Below the pieces are notes generated by a model that was not told the origin of the DNA, ran no database searches, and saw nothing but the letters and a program-made list of their open reading frames with translations. A stretch of 64,000 nt of DNA from the NCBI GenBank assembly GCA_963575745.1, contig CAUYUJ010015948.1, positions 60,861-124,860 on the forward strand, given 5' to 3'. This document shows positions 1 through 64,000 of the stretch, in pieces (the stretch's first letter is position 1; every line of letters begins with the position of its first letter). The DNA comes from Prorocentrum cordatum. Its lineage: Eukaryota; Sar; Dinophyceae; Prorocentrales; Prorocentraceae. Position numbers and translations under genes: made by a program.

Positions 1-1040
1 GGCGCAGGCTCGCCCGCGGCGAGGGCGCGCAGGGCTGCAGGCGCCGCGGGCCCCGCCGCGCCGAGGCTGGCCGCGAGGCCAGCGGGCGCCGCGGCCAGCA
101 GCGGGTGCCCCGCCGCGGGCGGCGCTGGGCCTGCGCTCCGCAAGGCCGCCGCGAGCCCCGCGAGGCCGGCGAGGCGGGCGTCGGCCGGGGCAGGGGCGGT
201 GCTCGGCAGCGAGCCGCCGAAGCTCAGCGCCAGGGCGGCGGCGGAGGGCGCCGCCATGCCGCCGCGTCATGGGCCGCGCCCGCGGCCCACTGCCGAGTGG
301 GTGTGCTCGGTTCAAGGGGGGGGTGCTGGGCGGAGGCAGCTCGGAGGCGCCGGGCGGAAGCAGCAGCGGCTCCAAGTCCTTCTGCTTTTCCCCCTGCTTC
401 TCCTCATCTTCACATCCCCCCTTCTCCTCCTCCTCCTCCTCCTCCAACGCCCTCTTCGCTCGTACCTGCCCCAACCTCTCAATGTAAACACTGTTTGGTA
501 TGAGATATGGTCCTGGCGTGGATCGCAAACAGCGGCCCTGTGTGAAGCCTTAGGGTGCAATCTGCGGGTTGCAACCTGTAGGGTTGTACCCTGTGAGGTG
601 GAACCCTGTGGTGCGGGATCCCATGGGGTGATACAGCCATCATGCTATGGGGCTTTTCCGGCCACAACGAGCCTTGGCCACGAACAGTTCCCCCGACTTA
701 GACCTAATGAACGGCTCGAAAACCAGGGCCCCTCCAGAGCCCAACGCGGCGCTTACTTCAACGTCTTGACTTTACCCTATGCATCAGATGGTGCCCCATC
801 AAACGGGGATGGGACCCTATGGCGGGCACCGCCAGGAACTGCCGGGAGCGTCCGACATCAAGTCAGAACCCCTCAGTGCAAACACTGCTTTGTGGATCCC
901 AATGATGCGCACCACAACATCAGCGAGTATCTACCAGACGCTGGAGCCGCCATTTGTGGCATGTTATTTTGGAAGCACGAGAAGTCTGCATGAAGCAGCT
1001 CGTTTTCTTTTTCCTGGGTTCGCTGTCAGTGTCCTGGCAT
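1..1040. other. Left edge: GC-rich DNA, possible exon scraps
   Basis: The first 300 bases are very GC-rich and open in several frames, with no recognisable protein. A pyrimidine tract at about 375-450 resembles the intron tracts seen later in the window. It is followed at 477-497 by a short segment that recurs in altered form at 872-892; both can encode a CKHC peptide. The second copy is in a frame that continues to a stop at 993 and includes DPNDAHHNISEYLP. This could be part of a zinc-binding exon, but I recognise no family. Around 560-640 there is a loose repetition of GGGTTG and ACCCTGTG words. Confidence 0.25.
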
Positions 1041-2217
1041 AGACACGAATGGGAAGCCTTACGACATCACCCTTGACAACGTGCTGATTGGAACACCAAC
1101 TGTACTGCCGTTATGTTCGGTTTGGGCTTTACGGTCAACTGACGAGGGAGATTATCATTTTTATCATGCCCCCAGAGGCGGGGTCTAGGATTTTCCAAAC
1201 GATTCTCCCTATCCCCTCCCCCATCTGCCCTATCTGCATCGTCAGCGTTTTCTTATTCGGCGTTTCGACATTGGGCGGAAGGGGGGGGGAGGGGGGGATC
1301 TGGCTCTGGAGCTCTGCATAGTGCGACTGTTTGCAGCAGTGCGTCCTATGGGGGAGGCTCCGCCTGCTCGAAACAGGCGCCACAAACAGCCAAGATCTAC
1401 TCCATGGGGGGGGAGGTAGCGGGGGGTGCGAGGGCCCGCGCCGATCGGCAAAACAATGAATAAGAAAACGATCATCTCCTCCTCGGCCTCCTATTCCTAC
1501 TCCTCCCCGACTGCCTCCTTATGCAGAAACGCTCCGCGAACTTCTCTGCTCTTCCCGCTTTCCCCGAAACAGAGGGGTGGGCAACGCGACTGAACGTTCC
1601 CATATAGTAAGGAATGGTCCGAATGAATCCAAGGCGTGACGCAACTGTTACATGAACCATCTCAACATACTGTACGATCAGAGGCTGCATTGTCCACAGG
1701 GCCGCGCCGAGTGCAAATCACCTGCTCTGAACCAAACCCCATGGCAATTAAACCCTGTTGCCACCGTATCTGGGGTGGCCCGGCCCGCGGGAGAACGTGT
1801 GGATGAATTGAATGATCTGCGCGTGCTTTGATGGTGGCCATTTCGCATTGGAGGCCTAGGCGTCAACGATACGTCTAACACTTTTCGACGCGATGATGCT
1901 CTCGCAATCGCGCAACGTGCTGTCGCGACTGCACAACGTGCTTTGAACGCTGGGTCCCACCGCTCAGTCCTAATTTCCTGGTTCGCTGTCTCGCTTCGCG
2001 AGATCGGAAAGACGGACCAGGGGACGATGAGAGTGAGTGAATGCATCAAGCAATGCTGGTCGTTGGCAGACAACAAGATCATAGCATACGGGCCTTACAC
2101 GCACGGCTCAGCGCGAGCACGCCGAAATCCATAAACCACAATTCGTTTCGCAAGCATCTCAAACCAGAGGTTGTCAAGCATATACAACAGCTCAACTGTT
2201 TCCAATGACAAAAAAAC
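1041..2217. other. No recognisable gene
   Basis: Mixed-composition DNA with G-runs near 1277-1300 and 1405-1425. Open frames are short and lack recognisable domains. I see no RNA gene or mobile-element terminus. Confidence 0.4.
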
Positions 2218-2450
2218 ATGAAATTTAGAATTTACGCGTGCGCACTTCCTCATCATCCCCGTCAACACCATCATCATGACCGCCATCGTCATCATTGCCA
2301 TAGTCATCATTGTCATCCTCACTCATCGTCGATGTCGTCGCCCTCGTCATCATCGCCACAACCATCACCATCATTGTCATTGTCGTGGTCGTCGCCGATG
2401 ATGTCGTCACCATCAGCACTCGCCCGCCCGAGTCATGTGTCTGCATGAGC
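2218..2450. repeat. CAT/ATC-rich simple repeat
   Basis: An imperfect trinucleotide tract of CAT, CGT and ATC words. It makes the plus strand read as His/Ser-rich and the minus strand as Met/Asp-rich. The open frames across it are by-products of the repeat. The following stretch to about 2890 holds nothing I can name. Confidence 0.75.
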
Positions 2451-2889
2451 GAAGTCTGTGCGTCACTGCGCCGCGAGCAGGGTCCGATGGACAACCGCAC
2501 CCACGGCCTGCGTGAGTTCACCGAAGCATTTGCGGGTGGGTGGGTGGGATTGTTGCTCGAACATGGGAGGTGGTCGCGCGCAGTTCAAGTCAACATCATT
2601 GCACCCCACAGGGTACGCCACACATATTGCTCCGGATACGTAGGCTGCACCACGGAGGTTGCGCCATACGATATATACTGCTATCCATAAGCCACAGTAG
2701 AGCAATGCTTTGGGTCCACGCTGTAATCACTAAATTGTCTCGACGGGTTAGGACCTAGAACTGCGACGTCGATTTTTCGTTCCCGAAAAAGCTTGCTGAA
2801 CGGGATGCTGTTGTGATAGAAACAAGTTCCAGCCGAGGGAGGCCAAATCTCGCAGAGACATCCTCGAACAACTGGTGTGGTCTGGGCCG

Positions 2890-4010
2890 TTTCGCTTCAA
2901 ACATCCTCACAACTCTCGTTTCCGAGTTGGTCGGGGTTGGGCGTTTCGTCTGAGGCATTCTCGAACATCGGAGCTCCAAGATGCCGTGGTCTGACGCGTT
3001 TCGCTTGAGACATTCTCTTGCGCGAGACGTGGTCCGACGCGTTTTGCCAGGGACACACTTGCAATTTTGGGCTCCGAGATGCTGCGAGCAAGGTGATCAG
3101 GCGCGTTTCGCTTGCGATATCCTTGCGACCCTGGGCTCCAAGATGCCGCCCGAAAGGTGGTGCGGTCTGTTTCGCCTACGCCATCCTCACGACTCTGGGA
3201 TCTGAGAAGATGTGCGTGAGGTGGTCTGGCGCGTTTCGCCTGAGACATCCTCGAAACTTTGGGCTCTGAGAGGGAGGAGGGACGAGGGGTCAGACCCAAA
3301 CGAACCACTTGATTCCATTTTTCTTTTCGAGTTGTGCTCTGGGAGGGGTCTGCGCGCCGCCTGGTCCATCCTTGCATGCAGCACGACAGGTTGTCCGGCG
3401 CGCTTCGCCTGAGACATCCTCGCAACTCTGGGCTCCGAGATGCGCGCGTCGCAAACATCCTTGCAACTCCGGGCTCCGAGACGCCGCGCGCGAGATGGTC
3501 CGGCACGTTTCGCCTAAGACATGCTCCCAACTCTGAGCTTTGACATGCTGCGCGCGAGGTGGTCCAGTGCGCTTCGCCTGAGACATCCGCGCAACTCTTG
3601 GCTCCGAGGGGGAAGAGGGAGGAGGGGTCAAGACCCAAACAAAACATTTGATTCCACTTCTGTTTTCGAATTGTGCGCTGGGAAGGGTCTGGGCGCCGCC
3701 TGAGACATGCTCGCAACTCTGAGCTCCCAGATGTCTCGCGCGAGGTGGTCTAGCCTGCTTCGCCTGAGACACCCTCGCAAATTCGGGCTCCGAAATGATG
3801 TGCGCGAGGTGGTCTGGAAATAGCTTGAAACATTCTCGCAAGTCGGAGCTCCAACATGCTGCGCGCGAGGTGGTCTGGCTCGTTTCGCCTGAGACATCTT
3901 CAACACTCTGGGCTCCGAGAGACAGGAGGGAGGAGGGGTCCAGACCCAAACGAATCATTTGATTCCACTTCTGTTGTCGACCTGTTTGTGCCTTGGGAAG
4001 GGTCTGGGCG
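2890..4010. repeat. 64-bp tandem repeat with a higher-order unit
   Basis: The phrase GGGCTCCGAGATG recurs at 64-bp intervals (for example 3071, 3135, 3199 and 3263), followed each time by variants of GAGGTGGTCCGGCGCGTTTCGCC and TGAGACATCCTCGC. About every 310-340 bp the monomers are interrupted by a spacer containing ACCCAAACGAA and TTGATTCCA, at about 3294, 3632 and 3942. This gives a higher-order organisation. The 382-residue and 269-residue minus-strand frames over this region are repeat-driven, not genes. The reverse complement of the TGAGACATCCTCGC segment appears in the S-T repeats near 23.6 and 34.3 kb. Confidence 0.8.
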
Positions 4011-4261
4011 CTCCTGGCCCGACGGATGAGGTAGCCAGCGGTGACGCGCGAGCGCGATCCCTTAATGAGGGGGGAGCCGTGCTTGAGCACTCGAACGAGA
4101 GCGCGGTGAGCAGCGAGGAGGCATGACGGGGCAGGAGAACTTGAGGAGGAAACAGGACGGATGGACGAGGGAGACGGGACCAGGCCCAGACTACGTGTTC
4201 GAGAGCATCCATGACGAGGATGCCGTCTGGAAGCGGCATGCAGGAAACGGGGAAGAGGAGG

Positions 4262-4264
4262 GAC

Positions 4265-4314
<50 letters not shown>

Positions 4315-4350
4315 GGAGGAGGAGGAGGAGGAGGAGGAGGAGGGGACGAC
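4262..4350. repeat. GAT/GAG microsatellite
   Basis: Uninterrupted GAT repeats pass into GAG repeats. Acidic or poly-Ser/His frames across it are artefacts. The segment 4351-4700 has no recognisable feature. Confidence 0.9.
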
Positions 4351-4699
4351 GATGATGATGAGGAAGAGGAGGACCAGCGTAAACCCAAGAGTCATCAACG
4401 ATGTTGGAGTAAACCCTTCCTCCAAGCTCACTCTTCATAGGCCCCTACAGCGGTTCATTTCCATTGATGGAACTGCCTCGTTGGAAGACACCCGTTTGGA
4501 GACCCTGAAGCATGCCAAACCATTGTTCTCGGGATTCCAACGTCACAGATCAAACTGACTGTTGCGTCTTGACGATCCTGAATCATGCCAGAACGCCACT
4601 CCTAGGACGTCAACACAAATAATCAATGTAACTGTTGCACCCGCATAATCCAGAATCCTTCCAAAACACCATTTCTGATACGTTGATGATGGGAGTCCG

Positions 4700-4975
4700 T
4701 GAAACTCTTGAAAATTGTGTGAACGAATGTGCGCGGTTCTACGGCGAGAGCCACATTTTGAAAAAGAACCGCCCTGAATCCGGGAAACTCCTGGAAATTT
4801 TTAAAGCGAATGTGCGCCGCGCTAAGGCGAGAGCCACATTTTGAAAACCACTCGCCCTCAATCTGCGAAGCTCTTGCAAATTTTAAACCAATGTGCGCCG
4901 CGCTAAGGCGAGAACCACATTTTGAAAACCACCCGCCCTCAATCCGTGAAGCTCTTGTGAATTTTCAAAATGCGG
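4700..4975. repeat. About 82-bp tandem repeat, partial copy at 5930-6000
   Basis: GTGCGCCGCGCTAAGGCGAG and the following GCCACATTTTGAAAA recur at 4729, 4812 and 4893, which is 81-83 bp apart. A further partial copy starts at 5943, on the other side of the LINE fragment. The LINE scrap therefore lies inside this repeat family. Each unit continues with CGCCCTCAATC and GAAGCTCTTG. Confidence 0.7.
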
Positions 4976-4979
4976 TACC

Positions 4980-5734
4980 ACCTGTGCCGGCGATCCCTGC
5001 AGCTGCTCCGCTGCCGGTTGCGACGGTAGGGCCAAGATGCCCTCGCCTTCTGGGAGCGTGCTGTCACGAGTGCGCAAACGAAGGGGGCGATCCTTGCTTA
5101 CAGAGCTCACCTGGCTACCATTGGTGCCCAGCAGGACGACAACTGGGAGTGGAGGGGACCTCAGGGAAGCCTCCGGCTCACTGACGGGATGGGCAAGCAA
5201 CTACACGAGCTTCGCCTGATCCTACGATCTACTGAATGGTCCGTGTTACAGAACAGGACTCGTCGGGAGAGCCCTCTGGCGGCGGGCGTTCCTTTCCCGA
5301 CGGCTGTGCTGCGGGCCGCCCAAGAAGCACTGCGTACCATCCCTGACATGGCTTCACACATGACCGCGGTACTGTGTGGGTGCGTTGTGTCAGACGCCCT
5401 CCTGCAATCACACACAGCAGGGGAGGCATCGAATACTTGCGACCACTGCGGCGGGCCACACGTGCCCACGCTCGAGCGCCATTACTGGGAATGTTCTGCC
5501 AATGACGATCTACGCCAAGGCGCCCGCACGCCGACTGTTGGCCTTACACGCCGGCTGGGCTGGCCCACAACAGAAATGACCAGGAAGGCAGCAATCACGA
5601 CTTGGCTACCGATGGTGCACACCATGGCCAGGACACAACAACGGGCATTCCACACTCGTTTTGCCACGACACATGACTGGGGGGGCCGCGCACGAAGGAA
5701 CACGGCCCTACAACCCGGGAGGGAAAAATCATAA
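4980..5734 (+). pseudogene. LINE reverse transcriptase C-terminal fragment
   Basis: A reading frame is open from upstream of 5039 to the stop at 5732-5734, about 230 codons. It contains LAFWERAVTSAQTKG, then LRLTDGMGKQLHELRLILR, and a Cys/His cluster CDHCGGPHVPTLERHYWEC. A cluster of the form CxxCG...H.WxC is what I expect after the reverse transcriptase domain of Jockey/I-like LINE proteins, and dinoflagellate copies often have this form. No RT core is present upstream, so this is a 5'-truncated relic. The identification rests on the Cys/His cluster and general resemblance. It is enclosed by copies of the 82-bp repeat. Confidence 0.45.
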
Positions 5735-6000
5735 CCACTGCGGGGATCACAACATGAATGGGACCACAACGGTCGGGGACACACACAATCCTGACGTGAC
5801 ATTGGAATTGGATGTGTTGCAGTACATTACTTGGGTTTTGCGGGGAGGGACCGCTCCCAACCAACGGTCGCCGAGGTTATCGCTCGTGGCGCTCTACGAC
5901 GGGCGCTTCCGGTTCCACCCCCTGTATATTTTCAAAGAGACTGTGCGCGGCGCTAAGGCGAGAGCCACATTAAAAAAATCACCCGCCCTCACTACGTGAA

Positions 6001-6210
6001 GGGAAGGGAGAATGACGGAGGGAGAGGGAAGGGATAATGACGGAGGGAGAGGGAAGAGGGAAGGGAAGGGAGAAGGACGAAGGAGGACGGAGGAGGGAAG
6101 GGGAAGGGAAAGGGAGAAGGGCGAGAGGGAAGAGGAGTTGGGGAATCATGGTGGTGGCGAAGGGCGAGGGCGCGAGGGAAGGGAGAGAGGAGGAGGAGGG
6201 CCAGCCAGAG
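6001..6210. repeat. Purine-rich imperfect repeat
   Basis: GGGAGAATGACGGAGGGAGA-type words repeat imperfectly, giving a homopurine strand. The short stretch before it (5740-6000) holds only the tail of the LINE scrap and the partial 82-bp repeat. No gene is supported here. Confidence 0.7.
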
Positions 6211-6421
6211 GCGCAGCGTGCCGCCGCCCGGCAGCTCACACCGCCGAGCACACACACTCAACAGGCTGTCCACTGCGCGATTGGCTACCCTCTACGACCT
6301 CGGGGCCAAGATCGGATAACTGCTCGGCTGCTGCAGGAGAGGAGTTGGCTCGCCACCGTGCCCCTCTGCGCACCCAGACCTCCGGCGGCCTTTGGGGGCG
6401 CCTTCTAGAAGAAAGAAATTT

Positions 6422-6575
6422 GGTGGCGCGCAGGAGGGAGTAGGGGAGGGGGGGAAGGCTTCTCAAAAAGAGTCTGCTTCTCAGAAGGCGCCAGCCTTTA
6501 TCTAAAGATAAGGAGGCGCCATAGTCTCCTTCTAGAAAGCCTGCCCCCTTCCCCCACCCCCATCTTCGCGTGGCC
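6422..6575. mobile_element. MITE-like element, copy A
   Basis: About 150 bp with imperfect terminal inverted repeats of about 40 bp. The left end has GGCGCGCAGG, AGTAGGGGAGGGGGGG and AAGGCTT. The right end is its approximate reverse complement. A core with GTCTGCTTCT, AGAAGGCGCCAGCC and a small internal hairpin is shared with copy B at 9591-9753. It has no coding capacity, as expected for a non-autonomous DNA element. The transposase source is unknown. Confidence 0.6.
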
Positions 6576-6579
6576 GAGA

Positions 6580-8625
6580 AAAGGGCATAAACATAAACTT
6601 TCAGAGGGACGCAATGATTTCTTGTTTCGACGCTGGGCCCTCCTCGCTGCTGCGCGGAGCTTGCACGGGGGGGCGCCAGGGGCGGCGACGGAGGCGCCGC
6701 CGGGGTGGCCCAACGCAGATCCAGGACTCCGCACGGGTCCAAGAATCCGCATGGAACTCCAGAAAATCATGTCTGTGCAAATGCTTCTTCTTCGAATCTT
6801 CGGCCCCAAGACAACAAAAACAATACCCGGGCCGAAAATAGCCCTCCTGGGGAAGTGGAGGTCGAGACCCCTCGGGGCTCTCGGATTGAAATCCGTCGGA
6901 AGTCTGGGCAACAGCACGCGACGCCATCTTTATACCCGACATGTCTTGCTTGCTCTTGCTCTCTGTGCGCCTTCCTCCTCATCCAAATCGTGGTGCTCCT
7001 CCACGGCTCCCTCCCTCGCTCTCCTCCTCCACCAATCTTCCTCCTTCTCTTCCCGAAACGCCAAGACACTGAGGTCTGATGTCCGGCCCACGCACCGATT
7101 CTACCTCCCCTCACTCACGGAGAACCCAATGGGTGGCAAAGACTTTGCTGGCACCCCCTTGCATGAGCCCTTGCGATTCTTCCTTCTTCTTCTTCTTCCT
7201 CGCCCCTCCCCCTCCTCCTGTCCTCCCTCTTCTTATTCCTTATGTTCCTTCTTCTTCTTCTTATTCCTGCTCTTCTTCCTCCTTCGTTATGAACTAGATT
7301 ATAGATGGACTGAGTCTGGCCACTTGGTCCACCTCCTTTGTGAGCAGTCCTCGACCGATGGTCCTTGAAATGGTTTTTATTATTCTCCTTCTTCCTCGAT
7401 TATCACTTCTCCCCCTTCCTCCTTCTCCTTTCTCCCTCCGTCTTCCTCCCTCTCGCTCCTTGTTCCCCATCGATCAGCGCTCCCCCCTCCCCATCGGGAC
7501 GTGCCGCAGTTCCCGAGCGAGTGCACTGCGTGTCCAAACAGATGGGTCGAGGGCGCCCAGGACAATGTTGAAGCATGGTCGTGCGCAATGGTCTGTCCAT
7601 GGCTGGCTGCCCGGAGGCCATATCAATTTGTCGAGACGATCAGGGGGGCGGCCTCGTGGGAGTCAATACCGAAGAAATGGAGCCCGATATGAACAATGCT
7701 CTTCGGCACATCTGATACCGTGAATCACCCTGCTCGCGCACTGTTCAGCGCAAGGGTTACGTTCGTTCGATGGCCGCCCCAATCGAGGGCAAACCCCTAC
7801 GGGTGGCCAACATCCTTGTGGCTGGGCTCAAAGAAACATGTTGGGCTTCGGCAGGAGTATCACGCCTGTTGATGGTTCAAGCAACTTTTGTTTATTGTCT
7901 TCGCTGGGCGCAAAGACTTTTCCAGATGGCGCAAGCTGAAAATGGGTCCAAGGAAACTCATCATGACATGGGCGGGAGCAGAACAATGGCGGGCTCATCC
8001 CCACGACGTACCACACGTCCATGCGGGAGCAGCACTTCTGCGAACGGACCCCAGCGAGACACGCAGTGTGGCAGAGACGAAGGCATCGGACATGCGGGTG
8101 TCCCAGAATATCACCATGGGGCCTGGTAGGTAGCAGTGGGAGTCGTCTGCAATTTCGATACTCTGAGTGGATCTCATAGAAATGCCGTGAGCACAACATT
8201 TCTTCGGGCGGATGCGTGAGGTTTACTACGGTGCTTTGGCTGCGCGCCACATCCTGCCAATGGTTTTCACACGAGTGCCGCGGGGCCCGAGGGGGGAACG
8301 CATCTCGTCTGCGCTTGGTGTCCTCTAAGCCAATACTGCGGGGTGTATGTGGGAGCATCTGTTGCCAGCCTGCGGAGGGCGCCTCGAGGCTCAGGTTGGA
8401 ACAACATTCCGACGGTAGGATCCGCAGGAGACGCCGCGAGGCGTTGCGGGTCCCTCTGTCCACCGCCACGTGCCCGACGATGGTGTAGGGCGGGCAACGT
8501 GAACAGCAGAGGCGCCCAGCAGTCCCTGCAGCCCAGCCAGCGCCTGCTTGGCCCGCCGCCCTCCTCTCGGAGGGCAACCGAGCCTGCCCCAACGGGCGCA
8601 GAGCTCCCGTTCCTAAATGGAGTCC
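6580..8625. other. No supported gene; pyrimidine tracts
   Basis: Polypyrimidine DNA rich in CTTCTT and CCTCC dominates 7165-7460. The remainder is of ordinary composition. A 297-codon minus-strand frame (7828-8721) runs across it but matches nothing I recognise and overlaps the inverted repeat at its upstream end. I do not call it a gene. Confidence 0.4.
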
Positions 8626-8629
8626 GGAT

Positions 8630-8793
8630 AGATGGGGTCGGAGGATCGCGCTGTATCGACGATGCGTCGCCGACGTCGGCGACGCATCGCCGAAGCTGTG
8701 GTGGAGGAAATTGGGCTCCACATCGAGCCGTACCGTCGATGCATTGGCGATGCGGCGCGATCCTCCGATACTCGGACCCCATCGAAAAAATTT
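8630..8793. repeat. Nested inverted repeat with perfect 30-bp palindrome
   Basis: The outer arms begin with GATGGGGTC plus GGAGGATCGCGC on the left and are mirrored imperfectly by GCGCGATCCTCCGA plus GGACCCCATC on the right. Inside the left arm, 8660-8689 is a perfect palindrome centred on CCGACGTCGG. The whole could fold into a cruciform. It is probably a small fold-back or MITE-like insertion, although no target duplication is clear. Confidence 0.6.
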
Positions 8794-9027
8794 AGAGTGG
8801 TCCCCGCGCAGAAAGTGCGGCGCTCCTCGGGGAGGACCCTCGTGCGCTCAGCGGGACCGCTTGGGACCAGAGCTCCCGTGGGCGAGCCCAGCGGAGCTCG
8901 TGCGAGGCCATCATCCTGGACGGTGGGCAGACAAACAAGCGCGCCACCTGCGGCCGAGAGGGCGGAGGCGGGCCACCGGCCACACGGCGCGATGACGCGT
9001 CGGCGCCAGCGGGCATCCGTATTCAAT

Positions 9028-9182
9028 TGAGGGCAACACAACCCACCCCCGCTAGGGACCCCCCTCCCGACCTGGTGTTCTGGGGATCTTGGCTGTGTGT
9101 GTGTGCGTGTTTTCTGGCCCCCCAAAAACATTTCCACCCCCAGCCAGGATCCCCTGGCGGGGGTGGGTGTGGGTTGTGCTGT
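9028..9182. mobile_element. Fold-back element
   Basis: The arm at 9028-9055 (CAACACAACCCACCCCCGC) is mirrored near 9147-9180 (GCGGGGGTGGGTG and GGGTTGTGCTG). A second inner pair, GGGGATCTTGGCTG near 9081 and CAGCCAGGATCCCC near 9142, gives a nested stem. A GT-rich loop lies between. There is no coding capacity. Confidence 0.55.
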
Positions 9183-9590
9183 CCTCACGTATTACGTGGA
9201 GGATCGTAGTGGCCCGCGATGGCACCGCAACAGCAACGTGCATGACCCGCTGTAAGCACACTCTGCGGGGCGTTTCCTCATCTCCACCGCGATCCTACAG
9301 CTAGGCGTTGCGCAAAACACGCGGACATCGCACAGACCGCGAAGCGCGACTAGGCTCGCCGCCGACTGTCCCAGAACTCCGACGTCGTGACTTTCTCACA
9401 ACGTGGCACCTCGGAGGTCCGGACCTCCCCCAGAGCAGGGACGCGCCGCGCGGCAGCCGCCATTGGCCAACGCCGCTCCTCTCCGTCCCTCTCCCTGCTC
9501 CGGGCCACACTTCGCGCCTGGTGCCGCGCGAGATAGGGTCATCTTCGCGCTTCTGCGGGTGAGCTGGCTACTCCGCTCCACCCCTGGGCG

Positions 9591-9753
9591 GCGCGCACAA
9601 GGGGGTAGGGGGAGGGGGGAAAAGGCTTCGTAGAAGGAGTCTGCTTCTTAGAAGGCGCCAGCCCTACATCTACAGACAAGGCCCGCGCCTTCTGAGAAGC
9701 ATGGGTGATTTTGAAGAGCCTTCCCCCCTCCCCCTACCCCGCTCTGCGCGCGG
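9591..9753. mobile_element. MITE-like element, copy B
   Basis: The ends are strong inverted repeats. The left end runs CGCGCACAAGG, GGGTAGGGGGAGGGGGG and AAGGCTTC. The right end gives its near-exact complement up to GCTCTGCGCGCG. The core shares GTCTGCTTCT, AGAAGGCGCC and a copy-specific hairpin with copy A. The flanks GCTGGCTACTCCGCTCC (about 9563) and GCTGGCCACTCCATTCC (about 9752) are near direct repeats and could be a diverged target duplication or a shared flank. Confidence 0.65.
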
Positions 9754-9906
9754 CTGGCCACTCCATTCCTCGGCGACTCTTAATTTGCAAAGGGGGATGT
9801 TTGCAACCCGCACCCTGTGGGGCGGGCGAGGACCTCGACAGAGTTCCCCGCCCCGAGGAGGCCCGACGAGGGCAATGTGGTGCCCCCAAGCCCTAGTCGC
9901 CGAACT

Positions 9907-9930
9907 CCACTCCACTCCACTCCACTCCAA
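9907..9930. repeat. ACTCC pentamer microsatellite
   Basis: A short run of ACTCC units. The surrounding 9754-10260 is rich in GGCTGG words near 9960-10070 and has no supported gene. Confidence 0.8.
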
Positions 9931-10260
9931 TTCTCTGTGCATGTTTCGTTCTCTGGGGCTGGCCGGGTCGGCTGGCTGGACCAGGGCTGGCCAAGCGCTG
10001 TCTGGCCTGCCCGAGCTGCCTCGGCGTGCCAGCCTGGCCAACCTGGCTGCGCCAGCTGTGCCGGCTGAGCTGGCCGTGCTGGATGGATTCGTTCGGCAGG
10101 CTGGGTCCAGAGACCTGCAACATAATTATCAAGGAAGGACGAGCCCCAGGCAGGCGCCCCAAAGCGAACCTGTATGTGGACAACTGGGCGCTCCACGTGG
10201 GCATTTTGCGTGACTCCTCAGAAACCTACGGCGAAGCACTACACGCAACACTTTTCGGCG

Positions 10261-10298
<38 letters not shown>

Positions 10299-10321
10299 AA
10301 AAAACAAAAAAAAAAAGAGAA

Positions 10322-10370
<49 letters not shown>

Positions 10371-10372
10371 AA
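10261..10372. repeat. GA microsatellite, possibly the LINE 3' tail
   Basis: Runs of GA with an internal A-rich stretch. On the minus strand this is a CT tract that begins about 40 bases after the LINE ORF2 stop at 10415. Many LINEs end in a simple-sequence tail, so this may be the 3' end of the element. A chance neighbour is possible. Confidence 0.7.
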
Positions 10373-10414
10373 GCCGTGCACGTCCAGGGTGCATTGGCAG
10401 TGAAACGTGCGAGG

Positions 10415-13380
10415 CTATGCTCGCGCCGGCGCGCCAAAGCAGAAGCGCCAGGCAGCCTTGCGCCACGCGTGCGCAGACCCAGTCAGTGCCTGTTGTAGAG
10501 TTGCTTGTCCGCCAGCTGCTTGGCATGCCAAGTCGTAAACGCATCGGTTCCAAGTGTTTCTGGGCCGGCCGCGCCTGCGGGGGCCCCGCGGGCGGGCTAA
10601 CGCGCGCCCCCCTGGCGTGAAGACGCAGCGCCTCACTGCGCTACCATCTGGTTGCCGGGCGACGTTTCCCATCAGGACCAACTGTCTGTACGCCAGCAAA
10701 GAAGTCAGCTTGCCGCAACCACATGCGGCGCGCACGGACTCATTGGTGATGTGACTCACATACGAATGCCCTATGCCAGCCACTCTTCGGAGGCACCGTG
10801 CTTGGAAGGCGTCCAGCTTGTTTGTCTCGGCCTTGTTGAGCCACACGGTGCGCAAGCAATACGTGAGTTTGGATGCAATGCATGCTTCAAATATCCGCAC
10901 CTTCCTTCGCAATGGAATATTGCAGTGCTTCCAAACCTTGCAGAGTGTGCTGAAATCTGCCGCTGCCATGCCCGAGCGTCTGCTTAGCTCGGGGCCGCTC
11001 CCGCCGCTGGCAGATAGGAGGCCGCCCAAATAAACCATGCTCTCCTTGCACGGTACCACTGCGCCGCCGGGTTTGTAAGCGCGGTCTGGCACCTAACAGG
11101 CAGGGCCTCTATCTTGCTCCAATTAAACATCAATCCGTAATGCTGCCCTGCCTCCTGGATGCATGTCATGAGCGCGCCCACGAACTCGTCGTTGGTGCCC
11201 GCCACGAGCGCGTCGTCCGCGTAGATCAGCTCGCTGACCGGAAGCTGCTCATCTTGCATAAATCCCTGCCGCGTGAAAGCCACTGTGGCGTCGCGCATCA
11301 AGAGTGTCACTACTATGGAAAACAAATACGGCGATAGCGGGCAACCCTGAGAGGTACCGTACTCTCGCGGCCAAGATGCGGACACTGCTCCGGCCTCTCG
11401 TACCCGGAACGATCTATCCGTGTAGATTGACCGTGCACAGTCTGCAAATGGCGCTGGCACGCCGAAGCGGAGTAGAGCTTGCAATGCACCCTCTGGCGAC
11501 GCACTGTCGAAGGCCTTCGCCCAATCCAGCGCTAGGAAGATCAGCCGGTCGTAGCGGGACTCCAATGTGGCATCGATCATCCTCCGGGCGACAAACAAGG
11601 CGTCTGATGTACCCCGGCCGTTCCTGAAGCCGTACTGCGTGTCCCAGGTATAACGATCTGCTCCTGCGTCCTTCAGCCGAGCAAGCAAAATCATGGCGTA
11701 GAGTTTGTACCCAATCGGCAGCAGAGAGATGGGTCTGTAGTTGGCGCAATCCGCAACGTCGCCCTTCTTGAAGATCGCTGCTACCAAAGCTTCGTGCCAC
11801 GCTGCGGGGACGGACTGTTCGGCCAAGCACCTGTTGCACAACGCCGTAGCCCATTCCACTGCCGGGGAATCTGGCACGCAGATCGTCTTCCAGAATTCCG
11901 CCGGGATGTCGTCACCACCCGGGGCTCTGTTCCGCTTGAGCTTGCGGGCTGCCTTGCGCACCTCCACCGCGCTGATTCGACCGCACTCAACAGGCAGCGC
12001 CGGGCCAATGGGGAAAGGGTCGTCGACGACGGTCGTCGGCCGCACGGCCTATTGAACCGTGGAGAAATACTCCGCCAGAGTTTCGGCTCTCTTGTCGCTG
12101 TCCACTTGCTGTCCGCGTGAATCTCGCATCCGTCCTTGCTGCGCTCGAGGGCCCTTCCTGAGCTTTCTGATCTCCGTCCAGTCACCAGAGGCCAACAACT
12201 CGTCGAGCCATTTGCTACGGTCAGCTTTCACGGCAGCTTTGATCCCGCCGTGCAGTCGTTTCTCAGCCTCGTAGTCGCCGCATTGCCGCGCCTCTCCACG
12301 CAAGGCAATCAGCTCGAGGGTGGCATCGCTGATCCATGGCCTGCTCTTGGAGCCGCCAGCCTCTGGCAAGCATTTCCGTGCAGCATCGGTGAATGCGTCC
12401 ACCGTGGAACCGTTGAGCTGATCTAGCGCGCCATCCAATGGGTCCCGGTCCCCCATGTAATCCACGAAAGCACGCTGGAATTGCGACACAAGTGGGCCAT
12501 GCGACAGCGCTGAGATATCCAGCCGGGCCGCGCGCTGCCGGGCAGTTCTCTGGATGTTCAGGCGCACGTGGCACTGCAAGAGAAAGTGGTGGGATGCCAC
12601 AGAGGCGCCCCTCACAGAATAGACATCGCAAGCGTGTTCTTGCAGTTGGCGTGAGCACAAGAAGAAGTCAATCTGCCCAAAGTGTTCCGGTGTGGCTGGA
12701 TCTGATGGCCGGGGCCCCACACTGTAGCATGTGATTTGCTCTTCCGGCACGCGGTCGAAGAACGTGTTGCTGACCGCCAAATCGCGAGACACACACAAAA
12801 TTCCAGCAAGAAGCTCCTGTTCGACTCCGGGTTGAACTCCGCTCCGGGGTTGCCGAAAATATGCGGGCCTAGACACTCCTCCTCGGAAGGGGAAGGGAAA
12901 CGTTTGTGAAGTCTCGCGTTGAAGCCCCCCAGCAATAACTTGCCTCCATGGCCGGACGCGTTACGAACAATCACGCCCAAAGAACTGTAAAAGTCACGTC
13001 TGTCTGTCACTGGCTTTCCGCTATGGGGCGCGTATGCGCTGAAAATTGAAATTTTACCTCCTGGAGCCCGGATCTTCGCGACAGCGACCCTGGAAGATAT
13101 CATGCGGAACCCAATGATACTCTCACCAATACGTGGAGAAAATAAGAAACCCACTCCAGTTGTATCTTGGTCTTCGTGGTCCCCCGATAGCACCAATAGG
13201 TAACCCCGGTTAGTGGCAGTATACGTTGACTCGCTCTTGTGCGTCTCCTGGAGCGCCAATACATCGATGACCCGACTCCGCATAAGAATTTGTAGCTCAT
13301 CCAGCTTCGCTTCTGTCAGCCCCTCGACGCTCCAAGAGCCCACGGCGACGCCATCAGTGCATGGACGTAGCCGCCCGCCT
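10415..13380 (-). pseudogene. LINE ORF2: AP endonuclease and reverse transcriptase
   Basis: The endonuclease begins with VGSWSVEGLTEAKL and contains ALQETH, AYAPHSG and a GGFNA motif. That motif is normally GDFNA, so a catalytic Asp appears changed to Gly. The closing SDH motif reads SHH. A frameshift near 12795 splits the domain. A TAG at 12046-12048 precedes the reverse transcriptase. The RT has YRPISLLP, LDWAKAFDS (motif A), SQGCPLSPYLF (motif B) and the catalytic YADD, all intact, then KIEALP. Another frameshift near 11090 leads to the thumb and C-terminal part (YLGGLLSASGG, FEACIASKLTY) ending at 10415. With the changed endonuclease residues this copy is likely dead, even though RT motifs remain. 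Confidence 0.85.
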
Positions 13381-13556
13381 CGGACAGCAGGAACCCCCTC
13401 TTAATGTAGCACATCCCCTGTTCTACTCCTTGTTGTGGAACTTATACTTGTACTGGTACTCCCTGCGTGCAGGCTTTGCGGATGATTTCTCAAACGGTCG
13501 TTCATAAGTGCAGTATTGCCGACTGCGGGTGAAACGTCACTGATCAAATGCGTTTG

Positions 13557-14697
13557 TCAATGATGTGGGCCGCTCCCCTTGGCCCCTCCTTTTGCCCTCC
13601 CCTTCAGGCCCTGGGCAGCCCGAGCCACAAGGTCGTCCGCCTTCTTCGCCAACTCCTTCATCTCCGGGTGATTGTGGAGTTCCGCCCAAGTAGACCATTC
13701 GCCTTGCCATTGATAGGCCACGCTGTGGTCGACAATCTTCGCTGTCAGCGCGTGCTCGCCTCCCACGGTCACCACGTACGGCGCCTCCTCGCTGACAGAG
13801 ATAGTGTAGCCGATCTGCCACTCGTCCTTCAAAAGGCGCTTGAGCCCGAGGCAGTAGTTCCGGGCAGCACGGTCCGTTGCTGAACGGTCCTGGGAGGCCC
13901 AAACCTTCTTGTCCCCTGAGGTGTAGCCCGCGGTGCGGAGAAGCTCAACAGCTTTGTCCCGCGAGCTCATGTTGGAGAACTCCACGAAAGCGATTCCTGT
14001 GAAGGTCCCTTTGGAATAGATTTTCGCTGGGGGAGGGGCTGAGAGTGTCTTGAACTTCCCTTGTAACCACTCGGCGGCCGCCGACAAGTCGCCAACGCCG
14101 TCTAAATTCCCCGCCACCATTGTAACGAAACGCTTGTTGGCGGGCTGGTCTGAGGAGAGAGTGGAGCCGTGGGGGGGGGTCATTGCTCGCCATAGCCATC
14201 TTGATGCGATCGTCGACGAGCTTACCTATCTCCTCGCTGGTCATGGGCATTGTCTTCAGCATCTCCTCCATCTTGTCAATGCGCAGATCGGCATCGATAA
14301 CGCTAGCCTCGATGTTCTCCAGGCGGCTGGTCAGAGTCTCGCTCAAGGACGTGACCTTGATGTCCAGCTTCCCGAAGTCCCTCCGCAGAGCGTCCACGAT
14401 GGAGGTCATGGGGGCCAGCTGCTGCTTCAGGAGGGCTGCAATGCCGCCCATCGTCACGGGCTCCGTGTCCACGGCAGCGGCGTCGGCACCCGAGAAGTCT
14501 GGCTGCCGGAAGGGGCTCGCGAGCTGATCCTTCACCTCGCGGTCCGAGTCACCGTCCATCTCCTCAAGTGGGCTCCTGAGGCGGGCCCGCTTGTCGGCGG
14601 GAGTGTCGAGGGCCACGACGACTGGCGCTGCACCGGAGGACGTCCCGCCTAGAGCTTCACGCACAGGAGTGCCCGGCTGGCGAGCGTGGGCTGGCAT
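13557..14697 (-). pseudogene. LINE ORF1: coiled-coil, RRM-like RNA-binding protein
   Basis: The start MPAHARQPGTP at 14697 is preferred because upstream in-frame residues are hydrophobic filler. A charged stretch is followed by a heptad-like region (LLKQQLAPMTSIVDALRR to RIDKMEEMLKTM) that suggests a coiled coil. A frameshift lies in the run of nine G at 14171-14179. The second part holds NKRFVTMVAGNLDG and GIAFVEFSN, which resemble RNP2 and RNP1 of an RRM fold. It ends with a Lys/Gly-rich tail and stops at 13557. LINE ORF1 proteins bind element RNA and often have coiled coil plus RRM, so the assignment fits. About 380 codons in total. Confidence 0.7.
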
Positions 14698-14980
14698 GAC
14701 TGGGAATGTGGTGTAAGAAGTGAGTAAAAGAAAGAAGAAAGAGTAATGGAAAAATGTTGTGATTGACCGCCCCAGCGACAAGCTCAATACCTAACCGCCC
14801 CAGCGACAGGTTCAATTTGGATAGCTCGTGCCACAACTTTTCGGCGGCATGATCCGCAAATTCTAAGAACCTATGTGGCAGATAGCCTGGACGGTCATGG
14901 TCGCAAGTCCGTTCTGGCGTTAAGGTTAACCCTACGGCTGCCCGAAGGTGTGGTCTCAAATCTCCCTCAAGCAAGAATCT

Positions 14981-17180
14981 CGAGTATGTTGCACGAGGAG
15001 CTCTTACAAGGAGTTGGCGTTGCGATACACCTGAAGTGCTAACATCATTTGCAATGAATGGAAGATCTGGTGCCCCAATGACGGCGAGATGTCAAAGTGG
15101 TTCACCCTAGATACACCTCCTTATGGCATCGTGCAGCCACCTGTAATTTTTGACCCCTTGATCGATGCAACAACAAGCAACTCGAATGTTTCGAAGAAAA
15201 TTAGGTGCCCGTGCGTGCATTTTGATCATTGTGGCGACCCTATCGCCCACTACGAAGTCTTTCTGACCAAACGGTGCAACATTCAAAATCTGGCCATTTT
15301 GCCTCCGTGTCATCCATTAACTTGCGCTTGCCAACTCCGTCACGAATGTGAAACAGAACCAATCCATTCGCTCGGGGACTCTCATTTCTGTCCCTCCTAC
15401 AATGAACGAGCAAAAATGCACGGCGAAGCTTTAAGCCTCATGCTGTGCTGGACATGCAATGCTCCTGTCATGTGTGCCGAGTGGTGAAACGCGTGTCAAC
15501 GAACAATCGCCACGAACCAAAAAGGTTCTGAGAGAAACGGATCCTGAATCCCCCGGGGCCCTCCTGAATCTGCCGTAGTATCTCGACGGTCCGGGCAGCG
15601 CCTCAGACCCCCTTTCTCTCAGGACACCTGTGGCTCACGGCGTCAATCAAATCCGAGGCTCAATGCGTTCCGCCGCCCGTACTCCAATCGAAGCAACTCT
15701 GCTGGTTGCTGCCCGTGCTGCCGACGCCACACTCTGGGGAATCATTGATGTAACGGATCTTCCAACATTTTCAATATTTTCATCCTCCTCCTTCTGCTCC
15801 TCCTGGGGTCCATCCTGGCAACTTTCCCACCAATGAATTTTTGAAGATCCCCAAAATAACTGGTCAAACGAGAATCGCTTCGCGCCTTCCGTTATACGAT
15901 GGGCCCGCGCTCCCAGGGCCACGGACCCTTCCAAAGCACCATGGCCACGAGGTCTATGATGAAAAATACAACGGATCTGCCTCCCCGGTCAGCTTTACCA
16001 GGGAAACAACTCCGTTGTCTGTGCCAAGCATTCGCCGCACTTCTGCTGATGGCGGGTATGAGGAAATGATTGAGAACATGACTACGTTCTCTCTGCTCTA
16101 TGCTTCCTACTTGGAACTGCCCTCCAACGAACACTTTCGATCTCTACCCTCCACGCTCTGCTCTCCATTCTCTACTCTCAACCTGCTAGCCCTGAACTGG
16201 GAACCCACGAGCCTGGCCACCCACTGAGATTGACAAGACACTTCCATCGTTATCTGGCAATACCGACAAGAACCTTGTCAACGCATGTACTGACACCCAT
16301 GTTTCCGCACTCGTTGGACAACGGTTCTTCGCAACATGCAATCCTCGTGAAACAACATGGACCCGCGTTCCAAGGGCCCAAACGGACACTTCCTGTTTCA
16401 CTCCAAATCTGCCCCCTCAAGGTCATCCAGGACATCCGGGTTGCCCTCAACATCCGACGACTCGTTTCAACACCTTCTGATAATGTTACCTCGGGGTCGT
16501 CGCCCGCCCCCCCCCAGAACGCTTTCTTTCACCCCCCTGACAAGTTTCTCTCAAGGTCATCTGGGACTGTGAACCAGAGGTGGTGAAACGCTAAAGGCTA
16601 CTCTGATCAGGATAGGAGCGGGTGCATCTGAAGCTTGGATCGTTCAAATCATTTTCGGTAAGGGTAGGCCCCACGAACATAACATGTTTGATGATCTTCC
16701 TCCAGAGATGCGAGGCTGTTCAGCTCAAATCCCGCCCAGCTGTCGAGACCCCTGGCTATTTCCCAGCCCTCCGACGCCATTTCACCATGTTGCTTTTTCA
16801 AGAACGCGGCGCCCCCCGGAACACTCGACACCTTCCTGAGGACTGGAGACGGCCACGAGACGCCGAAACTTGGGTTGGGGGGGCGCAGTGTGTTTTGTTT
16901 GCTTCAACGTGTCGGATCTCTTAATTCGGGTGTCAAACAAACATCGACCACCGCACCTGCCCGGGTTGCGCTCCAGCCAAGAGGTCCGAGGGACCCCCCG
17001 CGGTGGCGACGATGGCGTACCAGGATGCCGAATCCGTTTGACACAACTAGACTCGATCCTCGATTTGCACCCAGCTCGATCTCGATCCCCAGACTAGGTC
17101 GCCGAGCTTCGCGCTCCGCGCTGCGCGAAGTGCGGCTCGATTCATGCCCTCGCGCCGCCCCCTGGAGAAGAGCATCTGTC
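14981..17180. other. No recognisable gene
   Basis: This stretch is less GC-rich than its neighbours. The longest candidate is a 132-codon Cys-rich frame at 15089-15487 with CPCVHFDHCGD and CQLRHEC, which I do not recognise. A C-rich patch near 16500 is the only simple-sequence tract. I see no repeats shared with the rest of the window. Confidence 0.35.
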
Positions 17181-17274
17181 CAGCTCAGGTCGCGATGCGC
17201 GGTCGCCTTCGCGCCTCAGCGACTCCGCCTCCGCCGCCGCCTTCGCCTCCGCCTCCGCCTCCGCCTCCTCCGCC

Positions 17275-17305
<31 letters not shown>

Positions 17306-18329
17306 TCTCCTCCTCCTCCTCCGGCCTCTTGTCTCCTGATGGCAATGCAGTCGTACCGACGCTGCCTCACCCACTTGGCTCTTGTTAGACGGGGCGGCGG
17401 GGCGGCGTTCCAGGGCCGCCCGCTGTCCGAGTCGATCGACCTAGCCCGACACGTTCCCCTCTCCTCCTCATCCTCTTCCACATCCTCCCTCTCCCCTGCT
17501 ATGTATCATGCTCCTGTTGTTGCTGCATGTCATCAATATCATCCTTATCCTCGTCCTTGTCCTTATCGTTATTGTCAGCCTTGTCTTCTTTCCCCTTATC
17601 CTGCTCCTGCCCCTCATCCTCCTCCTCCTCCTCCACGTCCGTATGCTTCTCTTCGTGGTCCTTGTTATCGTCCTGATCATTATCCTCCTGAGGTCGGGGT
17701 AGGTGGGAGGAGAAAAAAAGGGCAGGCAGGGGGGGGGAGAAAGATGAGGAAAGGCAAGAGAAGGGTGATGATGAGGAGGAGGAGGAGGAGGAGGAGAAGG
17801 AAAAGGGCGGGGGAGGGAAGGGTGGATGATGAGGGGAGCAGGAGTACAGCGAGGGTAAGGGCAAAGACACTTGCAAATTTTTGGGGGGGGTCGCAGGGCC
17901 AATAAAATTATAAGGAGACGGATGAGGAGGAGGGGCCATGGTTTTCTTTCCAGGGCATTTGAATCGTGTTCCTGGTGTTTTGGTCCTGGACGGGGTGGTG
18001 GAAGGGGGGGGTCTGGCCAGGCGGGTGGTGGGGGGGGGGGGGGCTGGCCTGGCCTGGCCTGGCCGGGCCCGGGCCCGGGCCCGGGCGGGCGGCGGCGCTG
18101 CCCGCGGCGGCGCTGCGGGCGCTGCCCCTGGGGCAAGGCGCGTTAGCGCGGGGGGGGGGGGGGGGGGGGGGGGCTGCTCTTTCACCTTCCTTTCCTTTTC
18201 CTCCTTATTCCTTGTCCTCCCGTTCCTCCTCCTGCTCCACCTACTCCTCCTGCTCGTGCATTCGCATCCTCCTTCTCGTGCCCCTCATTTTCATCCTCGT
18301 CATCCTCTGCCTCTTCATCCTACTCGTTC
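17181..18329. repeat. CCT/GAG tracts and a G-run
   Basis: CCTCCT-type repeats fill about 17220-17330 and 17460-17640. Purine tracts fill 17700-17850. Long G-runs occur at about 18030-18045 and 18150-18172. Frames over this DNA are low-complexity. A 46-bp non-repetitive island at 17387-17432 recurs inverted near 47.96 kb. Confidence 0.7.
17387..17432 (+). repeat. Conserved island, inverted mate at 47.96 kb
   Basis: TTGGCTCTTGTTAGACGGGG and CGTTCCAGGGCCGCC occur here. Their reverse complements lie at about 47960-48009 with almost no mismatch, whereas the surrounding sequence is unrelated. It may be the remnant of a dispersed repeat. Confidence 0.7.
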
Positions 18330-19260
18330 CCTACTTTGGCTCTGCCTAGACGGGTTCTTACCGCATAAGCTCAAGGGGCCGGGCAGTGGACTACGCCGCC
18401 CCAGGGCCGGCCCGGGCGGTTCCGCCGGCATCTGCCCCACAGTTCCCCCAGGATCCCCCGTTTTGCCTAGCCTAGCTTAGTTTAGCTTAGTTTAACTTAG
18501 CTTAGCTATGCTTAGCTTAGCTTAGCTTGGCTTAGCCTAGCTTAGCTTAGCTTGGCTTAGCTTAGCTTAGCATAGCTGACTTTAGCTTAGCTTAGCTTAG
18601 CTTAGCTTAGCGCATCACTAGCACAGCACAGCACGGCATAGCATAGCCAAGCATACCATAGCATGGCATTGCTTCGCATAGCATCGCACATCGCAGTCTA
18701 GCACAACATAGCATAACATAGCATAGCGCATCATAACACAGCACAGCATAGCACAGCGCAGCATAGCATAGCACATCATATCATAGCAGAACGCAGCATA
18801 CCATAGTATCATAGCATCGTATAGCGCAGCATCGCATATCATATCATAGCCTAGCCTAACCTAGCATAGCATAGCGCAGCATATCATAGCATAGCTTGGC
18901 TTACCTTAGCTTAGCACAGCGCAGCATTAGCACAGCATTAGCATAGCATAGCATAGCCAAGCATAGCGTAGCATAGCAAACCATAACATAACAAACCAAA
19001 TCATAGCATGCAAAGCAAAAGCAGCACTGGCGCGAAAATGTCGATGTAGATGTAGATGAGGTGTACATGTGGATGTAAGTGTAGATGTAGATGTAGGTGT
19101 AGATGTAGAGATGTGGATGTAGATGTAGATGTGCGTCTCGCTGTTGATGTTGATGAAAATGTAGATGCCGGTGTAGATGTTAATGTAGCTGTCGGTGTAG
19201 ATGTAGATGTTGCGTTCCTAGATTCTCCAACCCCCAGGTAGGGTCGCGCTGGGATAATTA
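18330..19260 (-). mobile_element. E element 1 (array-filled, reverse orientation)
   Basis: One end is module Q at 18335-18470 (TCTGCCTAGACGGGTTCTTA, CCGGGCAGTGG, GGCGGTTCCGCCGGCATC, CAGTTCCCCC). It is followed by AGCTTA hexamers (18462-18612) and then TAGCA-type arrays (18612-19010). The element ends with GATGTA hexamers (19040-19210) and module P (CCCCCAGGTAGGGTCGC, GGGATAATTA). The same P-array-Q arrangement recurs at about 25.4, 33.4, 39.5 and 44.4 kb. The GATGTA block is peculiar to this copy. No gene is encoded; the 122-codon Thr/Ser frame is repeat-derived. Confidence 0.7.
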
Positions 19261-19358
19261 CCGCATCCTGGGCATCCGAATATTGCTCCCATGAACCCCT
19301 CTCCTGAGTGATGCCCTCCCTCCTGAATGTCCTGCGCTGCCAATGCCGCTCCAGTTTA

Positions 19359-19380
19359 TCCGTAGCCATTTGGGCTGAAG
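19359..19380 (+). other. Fossil dinoflagellate spliced leader
   Basis: These 22 bases read TCCGTAGCCATTTG then GGCTGAAG. The canonical dinoflagellate leader is [T/A/G]CCGTAGCCATTTT then GGCTCAAG, so 20 of 22 positions agree. It lies 37 bases before the methyltransferase ATG. In genomic DNA, a leader joined to a gene marks an mRNA copied back into the genome. Confidence 0.8.
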
Positions 19381-19417
19381 TGATTTAGGCGGCCCCTGCG
19401 CAACCTTCGCGCTACCC

Positions 19418-20423
19418 ATGGGGAAGGCTTGCAAGGCTGCCACGCGCGCTGCGCCCACCACGAAGGCCAAGGCAGCCATCAAGATGGGCAGCGTTTGCAC
19501 GGGCTGGGCGTCGGAGGCGCAGGCGCTCCACTTCTTGGGGGCCCCATGCGCGCACGAGTTTGGGCGCGACGTTGCTGCCGCCAGCCGCGCGCTTTGCACC
19601 GCCAACTTCGATTTCAAGCAATGATACTCCAACGTGTTCGACAACGATTTCAAGGGCGCGAAATCAGTTGACATATTCAGCACTGGATTCCCGTGCCAGC
19701 CGTGCGCCGCCGACGGGGCGCACAAGAGCTGCGACGACGAGAGGTCCCAGGTGATCGACCCCATCCTCCAGTACGTGAGGCGCCAGAGGCCTCGCGCAGT
19801 GATTATCGAGAATGTGCCTGGCTTTTTGTACTCCACCCACCAGGCTGTTCGTGGCGAGATTGAGCGCAGTCTCAGGCGCTCCGGGCACGTTATCCACATG
19901 AGGGTATTGAACAGCATCAACTTGGGCGTTCCCCAGAACCGCTCGCGCGTGTACTACGTGTGCTTGCGTTCTGACATCAAGGGGAGCGACGCGTTTCAGT
20001 GGCCGATGGAGTCCAAGCCGCCTGCTCTTTCGAGGTTCTTGGACAAGGGGGTTTCGTTGCCTACCACCGAGAGCTTGCGGCCCCGCATACTCGCGACCGC
20101 CAAGGCCATCAAGCAGCAGTGTGACATGGAGCCTGGCGACGCCCGCATCATCATTGATGCTGCGAACGGTCGTGGCCCACACTACATGGTTGGCATGTCC
20201 CCCGCGATCACCGGGTCGCGTGGCTGCGACCAAGGCCTACGTGGACACCAAGACGATGAACTTCCTCAGCCTGGACAGCATCATTCGCCTGCAGGGCAGC
20301 GACCCTGCTGAGTTCGACTTCTCGATGCTCACGCGCACTGCGGCCGGCGAGCTCGCCGGCAACGCCATGGCGGTTTCAGTGATGAAGGCGTTGTTGCCCA
20401 ATGTGATCAAGGCCATCCAGTAG
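19418..20423 (+). pseudogene. C5-cytosine DNA methyltransferase, copy 1 (degraded)
   Basis: Dcm/Dnmt-type fold. ATG 19418 gives MGKACKAATRAAP. Motif I-like VCTGWASEAQAL sits at about residue 27. The catalytic loop DIFSTGFPCQPC follows, then VIIENVPGFL (ENV motif), VPQNRSRVYYVCLRSD (QxRxR motif) and near the end ELAGNAMAVSVM (motif X). A TGA at 19622-19624 falls where copy 2 has a Trp codon, so TGG to TGA is likely. A frameshift near 20215 shifts into the frame that ends with IKAIQ at 20423. The family transfers a methyl group from SAM to cytosine C5. The catalytic PCQ is intact but the breaks make the copy probably inactive. It shares an architecture, the 5' peptide MGK and a leader fossil with copy 2. 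Confidence 0.8.
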
Positions 20424-20950
20424 TTGTTGGCCTGATGCTAATGTATGTGCAGTATAAGCGCCCTTGCGTTGGCTGTAGATCCTGGCTCTTTTAGCCGTCT
20501 GCTCGCCTCTCCCCTATTCGCCAGCCAACTCGCACCACCACCCCCCGCCTCATCGGAGGAATGGGGGGGGGGGAGAAAAGGGGGGGGGCAGGCGAGGGGG
20601 GAGGAGCCAGGGGACGAGGAATCTGATTTGGATAAAGGAGGAGGAAGAGGAGCATGAGCACGAGAAATAATCAGCCTCCTCACTTGCAGCTGGCTCGCTA
20701 ACGGACGCGACAGCCCGCCGCCCTCGCTGCGCGCGTCCTTGCGCTTTTGCGCCCCAGGAAAGGAGAGTCTCAGACAAGACGACGACGACGACAACGACGT
20801 CGAGACGATGACGATGATGGCGACGATGATGAGGGCGATGATGACGACGACGATGGCGACGACGACGGTAGCGTTGGGCAACATCATCAGGGGGCCATCT
20901 GATAAAGAATGCACAGAGAGATGGTTCAGACATCGTTGCAAAGCCAATTC
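20424..20950. other. Intergenic; CGA/GAT microsatellite
   Basis: G- and C-runs lie near 20560-20600. A GAC/GAT-rich simple repeat lies at about 20775-20880. I see no gene or RNA. Confidence 0.6.
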
Positions 20951-21770
20951 TTGACGCTTCGCGTATCCCCACCAGCCCATCCATAATTGATTGCGAGTTT
21001 TTCTCGAGGCATCTTGGAGGTTATCTTGAGCCAGGCTCGGCAAGAGGCTGTCGGAGGTTATCTTGAGCCATGCTCGTCTATGTTGGGCCATCTTGAGGCT
21101 GGCTTGAGGGTCTGTCGGAGGCTATATTGAGCCATGCTTGGCTATCTTAGGCCATTCTGAAATCCATATCTGCGTATATTGGGCTCTCTTGAAGCCATTA
21201 TTGGGCCAAACAGGGCGGGGTGGAGGGTCTTTGGGGAGAGGCTGGGAGGCCTCTTGGGGTCATCTTGGGCCACGTGGCTCAAAAGGAGGAGGTCCCCCAA
21301 TTAGCATCGCCCCCTCGGATGTTCTCAAACGGCATGTTGGGGCCCTCTTGGAGCGATCATGGTGGCCTCTTGGGCGATCTTGGGGCCGCATTCTGCATTT
21401 GTGGGCCCTTCTAGGGCATATGTTGGGTCAGCGTGGGGCCATGTTGAGGCTTCCAGAGCCTATCGGAAACGAAAAGGCGATAATACCAAAAACATGGATT
21501 CCCCCTCGGCTCTCAAATGGTTTTGCCATTTTGGAGGGCACCGTGGAGGGCTCAGAGGGCACTTGGATCCGTCTTGGGGCTGTCTTGGGGCTTCTTTGGG
21601 GGCATGTCCGGGTGCTACGTTGACCCATCTTGAAGTATCACGGGTCATCTTGGAGGCCATCTTGCGACTTTGAATGCCTCTTGGAGCCTGCCTGGGCCAT
21701 CTCGGACGCTGGGGGGGAGGGTAAGGGGTGGGGTAGAGAGAAGAAACACAACGTGTTACACCACCTAAGC
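20951..21770 (+). repeat. R repeat, copy 1
   Basis: The copy starts TTGACGCTTCGCGTATCCCC and then drifts through degenerate GCCATCTTGG and GGGGC words at roughly 12-30 bp spacing. It shares long stretches with 40468-41340, including CAAACAGGGC, GTGGAGGGTCTTTGG and the segment around GCATCGCCCCCTCGGA. The ORFs across it are repeat by-products. The downstream DNA to 22070 holds degraded TAGCA words and no gene. Confidence 0.7.
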
Positions 21771-22073
21771 CCAGCAGGCTGGCGGGATTGGAGCGCAGAC
21801 ATCGAAGGGGCGGGGGCCACATGATATACACGCAACGCCCGCATAGGCGCAGCATTGCAAAGCATAGCGCGACCAGCGCAGCACGCCCAACATAGCAAGG
21901 CAACGCAAAGCAGCAGGATATGGGCAAGCGCAACGTGTCACGTAACAGAAGCTGACATTACATGGCCTGACAGTCCACAATATTAGATATCGATGTATGG
22001 CGTAGCATCGCATGGTGTAGCATTGTAGCGAGAGCCCACAGAAACATCTTTTCTCCACCCCTCCCTCTCTATG

Positions 22074-22096
22074 TCCGGAGCCCTTTCGTTCCCGAG
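22074..22096 (+). other. Possible, strongly degraded leader fossil
   Basis: TCCGGAGCCCTTTCGT then TCCCGAG lies 44 bases before an ATG. The first 15 positions agree with the dinoflagellate leader at 12. The 3' part agrees poorly. It is supported mainly by position, which matches four better fossils in the window. Confidence 0.35.
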
Positions 22097-22140
22097 CAGG
22101 TGTTTCAGCTGCTTCCCGCGTTCTGCGCCAGGTTTCATCA

Positions 22141-22792
22141 TGATGCCGCAGCGCCAGCCGCAACCATACCGCATGCAGGCCAACGCCGCGCGTGATGGCT
22201 TGGTCGAGGTCCCTCGTTGGGTTGCCGAGGGTACGAGTGGAACCCATCGTGCAATTGCTCCGATTCAATGGGATCTCCAGCCCGCCATGACCCACCCATT
22301 ATATAGGTGTGTGCACGTGACCCACATGGACCTCCACATGTACCGTGAGATCTTGTTCTGCAATTTGTGTGGCTGTTTCTGGCGCACTGGAGGGTTCCAC
22401 ACTGCTGGGCTGCGCCAGCCGTGCAGTCGCGTGCCGGTGAACAGCTACCGCTGGACCGGCCTTGTCGAGTCGTGGTCCTTTTCGTCGTCACCACTGTCCT
22501 CCTCGTCCTTTCCCTCCCGCGTCGTCGGTGGTGCCCTCCTCCTTCTCCTCCTCCTCCCCCTCCTCCTTCTCCTTCTCCTCCTCCTCCTCCTCATCCTCCT
22601 TATCCTCCCCCCACCGGGTGCTCTCCCTCGACTCATCATCCTGCTCTTCCTTTTCATTTTCATCTGTCCTCCTTCTCCTATTCCCCATCCCCCCCCCCCT
22701 TCCCCCCCCCCAATCTGACGCAGGAGGGTATTGGAGCGCCTCGCGCGCGGGGAGAACCCGACTGGCGGCTCGTTGCCGCAGGACGAGGCAGC

Positions 22793-22825
<33 letters not shown>

Positions 22826-23153
22826 CGGTCAACAGCAGCATCAGCCTCCACAGTTCCAGCAGGCAAGCACCAGCGAGTCGGAGGAGAGTGAGCAGGAGCA
22901 GATCGCAATCGTGAGCCCGAGCCCGCCGCTGCGCACGCCTGAGTCGCGTGTGGGCCGGTACGCCGCAATCTTCGCCCACGGCAGCTCTCCTTCGTCCGCC
23001 TCGCCTGCCAACGCGCTGAGTGCTGCGACGATCCCCCTCGCTGGCGGCCGCTCGCATCTCGACCTCTCCAGGGCCTGCCAGGGAACAAGAACAAGCGCCC
23101 GCGGACGCCTTCAGATGATCAGGATTGATCCTGCAGCGCGTGGAAGGAATTGA
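22141..23153 (+). CDS. Cys-rich orphan protein, two exons
   Basis: ATG 22141 (MMPQRQPQPYRMQANAARD) opens exon 1. It carries a probable zinc site FCNLCGCFWRTGGF followed by AGLRQPC. CxxCG plus GLR..C is a pattern I associate with uncharacterised dinoflagellate proteins. An intron of 258 bp (about 22469-22726, GT-AG) is a pyrimidine tract with C-runs. The splice keeps the frame and joins to VLERLARGENPTGG. Exon 2 has poly-Gln (about 22796-22830), Ser/Glu-rich stretches and stops at 23153. The splice sites lie in a small direct repeat (CGAG and GGAG). Function is unknown; a nucleic-acid binding role is only a guess. No internal stop is seen, so this is the least damaged gene here. Confidence 0.5.
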
Positions 23154-23159
23154 ATTAGG

Positions 23160-23486
23160 TAGGCATCGTTCTCAGTTCAGCACTGAATTCAGTGGAGCGC
23201 GACTTGGGTTTCTCGCCGTAGGCTGTAGGACAGATAGCATGTCGCGGTTAGCGCGACAGTGCCCGCCACCACCCCATTAGTTCGCCATTCAGAACAGTTT
23301 GCTCAATGAGCTTGTACATCATGCGAGTGCGAACGTCGTCATCATCACCATCATGATGGTTTGTGTCATCGCCACCATCAGCGCAGAGCAAATGAGAAGG
23401 CATACGTCGAGAGGGGCACGACTATGATTCAGATAGGTGCGAGGATGAGGAGGAAGGAAGAGGGTGGCTCAGATCTTGAGGTGGTT
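23160..23486. other. Intergenic, nothing recognised
   Basis: Ordinary DNA with a CATCATC patch near 23340-23385. No gene, hairpin or shared repeat was identified. Confidence 0.5.
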
Positions 23487-24378
23487 CTTTCCCGGAAAGG
23501 GCGCCGGCCCAGGGTTCTCTTTTAGTAGGTAAACCTGTCCCCGGTGCCTCAACTGAGGCGGGATGGCGGATTACTTCCCTGATAAATGTCGAGATCGGGG
23601 GGGCCAGCGGATTAATATTTGAGGATATCTCAGGCGAACAGCTCGTGTTTGAAATCCCGTTCGATAATAAATCACAGGGCGCAGGCCACTCTTTCGCGTA
23701 TTGAGGATGTCTCGAGCGCAACGATTGCTCCGCATAGTTGCCGAGGATGTCGCGAGCGAATCGCTTGTTTTGTAAAAAAAAACTTGAGGGATCTGGGCGC
23801 CCCAGATATATGCCTTCTCCAGGTGCACCCCGGCACGACCGCACCCCAGAACGAGCGACCGCGCCCCGGCACGACCCCGCCCCAGCACGACCCCACCCCA
23901 GCACGACCAAACCCCAGCACGACCACATCCCAGCACGACCCCACCCCATCAAGACCATCACCCCACACCCCGGCACGACCTCACCCCAGCACGACCACAC
24001 TCCAGCACGACCGCGCCCCAACACGACCACGCCCCAGCACGACCACGCCCCATCACGACCACCCCCCAGCACGATTACCCCCCCCAGCACCACCACCCCC
24101 CAGCACGACCACCCCCTAACACGACCACACCCCAACATGGCTCTTCCCCAGCACGACCACACTGCCTTGGTTGAGTGTCGTGGGGTGTCTCGTGGACTGG
24201 TGCGGGGTGCCTCGTGGAATGTTTCCAGGAATACGTCGAAAACGGTCGCTGGTGTCTCGTGAATGTTTCGCGGGGTGTCTCCTCGAAGTGCCCGTCGCCC
24301 AATGCGGTGTCGCGAACATATTTCCATGCATGTGGTTGTATATCACATTCCAGGTTCGTGGGTCTATCATGTTGATCC
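23487..24378 (+). repeat. S-T composite repeat, copy 1 (uninterrupted)
   Basis: S (23487-23586) contains GGGCGCCGGCCCAGGG and CTTCCCTGATAAA. T follows without a break: TGTCGAGATCG, GGATTAATATTTGAGG, repeated GAGGATGTCTCGAGCGAA words, a 15-bp minisatellite (about 23826-24170), then GTGTCTCGTGGA words and GGTTCGTGGGTCTATCATGTT. The same order occurs at 33274-35092, where an E element splits S from T. The GAGGATGTC words are the reverse complement of the 64-bp array near 3 kb. Confidence 0.8.
23826..24170 (+). repeat. 15-bp minisatellite
   Basis: Variants of CCCCAGCACGACCAC repeat with a 15-bp period, giving Thr/Pro/Ser/Arg frames on plus and Gly/Val/Trp frames on minus. A homologous array is at 34499-34872. 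Confidence 0.85.
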
Positions 24379-24844
24379 CCTTATGTTGTGCGCATCCCTC
24401 CCCGAACAAGGTCAGCGTGGGCCTGGCCCAGGGCGCGTTTCGAGGTTTGAGATGGACAAGCAGGTTTTGTTATCCAGAGCGCCCATTATCATTACCAATT
24501 CCAAAGTCGATTTCTGATGAGAGCGATTGGGCCCCGGACCTTTGTTACCACTTAGAGATGTCGACGACGGGGGCCATCCACCACCTACGAAGGAATAGGT
24601 GAATGGGGGAGGAGGAGGAGGAAGAGGAGGAGGGAGGAGAAGGGATGATGATGATGAGGAGGGAGGAAGATGATGATGATGATGATGAGGAGGAGGAGGA
24701 GCAACGCCACTCACCCTCGCCTCTCCCCCCCCCCCTCCCGCCGTGGCAGGCGGCCTGCCGCTGCGCCCGGCGCTGCGGCTGCTGCAGGAGCTGCAGCCTG
24801 CGCCCGTGCCCGCGCGCGCCGCCTGCGTCTTCGCCGTCGTCGTC
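24379..24844. other. Intergenic with GAT/GAG microsatellite
   Basis: 24603-24705 is a GAG/GAT repeat. GC-rich DNA with GCC words follows at 24720-24840. No gene is recognised. Confidence 0.6.
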
Positions 24845-25445
24845 GCGTCAGCTATGATATGCTGTGCTGCGCTATGATAGGTTGCGCTATGCTATGGTAT
24901 GCTGTGCTATGCTATGCCAAAGCCCAGCGAAACTAAAATGACGGTAAGCTAAGCGAAGATAAACCTGAGCTAAGATGAAGCTACGATAAGCTAAGATGAA
25001 ATAAGCTAAAGGGGCCGGACAGTGGAAATCGCCCTGGGCAGTTCCCCCGGCATCCGCTCAGCGGTTCCCCCAGTTACGTTCTTAGCTTAGCGATGATTAT
25101 CTCACCTTAGCTAACATTATTTCATCTTAGCTTAGCCTAGCTTCATATTAGCTTAGGTTTATATTATCTTAGCGCACCTTCATCTTAGCTTCGCTGAGCT
25201 TTTGCATGGCAGAGCACAGCGTAGCATAGCATAGCGCAGCGCTGCATAGCGCAGCACAGCATATCATAGCATAGCCCAGCATCGCATAGCACAGCGCAGC
25301 AAAGCATAGCATAGCATATCATAGCACAGCGCAGCACAGCACAGCGCAGCAAAGCATAGCACAGCATATCATAGCAGCAAAGCAAAGCAAAGGCAAAACA
25401 ACAGCAGCGGCAGCAAAGCACAAGCAACGCAAAGCAAAACAAAGC
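24845..25445 (-). mobile_element. E element 2a, partial (Q module plus arrays)
   Basis: TGCTATGC words precede module Q at about 25005-25080 (AAGGGGCCGGACAGTGG, GCAGTTCCCCCGGCATCCG, GTTCCCCCAGTTAC). AGCTTAG words and TAGCA arrays (25200-25380) follow. It runs straight into E2b with a shared P module, so the two look like head-to-head copies. Confidence 0.5.
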
Positions 25446-25951
25446 ATTATCACAGTGCGACCCTACCTCGGAGTTGGAGCCCCTAGGAAAGCAGCATTAG
25501 CAGCCACAGTGAAGCTAAGCTAAAGTTGAGCTAAAGCTAAGCTAGAGCTCAGCTGAAGCTAAGCTAAACTGAAGCTAAGCTAAAGCTAAGCTAAAGCTAA
25601 GGTAAGCTAAGCTAGCGCTAAGCGAACGCTAAGTTAACGCTACGCTAAAGCTAAGCTAACGCTAAGTTAACGCTAAGCTAAATTTAAGTTAAAACTAAGC
25701 TAAAGCTACGGTAAAGCTAAGGTAAAGCTAAGCTAAAGCTAAGCTAAAGCTACGCTAAAGCTAAGCTAACGCTGAGCGACGCTAAAGTTAAGCTAAAGCT
25801 AAGCTAAAGCTAAGCTAAAGCTAAGCTAACGCTAAGCTAACGCTAAAGCTAAAGCTAAAGCTCCCAGGGGACTGGGGGGGCCGCTCCCAAGGGATGCTGC
25901 CCGGTCCTTTAAGCGCACAGGGTAAGAACCCCTCGGCAGAATTTAGGTCGG
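25446..25951 (+). mobile_element. E element 2b
   Basis: Module P (ATTATCACAGTGCGACCCTA, then GGAGTTGGAGCC, CTAGGAAAGCAGCATTAG) is followed by GCTAAGCTAAA arrays (25510-25860). Module Q (GGGGACTGGGGGG, GATGCTGCCCGGTCC, GGGTAAGAACCCC) closes it. At 505 bp it is the shortest complete-looking copy. Confidence 0.6.
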
Positions 25952-25985
25952 GAGAAAAAAAAACAAAGCAAATACAAAGCAAGGG

Positions 25986-26355
25986 GCAATGCCTAGAGGG
26001 CTAGCTTAGCTTAGCTTAGCATAGCGCAGCGCTGCCTTAGCAAATCATAATATAGCATAGCCTAGCCAAGTATATCATATCATAACACAGCATTGCGCAG
26101 CATAACATAGCACATCATACCATATCATATCATAGCGCAGCTTAGCATAGCATATCATATCATCGCGCAGTATGGCACAGCGCAGCACGACATAGCATAG
26201 CTCAGCATAGCATCGCATATCATAGCGCGACATAGCATAGCAGATCATAACATATCATAGCGCAGCATAGCATGGTATAGCAAAGCAAAGCATAGCAACT
26301 AATGCTGCTTTCTTAGGGGCTCCAACTTCTAGGTCGGGTCGCATTTGGGTAATTG
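25986..26355 (-). mobile_element. E element 2c, partial
   Basis: GCAATGCCTAGAGGGCTAGC leads into TAGCA and CATAT arrays and ends in module P (CTAATGCTGCTTTC, GGGGCTCCAAC, GGTCGGGTCGC). It lacks module Q. The stretch 26356-26640 after it holds no recognised feature apart from a short duplication of GCCTGGGCTTCATCT. Confidence 0.5.
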
Positions 26356-26644
26356 GAGAACATTGGGCGTCCATGGGCGCCTGGGCTTCATCTACAGAGC
26401 AAAGGTTGCCTGGGCTTCATCTGCATCGCAAAGGTTGCCTGGTGATTCTTAGCGCCGGGGGCCTGGTGTAAGCTGGGCAATGTTCGGCTCCCTCTCACCC
26501 TCTCCTCGCCCCGCAGATCCCATGCCCTCTCTGCTCATCTGCGTATCCGCATCCTCTGCTCAATCAGTATTCCTCATGATCATCCTTCTCGTTTTCCTTC
26601 TCCTCAAGTTATCCTCCTGATCCGTCTCCCCCTTCTCCCCCGGC

Positions 26645-26667
26645 TGCGTCAGCCGTTTTGGCTCCAG
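26645..26667 (+). other. Fossil spliced leader
   Basis: GCGTCAGCCGTTTT then GGCTCCAG matches the dinoflagellate leader at 18 of 21 positions, allowing one inserted C. It ends 18 bases before the ATG at 26686. The exact AGCC and TTTTGGCTC blocks make chance unlikely. Confidence 0.6.
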
Positions 26668-26685
26668 CTGTTTCAGCGCCACCGC

Positions 26686-29600
26686 ATGGACGATTTCGTC
26701 CTGGATTGGGAGGCCCCCACCGCCACATATCATGCTGGCCCGTGGGTTCCACCGCCGCCGCCGGCGGCGGCGCCGGCGCTGCCGCGCCCCAGGGAGACCT
26801 CGTCGCACAAGGCTCCCCGGAACAAGCACGCCCGTGCAGTTACAGCAGGAACGCGTCGACCTGGCGTTGTGCACTCCCGATATCTGATCGCAGGCCATGG
26901 CTGGGGTCGTGGCTTATCAGTGGGAAAAATCCTACATCTGGCTGCTGGGGCGTCGGTTGTAAGGTTTGCGCTGTGTTGAAGTTGCCGGGCGAGTACGCCA
27001 CTTTCAGTGTCAGATCCCACGCTGGCATGGATATTCGCAAATTCAGAAAGCATGCAGAGTCCAAAGCGCACAGAGATGGTGTTTCCAAGGTCTTCAATAT
27101 CGAGGGCGGCTCAACAGTGACAGCACCTTCTGTTGAGGCGTTCAAGCTGGCCCTCAAGAATCGCAGGGATGTTCGCCCATATTCAGACGGCAATGGATGC
27201 GATGCGAAGTCAGCTTGGAAGGCGAAGCGCATCGCCTGGTGCCTGTCTGAGGCGGTGCTGGATGGCGACAGAAAGTTTCTTGCAAGTTGCTCCTCCATTG
27301 CGATGCACCAGGACGTGAAGGCGCCGAGACTTCTCGTCAGGTTCAGTGCGTCATCATCGCGATGCGATCTGAGGAAGGGCGCCATGGGCTTGACATCGAA
27401 CTTTGGGACCACATCGTTGGATATCCGCAGGGCAACGATCGATGTGATTCGCAACTTTTGCACGCCCAGGCTGAACCCGCCATTCGCACGTGGCGCCCGC
27501 CCTCAGATGGACGCAGCCATGTACAAGCACGTCACGTCCCACGTCCACCTGTTCGACGCAGATGGCGCGTCTGATGAACAGCGTGCTGGGAGGATCTTAT
27601 CGTCTGAGACTGCTGGCGTTCCAGCTGTCCTGCCTAACGTGGATACGGTTGTTCGGGACAAGGCGCACGCCAGTCGCAGGCGATGCGCCCATAAAAAAAA
27701 GGGACAGGGATGAGGAGATGAGCAGAGTAGCGAAGAGGTGGAAGGGGGGAAGGGAGGATGAGATAAGGGGGGAGGAGGGCGGCAGGTGAGAAGGAGGAGG
27801 AGGAGGAGGAGAAGAAGGAGGAGAGGATGCCCCCCCCCCCCCTCGCACCCCAGGTTGACATCGAGGCCGTGGACTGCGGACGAGTATTTATCTGGGACGA
27901 TGATTGCTCACATCACCGGCCAGGAGGCAATTGTCCACCTCATCCAGTACTCGCCCGACTTGTCCAGTATCTTTGACAAGAATGTGAAGGCGATTGTTGA
28001 CGCGCCGTTCGGCGCTCGCCGCATCGTGAATTTGAGGCACGCGCAGCAGCGGTTCGATAGCTCATCGAAGCCGCTGGGTAGATTCATCTGGGTCGCTTCG
28101 CGCCATCCGCCGCCCTTTCTACTATCCACCCCCCAGCCCCTCCCCCCTCCCCCGAGAGCAAAGAGCCAGAGCAGAGAAAACAGCCAGAGCAGGGGAGGAG
28201 ATGGGGCGAAAGAGCCAGAGCAACACACGGGCTAGGTGCTAAGCATAGCTTGGCAAAGTGGATTTTGTTCTTTGATGCAGTGTGGACGACTGCCATAGAC
28301 ATTGCAGTCCGGCGAGCTGGGAAGGCACCTGGGAAGATCGCAAAGAACTTTTTGCTGACTGTCACTGCCGAGCAAGTGCTGCAAATTGCTATGCTGGCCG
28401 ACGCGGGCCACGAGTCTCTCCGAATCACACGAATGCACGACTCAGAGAATTACGACGTTGCCGAGATGAGTGAGATGCTTGCAGACTTCATCCATCGCAT
28501 CGACTACTTGTTCGTTAAAGGGTCTGCAATCGGACCGTGGCAAGGAAGAATGAGAAGAGGAAGAGAAGGAGAAGGAGGAGGAGGAGAAGGAGGAGGAGAA
28601 GGAGGACGAGGAACAAAGGAGAGGAGGAGGAGGAGAAGGAGGAGGAGTCAGGGGGGGACAAGGGAGGAATAAGGAGGATATGTAAGGATGTAGAGAGGAG
28701 GGGGAGGAGGGAGGGGGGGAAGGAGGAGGGTGCGCCTCTAGCTGTGAGGATGTGGCTTCACGCAGTACGCCATTCAGCTTCTTTCCGTCCAGCGCTGCGC
28801 CAACGTTGGGACAGGCACTCGTGTGATAGGCGGCCCCGCGCAGCTCGACCAGGTAACTATTTCCAGGTGTTTGAAGCGCATGGCGAACTGGGTCATGCTG
28901 ACCATGCAGTCGCTCCACGCAGAGTTCCCTGCGTGGGAACTGCTCCAGGCCTTCAAAGTGTTCAACTTGAACAATGGTTATAGTTTGCTGCGCGAGCACG
29001 ACATCGCTGTGATGCGTCTCGCCAAGGTCTTCAACGTCGATGCGAAGAAGCTGCGTGAGCAGATGGATGACGCCCGCCAGTACGCCATGCGAGTGCACAA
29101 GGACCAGAGCACCAAGGAGAGCAGTTACCATGCATGGGCAGCGGCGCTCAAGAAGATGTGTGACAGGCGCATGGCGCTACATCATGCTACTGATGCGCTG
29201 CAGGTGGTCTTGGTCAGATACGTGGCATTCTGCGGGTGCACTACTGGCGGCGTGGAGCGTGGCCTGGGGGCGCTCACGCGCCTGCTCGGCAAGCATCGCC
29301 TTCTTCTTGACGACCGGGCTCAGCTTGGGGAGATCAAGCTCATGACAGACCTGGATGACAAGGAGGTCGATGACATCATCACCAACGCCCAGGCCATTTG
29401 GCGAGAGGTGTTCGGCTCAACGCGCACATCCACTCCATCAAAGTTCACTGGGAGACGGAGAGCCAAGGACCGCCTCCTCTTGCTCATCATCCTCATTCCC
29501 CTTCCCTCTCCAATAGCATTATCATCCTCGTGGTCTTCGTCCTCCTCCCCTTCTCAATCATGCCTCTCACGTTGTCCTCATCTTTCTCCTCGCCATCCGT

Positions 29601-31679
29601 CTCATCCTCCGTGTCTTCCTTATCCCCCTTCCTCCACCGTCCTCCTCCTCCTCACTCCTCCACCTCCCTCCCCAGGACAGCAGTGCTGGCACGGAAGCTG
29701 CCTGGCTGCGCCGCCGGGAGGCTGCCGTGGCTGCCGGCGCCAAGTCTGCCCCCAAGCGCAAATGGGTAGATATCAAAAGTGAGGCGTCGCACATCGGAAC
29801 AGATGAGAGAGGGGCTGGGATTGATGTTGAACATGACAAGTTGAGGATCAAAGCACGAATCAGGATGATTGAGGCTGCTGAGAAGGGACATTTATTGCCT
29901 TCAGAATTAGATGATAGTATTCCAGTGGAGCTTGGTGTGATGTTGAAAGCCAGACAGAATAATGATCGGAAGCTGCAGAGGGAAGACATGAAGAAACTTC
30001 TCGCTAGCACCCCGGCCCAGCGAGTCCAGTTGACCAATGTCAAAGTGTTTGTCAGCCCAGATCCGTTGCGCTCACGCGTTACCTGCAGGCCCTTGTCACA
30101 CTTGAGCGAAGAATGGAGAGGGTGAGGGGGGGGGGGGGATGAATGTGACAATGCTGATATTTGAGACAGAGGAGGGAAGATGAGACGGGGATGATGAAGG
30201 GGGGGAGACGAGAAGGAAGAAGGGGATGAGGAGGAGGAGGAGGAGGTGGAGGAGGAGGAGGAGGGGCCTGGCACCCTCCCCCCCCATGACCCCATCCCCG
30301 CACAACAACTGGCACAGACACAGTCGGCTCACGCGCTGGCCTGTTACAGGATCGTGGATCTGCCACAAGATGCAAGACTCACAAATGCTATTGCTTCGAA
30401 TGCAATGACCAGGGTCGACAACAGGGTGCATGCTGATATTTTCGTCGTAAAGGATATCTCATCTCCTGGCCAGCGCACGAATATTGTCACATGCCTCCTG
30501 GGTGGTCGTCTGTGCACTCCAGATCTCATCCTGAAGAACGGCTTGGGCGCTGCCAGCATCGTTCGCAAGGCTGGCGTGACGACGAAGCGATTTCTGTGGA
30601 TCAGCCACAGCTTCGCTGCGTGTCAATCCCCTCGCCGACCCCCCCTCCCCCCGGGCCCCCCCTCCAGTTGTCAACTCTAGATTCAGGGATGAGGGGGGGG
30701 GGGGAAGGAGACGGGGGGTAGAATGGGGGAGAAAAGGAAAAGAGGAAGAGGGGAGGGAGAAGGAAGCGGGGAATGAGAAGAGGGAGGATGACGAGCCTGG
30801 GTAAGGTGGGAGGGGGATACTGATTTACATACATATATATTGATATATCTATGTATATATACATAGATATGTATACATATATATGTATATATATATATGT
30901 GTGTGTGAATATTTGTATATATATATACATATGTATGTATGTATATGTATATATATATATATATTGCGCTGCAGACTCAGAGAGAAAGTCCGTCGGATCA
31001 CACATGCGTTTTCATTGTACCACGTTGAGATCAGCAAGCTTGTGCGAGAGATTTCTGCCCATCCGAGTAGCAAGTGGAAGTTGTTGTCCACTGAGCGCGA
31101 GTTCCTGAGCAAATACATTGGGGTGACATCGGGCCCAGCGGCGCAACATCGTCCACGAGACGTCATCGTGCTGTGCCGGGCCATTGAGAAGGTGCAGGCA
31201 CTCGTCTACGTGATCAATGATCTAGTTCATTTGTTCGATGGGGGTCATTGGGGGATTGTGTCATGGGGGTGCACCCTCGTTGTCACGGCTGGATCCAGGT
31301 CGAATGTGCGCGGCCCTGGGAGATCCAGGGACATGTATCTTGGCGGCGTCGGTTTGTGCACTTTCTCCCCTTCATCAGTCTCCTCATCATTATCCTTCCC
31401 CTCTTCCCACGTATGGCTCGCCTGATGTCCTCACTCTCTTTCGCTCTATCCTCCTCCCTCTCGTGCTCTCTCGCTCCCTTGCGCTCTCTCTATCTGGCTA
31501 TTTCTCTCTATATCTATCTCTCTTTCGCTCTTTCACTATCTCGCTATGTCACTCGATCTCGTTTTACTCCTCCCGTTGCTAGCTTCGTCTCATCATCGTT
31601 ATGTGTATCCTTCTCACGTTCCCTCTGAGTCTGTCTCCCTCCCCCGCTCTCGGTGTGTTTGTGTGTCTCTCTCCACGTG

Positions 31680-31715
<36 letters not shown>

Positions 31716-31888
31716 CTCACTAGTTCTCTCTATCGATCCCCTCCTACCCCATCGCCCTCCTCCAGTCATCCATTCTCCTACAGGCAGCTCGGGGTGAGCT
31801 GCCGAGTGTCATGGCGCTCTCGCAAATCACACAGCGGGTGTCGAGGAGTGATGCCGTTGCTTCCACTGCAGGCGCTTGTGGTAGATAG
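26686..31888 (+). CDS. hAT/BED-like transposase-type protein, eight exons
   Basis: The suggested exons are 26686-27679, 27854-28077, 28236-28525, 28766-29467, 29676-30060, 30350-30619, 30975-31243 and 31788-31888, about 1,080 codons. The N-terminus is Pro/Ala-rich and shifts frame near 26850. Then comes a BED-like finger ([10 protein letters not shown] ... [10 protein letters not shown], CxxC and Hx5H). Conserved blocks include [32 protein letters not shown] and [13 protein letters not shown]. In exon 4, [20 protein letters not shown] resembles the hAT C-terminal dimerisation region. Exons 5-7 hold a Lys-rich linker, [21 protein letters not shown] and [14 protein letters not shown] associate this chain with an abundant uncharacterised dinoflagellate family. 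Transposase ancestry is inferred. Introns carry purine or pyrimidine tracts and short direct repeats. Confidence 0.55.
29468..29675 (+). other. GA-AG intron between AGGAC repeats
   Basis: The exon reading RRAK stops at 29467, and [10 protein letters not shown] resumes at 29676 in frame. The intron starts GACCGCC and ends CTCCCCAG. Both borders read AGGAC, so its exact position can slide. Inside is a pyrimidine tract. GA 5' splice sites are known from dinoflagellates. Confidence 0.6.
30820..30966. repeat. TATA microsatellite inside intron 6
   Basis: An alternating TA/CATA tract within the intron 30620-30974. The Tyr/Ile frames across it are artefacts. Confidence 0.9.
31430..31740. repeat. CT-rich tract inside intron 7
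   Basis: CTCTCTCG and TCTC words, pure CT at 31680-31713, within the intron at about 31244-31787. Confidence 0.8.
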
Positions 31889-32392
31889 CTGGACTGCTGG
31901 TGAGACCGGTGTCGCTCGTCGGCGCAACGATCTTCCCTCGCGTCTGATTGGAAGGGTGATTATGATAATGCGGGGTGGCGACGTTGTGAGGATGGCATGA
32001 GTGGGTTTAATCATATAGCAGACCAGGGCACGGCTGAGGAAGGAGAGGTAGACAGAGAGGCACATGCGAAACATAGATGAGAAGGTTGATGAGGAGCAGG
32101 GATAGGAGGAGGAAGCGAACGATGAGAATGAGCATGAGGAAGAGGAGGGGGGGGAGGATGAGGAGGAGGAGGAGGAGGAGGAGGGCTGCGTCTCGATATC
32201 TCCCTCCCCCAGTCACCCCTGCGCCCCCCCGCCAGGCTCTGGTGGCCTGGCATCCGCCCGAACTGCAGCAGGCGCCGCCGGGCCTGCTTGCCGCGCGCGA
32301 GCGGTGGCAGTCGTCGCCAGCGTCGTCGGATCGTAGTCGCGTCGCGTCGACGACGCCGGGGCGACGGTGCCAACCCTGAGGCCAATGTTGCC
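31889..32392. other. Intergenic; GAG tract
   Basis: A GAG/GGA tract at about 32110-32185 is followed by GC-rich DNA with CGTCG words. No gene, RNA or element end is seen. Confidence 0.5.
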
Positions 32393-32782
32393 CTCAGTCG
32401 GGGGCGTCCCCGACTGAGGAACTCGAAATGATTTAGGGGCGGCACGGCTCACTCACGACCGCTCTAATGAAAGAACATCGTGTTCCAAGCAGCGGGGTAA
32501 ATTACCCCGCTGCTTCGAACAGTCGGGGACGCCCCCGACTGTGCGAAGCAGCGGGGTAATTTACCCCACAGCTTGGAACAGTAGGCCGTTGCCCGGAGCA
32601 TCACATGATTACGGATCTCTCTTGGTAAGATGTTCACTGGAAACGTCTCTGGCCCTCAGTCGGGGACGCCCCCGACTGAACAATGCCAGTCGCATGGGTC
32701 ACATCCCTCAGTTGGGGGCGTCCCCGACAGGGCACTGACTGACATGAGGATGAGCCTCCTGAGTCGGGGACGTCCCCCTGAT
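32393..32782. repeat. Array of two kinds of short palindromes
   Basis: Type 1 centres on GTCGGGGACGCCCCCGAC and occurs at 32393-32418, 32520-32541, 32655-32679, and in worn form at 32707-32730 and from about 32760. Type 2 is built on GCAGCGGGGTAA plus its complement and lies at 32482-32520 and 32544-32576. Types 1 and 2 alternate in the first half. Each could form a stable hairpin of 10-14 pairs. No coding function is apparent. Confidence 0.75.
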
Positions 32783-33273
32783 CAATGCCAGCTCGTTGGG
32801 TAACCTGGGCGTCGTCATCGTTTTCGCTTCGTCCTGGTCGTCGGTCGTCGCAGTCGTCGCTGTTCGTCACCACTCCTTACGTTCCGTCAGCATCGTCGCC
32901 ACTGGTCGTCCGCGTCAGCAAATGTCGTATTCGTCGTCGCCGTCGTTCGTTGATCAGCCCACGTGCCTTCCCTCTGGTGCGTCCTACCGAGCGAGTGTGC
33001 ATGCGTTGGGTTGGCATGTTCTATATCTCACTTAGATCTCATTCGAAGTGTTATCCTCGTTCTGCTCGGGGCGAAGGGGGGGGCGCCTTGTGCGTCGGCC
33101 CTGCCTGGGCTGCCCACCCGCGCTGCGAGTTGGCGCGCCATCGTCGTCGTTGACAACCAGAGGGGGGATGGGTCAGACAGGAGGGGGGAGCTCAGAGAGG
33201 TTTGGCAAATTCCAGGCTGGCGTCGAAACAAATGGTCAGCACTGATATCACGTTGCAAGTGCAAGCGTCACTG
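32783..33273. other. Intergenic, TCGTCG-rich
   Basis: Scattered GTCGTC words but no stable reading frame that I recognise. No element boundary was found. Confidence 0.4.
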
Positions 33274-33367
33274 TTTCCCGAGAGGGGCGCCGGCCCAGGG
33301 ATCGCTTTTAGTTGGTGAACCAATTCCCAGTGCCCGAGGTGGGCCGGCGGATTCCTTCCCTGATAAA

Positions 33368-34258
33368 CTACCCTAGTGCGACCATGCCTAGAAATTGGGC
33401 CCCCCAGGAAAGCAGCATTAGTTGCTATGCTATGCCATGCCATGCCATGATATGCTGCGCTAAGCTATGCTGTGATATGCTATGCTGCGCTATGTTATGC
33501 TATGCAAAGCTATGCTATGTCATACTGTGCTGTGCGATGCTGCGCTATGCTATGCTACGCTGCGCTATGCAATGCTATGATATGTTATGATATGATCTGG
33601 TATGTTGCGTTATGCTATGCCATGCGATGCTATAGTTGGCAACATATTTTATGCTAGGTTATGCTAATACAGCGCTGCGCTATGCTAAGCTAAACTAAGT
33701 TAAGCTAAACTAAGCTAGCCTTCTAGGCATTGCTCCGTGCTTTGCCTTTCCCTTGCGTTGCAGTTGCTTGTGTATTGCTTTGCGTTGCGTTGCTTGTGCT
33801 TTGACTTGCTGTCGCTGATGTGGTTCTGCCTTCGCGTTGCTGCTATGCTGTGCTATGCAATGCTATGCTGTGCTGTGCTATGCTGTGATGTACTGTGCTA
33901 TGCTATGCTATGCTATGCTGCGCTATGCTATGCGATGCCGGGCAATGCTATGATATGATGTACTGCGCTATGCTAAGCTACGCTATGCTACGCTACGCTG
34001 TGCTCTGCTATGCTAAAGCTCAGCGAAGCTACGATGACGGTACGCAAATCTAAGATAAACCTGAGCTAAGATGAAACTAAGCTAAACTAGTATGAAAAAT
34101 GATAAGCTAAGACGAGATAGGCAACGCTAAGCTAAGGGGGGGTAACTGGGGGACCCATGGTGCGGATGCTGGGGGAACCGCCCGGGGCGATTTCCACTGC
34201 CCAGCCCCTTTAAGCAACAAGTATAACAATAACCCTTCTAGGCAGAGCCTAGGTATGG
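33368..34258 (+). mobile_element. E element 3, insertion with defined ends
   Basis: Comparison with the uninterrupted S-T copy places the ends at CTACCCTAGTGCGACC (left) and GCAGAGCCTAGGTATGG (right), 891 bp. AAA on both sides may be a 3-bp target duplication. The ends are weakly inverted (CTACCCTAG against CCATACCTAGG). Inside are module P, ATGCT arrays (33420-34020), CTAAG words and module Q (GTAACTGGGGGACCC, GGGGGAACCGCCC, CAGCCCCTTTAAGC). No protein is encoded, so it would need an enzyme from elsewhere. Confidence 0.75.
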
Positions 34259-34498
34259 AAATATCGAGGTCGATCGAAGTGGGCCGCCGGATTAATATTT
34301 GAGGGTGTCTCAGGCAAACCGCTTGTTGTTTTTGAAGTCCCGATCGATAAAGCACATGGCGTGGGCCACTCTTTCGCGTGTTGAGGATGTCTCAAGCGAA
34401 ACGCTTGCTCCGCGGAGTTACCGAGGATGTCTCGAGCGAATCGCTTGTTTTGTAGAACATGAGGGATCTGCACACCCCTGAGATTTGCTTTCTCCAGG

Positions 34499-34872
34499 TG
34501 CACCCTAACACGACCACACCCCAGCACGACCACACCCCAGCACGACAATGCCCCAGCACGACCCCACCCCAGTACGACCCCACCCTAGCACGACCAACCC
34601 CCAACACGACCACGCCCCAGCATCATCCCACCCCAGCACGACCACCCTCCAGCACGACCACCCCCCAGCACGACCATCCCCAAACACGACCACACCCCAG
34701 CGCGACCACACCCCAGCACGACCACGCCCCAGCACGACCACGCCCCAGCATGACCACGCCCCGGCACGACCAACCCCCAGCACGACTACCCCCCAGCACA
34801 ACCACCCCCCATCGCGACCACGCCCCAGCACGACCACACCCCAGCACGACCTTTCCCCAGCACGACCACACC
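34499..34872 (+). repeat. 15-bp minisatellite, second array
   Basis: CCCCAGCACGACCAC variants, homologous in position to the array at 23826-24170. Confidence 0.85.
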
Positions 34873-36244
34873 ACCTTGGTTGAGTGGTTGCCTGTTGTCG
34901 TGGAATGTTTCGCGGGGTCTCTCGTGGACTGTTCTCGTGGAGTGTTTCCATGAAAACATTGAGAACGGTCGCCCGTGTCTCGTGGAATGTTTCGCGGGGT
35001 GTCTCGTGGAAGTGCCAGTTGCCCAATGCGGTGTCGTGAAAACTATGCATGAGGTTCTATATCCCTTTCCGGGTTCGTGGGTCCATCATGTTGGAACGAT
35101 GCCCCCTTGGAGCCCTTTCTTGGAACCATCCTGGCGCCCCCCTTCACCCTGCCCTGGGAACGCATTGTTGCCATCGCATTGCAGTTGCCCAGCCCGAGCG
35201 GTTCAGCTCGCCCCGACCAACTTCAGAATTCCGGGCGCCCTCGGCCTACCTACATCCGCCCAGGGATGGCCAAGCGTAGCGCGCCCAAGCCTGCTGCTGG
35301 CAAGGCCAAGGCCGCGCCCGAGCATGTCTCTGGCGGTGCTGCTCAGGCTCCAGAACATCGCGTCGCGCCGGCAAGCGGCGGGGCCCAGGGCAGCCAGAAC
35401 GCCAAGCTCCTCGCTGATGTGATGGAGGCGTTCCATTATCTCAATGGGCTCCCAGCTTCCAATGGAATGGTCAACGCTGCTCCACTTGGTCTTGGTGACG
35501 GGGGCCAAGCATCCCCATTCGGTGATGATGTTGCCATTGGCGCGTTGAAGGGATCTGACACTTACATATGCGGTGGTAACTTGTGGTGGGTTGATTTCGC
35601 GTGCAATGTGCAACCAGGTGCGCCAATCAGCCACAATTCCATTGAACTCATCAAGAACGACATGTTCGGCGGCGGTCCACCTCAGGTCTTCCCGCAGACT
35701 ATCGCTGTTGCCATCATGAGTAAGGCCGACCAGCTGTCGTCCGAATTTGGGCGCTTGGTCAGGGTCAGTCCCGAGGATCCATGGCGTGCAAACTTGAGCC
35801 CCCCTCCTCAACCTCCCCATCATTTTCTTCTTCGCCCCTCCTCCTCCTCACGTCGCCCCCCCCCCCTCCGCGCCCGCCCCATCCCCCTACAGAGGGGCGG
35901 GGGCGGGCGAGAGTTCATGGGGGGGGATTGGGACGACGAGCATGAGAAGGAGGGGGGCGAGGACGAGGATGATGTTGAGGAGGATGATCAGGAGGAGGGA
36001 GAAGATAATGGTGACATGTTTGTTCTGACAACGCCAGGAGCTGATCTATGGATTCTACGTGGCTGCAGCGACAGACATCAAGAACTTCGATGGCGATTCC
36101 GATCGTGCAGAGGCGTGGCGCCGGTGCGCGCTGACAGTTCCAATTGAGTTCGTCTACCTTGAAAATGCTGACTTGCGCTACTGGAAAGCTGTGAACCTCA
36201 GGGAACGGCTGGGCGCGACCTACGCGTCCATGTACCGCTCGGCA

Positions 36245-36527
36245 GGGCACTCGTTCTTGTTGATGATGTTGACAACGACGACGCTGACAACGCTGGCATG
36301 TCGTAGGGGGCCCCAAGATCCGCTCGAAAACTCCATGGCACCTGGGGGCCTTGCGACAACCCCATGGGCCCGATGCGATTCGGGTAGGGCCCCATGAGGG
36401 CACCATCCCTCCCTCCGCCCCTCCCCCCCTCCCCGGATTCTTCTCTGGGGCCTTATGTGCGGCCCCAAAAGAGGCCGCCTTCGGGGCGGCCTGGTGAGTT
36501 TCGGAGGCTGTCGAGATCATGAGGGCA
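36245..36527 (+). other. Intron between GGCAGG direct repeats
   Basis: The borders read TCGGCAGGGC and AGGGCAGGTAA, so 6 bp are repeated. Excision of 283 bp restores the frame that continues into GKRCILTVQRVFE. The interior includes C- and G-rich tracts. Confidence 0.5.
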
Positions 36528-37819
36528 GGTAAACGATGCATTCTCACAGTGCAGCGCGTGTTCGAGATCGCCATGTGGAAGCAGGCCGGGGAGCGCCGGC
36601 TCAATTGCGAGATGTCTGCCAAGCACGCGGCAGCCGAGTGGGCGAAGAACGCCGAGGTCAGCAGCGCGGGCGAGCAGATCACCGAGGGGTTCGTGGACGC
36701 TGCGCTGACGGTTTTCTCGCATTCTTGTAGATGATGAGTGCAAGGCCATTATCATGGACGCTGAGAACACTTGGGGGAAGAAATCGCCCTGGGACAGCGT
36801 CTACAAGCTCGAGGCAGTCGCCGAAAAGCGCGGTCAGGGCGAATCCTCGTTTCCGATTCTCCGGTGGGTGTTGCGCGCGGTGTCAGACCAAGTTGTGAAT
36901 GGCAACCGCCCTGCGTCATCGTTCAGCGCGCGGGCGCTGAGTGGCAAGGGCATGGCCAACAACAAAGGCTTGGTTGATTTGTTCAAGTACAAGAAATTGA
37001 TCCCGGTGCACTGCTTGTCCAGCATTTTGGGCCCTCTTGGTTGGGGCCCCAGTGAGAAGGAGGACGTTGCCTCGCATTTGCAGTCCCATGCGTCATGTCG
37101 GGCCAATTTTGGGTGCGACGCCAATCCCACCAGCCGGGTGTGGCTCCACAAGCGCAAAGCTCCGCTTCAGGATTTGATCAAGCTGTTCGCTGAGTTGGTA
37201 TATGGCGTGGAGCACGACGGCGCGATCAAGAACGCTTGCCGCTTCGGGGGCGCCATGGATGAGCTGTTTGAGAGGTAGGAGCTGAAGGATAAGCTCGAGA
37301 AGTTGATCGAGCAGTCGCACGCCCACCTCGGCACTGTGCCGGAGTCGTCCCGCGCGGTGCCAGAAGAGATTCCTGCCGACGCCGCTGCGCACTCAGTGGC
37401 CATGGGGTTCTCCCTCCCGCAGGGCTCATCTGGCACTCTGGCAGAGCGTTTGGACGCGCAGACCGACAGCATGAGGGAGGTCCTTGAGAAGAAATGGAAG
37501 ATGTTTGAGAAGCTGAACTCCCTGGGCGACCAGTCGAAGGAGACCCTCGAGGACTTGGAGAAGTCAGCCCGTCAGAAGGTGGCGGACCACGTGAGTCTCG
37601 TGCTCGAGGGCTCGTCGGCGCAGGCCATGGCCAAGCTGTTCAGCGACGCATTTGTGGGTGGCCTCCGGGGGGACGACGCTAAGAAGGTGCTCATCGTGTA
37701 CGATAACAAGCAGGCGGGCGAGTCAGCCACGTTTCCCCACATCCGCTTGCCGTCGTTCAAGACGGACCGCCTCAAGAAGATGATACCACAGCCTGCGGCT
37801 GATCCGCCTGTCCCTCCAG

Positions 37820-38283
37820 GTTTTGAGCCAATGCGTAGGCGAATAGTTTGAGCCGCATCTGAGGAGAGCAAGGTAGGATAATCTGGGAGGGAGGATGAGC
37901 TACATAGGGTGAAGAAGATGTGCATATGATTTCAGACCTGACCTCGATGGACAAGGGATGAGGAAGAGAGAGGATGGCAGAATAACAGTGAAATTGCATA
38001 TGGGGCGGGGTGCGTGCGTGTGGGAGAATATGGTATGGTTGCACATCCAGGATGTAGAACGAGATGCGAAGCTCTTCTCATGTCATACGCCCGTGCCCTC
38101 CTCCTCCTCCTCCTCCTCCTTCCCCTCCTCATCTGGTCTTCATTCTCATCTCATATCCTCTCATCCCTGCTCCCCTTGCGTTGTTCCTGAACGTGCCCTT
38201 GCATTCTTCTGCACTGACCCCCCCCCCCCCTCAAACCAAGATAATGCAAGCCTGATTCCACGCGCCCCACTTGACCTGCGCAG
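37820..38283 (+). other. GT-AG intron between CAGGT repeats
   Basis: The intron starts GTTTTGAG after CCTCCAG and ends CTGCGCAG before GTCGG. It is 464 bp and preserves the frame into RWIQGLAATRPCG. It contains CTCCTC tracts and a C-run. Confidence 0.55.
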
Positions 38284-38504
38284 GTCGGTGGATCCAGGGA
38301 CTTGCAGCTACTCGCCCATGTGGGCCGGACAAGCTGCACGAGGGAGACATCTGGCTGGTGTTTGATGGAGGGGTTTCTGGAAACCGCTCGGTCATTCTGA
38401 ATTGCTTCATGGGCACCGAGGGGAGGATGATGCCGAAATCTGTGAAGAACTTGCACATCCACTACTCCGAGAGTGCAATGGAATCGAGATATGCACGTCT
38501 GCGG

Positions 38505-38732
38505 GACCAGGGGGGACACTGAAGATGAGGGGGATGTCCGACGAGGTGGCCCCCGGTAAATGCGATTCCCCCCCTTGTTTTGCTCAGGACATTGAGAATC
38601 TGACCACCCGAGGGCCCACGAGGGGAAGGGATATGATGAGGATAGGGGGGGGAGGTAGAGGAGGGGGAGGAGACAGGGGCACAGGAGGCGGTGGAGAAGG
38701 ATGATCATATCGTACTGTATGATGTTTCCCAG
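38505..38732 (+). other. GA-AG intron between GGAC repeats
   Basis: The exon ends in YARLR. The intron starts GACCAGGGG and ends TTTCCCAG, and the next exon starts GACAACGTGAG. GGAC is present at both borders. It is 228 bp with an interior purine tract. It is the same splice type as 29468-29675 in the other gene. Confidence 0.5.
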
Positions 38733-39453
38733 GACAACGTGAGCCTCGATCAACTTGAAACTGTTTTCGCTGTGACTGGCGAGCCCTGGATGCCGCAGAA
38801 AAAGCCGAGGAAACATTTCGAGAAGCTGCGCGACGGCAGGGGCCATCATAGGTCCTGTGGGGGCCCCCGCGGCGGATACTCAGTGGTTGATGACCCTCGG
38901 CGAGAAGAAACTTCTATATGGATCCATGATGATGGAAGTCGGTGGGAAGACCCCAGACATGGAGGTTGGGAGCGTGAAGAAGCGGAAGCGCCACGAGGCC
39001 GAGTACGAACCTGTGACTTTCCATTCGATGCTGGATATCATTCCAGCGGAGCTGCTTCACAGCTATCTTATGGCTTTGCCAATCCGACTGTCCCCCACTG
39101 GATCCTCCCTCCTCCTCCGCGTCGTCAACCTCGTTATCCTCCTCCTCCTCCTTCTCCTCCTCCTCTTCCTCCTTCTCTTCCTCCTCCCTGCCGCCCCAGC
39201 CTTCTTATCCCAGCCCCCCCCCTCGCCGGCCCTCCTCTTCCACTCGCTCCCTTCTCCCAGTCCTTTCCCCTCGTCGTTCCTGCTGTTCCTTGTCCTCCTG
39301 CCCTCCCCCTCCTGCTCCTCCCCCCTGCCCTCTCCTGCCCTGGGGGCCGGCGCAGGCAGCGCGGCGCTGCGCGCCGGCGCCGGGTGGGCGTCGGCTGGCG
39401 CTGCCTGGCCGATGACGAGGATGGAGAGAGGAGCAGAGGTTTGAGAGCAGAAT

Positions 39454-40464
39454 CCCTACCTAGGATATGTCTAGAAGGGTTCTTACTTTATGCTTTTAAA
39501 GGGGTCGGGCAGTGGGGCTCGCCCTGGGCGGTTCCCCCGGCATCCGCCCCGTGGTTCCCCCAGTTACGTCCCCCTAGCTTAGCGTTGCTTATCTCATAAT
39601 AGCTAAAGCCTAGTTAGACTTCGCTTAGCTTAGCTTAGCTTAGCCTAGCTTAGCTTAGCTTAGCTTAGCTTACCCTAACCTAGCTTCGCTTAACTTAGCT
39701 TAGCTCAGCTTAGCTTAGCACAGCATTCGCATAGCATAACATAGCATAGCATAGCGTAGCATAGCGCAGTATAGCATAGCGCCGCATATCATAGCGCAAC
39801 ATAGCATAGCATAATATAGCATATCATAGCGTAGCATACGCAGCATAGCATATCATAGCATGGCTGAGCGCAGCGCAGCACAGCCTAACCTATCATAGCA
39901 TAATATCGCATATCATATCATAGCATAGCATAGCACAGCATATCATAACATATCATATCATAGATCAGCATATCATCGCATAGTGTAGCATATCGCATCA
40001 TATCATAACATAGCATGTCATACCATATCATAGTGCATCATAACATCTCATAGCATACCTAGCATATCATAGCATAGCGCAGCGTAGCATATCATACATA
40101 TCATAGCGCATCATATCATAGCATATCATAGCATGGTATAGCGCAACATCGCATAGCATAGCATAGCCTGGTATAACATAGCGCAGCCTGGCATACCCTC
40201 GCATATCATCGCATAGCGCAGCACAGCGCAGCATAGCGCAGCATACCATATCATAGCATATAGCATAGCGCAGCATATCATAGCATATCATAGCATCAAT
40301 ACAAAGGCAAACCAACAGCAGCAGCAACGCAAAACACAACAAACGCAACTTGAAGCACCGCAAACGCAAAAGCAAAGCAAAGGAAATGCACAGCAAACGC
40401 AATGTGCGACAGGTGCTGAGCTATATGCTCCAACTCCTAGGTAGGGTCGCACTGTGATAATTAA
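39454..40464 (-). mobile_element. E element 4, inside the last intron
   Basis: Starts CCCTACCTAGGATATG, CTAGAAGGGTTCTTAC, GGTCGGGCAGTGG and GGCGGTTCCCCCGGCATC (module Q). AGCTTAG hexamers (about 39610-39715) and TAGCA arrays (to about 40300) follow, then AAAGCAAA words. It ends GGTAGGGTCGCACTGTGATAA (module P). R copy 2 follows almost immediately, at 40468. Confidence 0.7.
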
Positions 40465-40467
40465 TGG

Positions 40468-41340
40468 TTGACGCTTCGCGTATCCCCAACAGCCCATCAA
40501 GAATGTGTTGCCAGTTTTCTTGAGGCCTCTTTGGGGGCTATATTGAGCCATGTTCGGCTATTGGCTGAGGCTATCTTGAGCCATGCTCGGCCATCTGGGG
40601 CAATTTTGATGCTGCCTTGAGGCATTTGGGAGGTCTGTTGGAGAATATATTGAGCCATGCTTGGCTATCTTAAGGCAATTTTGAAAAACTATATTTTCAT
40701 ATCTAGGGCCACCTTGGCGCCATATTGGGACAAACAGGGCAGGGTGGATGGTCTTTGGAGAGAGAATGGGAGGCCTGTTGGGGTCATCGTGGGCCCCATA
40801 GCTCAAAAAGAGGGGAGCCCTCAATAGCATCGCCCCCTCGGAGGCTCTCAAATGGCATCGTGGGGCCCTCTTGGAGCGCTCTAGGGCGCCTTGGGCGATC
40901 TTGGGGCCGTCTTCGGCTTTCTTAGGGGCCCTCTTGGGCATCTTTTGGGCCATCTTGGGGCCGTCTTGATGCGTCCAAAGCCCATCGTACGCGAATATGC
41001 GATATCATTGATTTTCTGTAAGCTTTTGAAGGGTTTGGGCATCTTGGAGGGCGCTGTGGAGGACTCCTAGGGCACTTGGGTCGTCTTGGGGCTGTCTTGG
41101 GGCCTCTTGGGGGTATGTCAGAGGCTATCTTGACGCATCTTGAAGTAGCATGGGCCATCTTGGAGGCCATCTTGCGACTTTGAAGCCCTCTTTGAGCCTT
41201 CCTGGGCCATCTTGGACGCTGCGGCACTTCCGCCCCCCCCCCAAGACCGGGGGGGGAGGTGGGGCCCCGGGGGGAGGGGTAGAGAGAAGAAAGAAACGCG
41301 CCATCCCACCTAAGCCCGGAGGGCTGGTGGGATTGCGCCC
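40468..41340 (+). repeat. R repeat, copy 2
   Basis: Starts TTGACGCTTCGCGTATCCCC and matches 20951-21770 in order, including CAAACAGGGCAGGGTGGA, GCATCGCCCCCTCGGA and the closing CCACCTAAGCCC. Here it lies between E element 4 and the last exon of the orphan gene. Confidence 0.7.
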
Positions 41341-41858
41341 GGGCGCCTCCATGAGGCTGGCGTACCCATGCAAAGCTGTGATCGACCTGTGCCCTGCAAG
41401 CCCAGAGTGGGCGTTGAAGTGCATTGAGCTCGGGATCCCATACCTTGGAGTGTGCTACACTGAGCACCACGTGACCATGTACAACAACATCCTGGCGCAC
41501 CGGGTGTTTATGTGGTTCACAGAGGAGTCGCATTCCTTCTACAACTCGAAGGCCGCGGCCCTCATCAAGGGCAACTCCAAGAAGAAGGGCGAGGGCCATG
41601 GCGACGGCGAGGAGGAGCCTGAGGAGGAGGACCCGGACCCAGACGCAGAGGAGCCTGGCGCCAGCGGCAAGAAGACTGGCAACAAGACGGGCAGCGGCCG
41701 CGGCCGCGGTGGCGGCCGCGGCCGCGGCGGCCGCAAGGGCAAGGCGAGCAAAGCAGGGCACCGGCAGCAAGGGCGACGCGGAGCGCGAGGATCTCATGCG
41801 CCGCCTCGAGGAGCTCGGGGGCGAGCCCCCCCCCGGCAGCGCTGGCGAGGAAGAGTAG

Positions 41859-42885
41859 GTAGGCGCAGGTGCCCGCGCGCTGCAGCAAACGTGAGGGGGA
41901 TACGGGGGGGGGATCAGGATGAGGATGGAAGATGACGCGGAAGATAACGAGAAAGAGGAGGATAATAAGAGGGAAGAGGATAATGACAGGGGGAATGTAG
42001 ATGAGGAGAAGGAAGAGTACGAGGAGGACGACCGACACATTTCTGCATCGAGCTGAATTCAGCACGCGAACCAGCTATCTTGTCAAAAGTTTGGAGCATG
42101 CCGTGGCGGTTTTCATGCCACCATATCCCAACTCCTCCTGCTCCTCCTGCTCATCCTCCTCCTTCTTCTTGTTCCATCCCTTCTCGGCCTTCCCCGCCTG
42201 CTCGTCCTTGTCCCTCCCCCAGCGCCCCTTTGTATTTTCCACTTGAATAGGCTCCTGTGGGAGCTCTGAGTCTCTTGTGCAGACCCCCCAGAAGTACTGC
42301 GCTGTAGGTTCCGCACCCTTTTGCCGGGCTTTGGCCTGTTGCCTCAGTGCGATGACTTATAGATATCGTCATGTTGCCAGGGTTCTCAAGAATTGCCTGT
42401 GGCAGCCTGCATGACACAGCTCGTTTCGCGTGCACGCTAGGTCCCCTGAGTATTTTGTCTGACGACGCTTGCGCCCGTGGAAATGTCACCGCGATTGGGC
42501 CTTAGTATGCCACGTTGCACCTTGCATCCCTTGGGAGTGCACGGCATAATATACATACGATTGCGCATCAAACCACGCCACATCACGCCACAGAAAATCA
42601 TAGCATCGCATAGTACGCAATATTCTACACAGCAAAGCATTGCATAGCATAGCGCGCTACATTGCTCTTGGGTCTGAACCAACATCTATTCAACAACATG
42701 CGACGACCCGCAAACCTTAGGAAACAGACAAGGTATAGGATGATGAAGGAAGGAATCGTAGGATAACAGTGTCGACAACGAAACTCACGACCCCCCCATT
42801 CACCCCACCATGCCCCTCCAGGCAACGCTGTCATCATCGCTTGTCGTTGGCAGTTTGATCTTTGCTTGAATTGCAGTGGTCACCA
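41859..42885. other. Intergenic; purine and CTC tracts
   Basis: A GAGGA-rich tract follows the gene (41890-42030). A CTCCTC tract lies at 42120-42215. The segment 42240-42360 has codon-like composition but no frame I recognise. Around 42600-42660 a few AGCATAGC words recall the E arrays. Confidence 0.4.
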
Positions 42886-42907
42886 TGCGTAGCCTGTCTG
42901 GCCCAAG
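42886..42907 (+). other. Fossil spliced leader
   Basis: TGCGTAGCCTGTCT then GGCCCAAG agrees with the leader at 17 of 22 positions without gaps. It ends 50 bases before the methyltransferase ATG at 42958, mirroring the arrangement of copy 1. Confidence 0.5.
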
Positions 42908-42957
42908 ATTGAGCAGTGTGATGGGACTTTCTGCTTACAGGATCTGGCTTACTTCGA

Positions 42958-44061
42958 ATGGGGAAATGTCGCAAGTCAGAGCAGGAGCGGTTGCGCAACC
43001 TCAGCATCTCAGAACTGCAAGCAATGGTGAGGCGTCGCGAGGACAGGCTTCGACAACAGAGAGCGTCGTCTTCTACTCCGGGTGCCCAACCTGCGTCCAG
43101 CAGGGATCTCACCATAGGCAGTGCGTTTACTGGATGGGCGGCTGAAGCGCAGGCGCTCAAACAGCTTCAGGCCCCTTGCGCGCATGAGTTTGGATGCGAC
43201 AAATTGACAGCCAGCCACAGGTTTTGCACCGCCAACTTCCATTGCAAGAAGTGGTTCTCGAATGTGTTCGAAGATTTCAAGGGCGCAGTATCAGTGGACA
43301 TCTTCTGCGCTGGATTCCCTTGCCAGCCGCGCTCGCAAGATGGGCGGCGCGAGGGGGGCATGAGAGCAGATCCGACGTGTTGATCCCAGTTCTCGAGTAC
43401 ATCCGGACACGTCGTCCTCGTACTTGCGTCCTGGAAAACGTCAGGGGGTTGATGACAGATACCTTCCAGGACATCAGCCAAGCCATGGTGGTAACCATCG
43501 AGAAGGCTGAGTATCGCGTTCACATGAAGGTCTTGGACAGCCTCAACTACGGCGTACCCCAACATCGCGAACGTGTGTACATCGTGTGCTTGCGTTCTGA
43601 CCTCCCTAGGTGCGACGCGTTCGAGTGGCCAGAGGAGCTCCGGGCGCCACCTCTGCGATCGTTCTTAGAGAAGGGGGGTGCGAGTGCGCATCGCGAAGCC
43701 CGCCCAGGAGCGCATCGAGCGTGCCGTCGAGAAGCTCGTCACAGACCAGCCGAATGTGAACGCGCGTGCTACTGGCGTCATTGTGGATGCGCAGAATGGC
43801 CGCACGAAGCCGGTGTACATGGTCGGGGCTTGCCCGACGATAACGAGAAGTAGGGGCGGGTGCGTCAGGGGCTGCATGAACGTGCGGACCATGACGTTCC
43901 TCCGCATCAGGAGCATCGTTCGCCTGCAGGGCAGCAACATGAGTGAATTCGACTTCAGTGGCCTCTCGCGTGCGCAGATTGGCCACTTGGCAGGCAACGC
44001 CATGACGGTGTCAGTGATGAGGGCCCTTTTGCCCAGGATGATTCAGGCGCAGGCTCACTAG
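42958..44061 (+). pseudogene. C5-cytosine DNA methyltransferase, copy 2 (degraded)
   Basis: ATG 42958 (MGKCRKSEQERLRNLS) is followed by a short helical stretch and motif I-like GSAFTGWAAEAQALK. Then come DIFCAGFPCQPRSQDG (catalytic PCQ), CVLENVRGLM (ENV), VPQHRERVYIVCLRSD (QxRxR), and GHLAGNAMTVSVM close to the stop at 44061. Two frameshifts fall exactly in runs of six G, at 43353-43358 and 43673-43678. Everything else is open, about 365 codons. The target-recognition stretch between QxRxR and motif X is short, as in copy 1. I expect CG- or non-CG-specific cytosine methylation from the family but cannot tell which. Because both shifts are in homopolymers, read errors are a real alternative to decay. 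Confidence 0.8.
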
Positions 44062-44385
44062 AGAGACGTGCGCTGCATGTGGCAGAAAAAAGTGCCCTCC
44101 ACATTTCCTCCACCCATGGTCTTCTTCCTCCTCCTCCCCCTGTTCTTCCTTTCTCATTTTACTCCTCCTTGTCCTCGTCCTTCTCCTCGTCCTTGCCCTT
44201 GTCTCTGCGTTTCCCCTTCTCCCCCCCCCCTCTCGCCCTGTCCTTTCCTACTTCGCGCCCCTCCGCCTCAGATCCCCCCCCCCTCGACCCCCTGCCCGGA
44301 GCCTGCGGGGCGCTGGCGCCGGGCCGCCGGGCAGAGGCCTGCCGGCGGGCCGGGGGGGGGGCCAGCGTCGGCCGACTGGCCCCGC
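44062..44385. other. Pyrimidine-rich spacer
   Basis: CTCCTCC and CCCCCC tracts pass into GC-rich DNA. The Ser/Pro frames are simple-sequence products. Confidence 0.6.
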
Positions 44386-45090
44386 CCCAGTGCGACCCTA
44401 CCTGGGAGTTGGATCCCCGAGGAAAGCAGCATTAGTAGTAACAGTAAAGCTTAGCTAAAGCTAAGCTAAAGCTAAACTAAAGCTAAGCTAAAGCTACGCT
44501 AAAGCTACGCTAACGCTAAGCTAAAACTAAAGCTAAAGCTAAGTTTAAGCTAAAGCTAAAGCTAATCTAAATAAATCTAAGCTACAACTAAACTAAATCT
44601 AAGCTAAAGCTAAGCTACAGCTAGCGCTAAGCTAACGCTAAACTAACGCTAAGCTAATGCCAAGCTAGCGCCAAGATAACGCTAAGCTAAGGCTAAGCTC
44701 AAGCTAAGCTAAAGCTAAGCTAAAGCTAAGCTAAAGGTAAGCTAAATATAATGTACATCTGAATTAAAGCTAAGCTAAAGCTAAGGTAAAGCAAAGCTAA
44801 CGCTAAGCTAACGCTAAGCTAAAGCTAAGCTAACGTTAGTCTAAAGCTAAGCTACAGCTAAGCTAAAGCTAAGCTAAAACTAAGCTAAAGCTAAGCTAAA
44901 GCTAAGCTAGAAACTAAGCTAAAGCTAAGCTAAAACGAAGCTAACGCTAAAGCTAAGGCTAGCTGAAGCTCCCAGGGGACTGGGGGAATCGCTCCCAGGT
45001 GATGTTGGGGGAACCGCCCAAGGCGGGGTCCACTGCCCGGCCCTTCAAGCATTCAGGGTAAGAACCCTTCTAGGCAAAGCCTAGGTATGG
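44386..45090 (+). mobile_element. E element 5
   Basis: CCAGTGCGACCCTACC, GGAGTTGG and GAGGAAAGCAGCATTAG (module P) are followed by GCTAAGCTAAA arrays (44440-44960). Module Q (GGGACTGGGGGAATCGC, GGGGGAACCGCC, GGGTAAGAACCC) ends GCAAAGCCTAGGTATGG. The right end is nearly identical to that of E element 3, which supports that boundary. Confidence 0.7.
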
Positions 45091-45204
45091 AATAAGGAAA
45101 GAAAGGGAGGGAGAGGGGAATGGGGAAATGAGAGGGACAAACACGATCAGCGGGTGGAGGGGCGAGGCGACGAGGGGGGCGGCGACAGGGAGAAATACGC
45201 AGAA

Positions 45205-45209
<5 letters not shown>

Positions 45210-45292
<83 letters not shown>
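45210..45292. repeat. GA microsatellite
   Basis: Nearly pure GA dinucleotides with one GATGA interruption. Confidence 0.9.
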
Positions 45293-45295
<3 letters not shown>

Positions 45296-45623
45296 AAACC
45301 TAAGAAAGAACCATAGAGAGAGATAGACGCAACAAACAGAAATAATGTACAGGACAAGAGTTAGACATAGCATCCAGAGGGCGTGGCGGTGGGTCTTGGG
45401 GGGAGCTGTGGCAACCCAAGCCGTGCCCTGATACCGAACCAATCGACGAAGAGAATGCGTTCTGACCATGTATGCGCTGGGCAAGCCATGGCGACGATGC
45501 ATCCCGAACGAATCCTAAGTCCAGCTTCGCACTGAAAACTCAAGGGGGGCACGTGGTTTCAAAACGGTCTAGCGCCCCAAATACCCCAACATTCTAAACA
45601 GCACCCAGATAAACACCCCAGCG

Positions 45624-45647
45624 CCCGTAGCCATTTATTGGCTCAAG
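45624..45647 (+). other. Fossil spliced leader
   Basis: CCGTAGCCATTT, an extra AT, then TGGCTCAAG. Apart from the two inserted bases and the first base it is identical to the dinoflagellate leader. It ends 42 bases before the ATG at 45690. Confidence 0.85.
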
Positions 45648-45689
45648 TTGTTCTGGCTTTGCTTTCGCGCGAGACCGCTCTTTGCAGAG

Positions 45690-46250
45690 ATGCCAGACGC
45701 TTCCACGCAGGCTTCTCCAGAGGACTTCGCAAACTTGCGAAGTGCGATTCGTGGGTCCGCAGGGAGTTGGAGCGCTCCAGCACCAACGGCAGCGCAGGAC
45801 CCAGCAGCACCGGGACCAGCAACGCCAGGGCCAGCAGCAGCTGCAGCAGCAGCACCAGCTCATGCACCAGCAGGGCCACCGCCGTCTCTCTTCTTGGGGG
45901 CCATGCCGAAGGGGCCGCCACCAGGACCGTCATCGGGGAGTTCGTCAGGGTATACTCCATGCCCCGTTGGGGTAGATGGCCCGACAGCGTTGGCCAAAGC
46001 GCGTGCCAATGGGATTGTGTACGAGGAGCACACCCACAACGTGCTGGTGTCCCCGGTCGCCCTGACCGAGTCCGAGATGAACTGAGGCCCTCAATGGGCA
46101 CACCACGCGCTTCTCACTTACTCTGATGCCGTGGCCGGGCGGCAGACGTTTTACACAACTGATTATGAGCACTATTGGTTTCATAATTATTTGACTGGTG
46201 AGGTCAGCTGGGATCCACCTGCGCCCACGATCGATCTCACTGAGTCTTAG
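45690..46250 (+). pseudogene. WW-domain protein, interrupted by TGA
   Basis: ATG 45690 (MPDASTQASPEDFANLRSA) starts a Pro/Ala-rich region, then GPTALAKARANGIVYEEH and LTESEMN, and a TGA at 46083-46085. The same frame stays open for 54 further codons. It encodes a segment EHYWFHNYLTGEVSWDPP, the second half of a WW domain (YYW.N..TGE..W.PP), ending DLTES with TAG at 46248-46250. WW domains bind proline-rich peptides. The first Trp of the domain is not evident, so the domain may be divergent. A shifted frame downstream (to 46536) encodes VCPRCQQPVPLSPWHFDF, possibly a further exon. The leader fossil marks it as retroposed. Either TGA is a nonsense mutation or the protein ends there. Confidence 0.55.
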
Positions 46251-47942
46251 GTGCTCAGGCCTGTCTCTCCCTCTTTCTCTATGTCACCAACCTCCCCTGC
46301 CATTCCTCGCCATTGCCCCTCCTTCTCCACCAACCAATCCTCCTCCAAATCCTCTTCCTCAAATGCATCCTCCACCCGCCTCTGTTTGCCCGCGCTGTCA
46401 GCAGCCAGTTCCGCTTTCGCCGTGGCATTTTGATTTCGCTCGTGCGGCGTGTGACGCTAAAGGAATCGTCTTTTTTGGCCATCAGGATGCCTCCCAAAGC
46501 GAGGTGATCGCGCGTCCCAAGGTGGTGGCGCTTTAATCGCGTATCGGGTCGACCGACGCCGTCGTCAAAATCGGTATCGCTCGCCATCTCATCGCAACCA
46601 TCATCGTCATCATCGTCATCAGCGTTGTCGCCATTGTTGCCGTCGATCGCAGCCACCGTCATCGGTGATCATCGCCATCATCAGCGTCGATCGCCATCGC
46701 CTCCGTCGTGCGTGCGGGGGGGCAGCTGGGGTGCCGAGATGGTGAGGGTCTGGCTGGGGATGGTGATGGGAGACTCGGGATACAGGCTGCTTCCGTCGGG
46801 TTCTGCGGGGTACATCCCCAACTGGGGTGCTGAGATCGCTAAAGGGCGAGACAGAGAATGATCAGGGTGACGAGAATTGCAAGGAACATGGGGATAGGAG
46901 TGAGGATGGCGTGGAGGAGGGGGGGGGGCAGAGGCACAGAGCAGGTGAAGGAGGAGAAGGAGGAGGAGGAGGAGGAGGCGGAGGAGGAGGCGGAGGGAAA
47001 GGTGAGAAGGGGAAGAAAGATGGAGATATGTGGGATCCTCCTCTCCTTCTCCTGCTCGTCCTTTTCACTATCCTTCTCCCTCGTCTTCTCTTCTGCTTCC
47101 TCTTCCTCCTTCGCCTTCTCCCTGTCCTTGCTCCTTCTGCCACTGCTTCTCCCCCTCCCCGTCCCTCTCCTGCTTCTCCCTCTCCTCCTCCTCCTCCTCC
47201 TCCTCATCCTCCTCCTCCTCCTTCTCCTCCCTCCCTTCCTGCCCCCCCCCCGCGGCCCGCCAAGGCCTGCCGCGCTGGCGCCGCCGGCGGCGGCTGCGGC
47301 CGCTCGGCGGCTGGCCCCGCCGTGGCCCGGGCTGGGTCCCGGGCCCCGGATCCTGGATCCTGGGGCCCCTGGGGCCCTGGAGGCCCCTTCGGTCCTGGAT
47401 TTCTTTGCGCCCCCAGGTCCTGGAGTTCCTGGACCAGGGTCCCGGGGGCAGACGGAGAAGAAGGATAACGAGGTGGAGAAATAGGGAAACATATAATGAT
47501 CAGGAGGATGGGGATGAGTTCAAATGTGATGCTAACTGGGTGGAGGAGCAGAAGAGGGAAGAGGTAGATGGGCATGGACGAGGATGACAAGGATGAGGAC
47601 GGAAAATGTTGGTGAGTTGGAGGAAAAGGAGAAGGAGGAGAAGGAGGAGCAAGAGGGATGAAGAGGACCATGAGGATGATCATAATGATGCGGAGAAGGG
47701 GGAAGGAGGACAATGAGGAAAAGAAAAAGGGGGGATGAGTCCTTCTCTACCTCTCTCCTCCGCCTCCTCCTCCTTCTCCTCCTCGTCCTCCTCCTCCACC
47801 TCCTCCTTCCTCTCCTCCTCCTCCTCCTCCTGTTGCTGCTGCTGCTGCTGCTCCTCCTCCTCCTTCTCCTCCTCCCCCTCCTCCTTCCCCCTCGCCCCCT
47901 CGAAGCTGAGCCTTAAGAAGGCCCAGGATTCGTGCAGGGCAA
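46251..47942. other. Purine/pyrimidine tracts, possible exon scrap
   Basis: 46380-46536 can encode a CPRC.. peptide (see the WW gene). 46550-46720 is rich in CATCGTC words. 46910-47010 is GAG-rich and 47040-47240 CTC-rich, then a GC-rich segment with GGTCCTGG words (47330-47450). Further GAG and CTC tracts run to 47890, including a CTG run near 47830. No stable gene is supported. Confidence 0.5.
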
Positions 47943-47959
47943 GGCTCATCGATCAGAAG

Positions 47960-48009
47960 GTTGGCGGCCCTGGAACGCCGCCCCGCCGCCCCGTCTAACA
48001 AGAGCCAAG
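47960..48009 (-). repeat. Conserved island, inverted mate of 17.39 kb
   Basis: GGCGGCCCTGGAACGCCGC and CCCCGTCTAACAAGAGCCAA are the reverse complement of the 17387-17432 island. The similarity ends abruptly on both sides. Confidence 0.7.
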
Positions 48010-48419
48010 CCCAGCTCAGCCCCCGAGGGCTCAGCCGGTGTTGAAAAGGTGGCCCACCAACCAAGAGGGGGGGTAGCCCCTGGAGGGGAAGGAGACCGAC
48101 GGAGGGGCGAGACGAGGAGAAGCAAAAGGAAGACAAGAGAGAAGGGAGAGGAGGAGCGGAAGGGCAGCAACACGACGAGGAGGAGAGGAAGAGGAAGGGG
48201 GATGTTCCAACGAACCAAGGAGCCCCCCCAAGCGCCCCCCCCATAAGCGGCGGGCAATTCCCACAAGGGATGCCGAAACCGACCGTGAGGTCCCTACACG
48301 GGCGCACCTGAGCACCTGAGAGGGGGGCGCTGGGGGGGTTCCCCAAAGAGTGGGGCCTCGATAACCAGTCAGCTGCTGCAGTTCAGGTCCGTCCGTCCCG
48401 TCCATTCCCACCCTACCAC

Positions 48420-49672
48420 ATCCAGATCTACCGCCGCCCCCAACGTCTCGTGAAAAAAAGCTGATGGCAGAAGGAAGTGGCCTCCCATGCACCGTCGCGG
48501 GCGCAGCTGCGCTGGGACGTTCATCGCAACATCACCGTGCTCGGTCCGCAACGGTTAAGGAGAAGCAAGCGAGCGACCGCGAATAATGCCTCTCCTCCAC
48601 CCCATGGTCGTGAACCGATGCTGATGGCAGAAGGCGGTGGCCTCCCATGCGTACGAAACAGCTGAGAAGTGCCAATTCCGTAGTCTGTCCCGGTGGCCAT
48701 TTTCCTCAGGGGCCTCACACGCACGCAAAATGGGTGAGAGATGCGGACTCCGTAATGAATCGTCTGTCCTGGTGGCCGCGTGCCTCAGAGGCAGACCACC
48801 ACCACGCCGGAGGAACATGGAGGCGGAATGGACAGAGGAGCGGGGCTTCAGAAGGATTGAGGAGTCCAGGTGGAACGAGGGGCGGGGCTGCACTCAGCCA
48901 CTGTTCTTCTCGGGCGCGCTGCGCTGGAACATTCATCATAACATCAACGTGTTCTGTCCGCAACAGGATACAGTATGCGCAACCGAACAATGGCAATGTA
49001 TGCTATCTCCTCCATCCCACACCCTACCTACATCAAGATCCAACACAACCCCTCCCTACGTCTCGTGAACCAAAGCTGATGGCAGAAGAAAAAGGCCTCC
49101 CGTGCATCGTCACGAGCGCAACTGCGCTGGGTCATTCATTGCAACATCAACAAACTCTATCCGCAACAGGTTCCGGAGGAACCCATCGTGAACCATGGCT
49201 GATATCTCGTACGCGAATTGACTTGAGTTGCGGATAGTCTCCGCGCGGTGATGTCTGCGAGTCGCAGCTCGTGCAAGTTGCTGCAATCATGCACGGGCAA
49301 TATTTCACACTTGAGGATTCGTCACACCATCAACGTGCTCGGTCCCCAGCAGGTTACAATGGAAGCAACCGAGCGATCGCAATGCATGCCATTTCCCCAC
49401 CCCGCACCCAACATACTACCCTCAACCAACACCACCCTCCCTATGTCTTGTGAACCACGGCTGATGGCAGAAGGAAGTGGCCTCAAATGCGCACAAAACA
49501 GGAGAGAGATGCGGACTACGTAGTCAGTCCCAGTGGCCGCGTGCCTCAAGGGGAGACCACCGCCACGCCGAAGGAACATGGCGGCGGAGTGGAGGTTGGG
49601 GCGGGGCTACACTCAGCCGCTGCTCGTCGCGGGCGCAGCTGCGCTGGAACACGCATCACAACATCAACGTGC
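48420..49672 (+). repeat. Diverged repeat array (W units)
   Basis: CTGATGGCAGAAG starts units at 48461, 48622, 49075 and 49463. The phrase AACATCAACGTG plus CGGTCCGCAACAG appears near 48530, 48943, 49146, 49328 and 49660. The units also share GTGGCCGCGTGCCTCA and GGCGGGGCTACACTCAGCC. Unit lengths vary because internal blocks are lost or duplicated. Cryptic frames exist but none spans several units, so I treat this as non-coding. Confidence 0.7.
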
Positions 49673-49673
49673 C

Positions 49674-52600
49674 GGAGTCAGCGGTGCTGGAGTCGGCGGT
49701 GCTGCTCGGGTCAGGGACGCTGCTGGAGTCGGTGGTGCTGCTGGAGTGGAGTCCGCTGTGCTGCTGCCAGAGTCGGTGGTGCAGCTGGAGTCAGAGGTGT
49801 TGCTGGGGTCGGCGGCGCCGCCGTAGTCGGTGGCACCAGAGTCGGCAGCGCTACTACCCGAAGTCAGTGGTGCTGCTGGAGTCGGTGGTTCTGATGAGCT
49901 CCGTGGTGCTACTGGAGTCAGTGGTGTTGCTGGAGACAACGGCGCTGATGCCAGAGCCGGCGGTCCTGCTGGGGTAGGTGGCGCCGCTTGGGTCGGTGGT
50001 GCTGCTAGAGGCGGTAATGCTGGAGTTGGTAGCGCTGATGCCGGAGTCTTTGGTATTAGTTTCAATGGTGCTGATGACGTCAGTGGTACTGCTGGAGTCG
50101 GTGGCGTTGCTGCTGTTGGGATCGGCAACACTTCTGCTGGAGTCGGTGGTGCTGCTTGAGTCTGTGGTGCGGCTGGGCTCAATGGTGTTGCTGAAATTGG
50201 TGGTACTGCAGGAATCGGCGTCGCTGATGGCGGAATCGGTGGTCCTGCTGGAATCGGTGCTGCTGCTGGAGTCGGCGGTGCTGCTGGAGTCAATGGCGCT
50301 CTGTCGGAGTCCGTGGTGCTGCCGGGGTCAGTTGTGCTGGGGTCGGCTGCGCCGCTGGAGTTGGTGGCGCTGGACTCGGCGGCGCTGCTGCTGCTGGGTT
50401 CGGTGGTGCTGCTGGATTCGTCAGTGGTGAAGTCGGCGGTGCTTCTGCTGGAGTCGGCGGTGCTGGAGTCAGCGGTGCTGCTGCGATCAACGAGGCTGCT
50501 GGAATCGATGGCTTTGCTGGAGTCGGCTGCGCAGCTGCCGGAATCGGTGGTGCTGCTGGAGTCGGTGGTGCTGGAGGGGTCGGCGGCGCCGCTGGAGTCG
50601 GCGGCGCTGCTGCCAAAGACAGTGGTGCTGCTGGAGTCGGTGGTTCTAATGAGCTCCCTGCTGTTGCTGGAGTGAGTGGCGCTATTGGAGTCGGCGCCGC
50701 TGATGCCAGAGTCGACGGTGCTGCTGGAGTCGGTGCTGGGGTCGGTGTTGGGGCTGGAGTCAATGTCGCTTCTGTCGGAGTAGGTGGTGCTGCTGGAGTG
50801 GGTGGTGCTGCTGGGGTCGGCAGCGCCGCTGGAGTCGGTGGCGCTGGAGTCGGCGGCGCTGCTGCCGGAATCGGCGGTGCTGCTGGAGTTGGTAGTGCTG
50901 AAGGCGGCGGCACTGCTGCCGGAGTCGGCGGTGCTGGAGTCGGCGGCTCTGCTGGGGTCGGCGCGGCTGCTGGAGTCAGCGGTGCTGCTGGAGTCGGCTG
51001 GCCTACTGCCAGAGTCGGTGGTGCTGCTGGAATCGGTGTCGCTGCTGGTGTCGGGGGTGCCGCTGGAGTCGGCGGCGCTACTGCCTGAGACAGTGGTGCT
51101 GCCAGGGTCGGTGGTTCTGATGAGATCCGCGGTGTAGCTGGAGTCGGTGGCGTTGCTGGAGTCGGCGGCGTTGATGTTGGAATCGGCGGCGTTGCAAGGG
51201 TCCGTGGTGCTACTGGAGGCGGTAGTGCTGGATTCGGTCGCGTTGATGCCAGTCTTTGGTGCTGGTTTCGGTGGTGCTGCTGTGGGCGGTGGTGCTGCTG
51301 CTGGAATCGGTGGCGCTGCTGCTGGAATCGGCGTCGCTGCTGCTGTTGGGGTCGGCAGCGATTCCACCGGATCCAGTGGTGCTGCTTTAGTCTGTGGTGC
51401 TGCTGGGGTCGGTGGTGTGCTGCTGGTCGGCGTCGGTGTCGGTGATGAACTGCGTGCGACTTGGGATGCTGGAGTCGGTGGTCTCCTTGGTGCGTTCGTC
51501 GTTGTTGGCATCGATGTGTGCGTCGGTGCTGGCGTCGATGGTGGGGTCGATGCCTGGGGCGATGATGTTGATGCTGCCGTCGATTCTGGCGTCGCGGCTG
51601 GCGTCGGTGCTGGCCTCGATGCTGGGGTGGTTGGTGGTCCGTCGTCTTGGTCGCGATGGTGATGTTGGCTGTCCGTGCACTGGTCATGGTGGCGGTGCTG
51701 GCTGCTTTCATGCTGGTAAGGATGGTACCTCTGGTTTCCGGTCGCTGATTTCCGTCATGCTCGTCATTATGGCGTTGCTGGTCGCAGTCGTGCTCGTCAT
51801 TGTAGTGTTGCTGGTCGTGAGCGTTGTGGTGCTGGTCACAGTCGTGTTTGTTGTGGTGGGGGCGGTGGTGCTGCTGCTGGTCCTGTGGCTGCAGGTCTTT
51901 GCTAGTCGTGCTGGTTGGCTGTTGTTATCGTGGTGGGTCTGCTGGTCGTGCTCGCATTGCTGGTGCTGGTGCTGGGTCAGCTGGTTGCGGCATTGGTCGT
52001 GGGAAGCAGTGGCCCTGGCCCAGGCTTTGCCCATGGTTATGCCGAGAGTGCGGGAGTAATCGCAGGCCCTGCTGGCGACCTCCTCTGTGGCGTAGTATAC
52101 GAAGCCGTAGTCGACGAAGCACTCTGACGGTCCTAGGGCGACGTAAGAGGCCTTTTAGAGCCAAAGTAGGCTGAAGGTCGGGCGCAGGCCGCGGCTGTCG
52201 AAGTGGATCCCCGGTTTGCACACTCGGATGATGCGCCTTGGAGCGTCAGGATGGGCTCCGAGGCCAGACCGACCAGCGCTGGTCGGGAAGGTTCTTGGCG
52301 GCTGTGTCGATGCTGCGGTGCATGCTGCCACCGGTGCTGAAGACGATGCAGAGTTCGGCGCTGAAAACGATGCAGATGTCGGTGCTGGCGGCTGGGCTGG
52401 TGTGGTTACTTCTATCGGCGATGCTGGCGTCGTTGCAGTCGGCGCGGTTGGCGTCGGCGCTGGTGTCGATGACGGCCCCGATGACGGCGTCGACGTGGCA
52501 CGTCGGTCCAGCGTGGTGGCCAGACTCAGGAGCCGCGGTCGGAGAACCGTTGCTGCTTCCGTCGATGCTGGCGTCAGTGCTGTCGTTGATGCAGGCGTCG

Positions 52601-55300
52601 ATGCTGGCGCCGCTGGGGGCGTTGCTGCGGGGAACGACGCTGGTTGTTGTGCTAGTGGCTGCGCTGACAGTGCTGGCGTCGCTGCGGGCGTGGGCGTTAC
52701 GTCGATGCTGGAGGCCGTGCCTGCGCTTGTGCTGACGTCGAGGGTGGCGTCGCTGTGAGCGACGATGCCACGGGCGTCGGTGCCGTCGGTGACGACTTCG
52801 ATGCAAACGTGGATGCTGGCGTCCCCGGTGGCGTCGCTATTGGCGTTGGTGCTTGATGTCCTGCTGGGGTCGGCGCTGACTTCGACGTAGGCGACCGTGC
52901 TGGCGGCGCCGCGGGCGTCGGTGCTGTTGGTCGCACGGGTAATGGTGCTAACCTCGATGCTGGCCTCGCTGTAGGCGTCTTTGCTTGGGTCGATGCTGGA
53001 GGCTGAGCTGAGGCGAGTGCTGGCGTCGATGCGGGAGTCGATGCTGGCGTCGCTGCGGACTCATATGTTAGCATCGCTGCTGACGAGGATGCTGGTGTCG
53101 GTTCTAGTGTCGCTGAAGATGCTGGCGTTGCAATATTCGTCGCGGTTGGCGTCGATGCCTGGAGTTGTCCTGGCGTCGGTGCTCCCACCGGCGTTGGGCT
53201 CAGTGCTGGAAGCTGTGCCCGTGTCGGTGCTGACGTCGATGCATGCGCCGCTGGTGGTGCCGTCGCAATTGTCGTATCTGGCGTAGGTGATGCATGCGAT
53301 GGTCGTGCCGATGACGACGTAGTCGCAGATGTCGGCGTGGGGCGAGCATGAAGAAGCGCGGCCATACTCGGGAACCACAGTCGGGGGACCGTGGGTGGTG
53401 GCGTCGATGCTGGCGCTTGTGCTGACGTCGATGCGGGTGTCGACACTGGCGTGGCTGAAGGCGTAGCTGCTGCCGTTGGCGCAGGGGTCGCCGCTGGCGT
53501 CGCTGCCGGCGTTAGTGGCGAGGTAGGGACTGGTGCCGTCGCCGCGGGCGTCAGTGCTAGCATCGATGGTGGGGGCTGTGGTGCCGTCGGTGGCGACTTC
53601 GATGCAGGCGTGGTTGCTGACGTCCCCGCAGGCGTCGTTGTTGGCGCGGGTTGTTGATGTCCTGCTGGAGTCGGTGGCGCTGCTGCTGGAGTCGGTGGCG
53701 TTGCTGTTGTTGGGTCTGCAGCGCTTTTGCCAGAATCAGTGGTGCTGCTAGAGTCTGTGGTGCTGCTGGGCTTGGTGGCGTTGCTGAAATTGGTGGTGCG
53801 GCTGAAATCGGCGTCGCTGATGCCGGGTGGTGCTGCTGGAGTCGGTGGTGCTGCTGGGGTCGGTGGTGCAGCTGGAGTCGGTGGCGCTTCTGTCGGAGTC
53901 CGTAATGCTGATGGAATGGGTGGTGCTGCTGGGGTCGGCGGCGCCGCTGGAGCCGGTGGCGCTGGAGTCGGCGGTGCTGCTGCCGGAGTCGGTGGTGCTG
54001 CTGACAGAGTCGTTGGTGCTGCTGAGGTTGGTAGTGCTGAAGGCGGCGGCGCTGCTTCCGGAGTCGGCGGTGCTTGAGTTGGCGGCTCTGCTGGTGTCGG
54101 CGATGCTGCTGGAGTCGGTGCTGCTGCTGGACTTGCTGGTGCTGCTGGAATCGGCGGTGCTGCTGGAGTCGGTGGCGATGCCGGGGTCGGTGGGGCCGCT
54201 GGAGTCGGTGGCGCTGAAGTCAGCGGCGCTGCTGCCGAAGACAGTAATGCTGCCGAAATCGGTGGTTCTGATGAGCTCTGTGGCGGGCATTGCTGGAGTC
54301 GGTAGTGCTGCCGGCGCTAACGTCGATGTCGGCGGTTGCTGGAGTCGGTGGCGCTGCTAGTGTCGGTGGTGCTGCTGGAGGCGGTAGTGCTGGAGTCGGT
54401 GGCGTTGATGTCAAAGTCATTGGAGTTGGTCTCGGTGGTGCTGCTGAGGACAGTGCTTCTGGTGGAGACAGTCTTGCTGCTGGAGTCGGTTGCGCTGCTG
54501 CTCGAGTCGGTGGCGCTGCTACTGTTGGGGACGGCAGCGCTTCTGCTGGAGCCAACGGTGCTGCTGTATTATGTGGTGCTGGTGGGCTCGGTGGTGTTGC
54601 TGCGGGTGTTGCTGCTGGAGTCGGCGTCGCTGCTGGGGTCGGTCGGTGATGGAGCTGGGGTCGGTGGCGCTTCTGTTGGAGTCTGTGGTGCTGCTCGAGT
54701 CTGTGGCGCTGCCGGAGTCGGTTGTGTTGCTGCAGTCGGTGGTGCTACTGGAATCATCGGCGGTGCTAGCTCGTACAAGTCGCTTTTGTGGCTGTTGCAT
54801 TTGCCGTGGTAGCCGCCGTGGAGCCCTTCCTTGTGCAAGTCGCTGTCGTGGCCGTCGTGGGTGTCGTGGTAGCCGCCGTGACGTGCGTACTCGAAGAAAT
54901 CGCTGTTGCGGTTGTCATGGTTTCCGTGGTGGCCACCGTGGTGCTTGTAAGAGTCGCTGCTGGCCGTGGTCGTTGTGGCTGTCGTGGTGTCCGCCGTGGT
55001 GTGCTTGCACGTGGGAGGCGCTGTCGTAGCTGTCCTGGTGGCAGCCGTGGTGTGCTTGAACGTGGGGGGTGCTGTGGTGGCTGTCGTGTTGGTCGCCGTA
55101 TTTTGTGTCTGTAGTAGCTGTCGTGGTGGTTGGTGGTTGTCGTGAAGGCTGTCGTGGCGATCGGTGGTTGCCGTAGTGGCTCTCGTGGTGCTTGGTGGCC
55201 AGTCGTGGTGGCCGTCCTTGTGTCTGTCGTCATGACTGTCGTGGTGGCAATCGTAGTGGCTGTCGTGTTGCTTGCGCTTGTCGGTCGTGAGAGGCAATTT
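49674..55300. repeat. 5.6-kb block of short GC-rich repeats
   Basis: Four zones. 49674-51470 and 53660-54770 have an 18-bp period, GTGCTGCTGGAGTCGGTG, with many point variants. 51470-53660 is mostly a 12-bp period, GTCGATGCTGGC, with GTCGTGGT words at 51660-51990. 54770-55300 is GTCGTGGTGGCC-like. Stops are rare in several frames. The minus strand carries Pro/Thr/Ala/Ser frames of 615 codons (49664-51511), 473 codons (50290-51711) and 288 codons (52697-53563). No non-repetitive domain is attached, so I call it a repeat and not a gene. Confidence 0.8.
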
Positions 55301-56400
55301 CGTTGTCGTCATGTGAACCGCCTGAAGCCCGCGACGGCGGAGGCGGCACCGCAGATAAATGAATGCATGGCGCACAATACGCTGGAGGGGGCGGTACAAA
55401 CCACAACGGCGGCATGCTTGGCAGGTAGGGTGGGAGTTGGAGGTCGGCGGTCAATGGACCTGCTGGTCATTAGCTGGTGGTCTGCTGGTCGGTGTACTGT
55501 GTGGCCTGCTGGTCAGTGGCTTTGCCAGTCAGTCGGTGGTTTGTGGGTCCGCTAGTCGCTGGGTCGGCGAGTCGGTGGGTGTGCTGCTGTATTGGGTGCT
55601 GCCGTGGGCGAATCTACATGGCAAGAAGTAGCGAAGATGGCGATGTCGGCGAATGATGGTGGCCGTTACCGCCTCGCTGCGTTGCCCATGCGACGGATGG
55701 CCGAACGGTGCCTATGCGTTGATGGCCTAATCTCGGTCTCGTAGCCGCTCTTCGTCTTGTAGCGGTGCCGGTGCTTCATCGCAGGCTCCACGTCCGCCAT
55801 GGCACGGCGGGCGCCACTCTTGGGCGTCGCCCCGAGCGGTAAAGCGGACGCGCCCCAATCGTTCGGGCGCAGACGCCTCCTCCTCCTCCCACTCCTCCTC
55901 CATCTCCTCATCCGATGTGATCATGCGAGTCCGCGGGCCGAGGAGGCTCCGAGCCCTTCCCCAGGGGGGCCGTGGAGCGCCCCAGGTCCATTCCCTAGCG
56001 CCCGGGGGCCCAGACGCGGCCTGTCGGGTCGGAGCAGTGGACGAGCTTCAGGGGCTGAACATACCCGTCGGTCGGCGACGAATGGGCCTCCACGGCCCCT
56101 TTTTGGCGACGACTGGGCGATTCTGGGCCCCCCCCCCCTGGGCCTGCCCCCGCGTCGCGAGCAAATTGCAGCGCCATGAAGAATCACGACCAGAGCCCTA
56201 GACCCTACATGTCGGTCGGAGGAAGCGGGTAGAAACATGAAGTAGGAACGCAGTGGACGTAGACTGGGTTTCCGCCCGCCCCCTGAAGAGAAGGGAAGAG
56301 GGGGAACCGCTCGGGTCTTGAAGTAGGAAGCCGGCTCCATCAGATTGGGATCTGGGAGCCCAGACATGCCGACTGTCAACGGACGGGCGAATACTAAGTA
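55301..56400. other. Spacer between repeat block and Copia element
   Basis: GTCGGTGG and GCTGGTC words fade out by about 55600. Afterwards the DNA is ordinary and GC-rich. A frame from the Copia polyprotein stays open on the minus strand down to 55921, but the part below about 56500 has no recognisable domain. No long terminal repeat could be found, because the other end lies outside the window. Confidence 0.4.
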
Positions 56401-56589
56401 CACGCCCGTCAATTGACAATAAATTGTCTCGATCTGGGTCCTCAATCCTCTGTCCGGGCTTCCCGCTCGCTCGGCGTTGACGACTGCGGCGACGGCCTCC
56501 GCGAGGACGGCCTGGGCGCGCGGCGCGTGAGAGGAGAGGCGGGGGGACGACTGGAGGACACCATCACCACCGCCACCCAGTCCAGGAGG

Positions 56590-57285
56590 AGCGAGCTCAT
56601 CCCAGTAGTCCTTCCACGTAATCCATGCTCCTCCGGCCAGGACCCGACGAGAGGCGGACTGGGAACGATCCTTGAGACCGGGAGTCTCCCGATGGTGGCC
56701 CACCTCGGCGTCTTCGTCTATGGATATTCGCTTCCCACTTGACATGAGGTCGAAGAGGGCGGCGTTACATTTAGTAACATCGTCCTTGATCAGAGCGTCC
56801 ACCGGCATCCTGCCGCGTGGTATCCACCGTGCACGTCCTCGAGCACGGCCGAGATATTCACGCATGATGGTAAGATCCAGAGCAGTTCGGCGATCACGTG
56901 CTGAGGCATTGCCTTCCTTCTGCATCGCATCGTAGATGGACTTGGCGTCCACGGCGTGGACGTGTTGTTCACGGGGGCCAAATCTACAATCTCGTCTCAG
57001 CACAGTCGTGAAAGGTCCCGAGGCAAGAACGCAATCTCGCAGACTGACGTCTCCAAAGACGACGTCGCGGTGCAGCGCCTGATGGTCCTCCACCTCTGCC
57101 ACGGCTGCCGAAAGAGCCCGCGTCTCTCCGGCAAGCCTGGACGGGGCCTGACGCCGTAGCTCCCTGCTCCTCCATTCAAGGATGGACGCCATGACAGCTC
57201 GATTGTCCACCGCTGACTTGTCCGCGGCCAGGGCCACCCAGGCTCCCTGGGTGCGGTCAGCTGGCAGTCTGGTATCGGCTGTCAA
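56590..57285 (-). pseudogene. Copia RNase H domain
   Basis: Contains AWVALAADKSAVDNRAVMAS, SRLAGETRALSAAVAEVE, VHAVDAKSIYDAMQKEG, RRTALDLTIMREYL and WIPRGRMPVDALIKDD. These correspond to the Copia RNase H order (E in the ETRAL helix, D in DAKS, closing R.PVDALIK). It removes the RNA strand during reverse transcription. The frame differs from that of the RT, so a frameshift lies near 57270. Confidence 0.75.
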
Positions 57286-58111
57286 AGTCTCGGCCGAACC
57301 CGCTCCACCTGCATCGCAAAAACAAGCATTTTAAAAAGGCAAGTATTTCGGGGTCGAGGCGCCGCGCGATCGGACCTCTGGAGGCCGTGGGCCGGAGGTG
57401 CTTGGCGAGCTTGTTGGCGCAGGCGACATCAGACGCCGTGGGCGGCCTCAGCTTTCTGGCTAGGATGCTGGCCGCTCCCGCAGCCTCGGGCCGGGGCTCT
57501 CGACCCACCAAGTTAAACGTGTAGACGAGAGACCGCAAAGCCTTGAACCCTTCAGGCTCCAGAGGTGAGTTTTTGGTTGGACAAACGGCCCCGGGCCAAG
57601 GTGCGCGGACGAACCTCCTCCAGGACATCTCTTGGTCGATGGCGACCTTCCCTGGGAGAGAAGACGCTCGTCTTCCGGCGAAATCTACGGGGCTGGCATG
57701 GCAATCTCGATACTTGCCGAAGCGGGACCGCTCTTCCAACACTCCTCGGACCCAGGGCCTAGAGGAGGCACTGGCGCTGCCGATGGAGAAATCATCGGCC
57801 TCCAACGGCATCGTGTTCTGAATAGTTCCGTCTCGGCCGTATTTGATCCACCAACGCGGCTCCAGTGGACTGCGCGCAGATCCGTGCCTCTCCAGATAGC
57901 CTACTACCGTGCGACGCAAGGCCAAGGGCGCATCGTCCAGCCCGCGCGCGTTCGCCAAGAGGTGGACCAGAGAACCGGGCTCGACCTCGATCCCCTCGCA
58001 CGGCTCCACGTAGATCTGGCCATGGGACCTGGTCATGGGGTCGGACTGGGTGAAGGCATTCTTGACATCGGCTGCCCCCTTACATTCCGAAGTTAACCAC
58101 GACCTGGGCAA
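57257..58111 (-). pseudogene. Copia reverse transcriptase domain
   Basis: Contains ADVKNAFTQSD (first catalytic Asp), IYVEPCEGIEVEPGSL, ARGLDDAPLALRRTVVGYL (usually YGL..AP), LEPRWWIKY and LEADDFSIGS, which stands where the family has a xVDD box. The second half (SRFGKYRD to LARKLRPPTASDVACANKL) corresponds to the connection before RNase H. Catalytic Asp residues are retained, but several conserved positions are changed. Confidence 0.8.
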
Positions 58112-59100
58112 ACGTCATAGAAAACGAAGTCTGGGGGGTGGGGGCATGCGCGGCGAGAGACCCCGAGACCGGGCCCTTGTGCCCGTGGACGCACCGGCGT
58201 GATTTAGCCTCGGGCTCCACGAAGGTGCCTTCCACCGGCTTCCACCTCCGGACCATGCGGCTCGAAATGGTCCTGTCGGCGTTGTACTTGCGGATCGTCG
58301 CCGCCTGGTCCGGTGGAACGACTCGGACGCCCGCAGACTGCAGCGTCGCCTGCCACTCCTTCCTGTCGGAGGCCTGGAATTCGTGCCTCTCTTGAGGCGC
58401 GAGCTCCTTGAAAGTGATCTCTTCCCCCGGGCTGGCAGCAAAGGTGTCTCCGCCCTGACCGTCCTGGCTGGTGCGCCCGACCCGTGGTGCTGGATTGGCC
58501 AGCCCGGGCGGTGGCGCCTCCTTGCGGTCCCGGGGCCGCCCAGAAATCTTCCGTCTCTTCGACCGCGCCTTCCAGCCTTCCTCGTTGTCCTGGGGGTCGA
58601 GACCTGGTCCAGGGCTCGAGAGCCTGGATTCTTTCCTGCGCGGAGCGTTTTTGTTCGTGCCCGGCCTCGATGGGTCCTCGGTCCGAATCGGGCGGCCCCT
58701 GGCCTGGGGGAGGAAGCGACCGAGCACCCGGGCCACCGCCGCTACCACCAAGAACAGTGGAAGAAGGTTGAGGAGAAGAAGGAAAGGACTGACCAACGGA
58801 GGGGTCGAAGGAGACAGGAACACCAGCCTCGAGGGCCCTGGCCCTCTTGAATTTGGGCGGCGCGCTCTCGGCGCGCGCCCGGATGCGCGCCGGGACGTCG
58901 TCGCTCCTCGGCGGCCTCGGAGGGGGGCCCGGCGGCCCGGTCGCAGATGGAGCAGGGGCCGGAGGCTCTGGTCCGGGGGCCGCGTCTGGCTCTGGTCTGG
59001 TCGATGTCAGCCTGGGCGGCCTGGTCCCAGGCATCCTCAGGCGGGGGGCCCTCTCGTTGGACGTCGACCGCCGTCGCGCGGCGAGCCTGGGCAGCCTGGA
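58112..59100 (-). other. Linker between integrase and reverse transcriptase
   Basis: Low-complexity Arg/Pro/Ala-rich reading in every minus-strand frame. This is the usual place of a variable linker in the polyprotein. No domain is recognised, and the frame shifts here at least once (near 58800). Confidence 0.5.
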
Positions 59101-60135
59101 GAAGGTCCTGCCGGCGAGGGTCCTCGGCCAGCTGATGCCCATATTCGTCCTTGGGACTGGCCAGCCGGACCTGTTCGGAGGAAAATTTCCACAGGCGAGC
59201 CCGGACCGCCACCCTAGCAGTGCCGCCCTCGGCCAGCACCGCGACCCCGGGACCAGTCCATCCAGCTCTACGTCTACCCAGGAAGTCGGCTCTTGTGGAG
59301 ACCCTAATGAATTTGCGCCACATGAACACCCACTGGCCTGGGGTAAACTTCCTGGATCCAAGAGTCCTGGCCCTGGCCGCCCGAGAGATTTTGTCCCGGG
59401 AGGTGGCCTCCATGGCCAATCTTCGGCGGCCGCTCGGATGGCCTGGGCCCGGGCGTTTTCGGCGCTAGCCTCGTCTTGTTCTGACGCCGGGCTGGCAAGG
59501 TCTCGCCATCCGGGAATGGCTATGGTCGCCGGGCAGAACATCGTGAGGGAGGCGGGGATTTTCGCCAAACACGAGCTGGAGCGGTGAGAAACCTCCTCTG
59601 TGACAGAAAACGGTTCTTGTGAGACGTGGGCTCGAATATTGAATCATCGAGCTCCTGGGGGTTGGCTGGCAAGGTCGACCCTGCCTCTAGCTCTATTCAC
59701 ACTCGGTCCTTAATCCAGCCTCCGTGTCTCTCGACCCTCCCGTTCTGCCAAGGGGGGTCAGCATCTCGCGCGTGGTGAAAAATCCCCCACTGCTCCAAAC
59801 CTCGAGCGAAACGGGCACCGAATTCCGAACCGCCGTCGGGGGTGATCAGATGCGGCGCACCCAGCGGGCGGATCCATGACTTCACAAACTCGGACCATGC
59901 CGCGACAGCCGTGGCGCTCTCGACTCGGCAGACCACCTGAATATTGGATCCGTAGTCTACTATATCCAGGTAGGGATGCGTCACGCCCTGGAACATTATA
60001 TAGAACAGGTCCACCCCGACAGCATGATTGAATTTGAAGGTCCGGGGCGGAGCCGCGCGTCGATGGGCCCCCGATTTCGACCGCTCGGCGCAGTCTGAGC
60101 AGACGAAGTGCCTCCGGGCCCACCGGGTGAGTCCC
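59100..60135 (-). pseudogene. Copia integrase
   Basis: The N-terminal zinc region is partly readable (LTRWARRHFVCSDC). The core follows: VGVDLFYIMFQGVTHPYLD (first Asp), LITPDGGSEFGARF (second Asp) and WQNGRVERHGGWIKD (Glu), so the D,D,E triad is intact. After a frameshift near 59640-59420 the C-terminal domain has FTPGQWVFMWRKF and AGWTGPGVAVLAEGG then RLWKFSSEQVRLASP. Integrase inserts the cDNA into the genome. Confidence 0.8.
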
Positions 60136-60313
60136 TGCTTAGCTCCTCCTGCCCGCAGCGCCCGAAAATAACTTGTTCTGACGGTTCGGACTCTGGCTCT
60201 TCGGCCTTGGGGACCTTGGCTCTAGACTGTTGGGGCGGTCGGGTCTCCTGCTCGTCCTCGCTCTGATCGGAGCCAAATGGCTCCTCCGGGTCCCCGTCGC
60301 CAGCTTCCTCGGC

Positions 60314-61168
60314 TTACGCGGGGTAGCCCTCCGCCAGCTCCGCCCGCAAGGCCTGCCTGGCCCTCGAGGCTCCGGACCGGTGCTCGGGCGCGGCGCGAGC
60401 CGCGGCGTTGACAAAATGATGGGTGTATCTTTCGGCCTTGGCGGTGACGGAGCCACCTCCCAGCGCGGCGTGGGTGTGTCCGCCCGCGCGCAGGTGCCCG
60501 TCCAGAAGGTGCAGCACCTGAGGGTGATTGCTGAGGATGCCCGTGGGTTTCTTGTTGAATCCTCGGCCGTCGATCTGAATACCGAATCGACGCATGTCGA
60601 CCCTGATTCGCTGGGCCCTGGACATGCCCCAGACCAGCCTAACAGCGCGCGTGTCCCAAGGGGTAGCGCGCAGGAGATACTCAAACACGAAGTGGCGCCC
60701 CTGCTTCGCCTGATAGGCGGCGATCTCCATGCGCAAGGTCAAGTCCCTAAGACCCTCGGACACCAGGCGATCCCATTCGACCGGGCCCATGCGATCGCGA
60801 TTTAAACGACTGATCGCCGAGAACGCCTTGCACTCCGAACATAACCAGATCACCTCAGGACGCTCGATCTTGATCCTTTGCCAAAATCGTTCCACCTCGG
60901 ACTTCCGAAACGAATCCCATCCGGTCTTGAAGTCCCCAGTTGTCTCCTTTCCCAGAGGGGCCCCTCGCCTCGCCGCGGCAGGGGAGATGCGAAGAGGAGA
61001 GAAGACCTCCATAAAGGCCACCTTAGACCTAGCCCCAGCTCCCGGACCACCCTGCTTGAGCCACTCGAGGCCCGCAAGAACCCCCGTCGCGGCAGCTCCC
61101 GCCTCGCCGAGGGATAGAAAGAGTGGCCTCTTGGGCTCTCGCGGTCGCTCGCGCCAGAGGCGGCGCAA
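60314..61168 (-). pseudogene. Methyltransferase-like domain of the Copia polyprotein
   Basis: AFMEVFSPLRISPAAARRG, TGWDSFRKSEVERFWQRI, VIWLCSECKAFSAISRLN, QGRHFVFEYLLRATPWDT, MFG-like FGIQIDGRGFNKKPTGILSN, and HTHAALGGGSVTAKAERY. In related dinoflagellate Copia elements, as I remember them, the third block reads LxPPCxxFS and the fourth FEHP. The spacing of MEVFSP, PPC.xFS and FE. is like motifs I, IV and VI of C5-cytosine methyltransferases. Here the Pro-Cys has become Glu-Cys. Function is unknown and the methyltransferase link is inference. Confidence 0.55.
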
Positions 61169-61268
61169 CTGCGTGCCATGGAAGCTGATGCAATGTGCGC
61201 GGGCCTCTCTGAGGCTCTGGACTCTAATTCTGCAGGCTGCAGCACCTCCTGACTTGGCAAAGACTGTC

Positions 61269-62123
61269 TTACAATTGAACCTTGCCGTCGAGGTCTTCCA
61301 GCATTTCCCCAGGTGCCTCGTCCTGGACGGTCGTCGGTGCCTCGGTCGAGGTCGTTGTCATTGTTCCTGGCGGTCCTCCTCCGTTGGGAACGTCGCGCCT
61401 CCTTGGGGGGTGGGAGGATCCTGCGTCGCGCCGCCGCCCTGGTTGGCCACGTGGACCAAACCCATCGCGGCCGCCCCGATCTGCGCCACCATCTGCGCGA
61501 GCTGGCCCACCGACTGCTCGACAGTCGTCATCGACACGGTCAGGGCGGACATCTGCTCGGTGAGGTGGTCGAGAACGTTGCCCATGGGCTCCGAGGTCTC
61601 CAGGATGCGTCGAATCCGCGTGATGCCCTGCTGTATCAGCTGCAGTCCCTCCTCCACCTGGCCAGGGTTCTGGAAATGAGCGCTGCTCACATAATGCGCC
61701 ATCTGCTCGATGACCTCCCGAATCTTGCCGAGCGCCTGCAGCCCCTCTGGCACCTGGTAGAGCTGCCACTGGAGCGACTGGAGGTAGGCGTTCAAGTCGC
61801 TGGCCGTCTGCAGCGCCGCCGAGCCTGCCTTGAAGCCCGGGTCCTCCTGGAGCACCTGAACTGCTCGCTCTGCTGAAGCCGCCTCTCTGCGCGCGGCTTC
61901 GGCTGCCGACTCGACTCCGGCTTCTGGGGGGGGCCGTCTCGTTCTCGTCTCGCCTCGTGAACGACATCTTGAGCCCGCAGAACCGACGCTTCTGTCCCGT
62001 GCAGTACTGGTTGCCGTGCCTGATGATCTGCGAATGGTTGCAGTTTGGCCTCAGCTTCGGCGGAGGGGACTTCGCGGGCTCCCCCTTCAGAGGGGTGACA
62101 CTGGGTGGCGCCCTCGCTGGCAT
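61269..62123 (-). pseudogene. Copia zinc-binding motif and helical region
   Basis: CNHSQIIRHGNQYCTGQK then RRFCGLKMSF looks like a small Cys/His zinc site. In a second frame (61855-61358), NAYLQSLQWQLYQVPEGLQ, IREVIEQMAHYVSSAHFQ and NVLDHLTEQMSALTVSMTT form an amphipathic helical stretch ending in a Gly/Pro/Thr tail. The upstream linker (62124-62978) is Pro/Ala/Gln-rich with LMTRVQAQAAKAPDG and no domain. I assign this to the polyprotein by position only. Confidence 0.45.
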
Positions 62124-62978
62124 CGCGGGCCTGGCCGCGCCTCCGGCTCAAGCGGCAGCCGCGCCTGGCGGGGGCTGACCCGCTGCCATGGCCGTCGCTG
62201 CCCACGGTGTCGAGCGAAACGGCGGATGACTGCTGGATGCCGCTGCTGGGTTCGGCCCCGGAGGTGGCTTCTTCGGGGGCGGAGGCGGCCCGAGTGGCAT
62301 CAGCTGGTGCTCTAAGGTCATCAGAGGCGTGCCGTCCGATAGGTGTCCGATCACCGCCGTAGAGGGTGCGCCATCGGGTGCTTTGGCTGCCTGGGCCTGA
62401 ACCCGCGTCATGAGCTGAGGAGGTACCTGGCTCGGCGTGCCAGGTTGAGGCTGCTGAGACGTGCCGGCTGTTGTCGCCCCCGTTGTCGAGCCCTGGTCGA
62501 CCGTCATAGCTGCCCCATCTGATGTCGCAGCTCCTCCGCTCTGCTGCCCCTGAGTCTGCCCGAGGAAGCTCGGACTGGCCCTCGCCTGGAAGAACAAGGC
62601 CATCACCGTCCAGAGGATCCAGTGCATTGTGGCCGCACCACTGGACAATGCCGACAGGGGCTCTCGGTCGGCTGTCGGCGCGAGAAGATGTCGAGGTCTG
62701 AAGGCGAAGGTTCGAGCCAGAAGTGGCTGCGGAGATCAGGCCCGCCAGTGCCTCAAGTCGTCGGGCTAGCGCGGGTTCGATGGCTCCGCCTGGGTTGACG
62801 TTCCTGTCGCTGAGGGCCTGCGCTTGACGACGGAAAGATCCTGAGGCCGACGCCCTCTCTTGGCGGGCTCGCTGAGCCTCGGGCCCGAGGGGGAAGGCGA
62901 AGAGGACTGCGATAAGGAGCGTGGCCGAGCGCGCCGTAAGGGGATCCCAACCGTCCAAGGCCCCCCCCGATCGTAGTC

Positions 62979-63870
62979 CTACTCGTGCCCCTTCTTGACC
63001 TGGCCCCCGGGCAACTTGACCCAATCCTGGAATTGCCTCTGGGGGCCCGGGGGGGGGGGCACATGCATCGCCAGTGTGCCGTCGGCCAGCATCCTCGGGG
63101 GCGCGTCATTACCAGGCATGAATGACTTCTCCGCGAGAAAAGGGTAGCGCCTGAGCACAGCCGCCGGCTCCTTGGCCGGCTGGCCCAAGGCGCGAACCGC
63201 CTCGACCATGCGGTGGCCGGGGCCCGAACGAGTCACATCAATAGAAGCTTGCAAGGTGCCTGGCCGGAGCTCGTCGCCGGGCAGGTCTACCGCGCTCTCG
63301 AGAAAATCCAAAATATTAGCGCTCAGAACGTGCGGCGCCGTCTCTCCCAAGACTATCGCGTCTATAATGCCGAGCGCTCCGCCCGAGCATAAAATGAAAA
63401 AACCGCACCGGTAACCTTGGCGGGGCCGCCCGCGCCGCGGGCCCGCCGGGCGCGCGCTCAGTGCTTGGGGGGGATCTCCACGCGGCGCAGCCCGTGTGTC
63501 GCCAACGCCTCCGACTCCCGATTGAGCGCCTCGAGGCCGATCAGGTCGGCGCCGGCGCCGGAGTCCATCAACCCCAGGGTGGCGGAGGCCGCGAGGTGGA
63601 CTGAGTTCGCGGTGATCTCCTCCTCCACTTCCTGCCGGGCAGCGCCCGACCAGTGAGCGCCGCCTCCGCTGCCGCCGGAGGCCAGGCCGTCGGGCGTGTA
63701 GGCCGAGGCCCCTCGACGAAGTCGGGCCTTCTTGATGCCCGGCTCCTTCTTGCTCATCTCCTTCTTGGCACTGCCAGCGTTGGGGCACTCCCGGCCCCGG
63801 TGGCCCTTCTCGTAGCGCAACTTGCACTTGGTCACCTTCATGAGCTGCTCCTGTGATGAGAATCGCCGTC
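62979..63870 (-). pseudogene. Copia zinc knuckle and aspartic protease
   Basis: SSQEQLMKVTKCKLRYEKGH then RGRECP is a CCHC knuckle with its second Cys replaced by Arg. The protease follows: ATLGLMDSGAGADLIGLEAL, with active-site DSGA. A TGA ends this frame at 63458. The domain resumes in another frame near 63420 (FFILCSGGALGIIDAIVLG, HVLSANILDFLESAVDLPG). It continues to DWVKLPGGQVKKGHE at 62979. The protease would cut the polyprotein; the break makes this copy non-functional. DNA from 63870 to the right edge is Arg/Asp-rich, without a domain. Confidence 0.75.
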
Positions 63871-64000
63871 TCCCTGCAGGCGGCCGCCGTCCTGCGCCGC
63901 CTCCTCGTGCTTGTCGACCTCGTCCCGGTCGCCCTCCTCCGCGCCCGTCTGGGCGAGCCTGGGGAGGGGCCGCGCGGCCCTGGCCCTCGGGGCCGAAGTG

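Follow-up and report, generated by a model that had tools for sequence, protein, structure and literature searches.

Array-filled elements of Prorocentrum cordatum are probably non-autonomous rolling-circle transposons of the Helentron/Helitron2 type

A family of short array-bodied elements, here called E, is dispersed through the genome of the dinoflagellate Prorocentrum cordatum and is probably (about 0.8 by our estimate) a HINE-like, non-autonomous rolling-circle transposon of the Helentron/Helitron2 type. It was studied from a stretch of 64,000 nucleotides (the window) and from related loci in the same genome. One copy is present as an insertion whose empty counterpart lies in the same window; the copies have common ends with an asymmetric inverted repeat, follow a TT target without duplicating it, enclose a body of short arrays and in some cases contain head-to-tail junctions, and the genome holds Helitron domains. 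Since the ends, the TT target, the lack of duplication and the array body fit the descriptions of Helitron2, Helentron and HINE elements, we consider that E works like a HINE and is a candidate member of Helitron2/Helentron. The 3' hairpin was not found, nor was an autonomous relative with the same ends in the surroundings (up to 1.5 kb) of the 20 Helitron domains searched.

The insertion E3 interrupts the second of two copies of the S-T repeat (coordinates of all features are collected in Table 1). The earlier note had described S-T copy 1 as continuous at 23581-23593, and GATAAATGTCGAG is indeed read there unbroken. In S-T copy 2, GATAAA ends at 33367 and AAATATCGAG starts at 34259, which leaves an insert of 891 bp (33368-34258); the 891 bp given in that note is correct when measured up to AAATATCGAG, while measuring up to TATCGAG, as it was worded, gives 894 bp. 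When joined, the flanks of E3 align with the empty S-T copy over 339 columns with 83.3% identity. The homology score is 115 to the left of the junction, against a maximum of 32 for 949 random window segments, and 143 to the right, against a maximum of 33 for 935 segments, so the proposed insertion with an empty site in the window stands, and chance homology of the S-T copies at the junction, which the note had raised against itself, finds no support in these scores. E3 is found with the same flanks at 5 other loci in the genome (94-96% identity for the 5' flank and 88-91% for the 3' flank), which indicates that the insertion is old and was duplicated together with the S-T repeat. TTT is present on both sides of E3 and a single TTT in the empty site; such a TT or TTT common to both edges is indistinguishable from Ts belonging to the element, and is an exception to the statement that no target is duplicated. 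The S-T repeat itself (approximately 23488-24374 and 33274-35093) is a 16-bp CACCCCAGCACGACCA array flanked by conserved sequence, also occurs elsewhere in the genome, and is possibly another array-bearing family.

Table 1 Coordinates of E copies, their parts and empty sites within the window
Feature	Position	Strand	Basis
E3, complete copy, 891 bp, Q to P, inside S-T copy 2	33368..34258	-	flank homology, ends, 5 further genome loci
Paralogous empty site for E3, GATAAATGTCGAG, S-T copy 1	23581..23593	+	
E3 Q (5') terminus: inverted repeat CCATACCTAGG and hairpin CTAGGC-TCT-GCCTAG	34227..34258	-	
E3 P (3') terminus: subterminal inverted repeat copy, then TCGCACTAGGGTAG	33368..33422	-	
E3 TGCTA array	33423..33633	.	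TRF
E3 TGCTA array, second	33841..34015	.	TRF
E3 internal TGCCTAGAAGG, matching Q hairpin arm	33719..33729	-	
E1, complete, 929 bp; TAGCT, TAGCA and ATGTAG arrays	18329..19257	+	
E2, complete, 507 bp; 11-bp AAGCTAAGCTA array; nested in E6	25446..25952	-	
E4, complete, 1008 bp; perfect 12-bp asymmetric inverted repeat	39454..40461	+	
E5, complete, 708 bp; 11-bp TAAAGCTAAGC array; P end without AATT terminus	44383..45090	-	
E6 first half, Q side, truncated, broken by E2	25007..25445	+	match to E3 34212-33775
E6 second half, reaching P end	25953..26353	+	P profile E 5.5e-18; 25964-26354 matches 33755-33366
E7, inverted fragment fused in a fold-back to the truncated Q side of E6	24851..25009	-	
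Uninterrupted counterpart of the L017 insertion site (tandem repeat)	4680..4980	+	gap-free alignment

With profiles of the two end modules, built from the same window copies that they then find, both ends were recovered in five copies, and one more P end, the sixth, at 26354-26299 (E <= 1.7e-12); the next matches were the truncated Q module of E6 (E 0.043) and then only matches with E >= 0.88. The five, which measure 507-1008 bp when read from Q to P, are the ones that had been listed as complete-looking at 18.3, 25.4, 33.4, 39.5 and 44.4 kb. The partial copies listed at 24.8 and 26.0 kb, on the other hand, are not independent and correspond to E6 split by E2, together with a fold-back fragment: segments 25007-25442 and 25964-26354 are the two halves of E6, separated by the complete E2. 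The interior of E3 is an uninterrupted relative of the E2 site, and the join, which lies in low-complexity sequence, aligns without removing any duplication. We also considered, and rejected, GCTTTGTTTT as a longer duplication at E2: its 5' copy does not abut E2, and the E3 interior aligns without removing GCTTTGTTTT. Fragment E7 is 86.9% identical to E6 and 84.3% to E3. The fold-back at 24851-25270, in which this inverted partial copy is fused to the truncated Q side of E6, is either a template switch or an assembly chimaera. Repeat U (20951-21714 and 40468-41224, 78.7% identical, with degenerate GGGCCATCTTG units) begins around 5 bp past the P end of E4; E4 beside repeat U was discarded as a filled/empty pair, the homology being on one side only.

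The assembly holding the window comprises 4.13 Gb in 21,875 contigs, and the GC content is 59.0%, the published values for P. cordatum being 59.7% GC and 4.15 Gb (PMC10666404). With E3 as the query, the family proved widespread in the host genome, with at least 70 matches when 40 of 8807 first-look candidates were scored. The 38 loci taken, which cover most of the matches listed, were thus chosen by their likeness to E3, and 37 of them have both ends. Leaving out L040 (no end pair), L004-L008 (the E3 site) and L014, L027 and L038 (the site of L013) gives 29 independent genome sites besides that of E3, with elements of 487 to 1430 bp; a first set of 14 sites, used for folding, T content and the search for an empty site, is a subset of these. 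The combination of consistent termini and an array body that the earlier note had read from the window is found again at the 29 sites.

Read from Q to P, the sequence has TT, after which the element runs from CCCTACCTAGG to CCTAGGTAGGGTCGCACTGGGGTAATT. The alignment of ends across the genome, which had been proposed as a check, yields a common terminal consensus: the 5' edge is TT at 27 of the 29 sites (TG and TC at one each), followed by CCCTACCTAGGCTCTGCCTAGAAGGG in most, and the 3' end is TAATT in 17, TAATG in 3, CAATT in 2 and a single variant in each of the rest. Compared with the inverted copy near the other end, the first ten bases agree at all ten positions in 16 copies, at nine in 7 and at five to eight in 6, so that the 10-base asymmetric inverted repeat matches at 9-10 positions in 23/29 genome copies. 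The 3' inverted copy stops 16 bases before the 3' end, and these sixteen bases outside the P-side repeat are conserved. This is the arrangement of Helitron2/Helentron ends, with the 5' copy 0-2 bp from the end and the 3' copy subterminal. In the window the same register matches at 45/55 positions over five copies (25 for the next register and 31 for the direct control), and the window end consensuses have 11 bp in common, which was equalled in 2/20000 shuffles. Taken singly, only E4 (1/1000) and E3 (20/1000, in another register) have a significant inverted repeat, and in E2 the direct-orientation control outscores it. The elements also have palindromic CCTAGG boxes.

The family targets T runs without duplicating them. 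Over the ten bases that precede the element the T content is 0.60, compared with 0.25 further out, and over the ten that follow it 0.41, compared with 0.27 (14 sites), a T-rich or TT target without duplication being what is described for Helitron2/Helentron. Abutting direct repeats, with up to four bases of slack, have a mean length of 2.52 at the 29 sites, compared with 2.58 in 812 cross-site pairs, and exact edge repeats of 2 bases are present at 9 of the 29 sites, of 3 bases at 3, of 4 bases at 1, of 5 bases at 1 and of 6 bases at none. The target duplication length that was to be derived is thereby answered: there is no constant duplication. TT stands on both sides of E1. The search for further empty sites, which had also been suggested, led to E2 in E6 (against E3, as described above) and to L017, which sits in an 83-bp tandem repeat and whose joined flanks align gap-free with window positions 4680-4980 over 163 columns with 80.4% identity. 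No effect of palindromic context was seen, with 4/14 insertion sites and 4/28 control windows reaching <= 4/100 shuffles.

The hairpins differ between the two ends. The 5' hairpin overlaps the inverted repeat, as in Helitron2/Helentron, in 14/14 genome copies examined, with 0-11/200 shuffles folding as well (RNA parameters); these copies are nearly identical in the hairpin, so the 14 do not constitute 14 independent tests. It is present in 4/5 window copies (14-25/200 shuffles as good, DNA parameters), E2 being the one without it. No covariation accompanies it, 0/10 pairs being altered on both sides. The other hairpin of Helitron2/Helentron elements, which lies beyond the 3' inverted repeat and before the terminus, was not found. 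Among the window copies, 0/6 beat their shuffles at the 3' end (four unfolded and two weakly folded), and for the 14 genome copies 8-94/200 shuffles were as good over the last 45 bases and 66-181/200 over the last 29. A strong 3' fold of the window consensus (2/500 shuffles) was dropped because it is absent from all 6 window copies. A five-pair 3' stem, CCCAG/CTGGG, overlaps the inverted repeat, is paired in 26/30 cells and has one both-sided change; it was rejected as not above the shuffle control (352/500), and two others of the 1078 five-pair helices tried equal or beat it.

Between the two conserved ends lie five-, six- and eleven-base arrays which vary from copy to copy. In E4 the order is Q, a TAGCTT-type array, a TAGCA-type array, a GCAAA-rich segment and P; a second array pair is present in E3 and E6, E1 has an ATGTAG array, and E2 and E5 have an 11-bp array with a period-11 match of 0.79 and 0.72, respectively. 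Eight 9/10-mers from the arrays occur 186 times inside the family, which makes up 7.9% of the window, and 3 times outside it. Copies L030 and L037 lie within host simple repeats (ATGATG and GTTGTTG), so arrays and elements may also meet via target choice. In 7/29 genome copies the body contains a head-to-tail junction, TAATT/CCCTACC: the array leads into CATGGGTGTAATT/CCCTACCTAGGCTCTGCC, i.e. the last bases of the 3' end fused to the 5' end. A stub, CATGGGTG, is common to all seven junctions, and they may descend from a single event. TGCCTAGAAGG of E3, in the same position, looks by its sequence like a decayed junction of this kind. The junctions are most simply accounted for by a circle or a tandem product, and may alternatively have arisen by end-to-end insertion followed by deletion.

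A source of Rep/helicase, as in the Helitron2/Helentron group, exists in the same genome. With 150 of 1615 candidates scored, the Helitron_like_N domain (PF14214) has at least 151 matches in the host genome; 14 control genomes gave none. All the matches listed are above the cut-off, and many lie in long open frames. At loci L042-L061, Helitron replication domains in company with long open frames are numerous, and autonomous Helitrons are apparently plentiful in the host and perhaps were active recently. Around 20 Helitron domains no E ends were found at distances of up to 1.5 kb, and the autonomous relative with the same ends that the earlier note had hoped for did not appear there. Within the window, no Helitron domain was found among the 20 of 44 long ORFs scanned with Pfam. 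Exact end patterns gave 0 matches in public viral contigs (four patterns) and 0 in prokaryote genome contigs (two patterns); three viral-contig matches to a 17-mer were discarded, as the similarity does not extend past the pattern. Rfam gave 0 families at gathering score, and 0 tRNAs were found. Helitrons are mentioned for Symbiodinium (PMC9087856), the main text of a review of dinoflagellate genomes does not contain the word Helitron (PMC11453091), and the dinoflagellate transposon literature consulted yielded no account of such a family, which is a weak negative.

Several other features were seen in the window. The remains of an L1-like LINE at 10984-13400 (-) contain an endonuclease/exonuclease/phosphatase domain (E 7.7e-7) and a reverse transcriptase (PF00078, E 2e-29), which has a named relative in Symbiodinium (48%). 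At 49685-54752 there are long arrays of the 18-bp unit TGCTGGAGTCGGTGGTGC, strongly skewed in G and T, with long open frames on the minus strand, and direct repeats with 64-bp units are found at 3020-4020, with ~72% identical copies ~360 and 650 bp apart. Within 19360-20200 (+), which starts around 100 bp past the P end of E1, a stretch with 2 mismatches to the spliced-leader motif precedes a frame that resembles a cytosine-5 methyltransferase and has one in-frame stop; a similar stretch at 43123-43332 is 77% identical to 19491-19705, and 19360-20200 has the look of a retroposed gene. The spliced-leader-like stretch, the L1-like reverse transcriptase, the GC content and the genome size suit a dinoflagellate host; against this, the frame resembling a methyltransferase is also matched, at 91% over 30% of its length, by a transcript labelled as Pyramimonas, a green alga.

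From the ends and the target we infer how such an element would move. A Rep/helicase supplied by an autonomous relative would nick between TT and CCCTACC, Q being the 5' end; one strand would be peeled off up to a stop at the 3' end just past the subterminal inverted copy (the P end, ...TAATT), and this strand, or its circle, would be inserted after a T run without duplicating the target. Only the end modules would be required, the slot between them holding short arrays, which could expand, shrink or be exchanged via slippage or template switching.

Other kinds of element were weighed against this reading. A canonical Helitron1 (5'-TC...CTRR-3', inserted between A and T) was rejected, as the 3' end is TAATT at 17/29 sites and an A precedes TC in 1/5 window copies. 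Some other class of asymmetric mobile element, known or undescribed (moved, for instance, by another Rep or by a tyrosine recombinase, with binding at the CCTAGG boxes), would fit the absence of a Helitron2-type 3' hairpin, the position of the 3' inverted repeat at ~16 nt from the end, nearer than the published 20-30 (PMC3627910), and the failure to find an element combining E ends with a Rep within 1.5 kb of the 20 domains; it is nonetheless unlikely, the remaining terminal features and the target fitting the described group, whose replication domain is abundant in this genome. The TTT flanking E3 against the one TTT of its empty site, the TT flanking E1 and the identical dinucleotides at the exact edges of 9/29 sites could point to a MITE-like element, moved in cut-and-paste fashion by a DDE transposase, that has short inverted repeats and a 2-3 bp TT/TTT duplication. 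We regard this as quite improbable and rejected the TIR/MITE class, considering that sixteen conserved bases lie beyond the P-side inverted repeat, that exact 3-base edge repeats occur at only 3/29 sites, with none at all at the L017 site, and that there is no constant duplication.

The presence of an L1-like LINE in the window, the edge TT, which reads AA on the P to Q strand, and the nine A after the Q end of E2 speak for a SINE-like retroposon read from P to Q, with an A-tail and copied by LINE machinery. This class was rejected and is very improbable: no B box was found on either strand in 5/5 window copies, A8/T8 near the ends occurs in 1/5, no target is duplicated, and both ends are present at 37/38 loci (picked by similarity to E3). 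That the sequences are not mobile at all, but result from the growth of microsatellites within an old segmental repeat or from an artefact of assembly, is scarcely tenable; arrays are unstable, and the E3 insertion itself occurs at six loci with common flanks, but there are 29 further independent sites with unrelated flanks, in addition to the empty sites.

If E is a HINE-like rolling-circle family, as we favour, it is tentatively suggested to be a dinoflagellate one with particular traits: a cargo of nearly pure arrays (TAGCTT, TAGCA, GCAAA, ATGTAG and the 11-mer) which is swapped or re-expanded between copies, its own circle or tandem junctions retained in inserted copies, a role as a vehicle for satellite dispersal, and no 3' hairpin of the type of its kin. 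Repeats whose origin is unclear abound in the very large genomes of dinoflagellates, and exact ends and targets make countable the share of short-array DNA which was seeded by one kind of transposon. With E, the array-bearing Helentron pattern of flies, mites and oysters (PMC4067079, PMC7492417) would reach a distant lineage. The internal end-to-end junctions offer a direct sequence test for rolling-circle products, and the missing 3' hairpin raises the question of what else marks the end of replication.

As for known systems, the introners of dinoflagellates (PMC11453091) are, like E, short, non-autonomous and spreading; they generate spliced introns, and the likeness is one of description. 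Helitron2 is described (PMC3627910) as having a hairpin on the 5' side, where an asymmetric terminal inverted repeat (ATIR) lies 0-2 bp from the T end, and an ATIR in subterminal position on the 3' side, 20-30 from the end. E resembles it in the ATIR 0-2 bp from the 5' T, the overlapping 5' hairpin and the subterminal 3' ATIR, whereas the hairpin after the 3' ATIR and an own RepHel were not found in E. Helitron-1N1 of Chlamydomonas, in the same account (PMC3627910), inserts after TTTT without duplication, as E does. The HINE/DINE-1 elements, which are non-autonomous Helentrons (PMC4067079), are like E in having two end modules, inverted repeats that lie near the end on the 5' side and in subterminal position on the 3' side, microsatellites or tandem repeats in some copies and an unmodified TT target, again a likeness by description; they differ in a 3' palindrome, which was not found in E, and in host lineage, and in mite HINEs the 3' inverted repeat lies 38-60 from the end, compared with ~16 nt in E. 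The earlier note's remark that mobile DNA with an array for a body is unusual needs amending in view of these elements and of Cg_HINE from the oyster Crassostrea gigas (PMC7492417). In the latter, as in E, left and right modules surround a tandem array in fixed order, and the target is oligo-T without duplication; the array of Cg_HINE consists of satellite-like monomers and a 3-8 nt microsatellite, while E mostly has arrays with units of 5, 6 or 11 bp, which are not the same from copy to copy.
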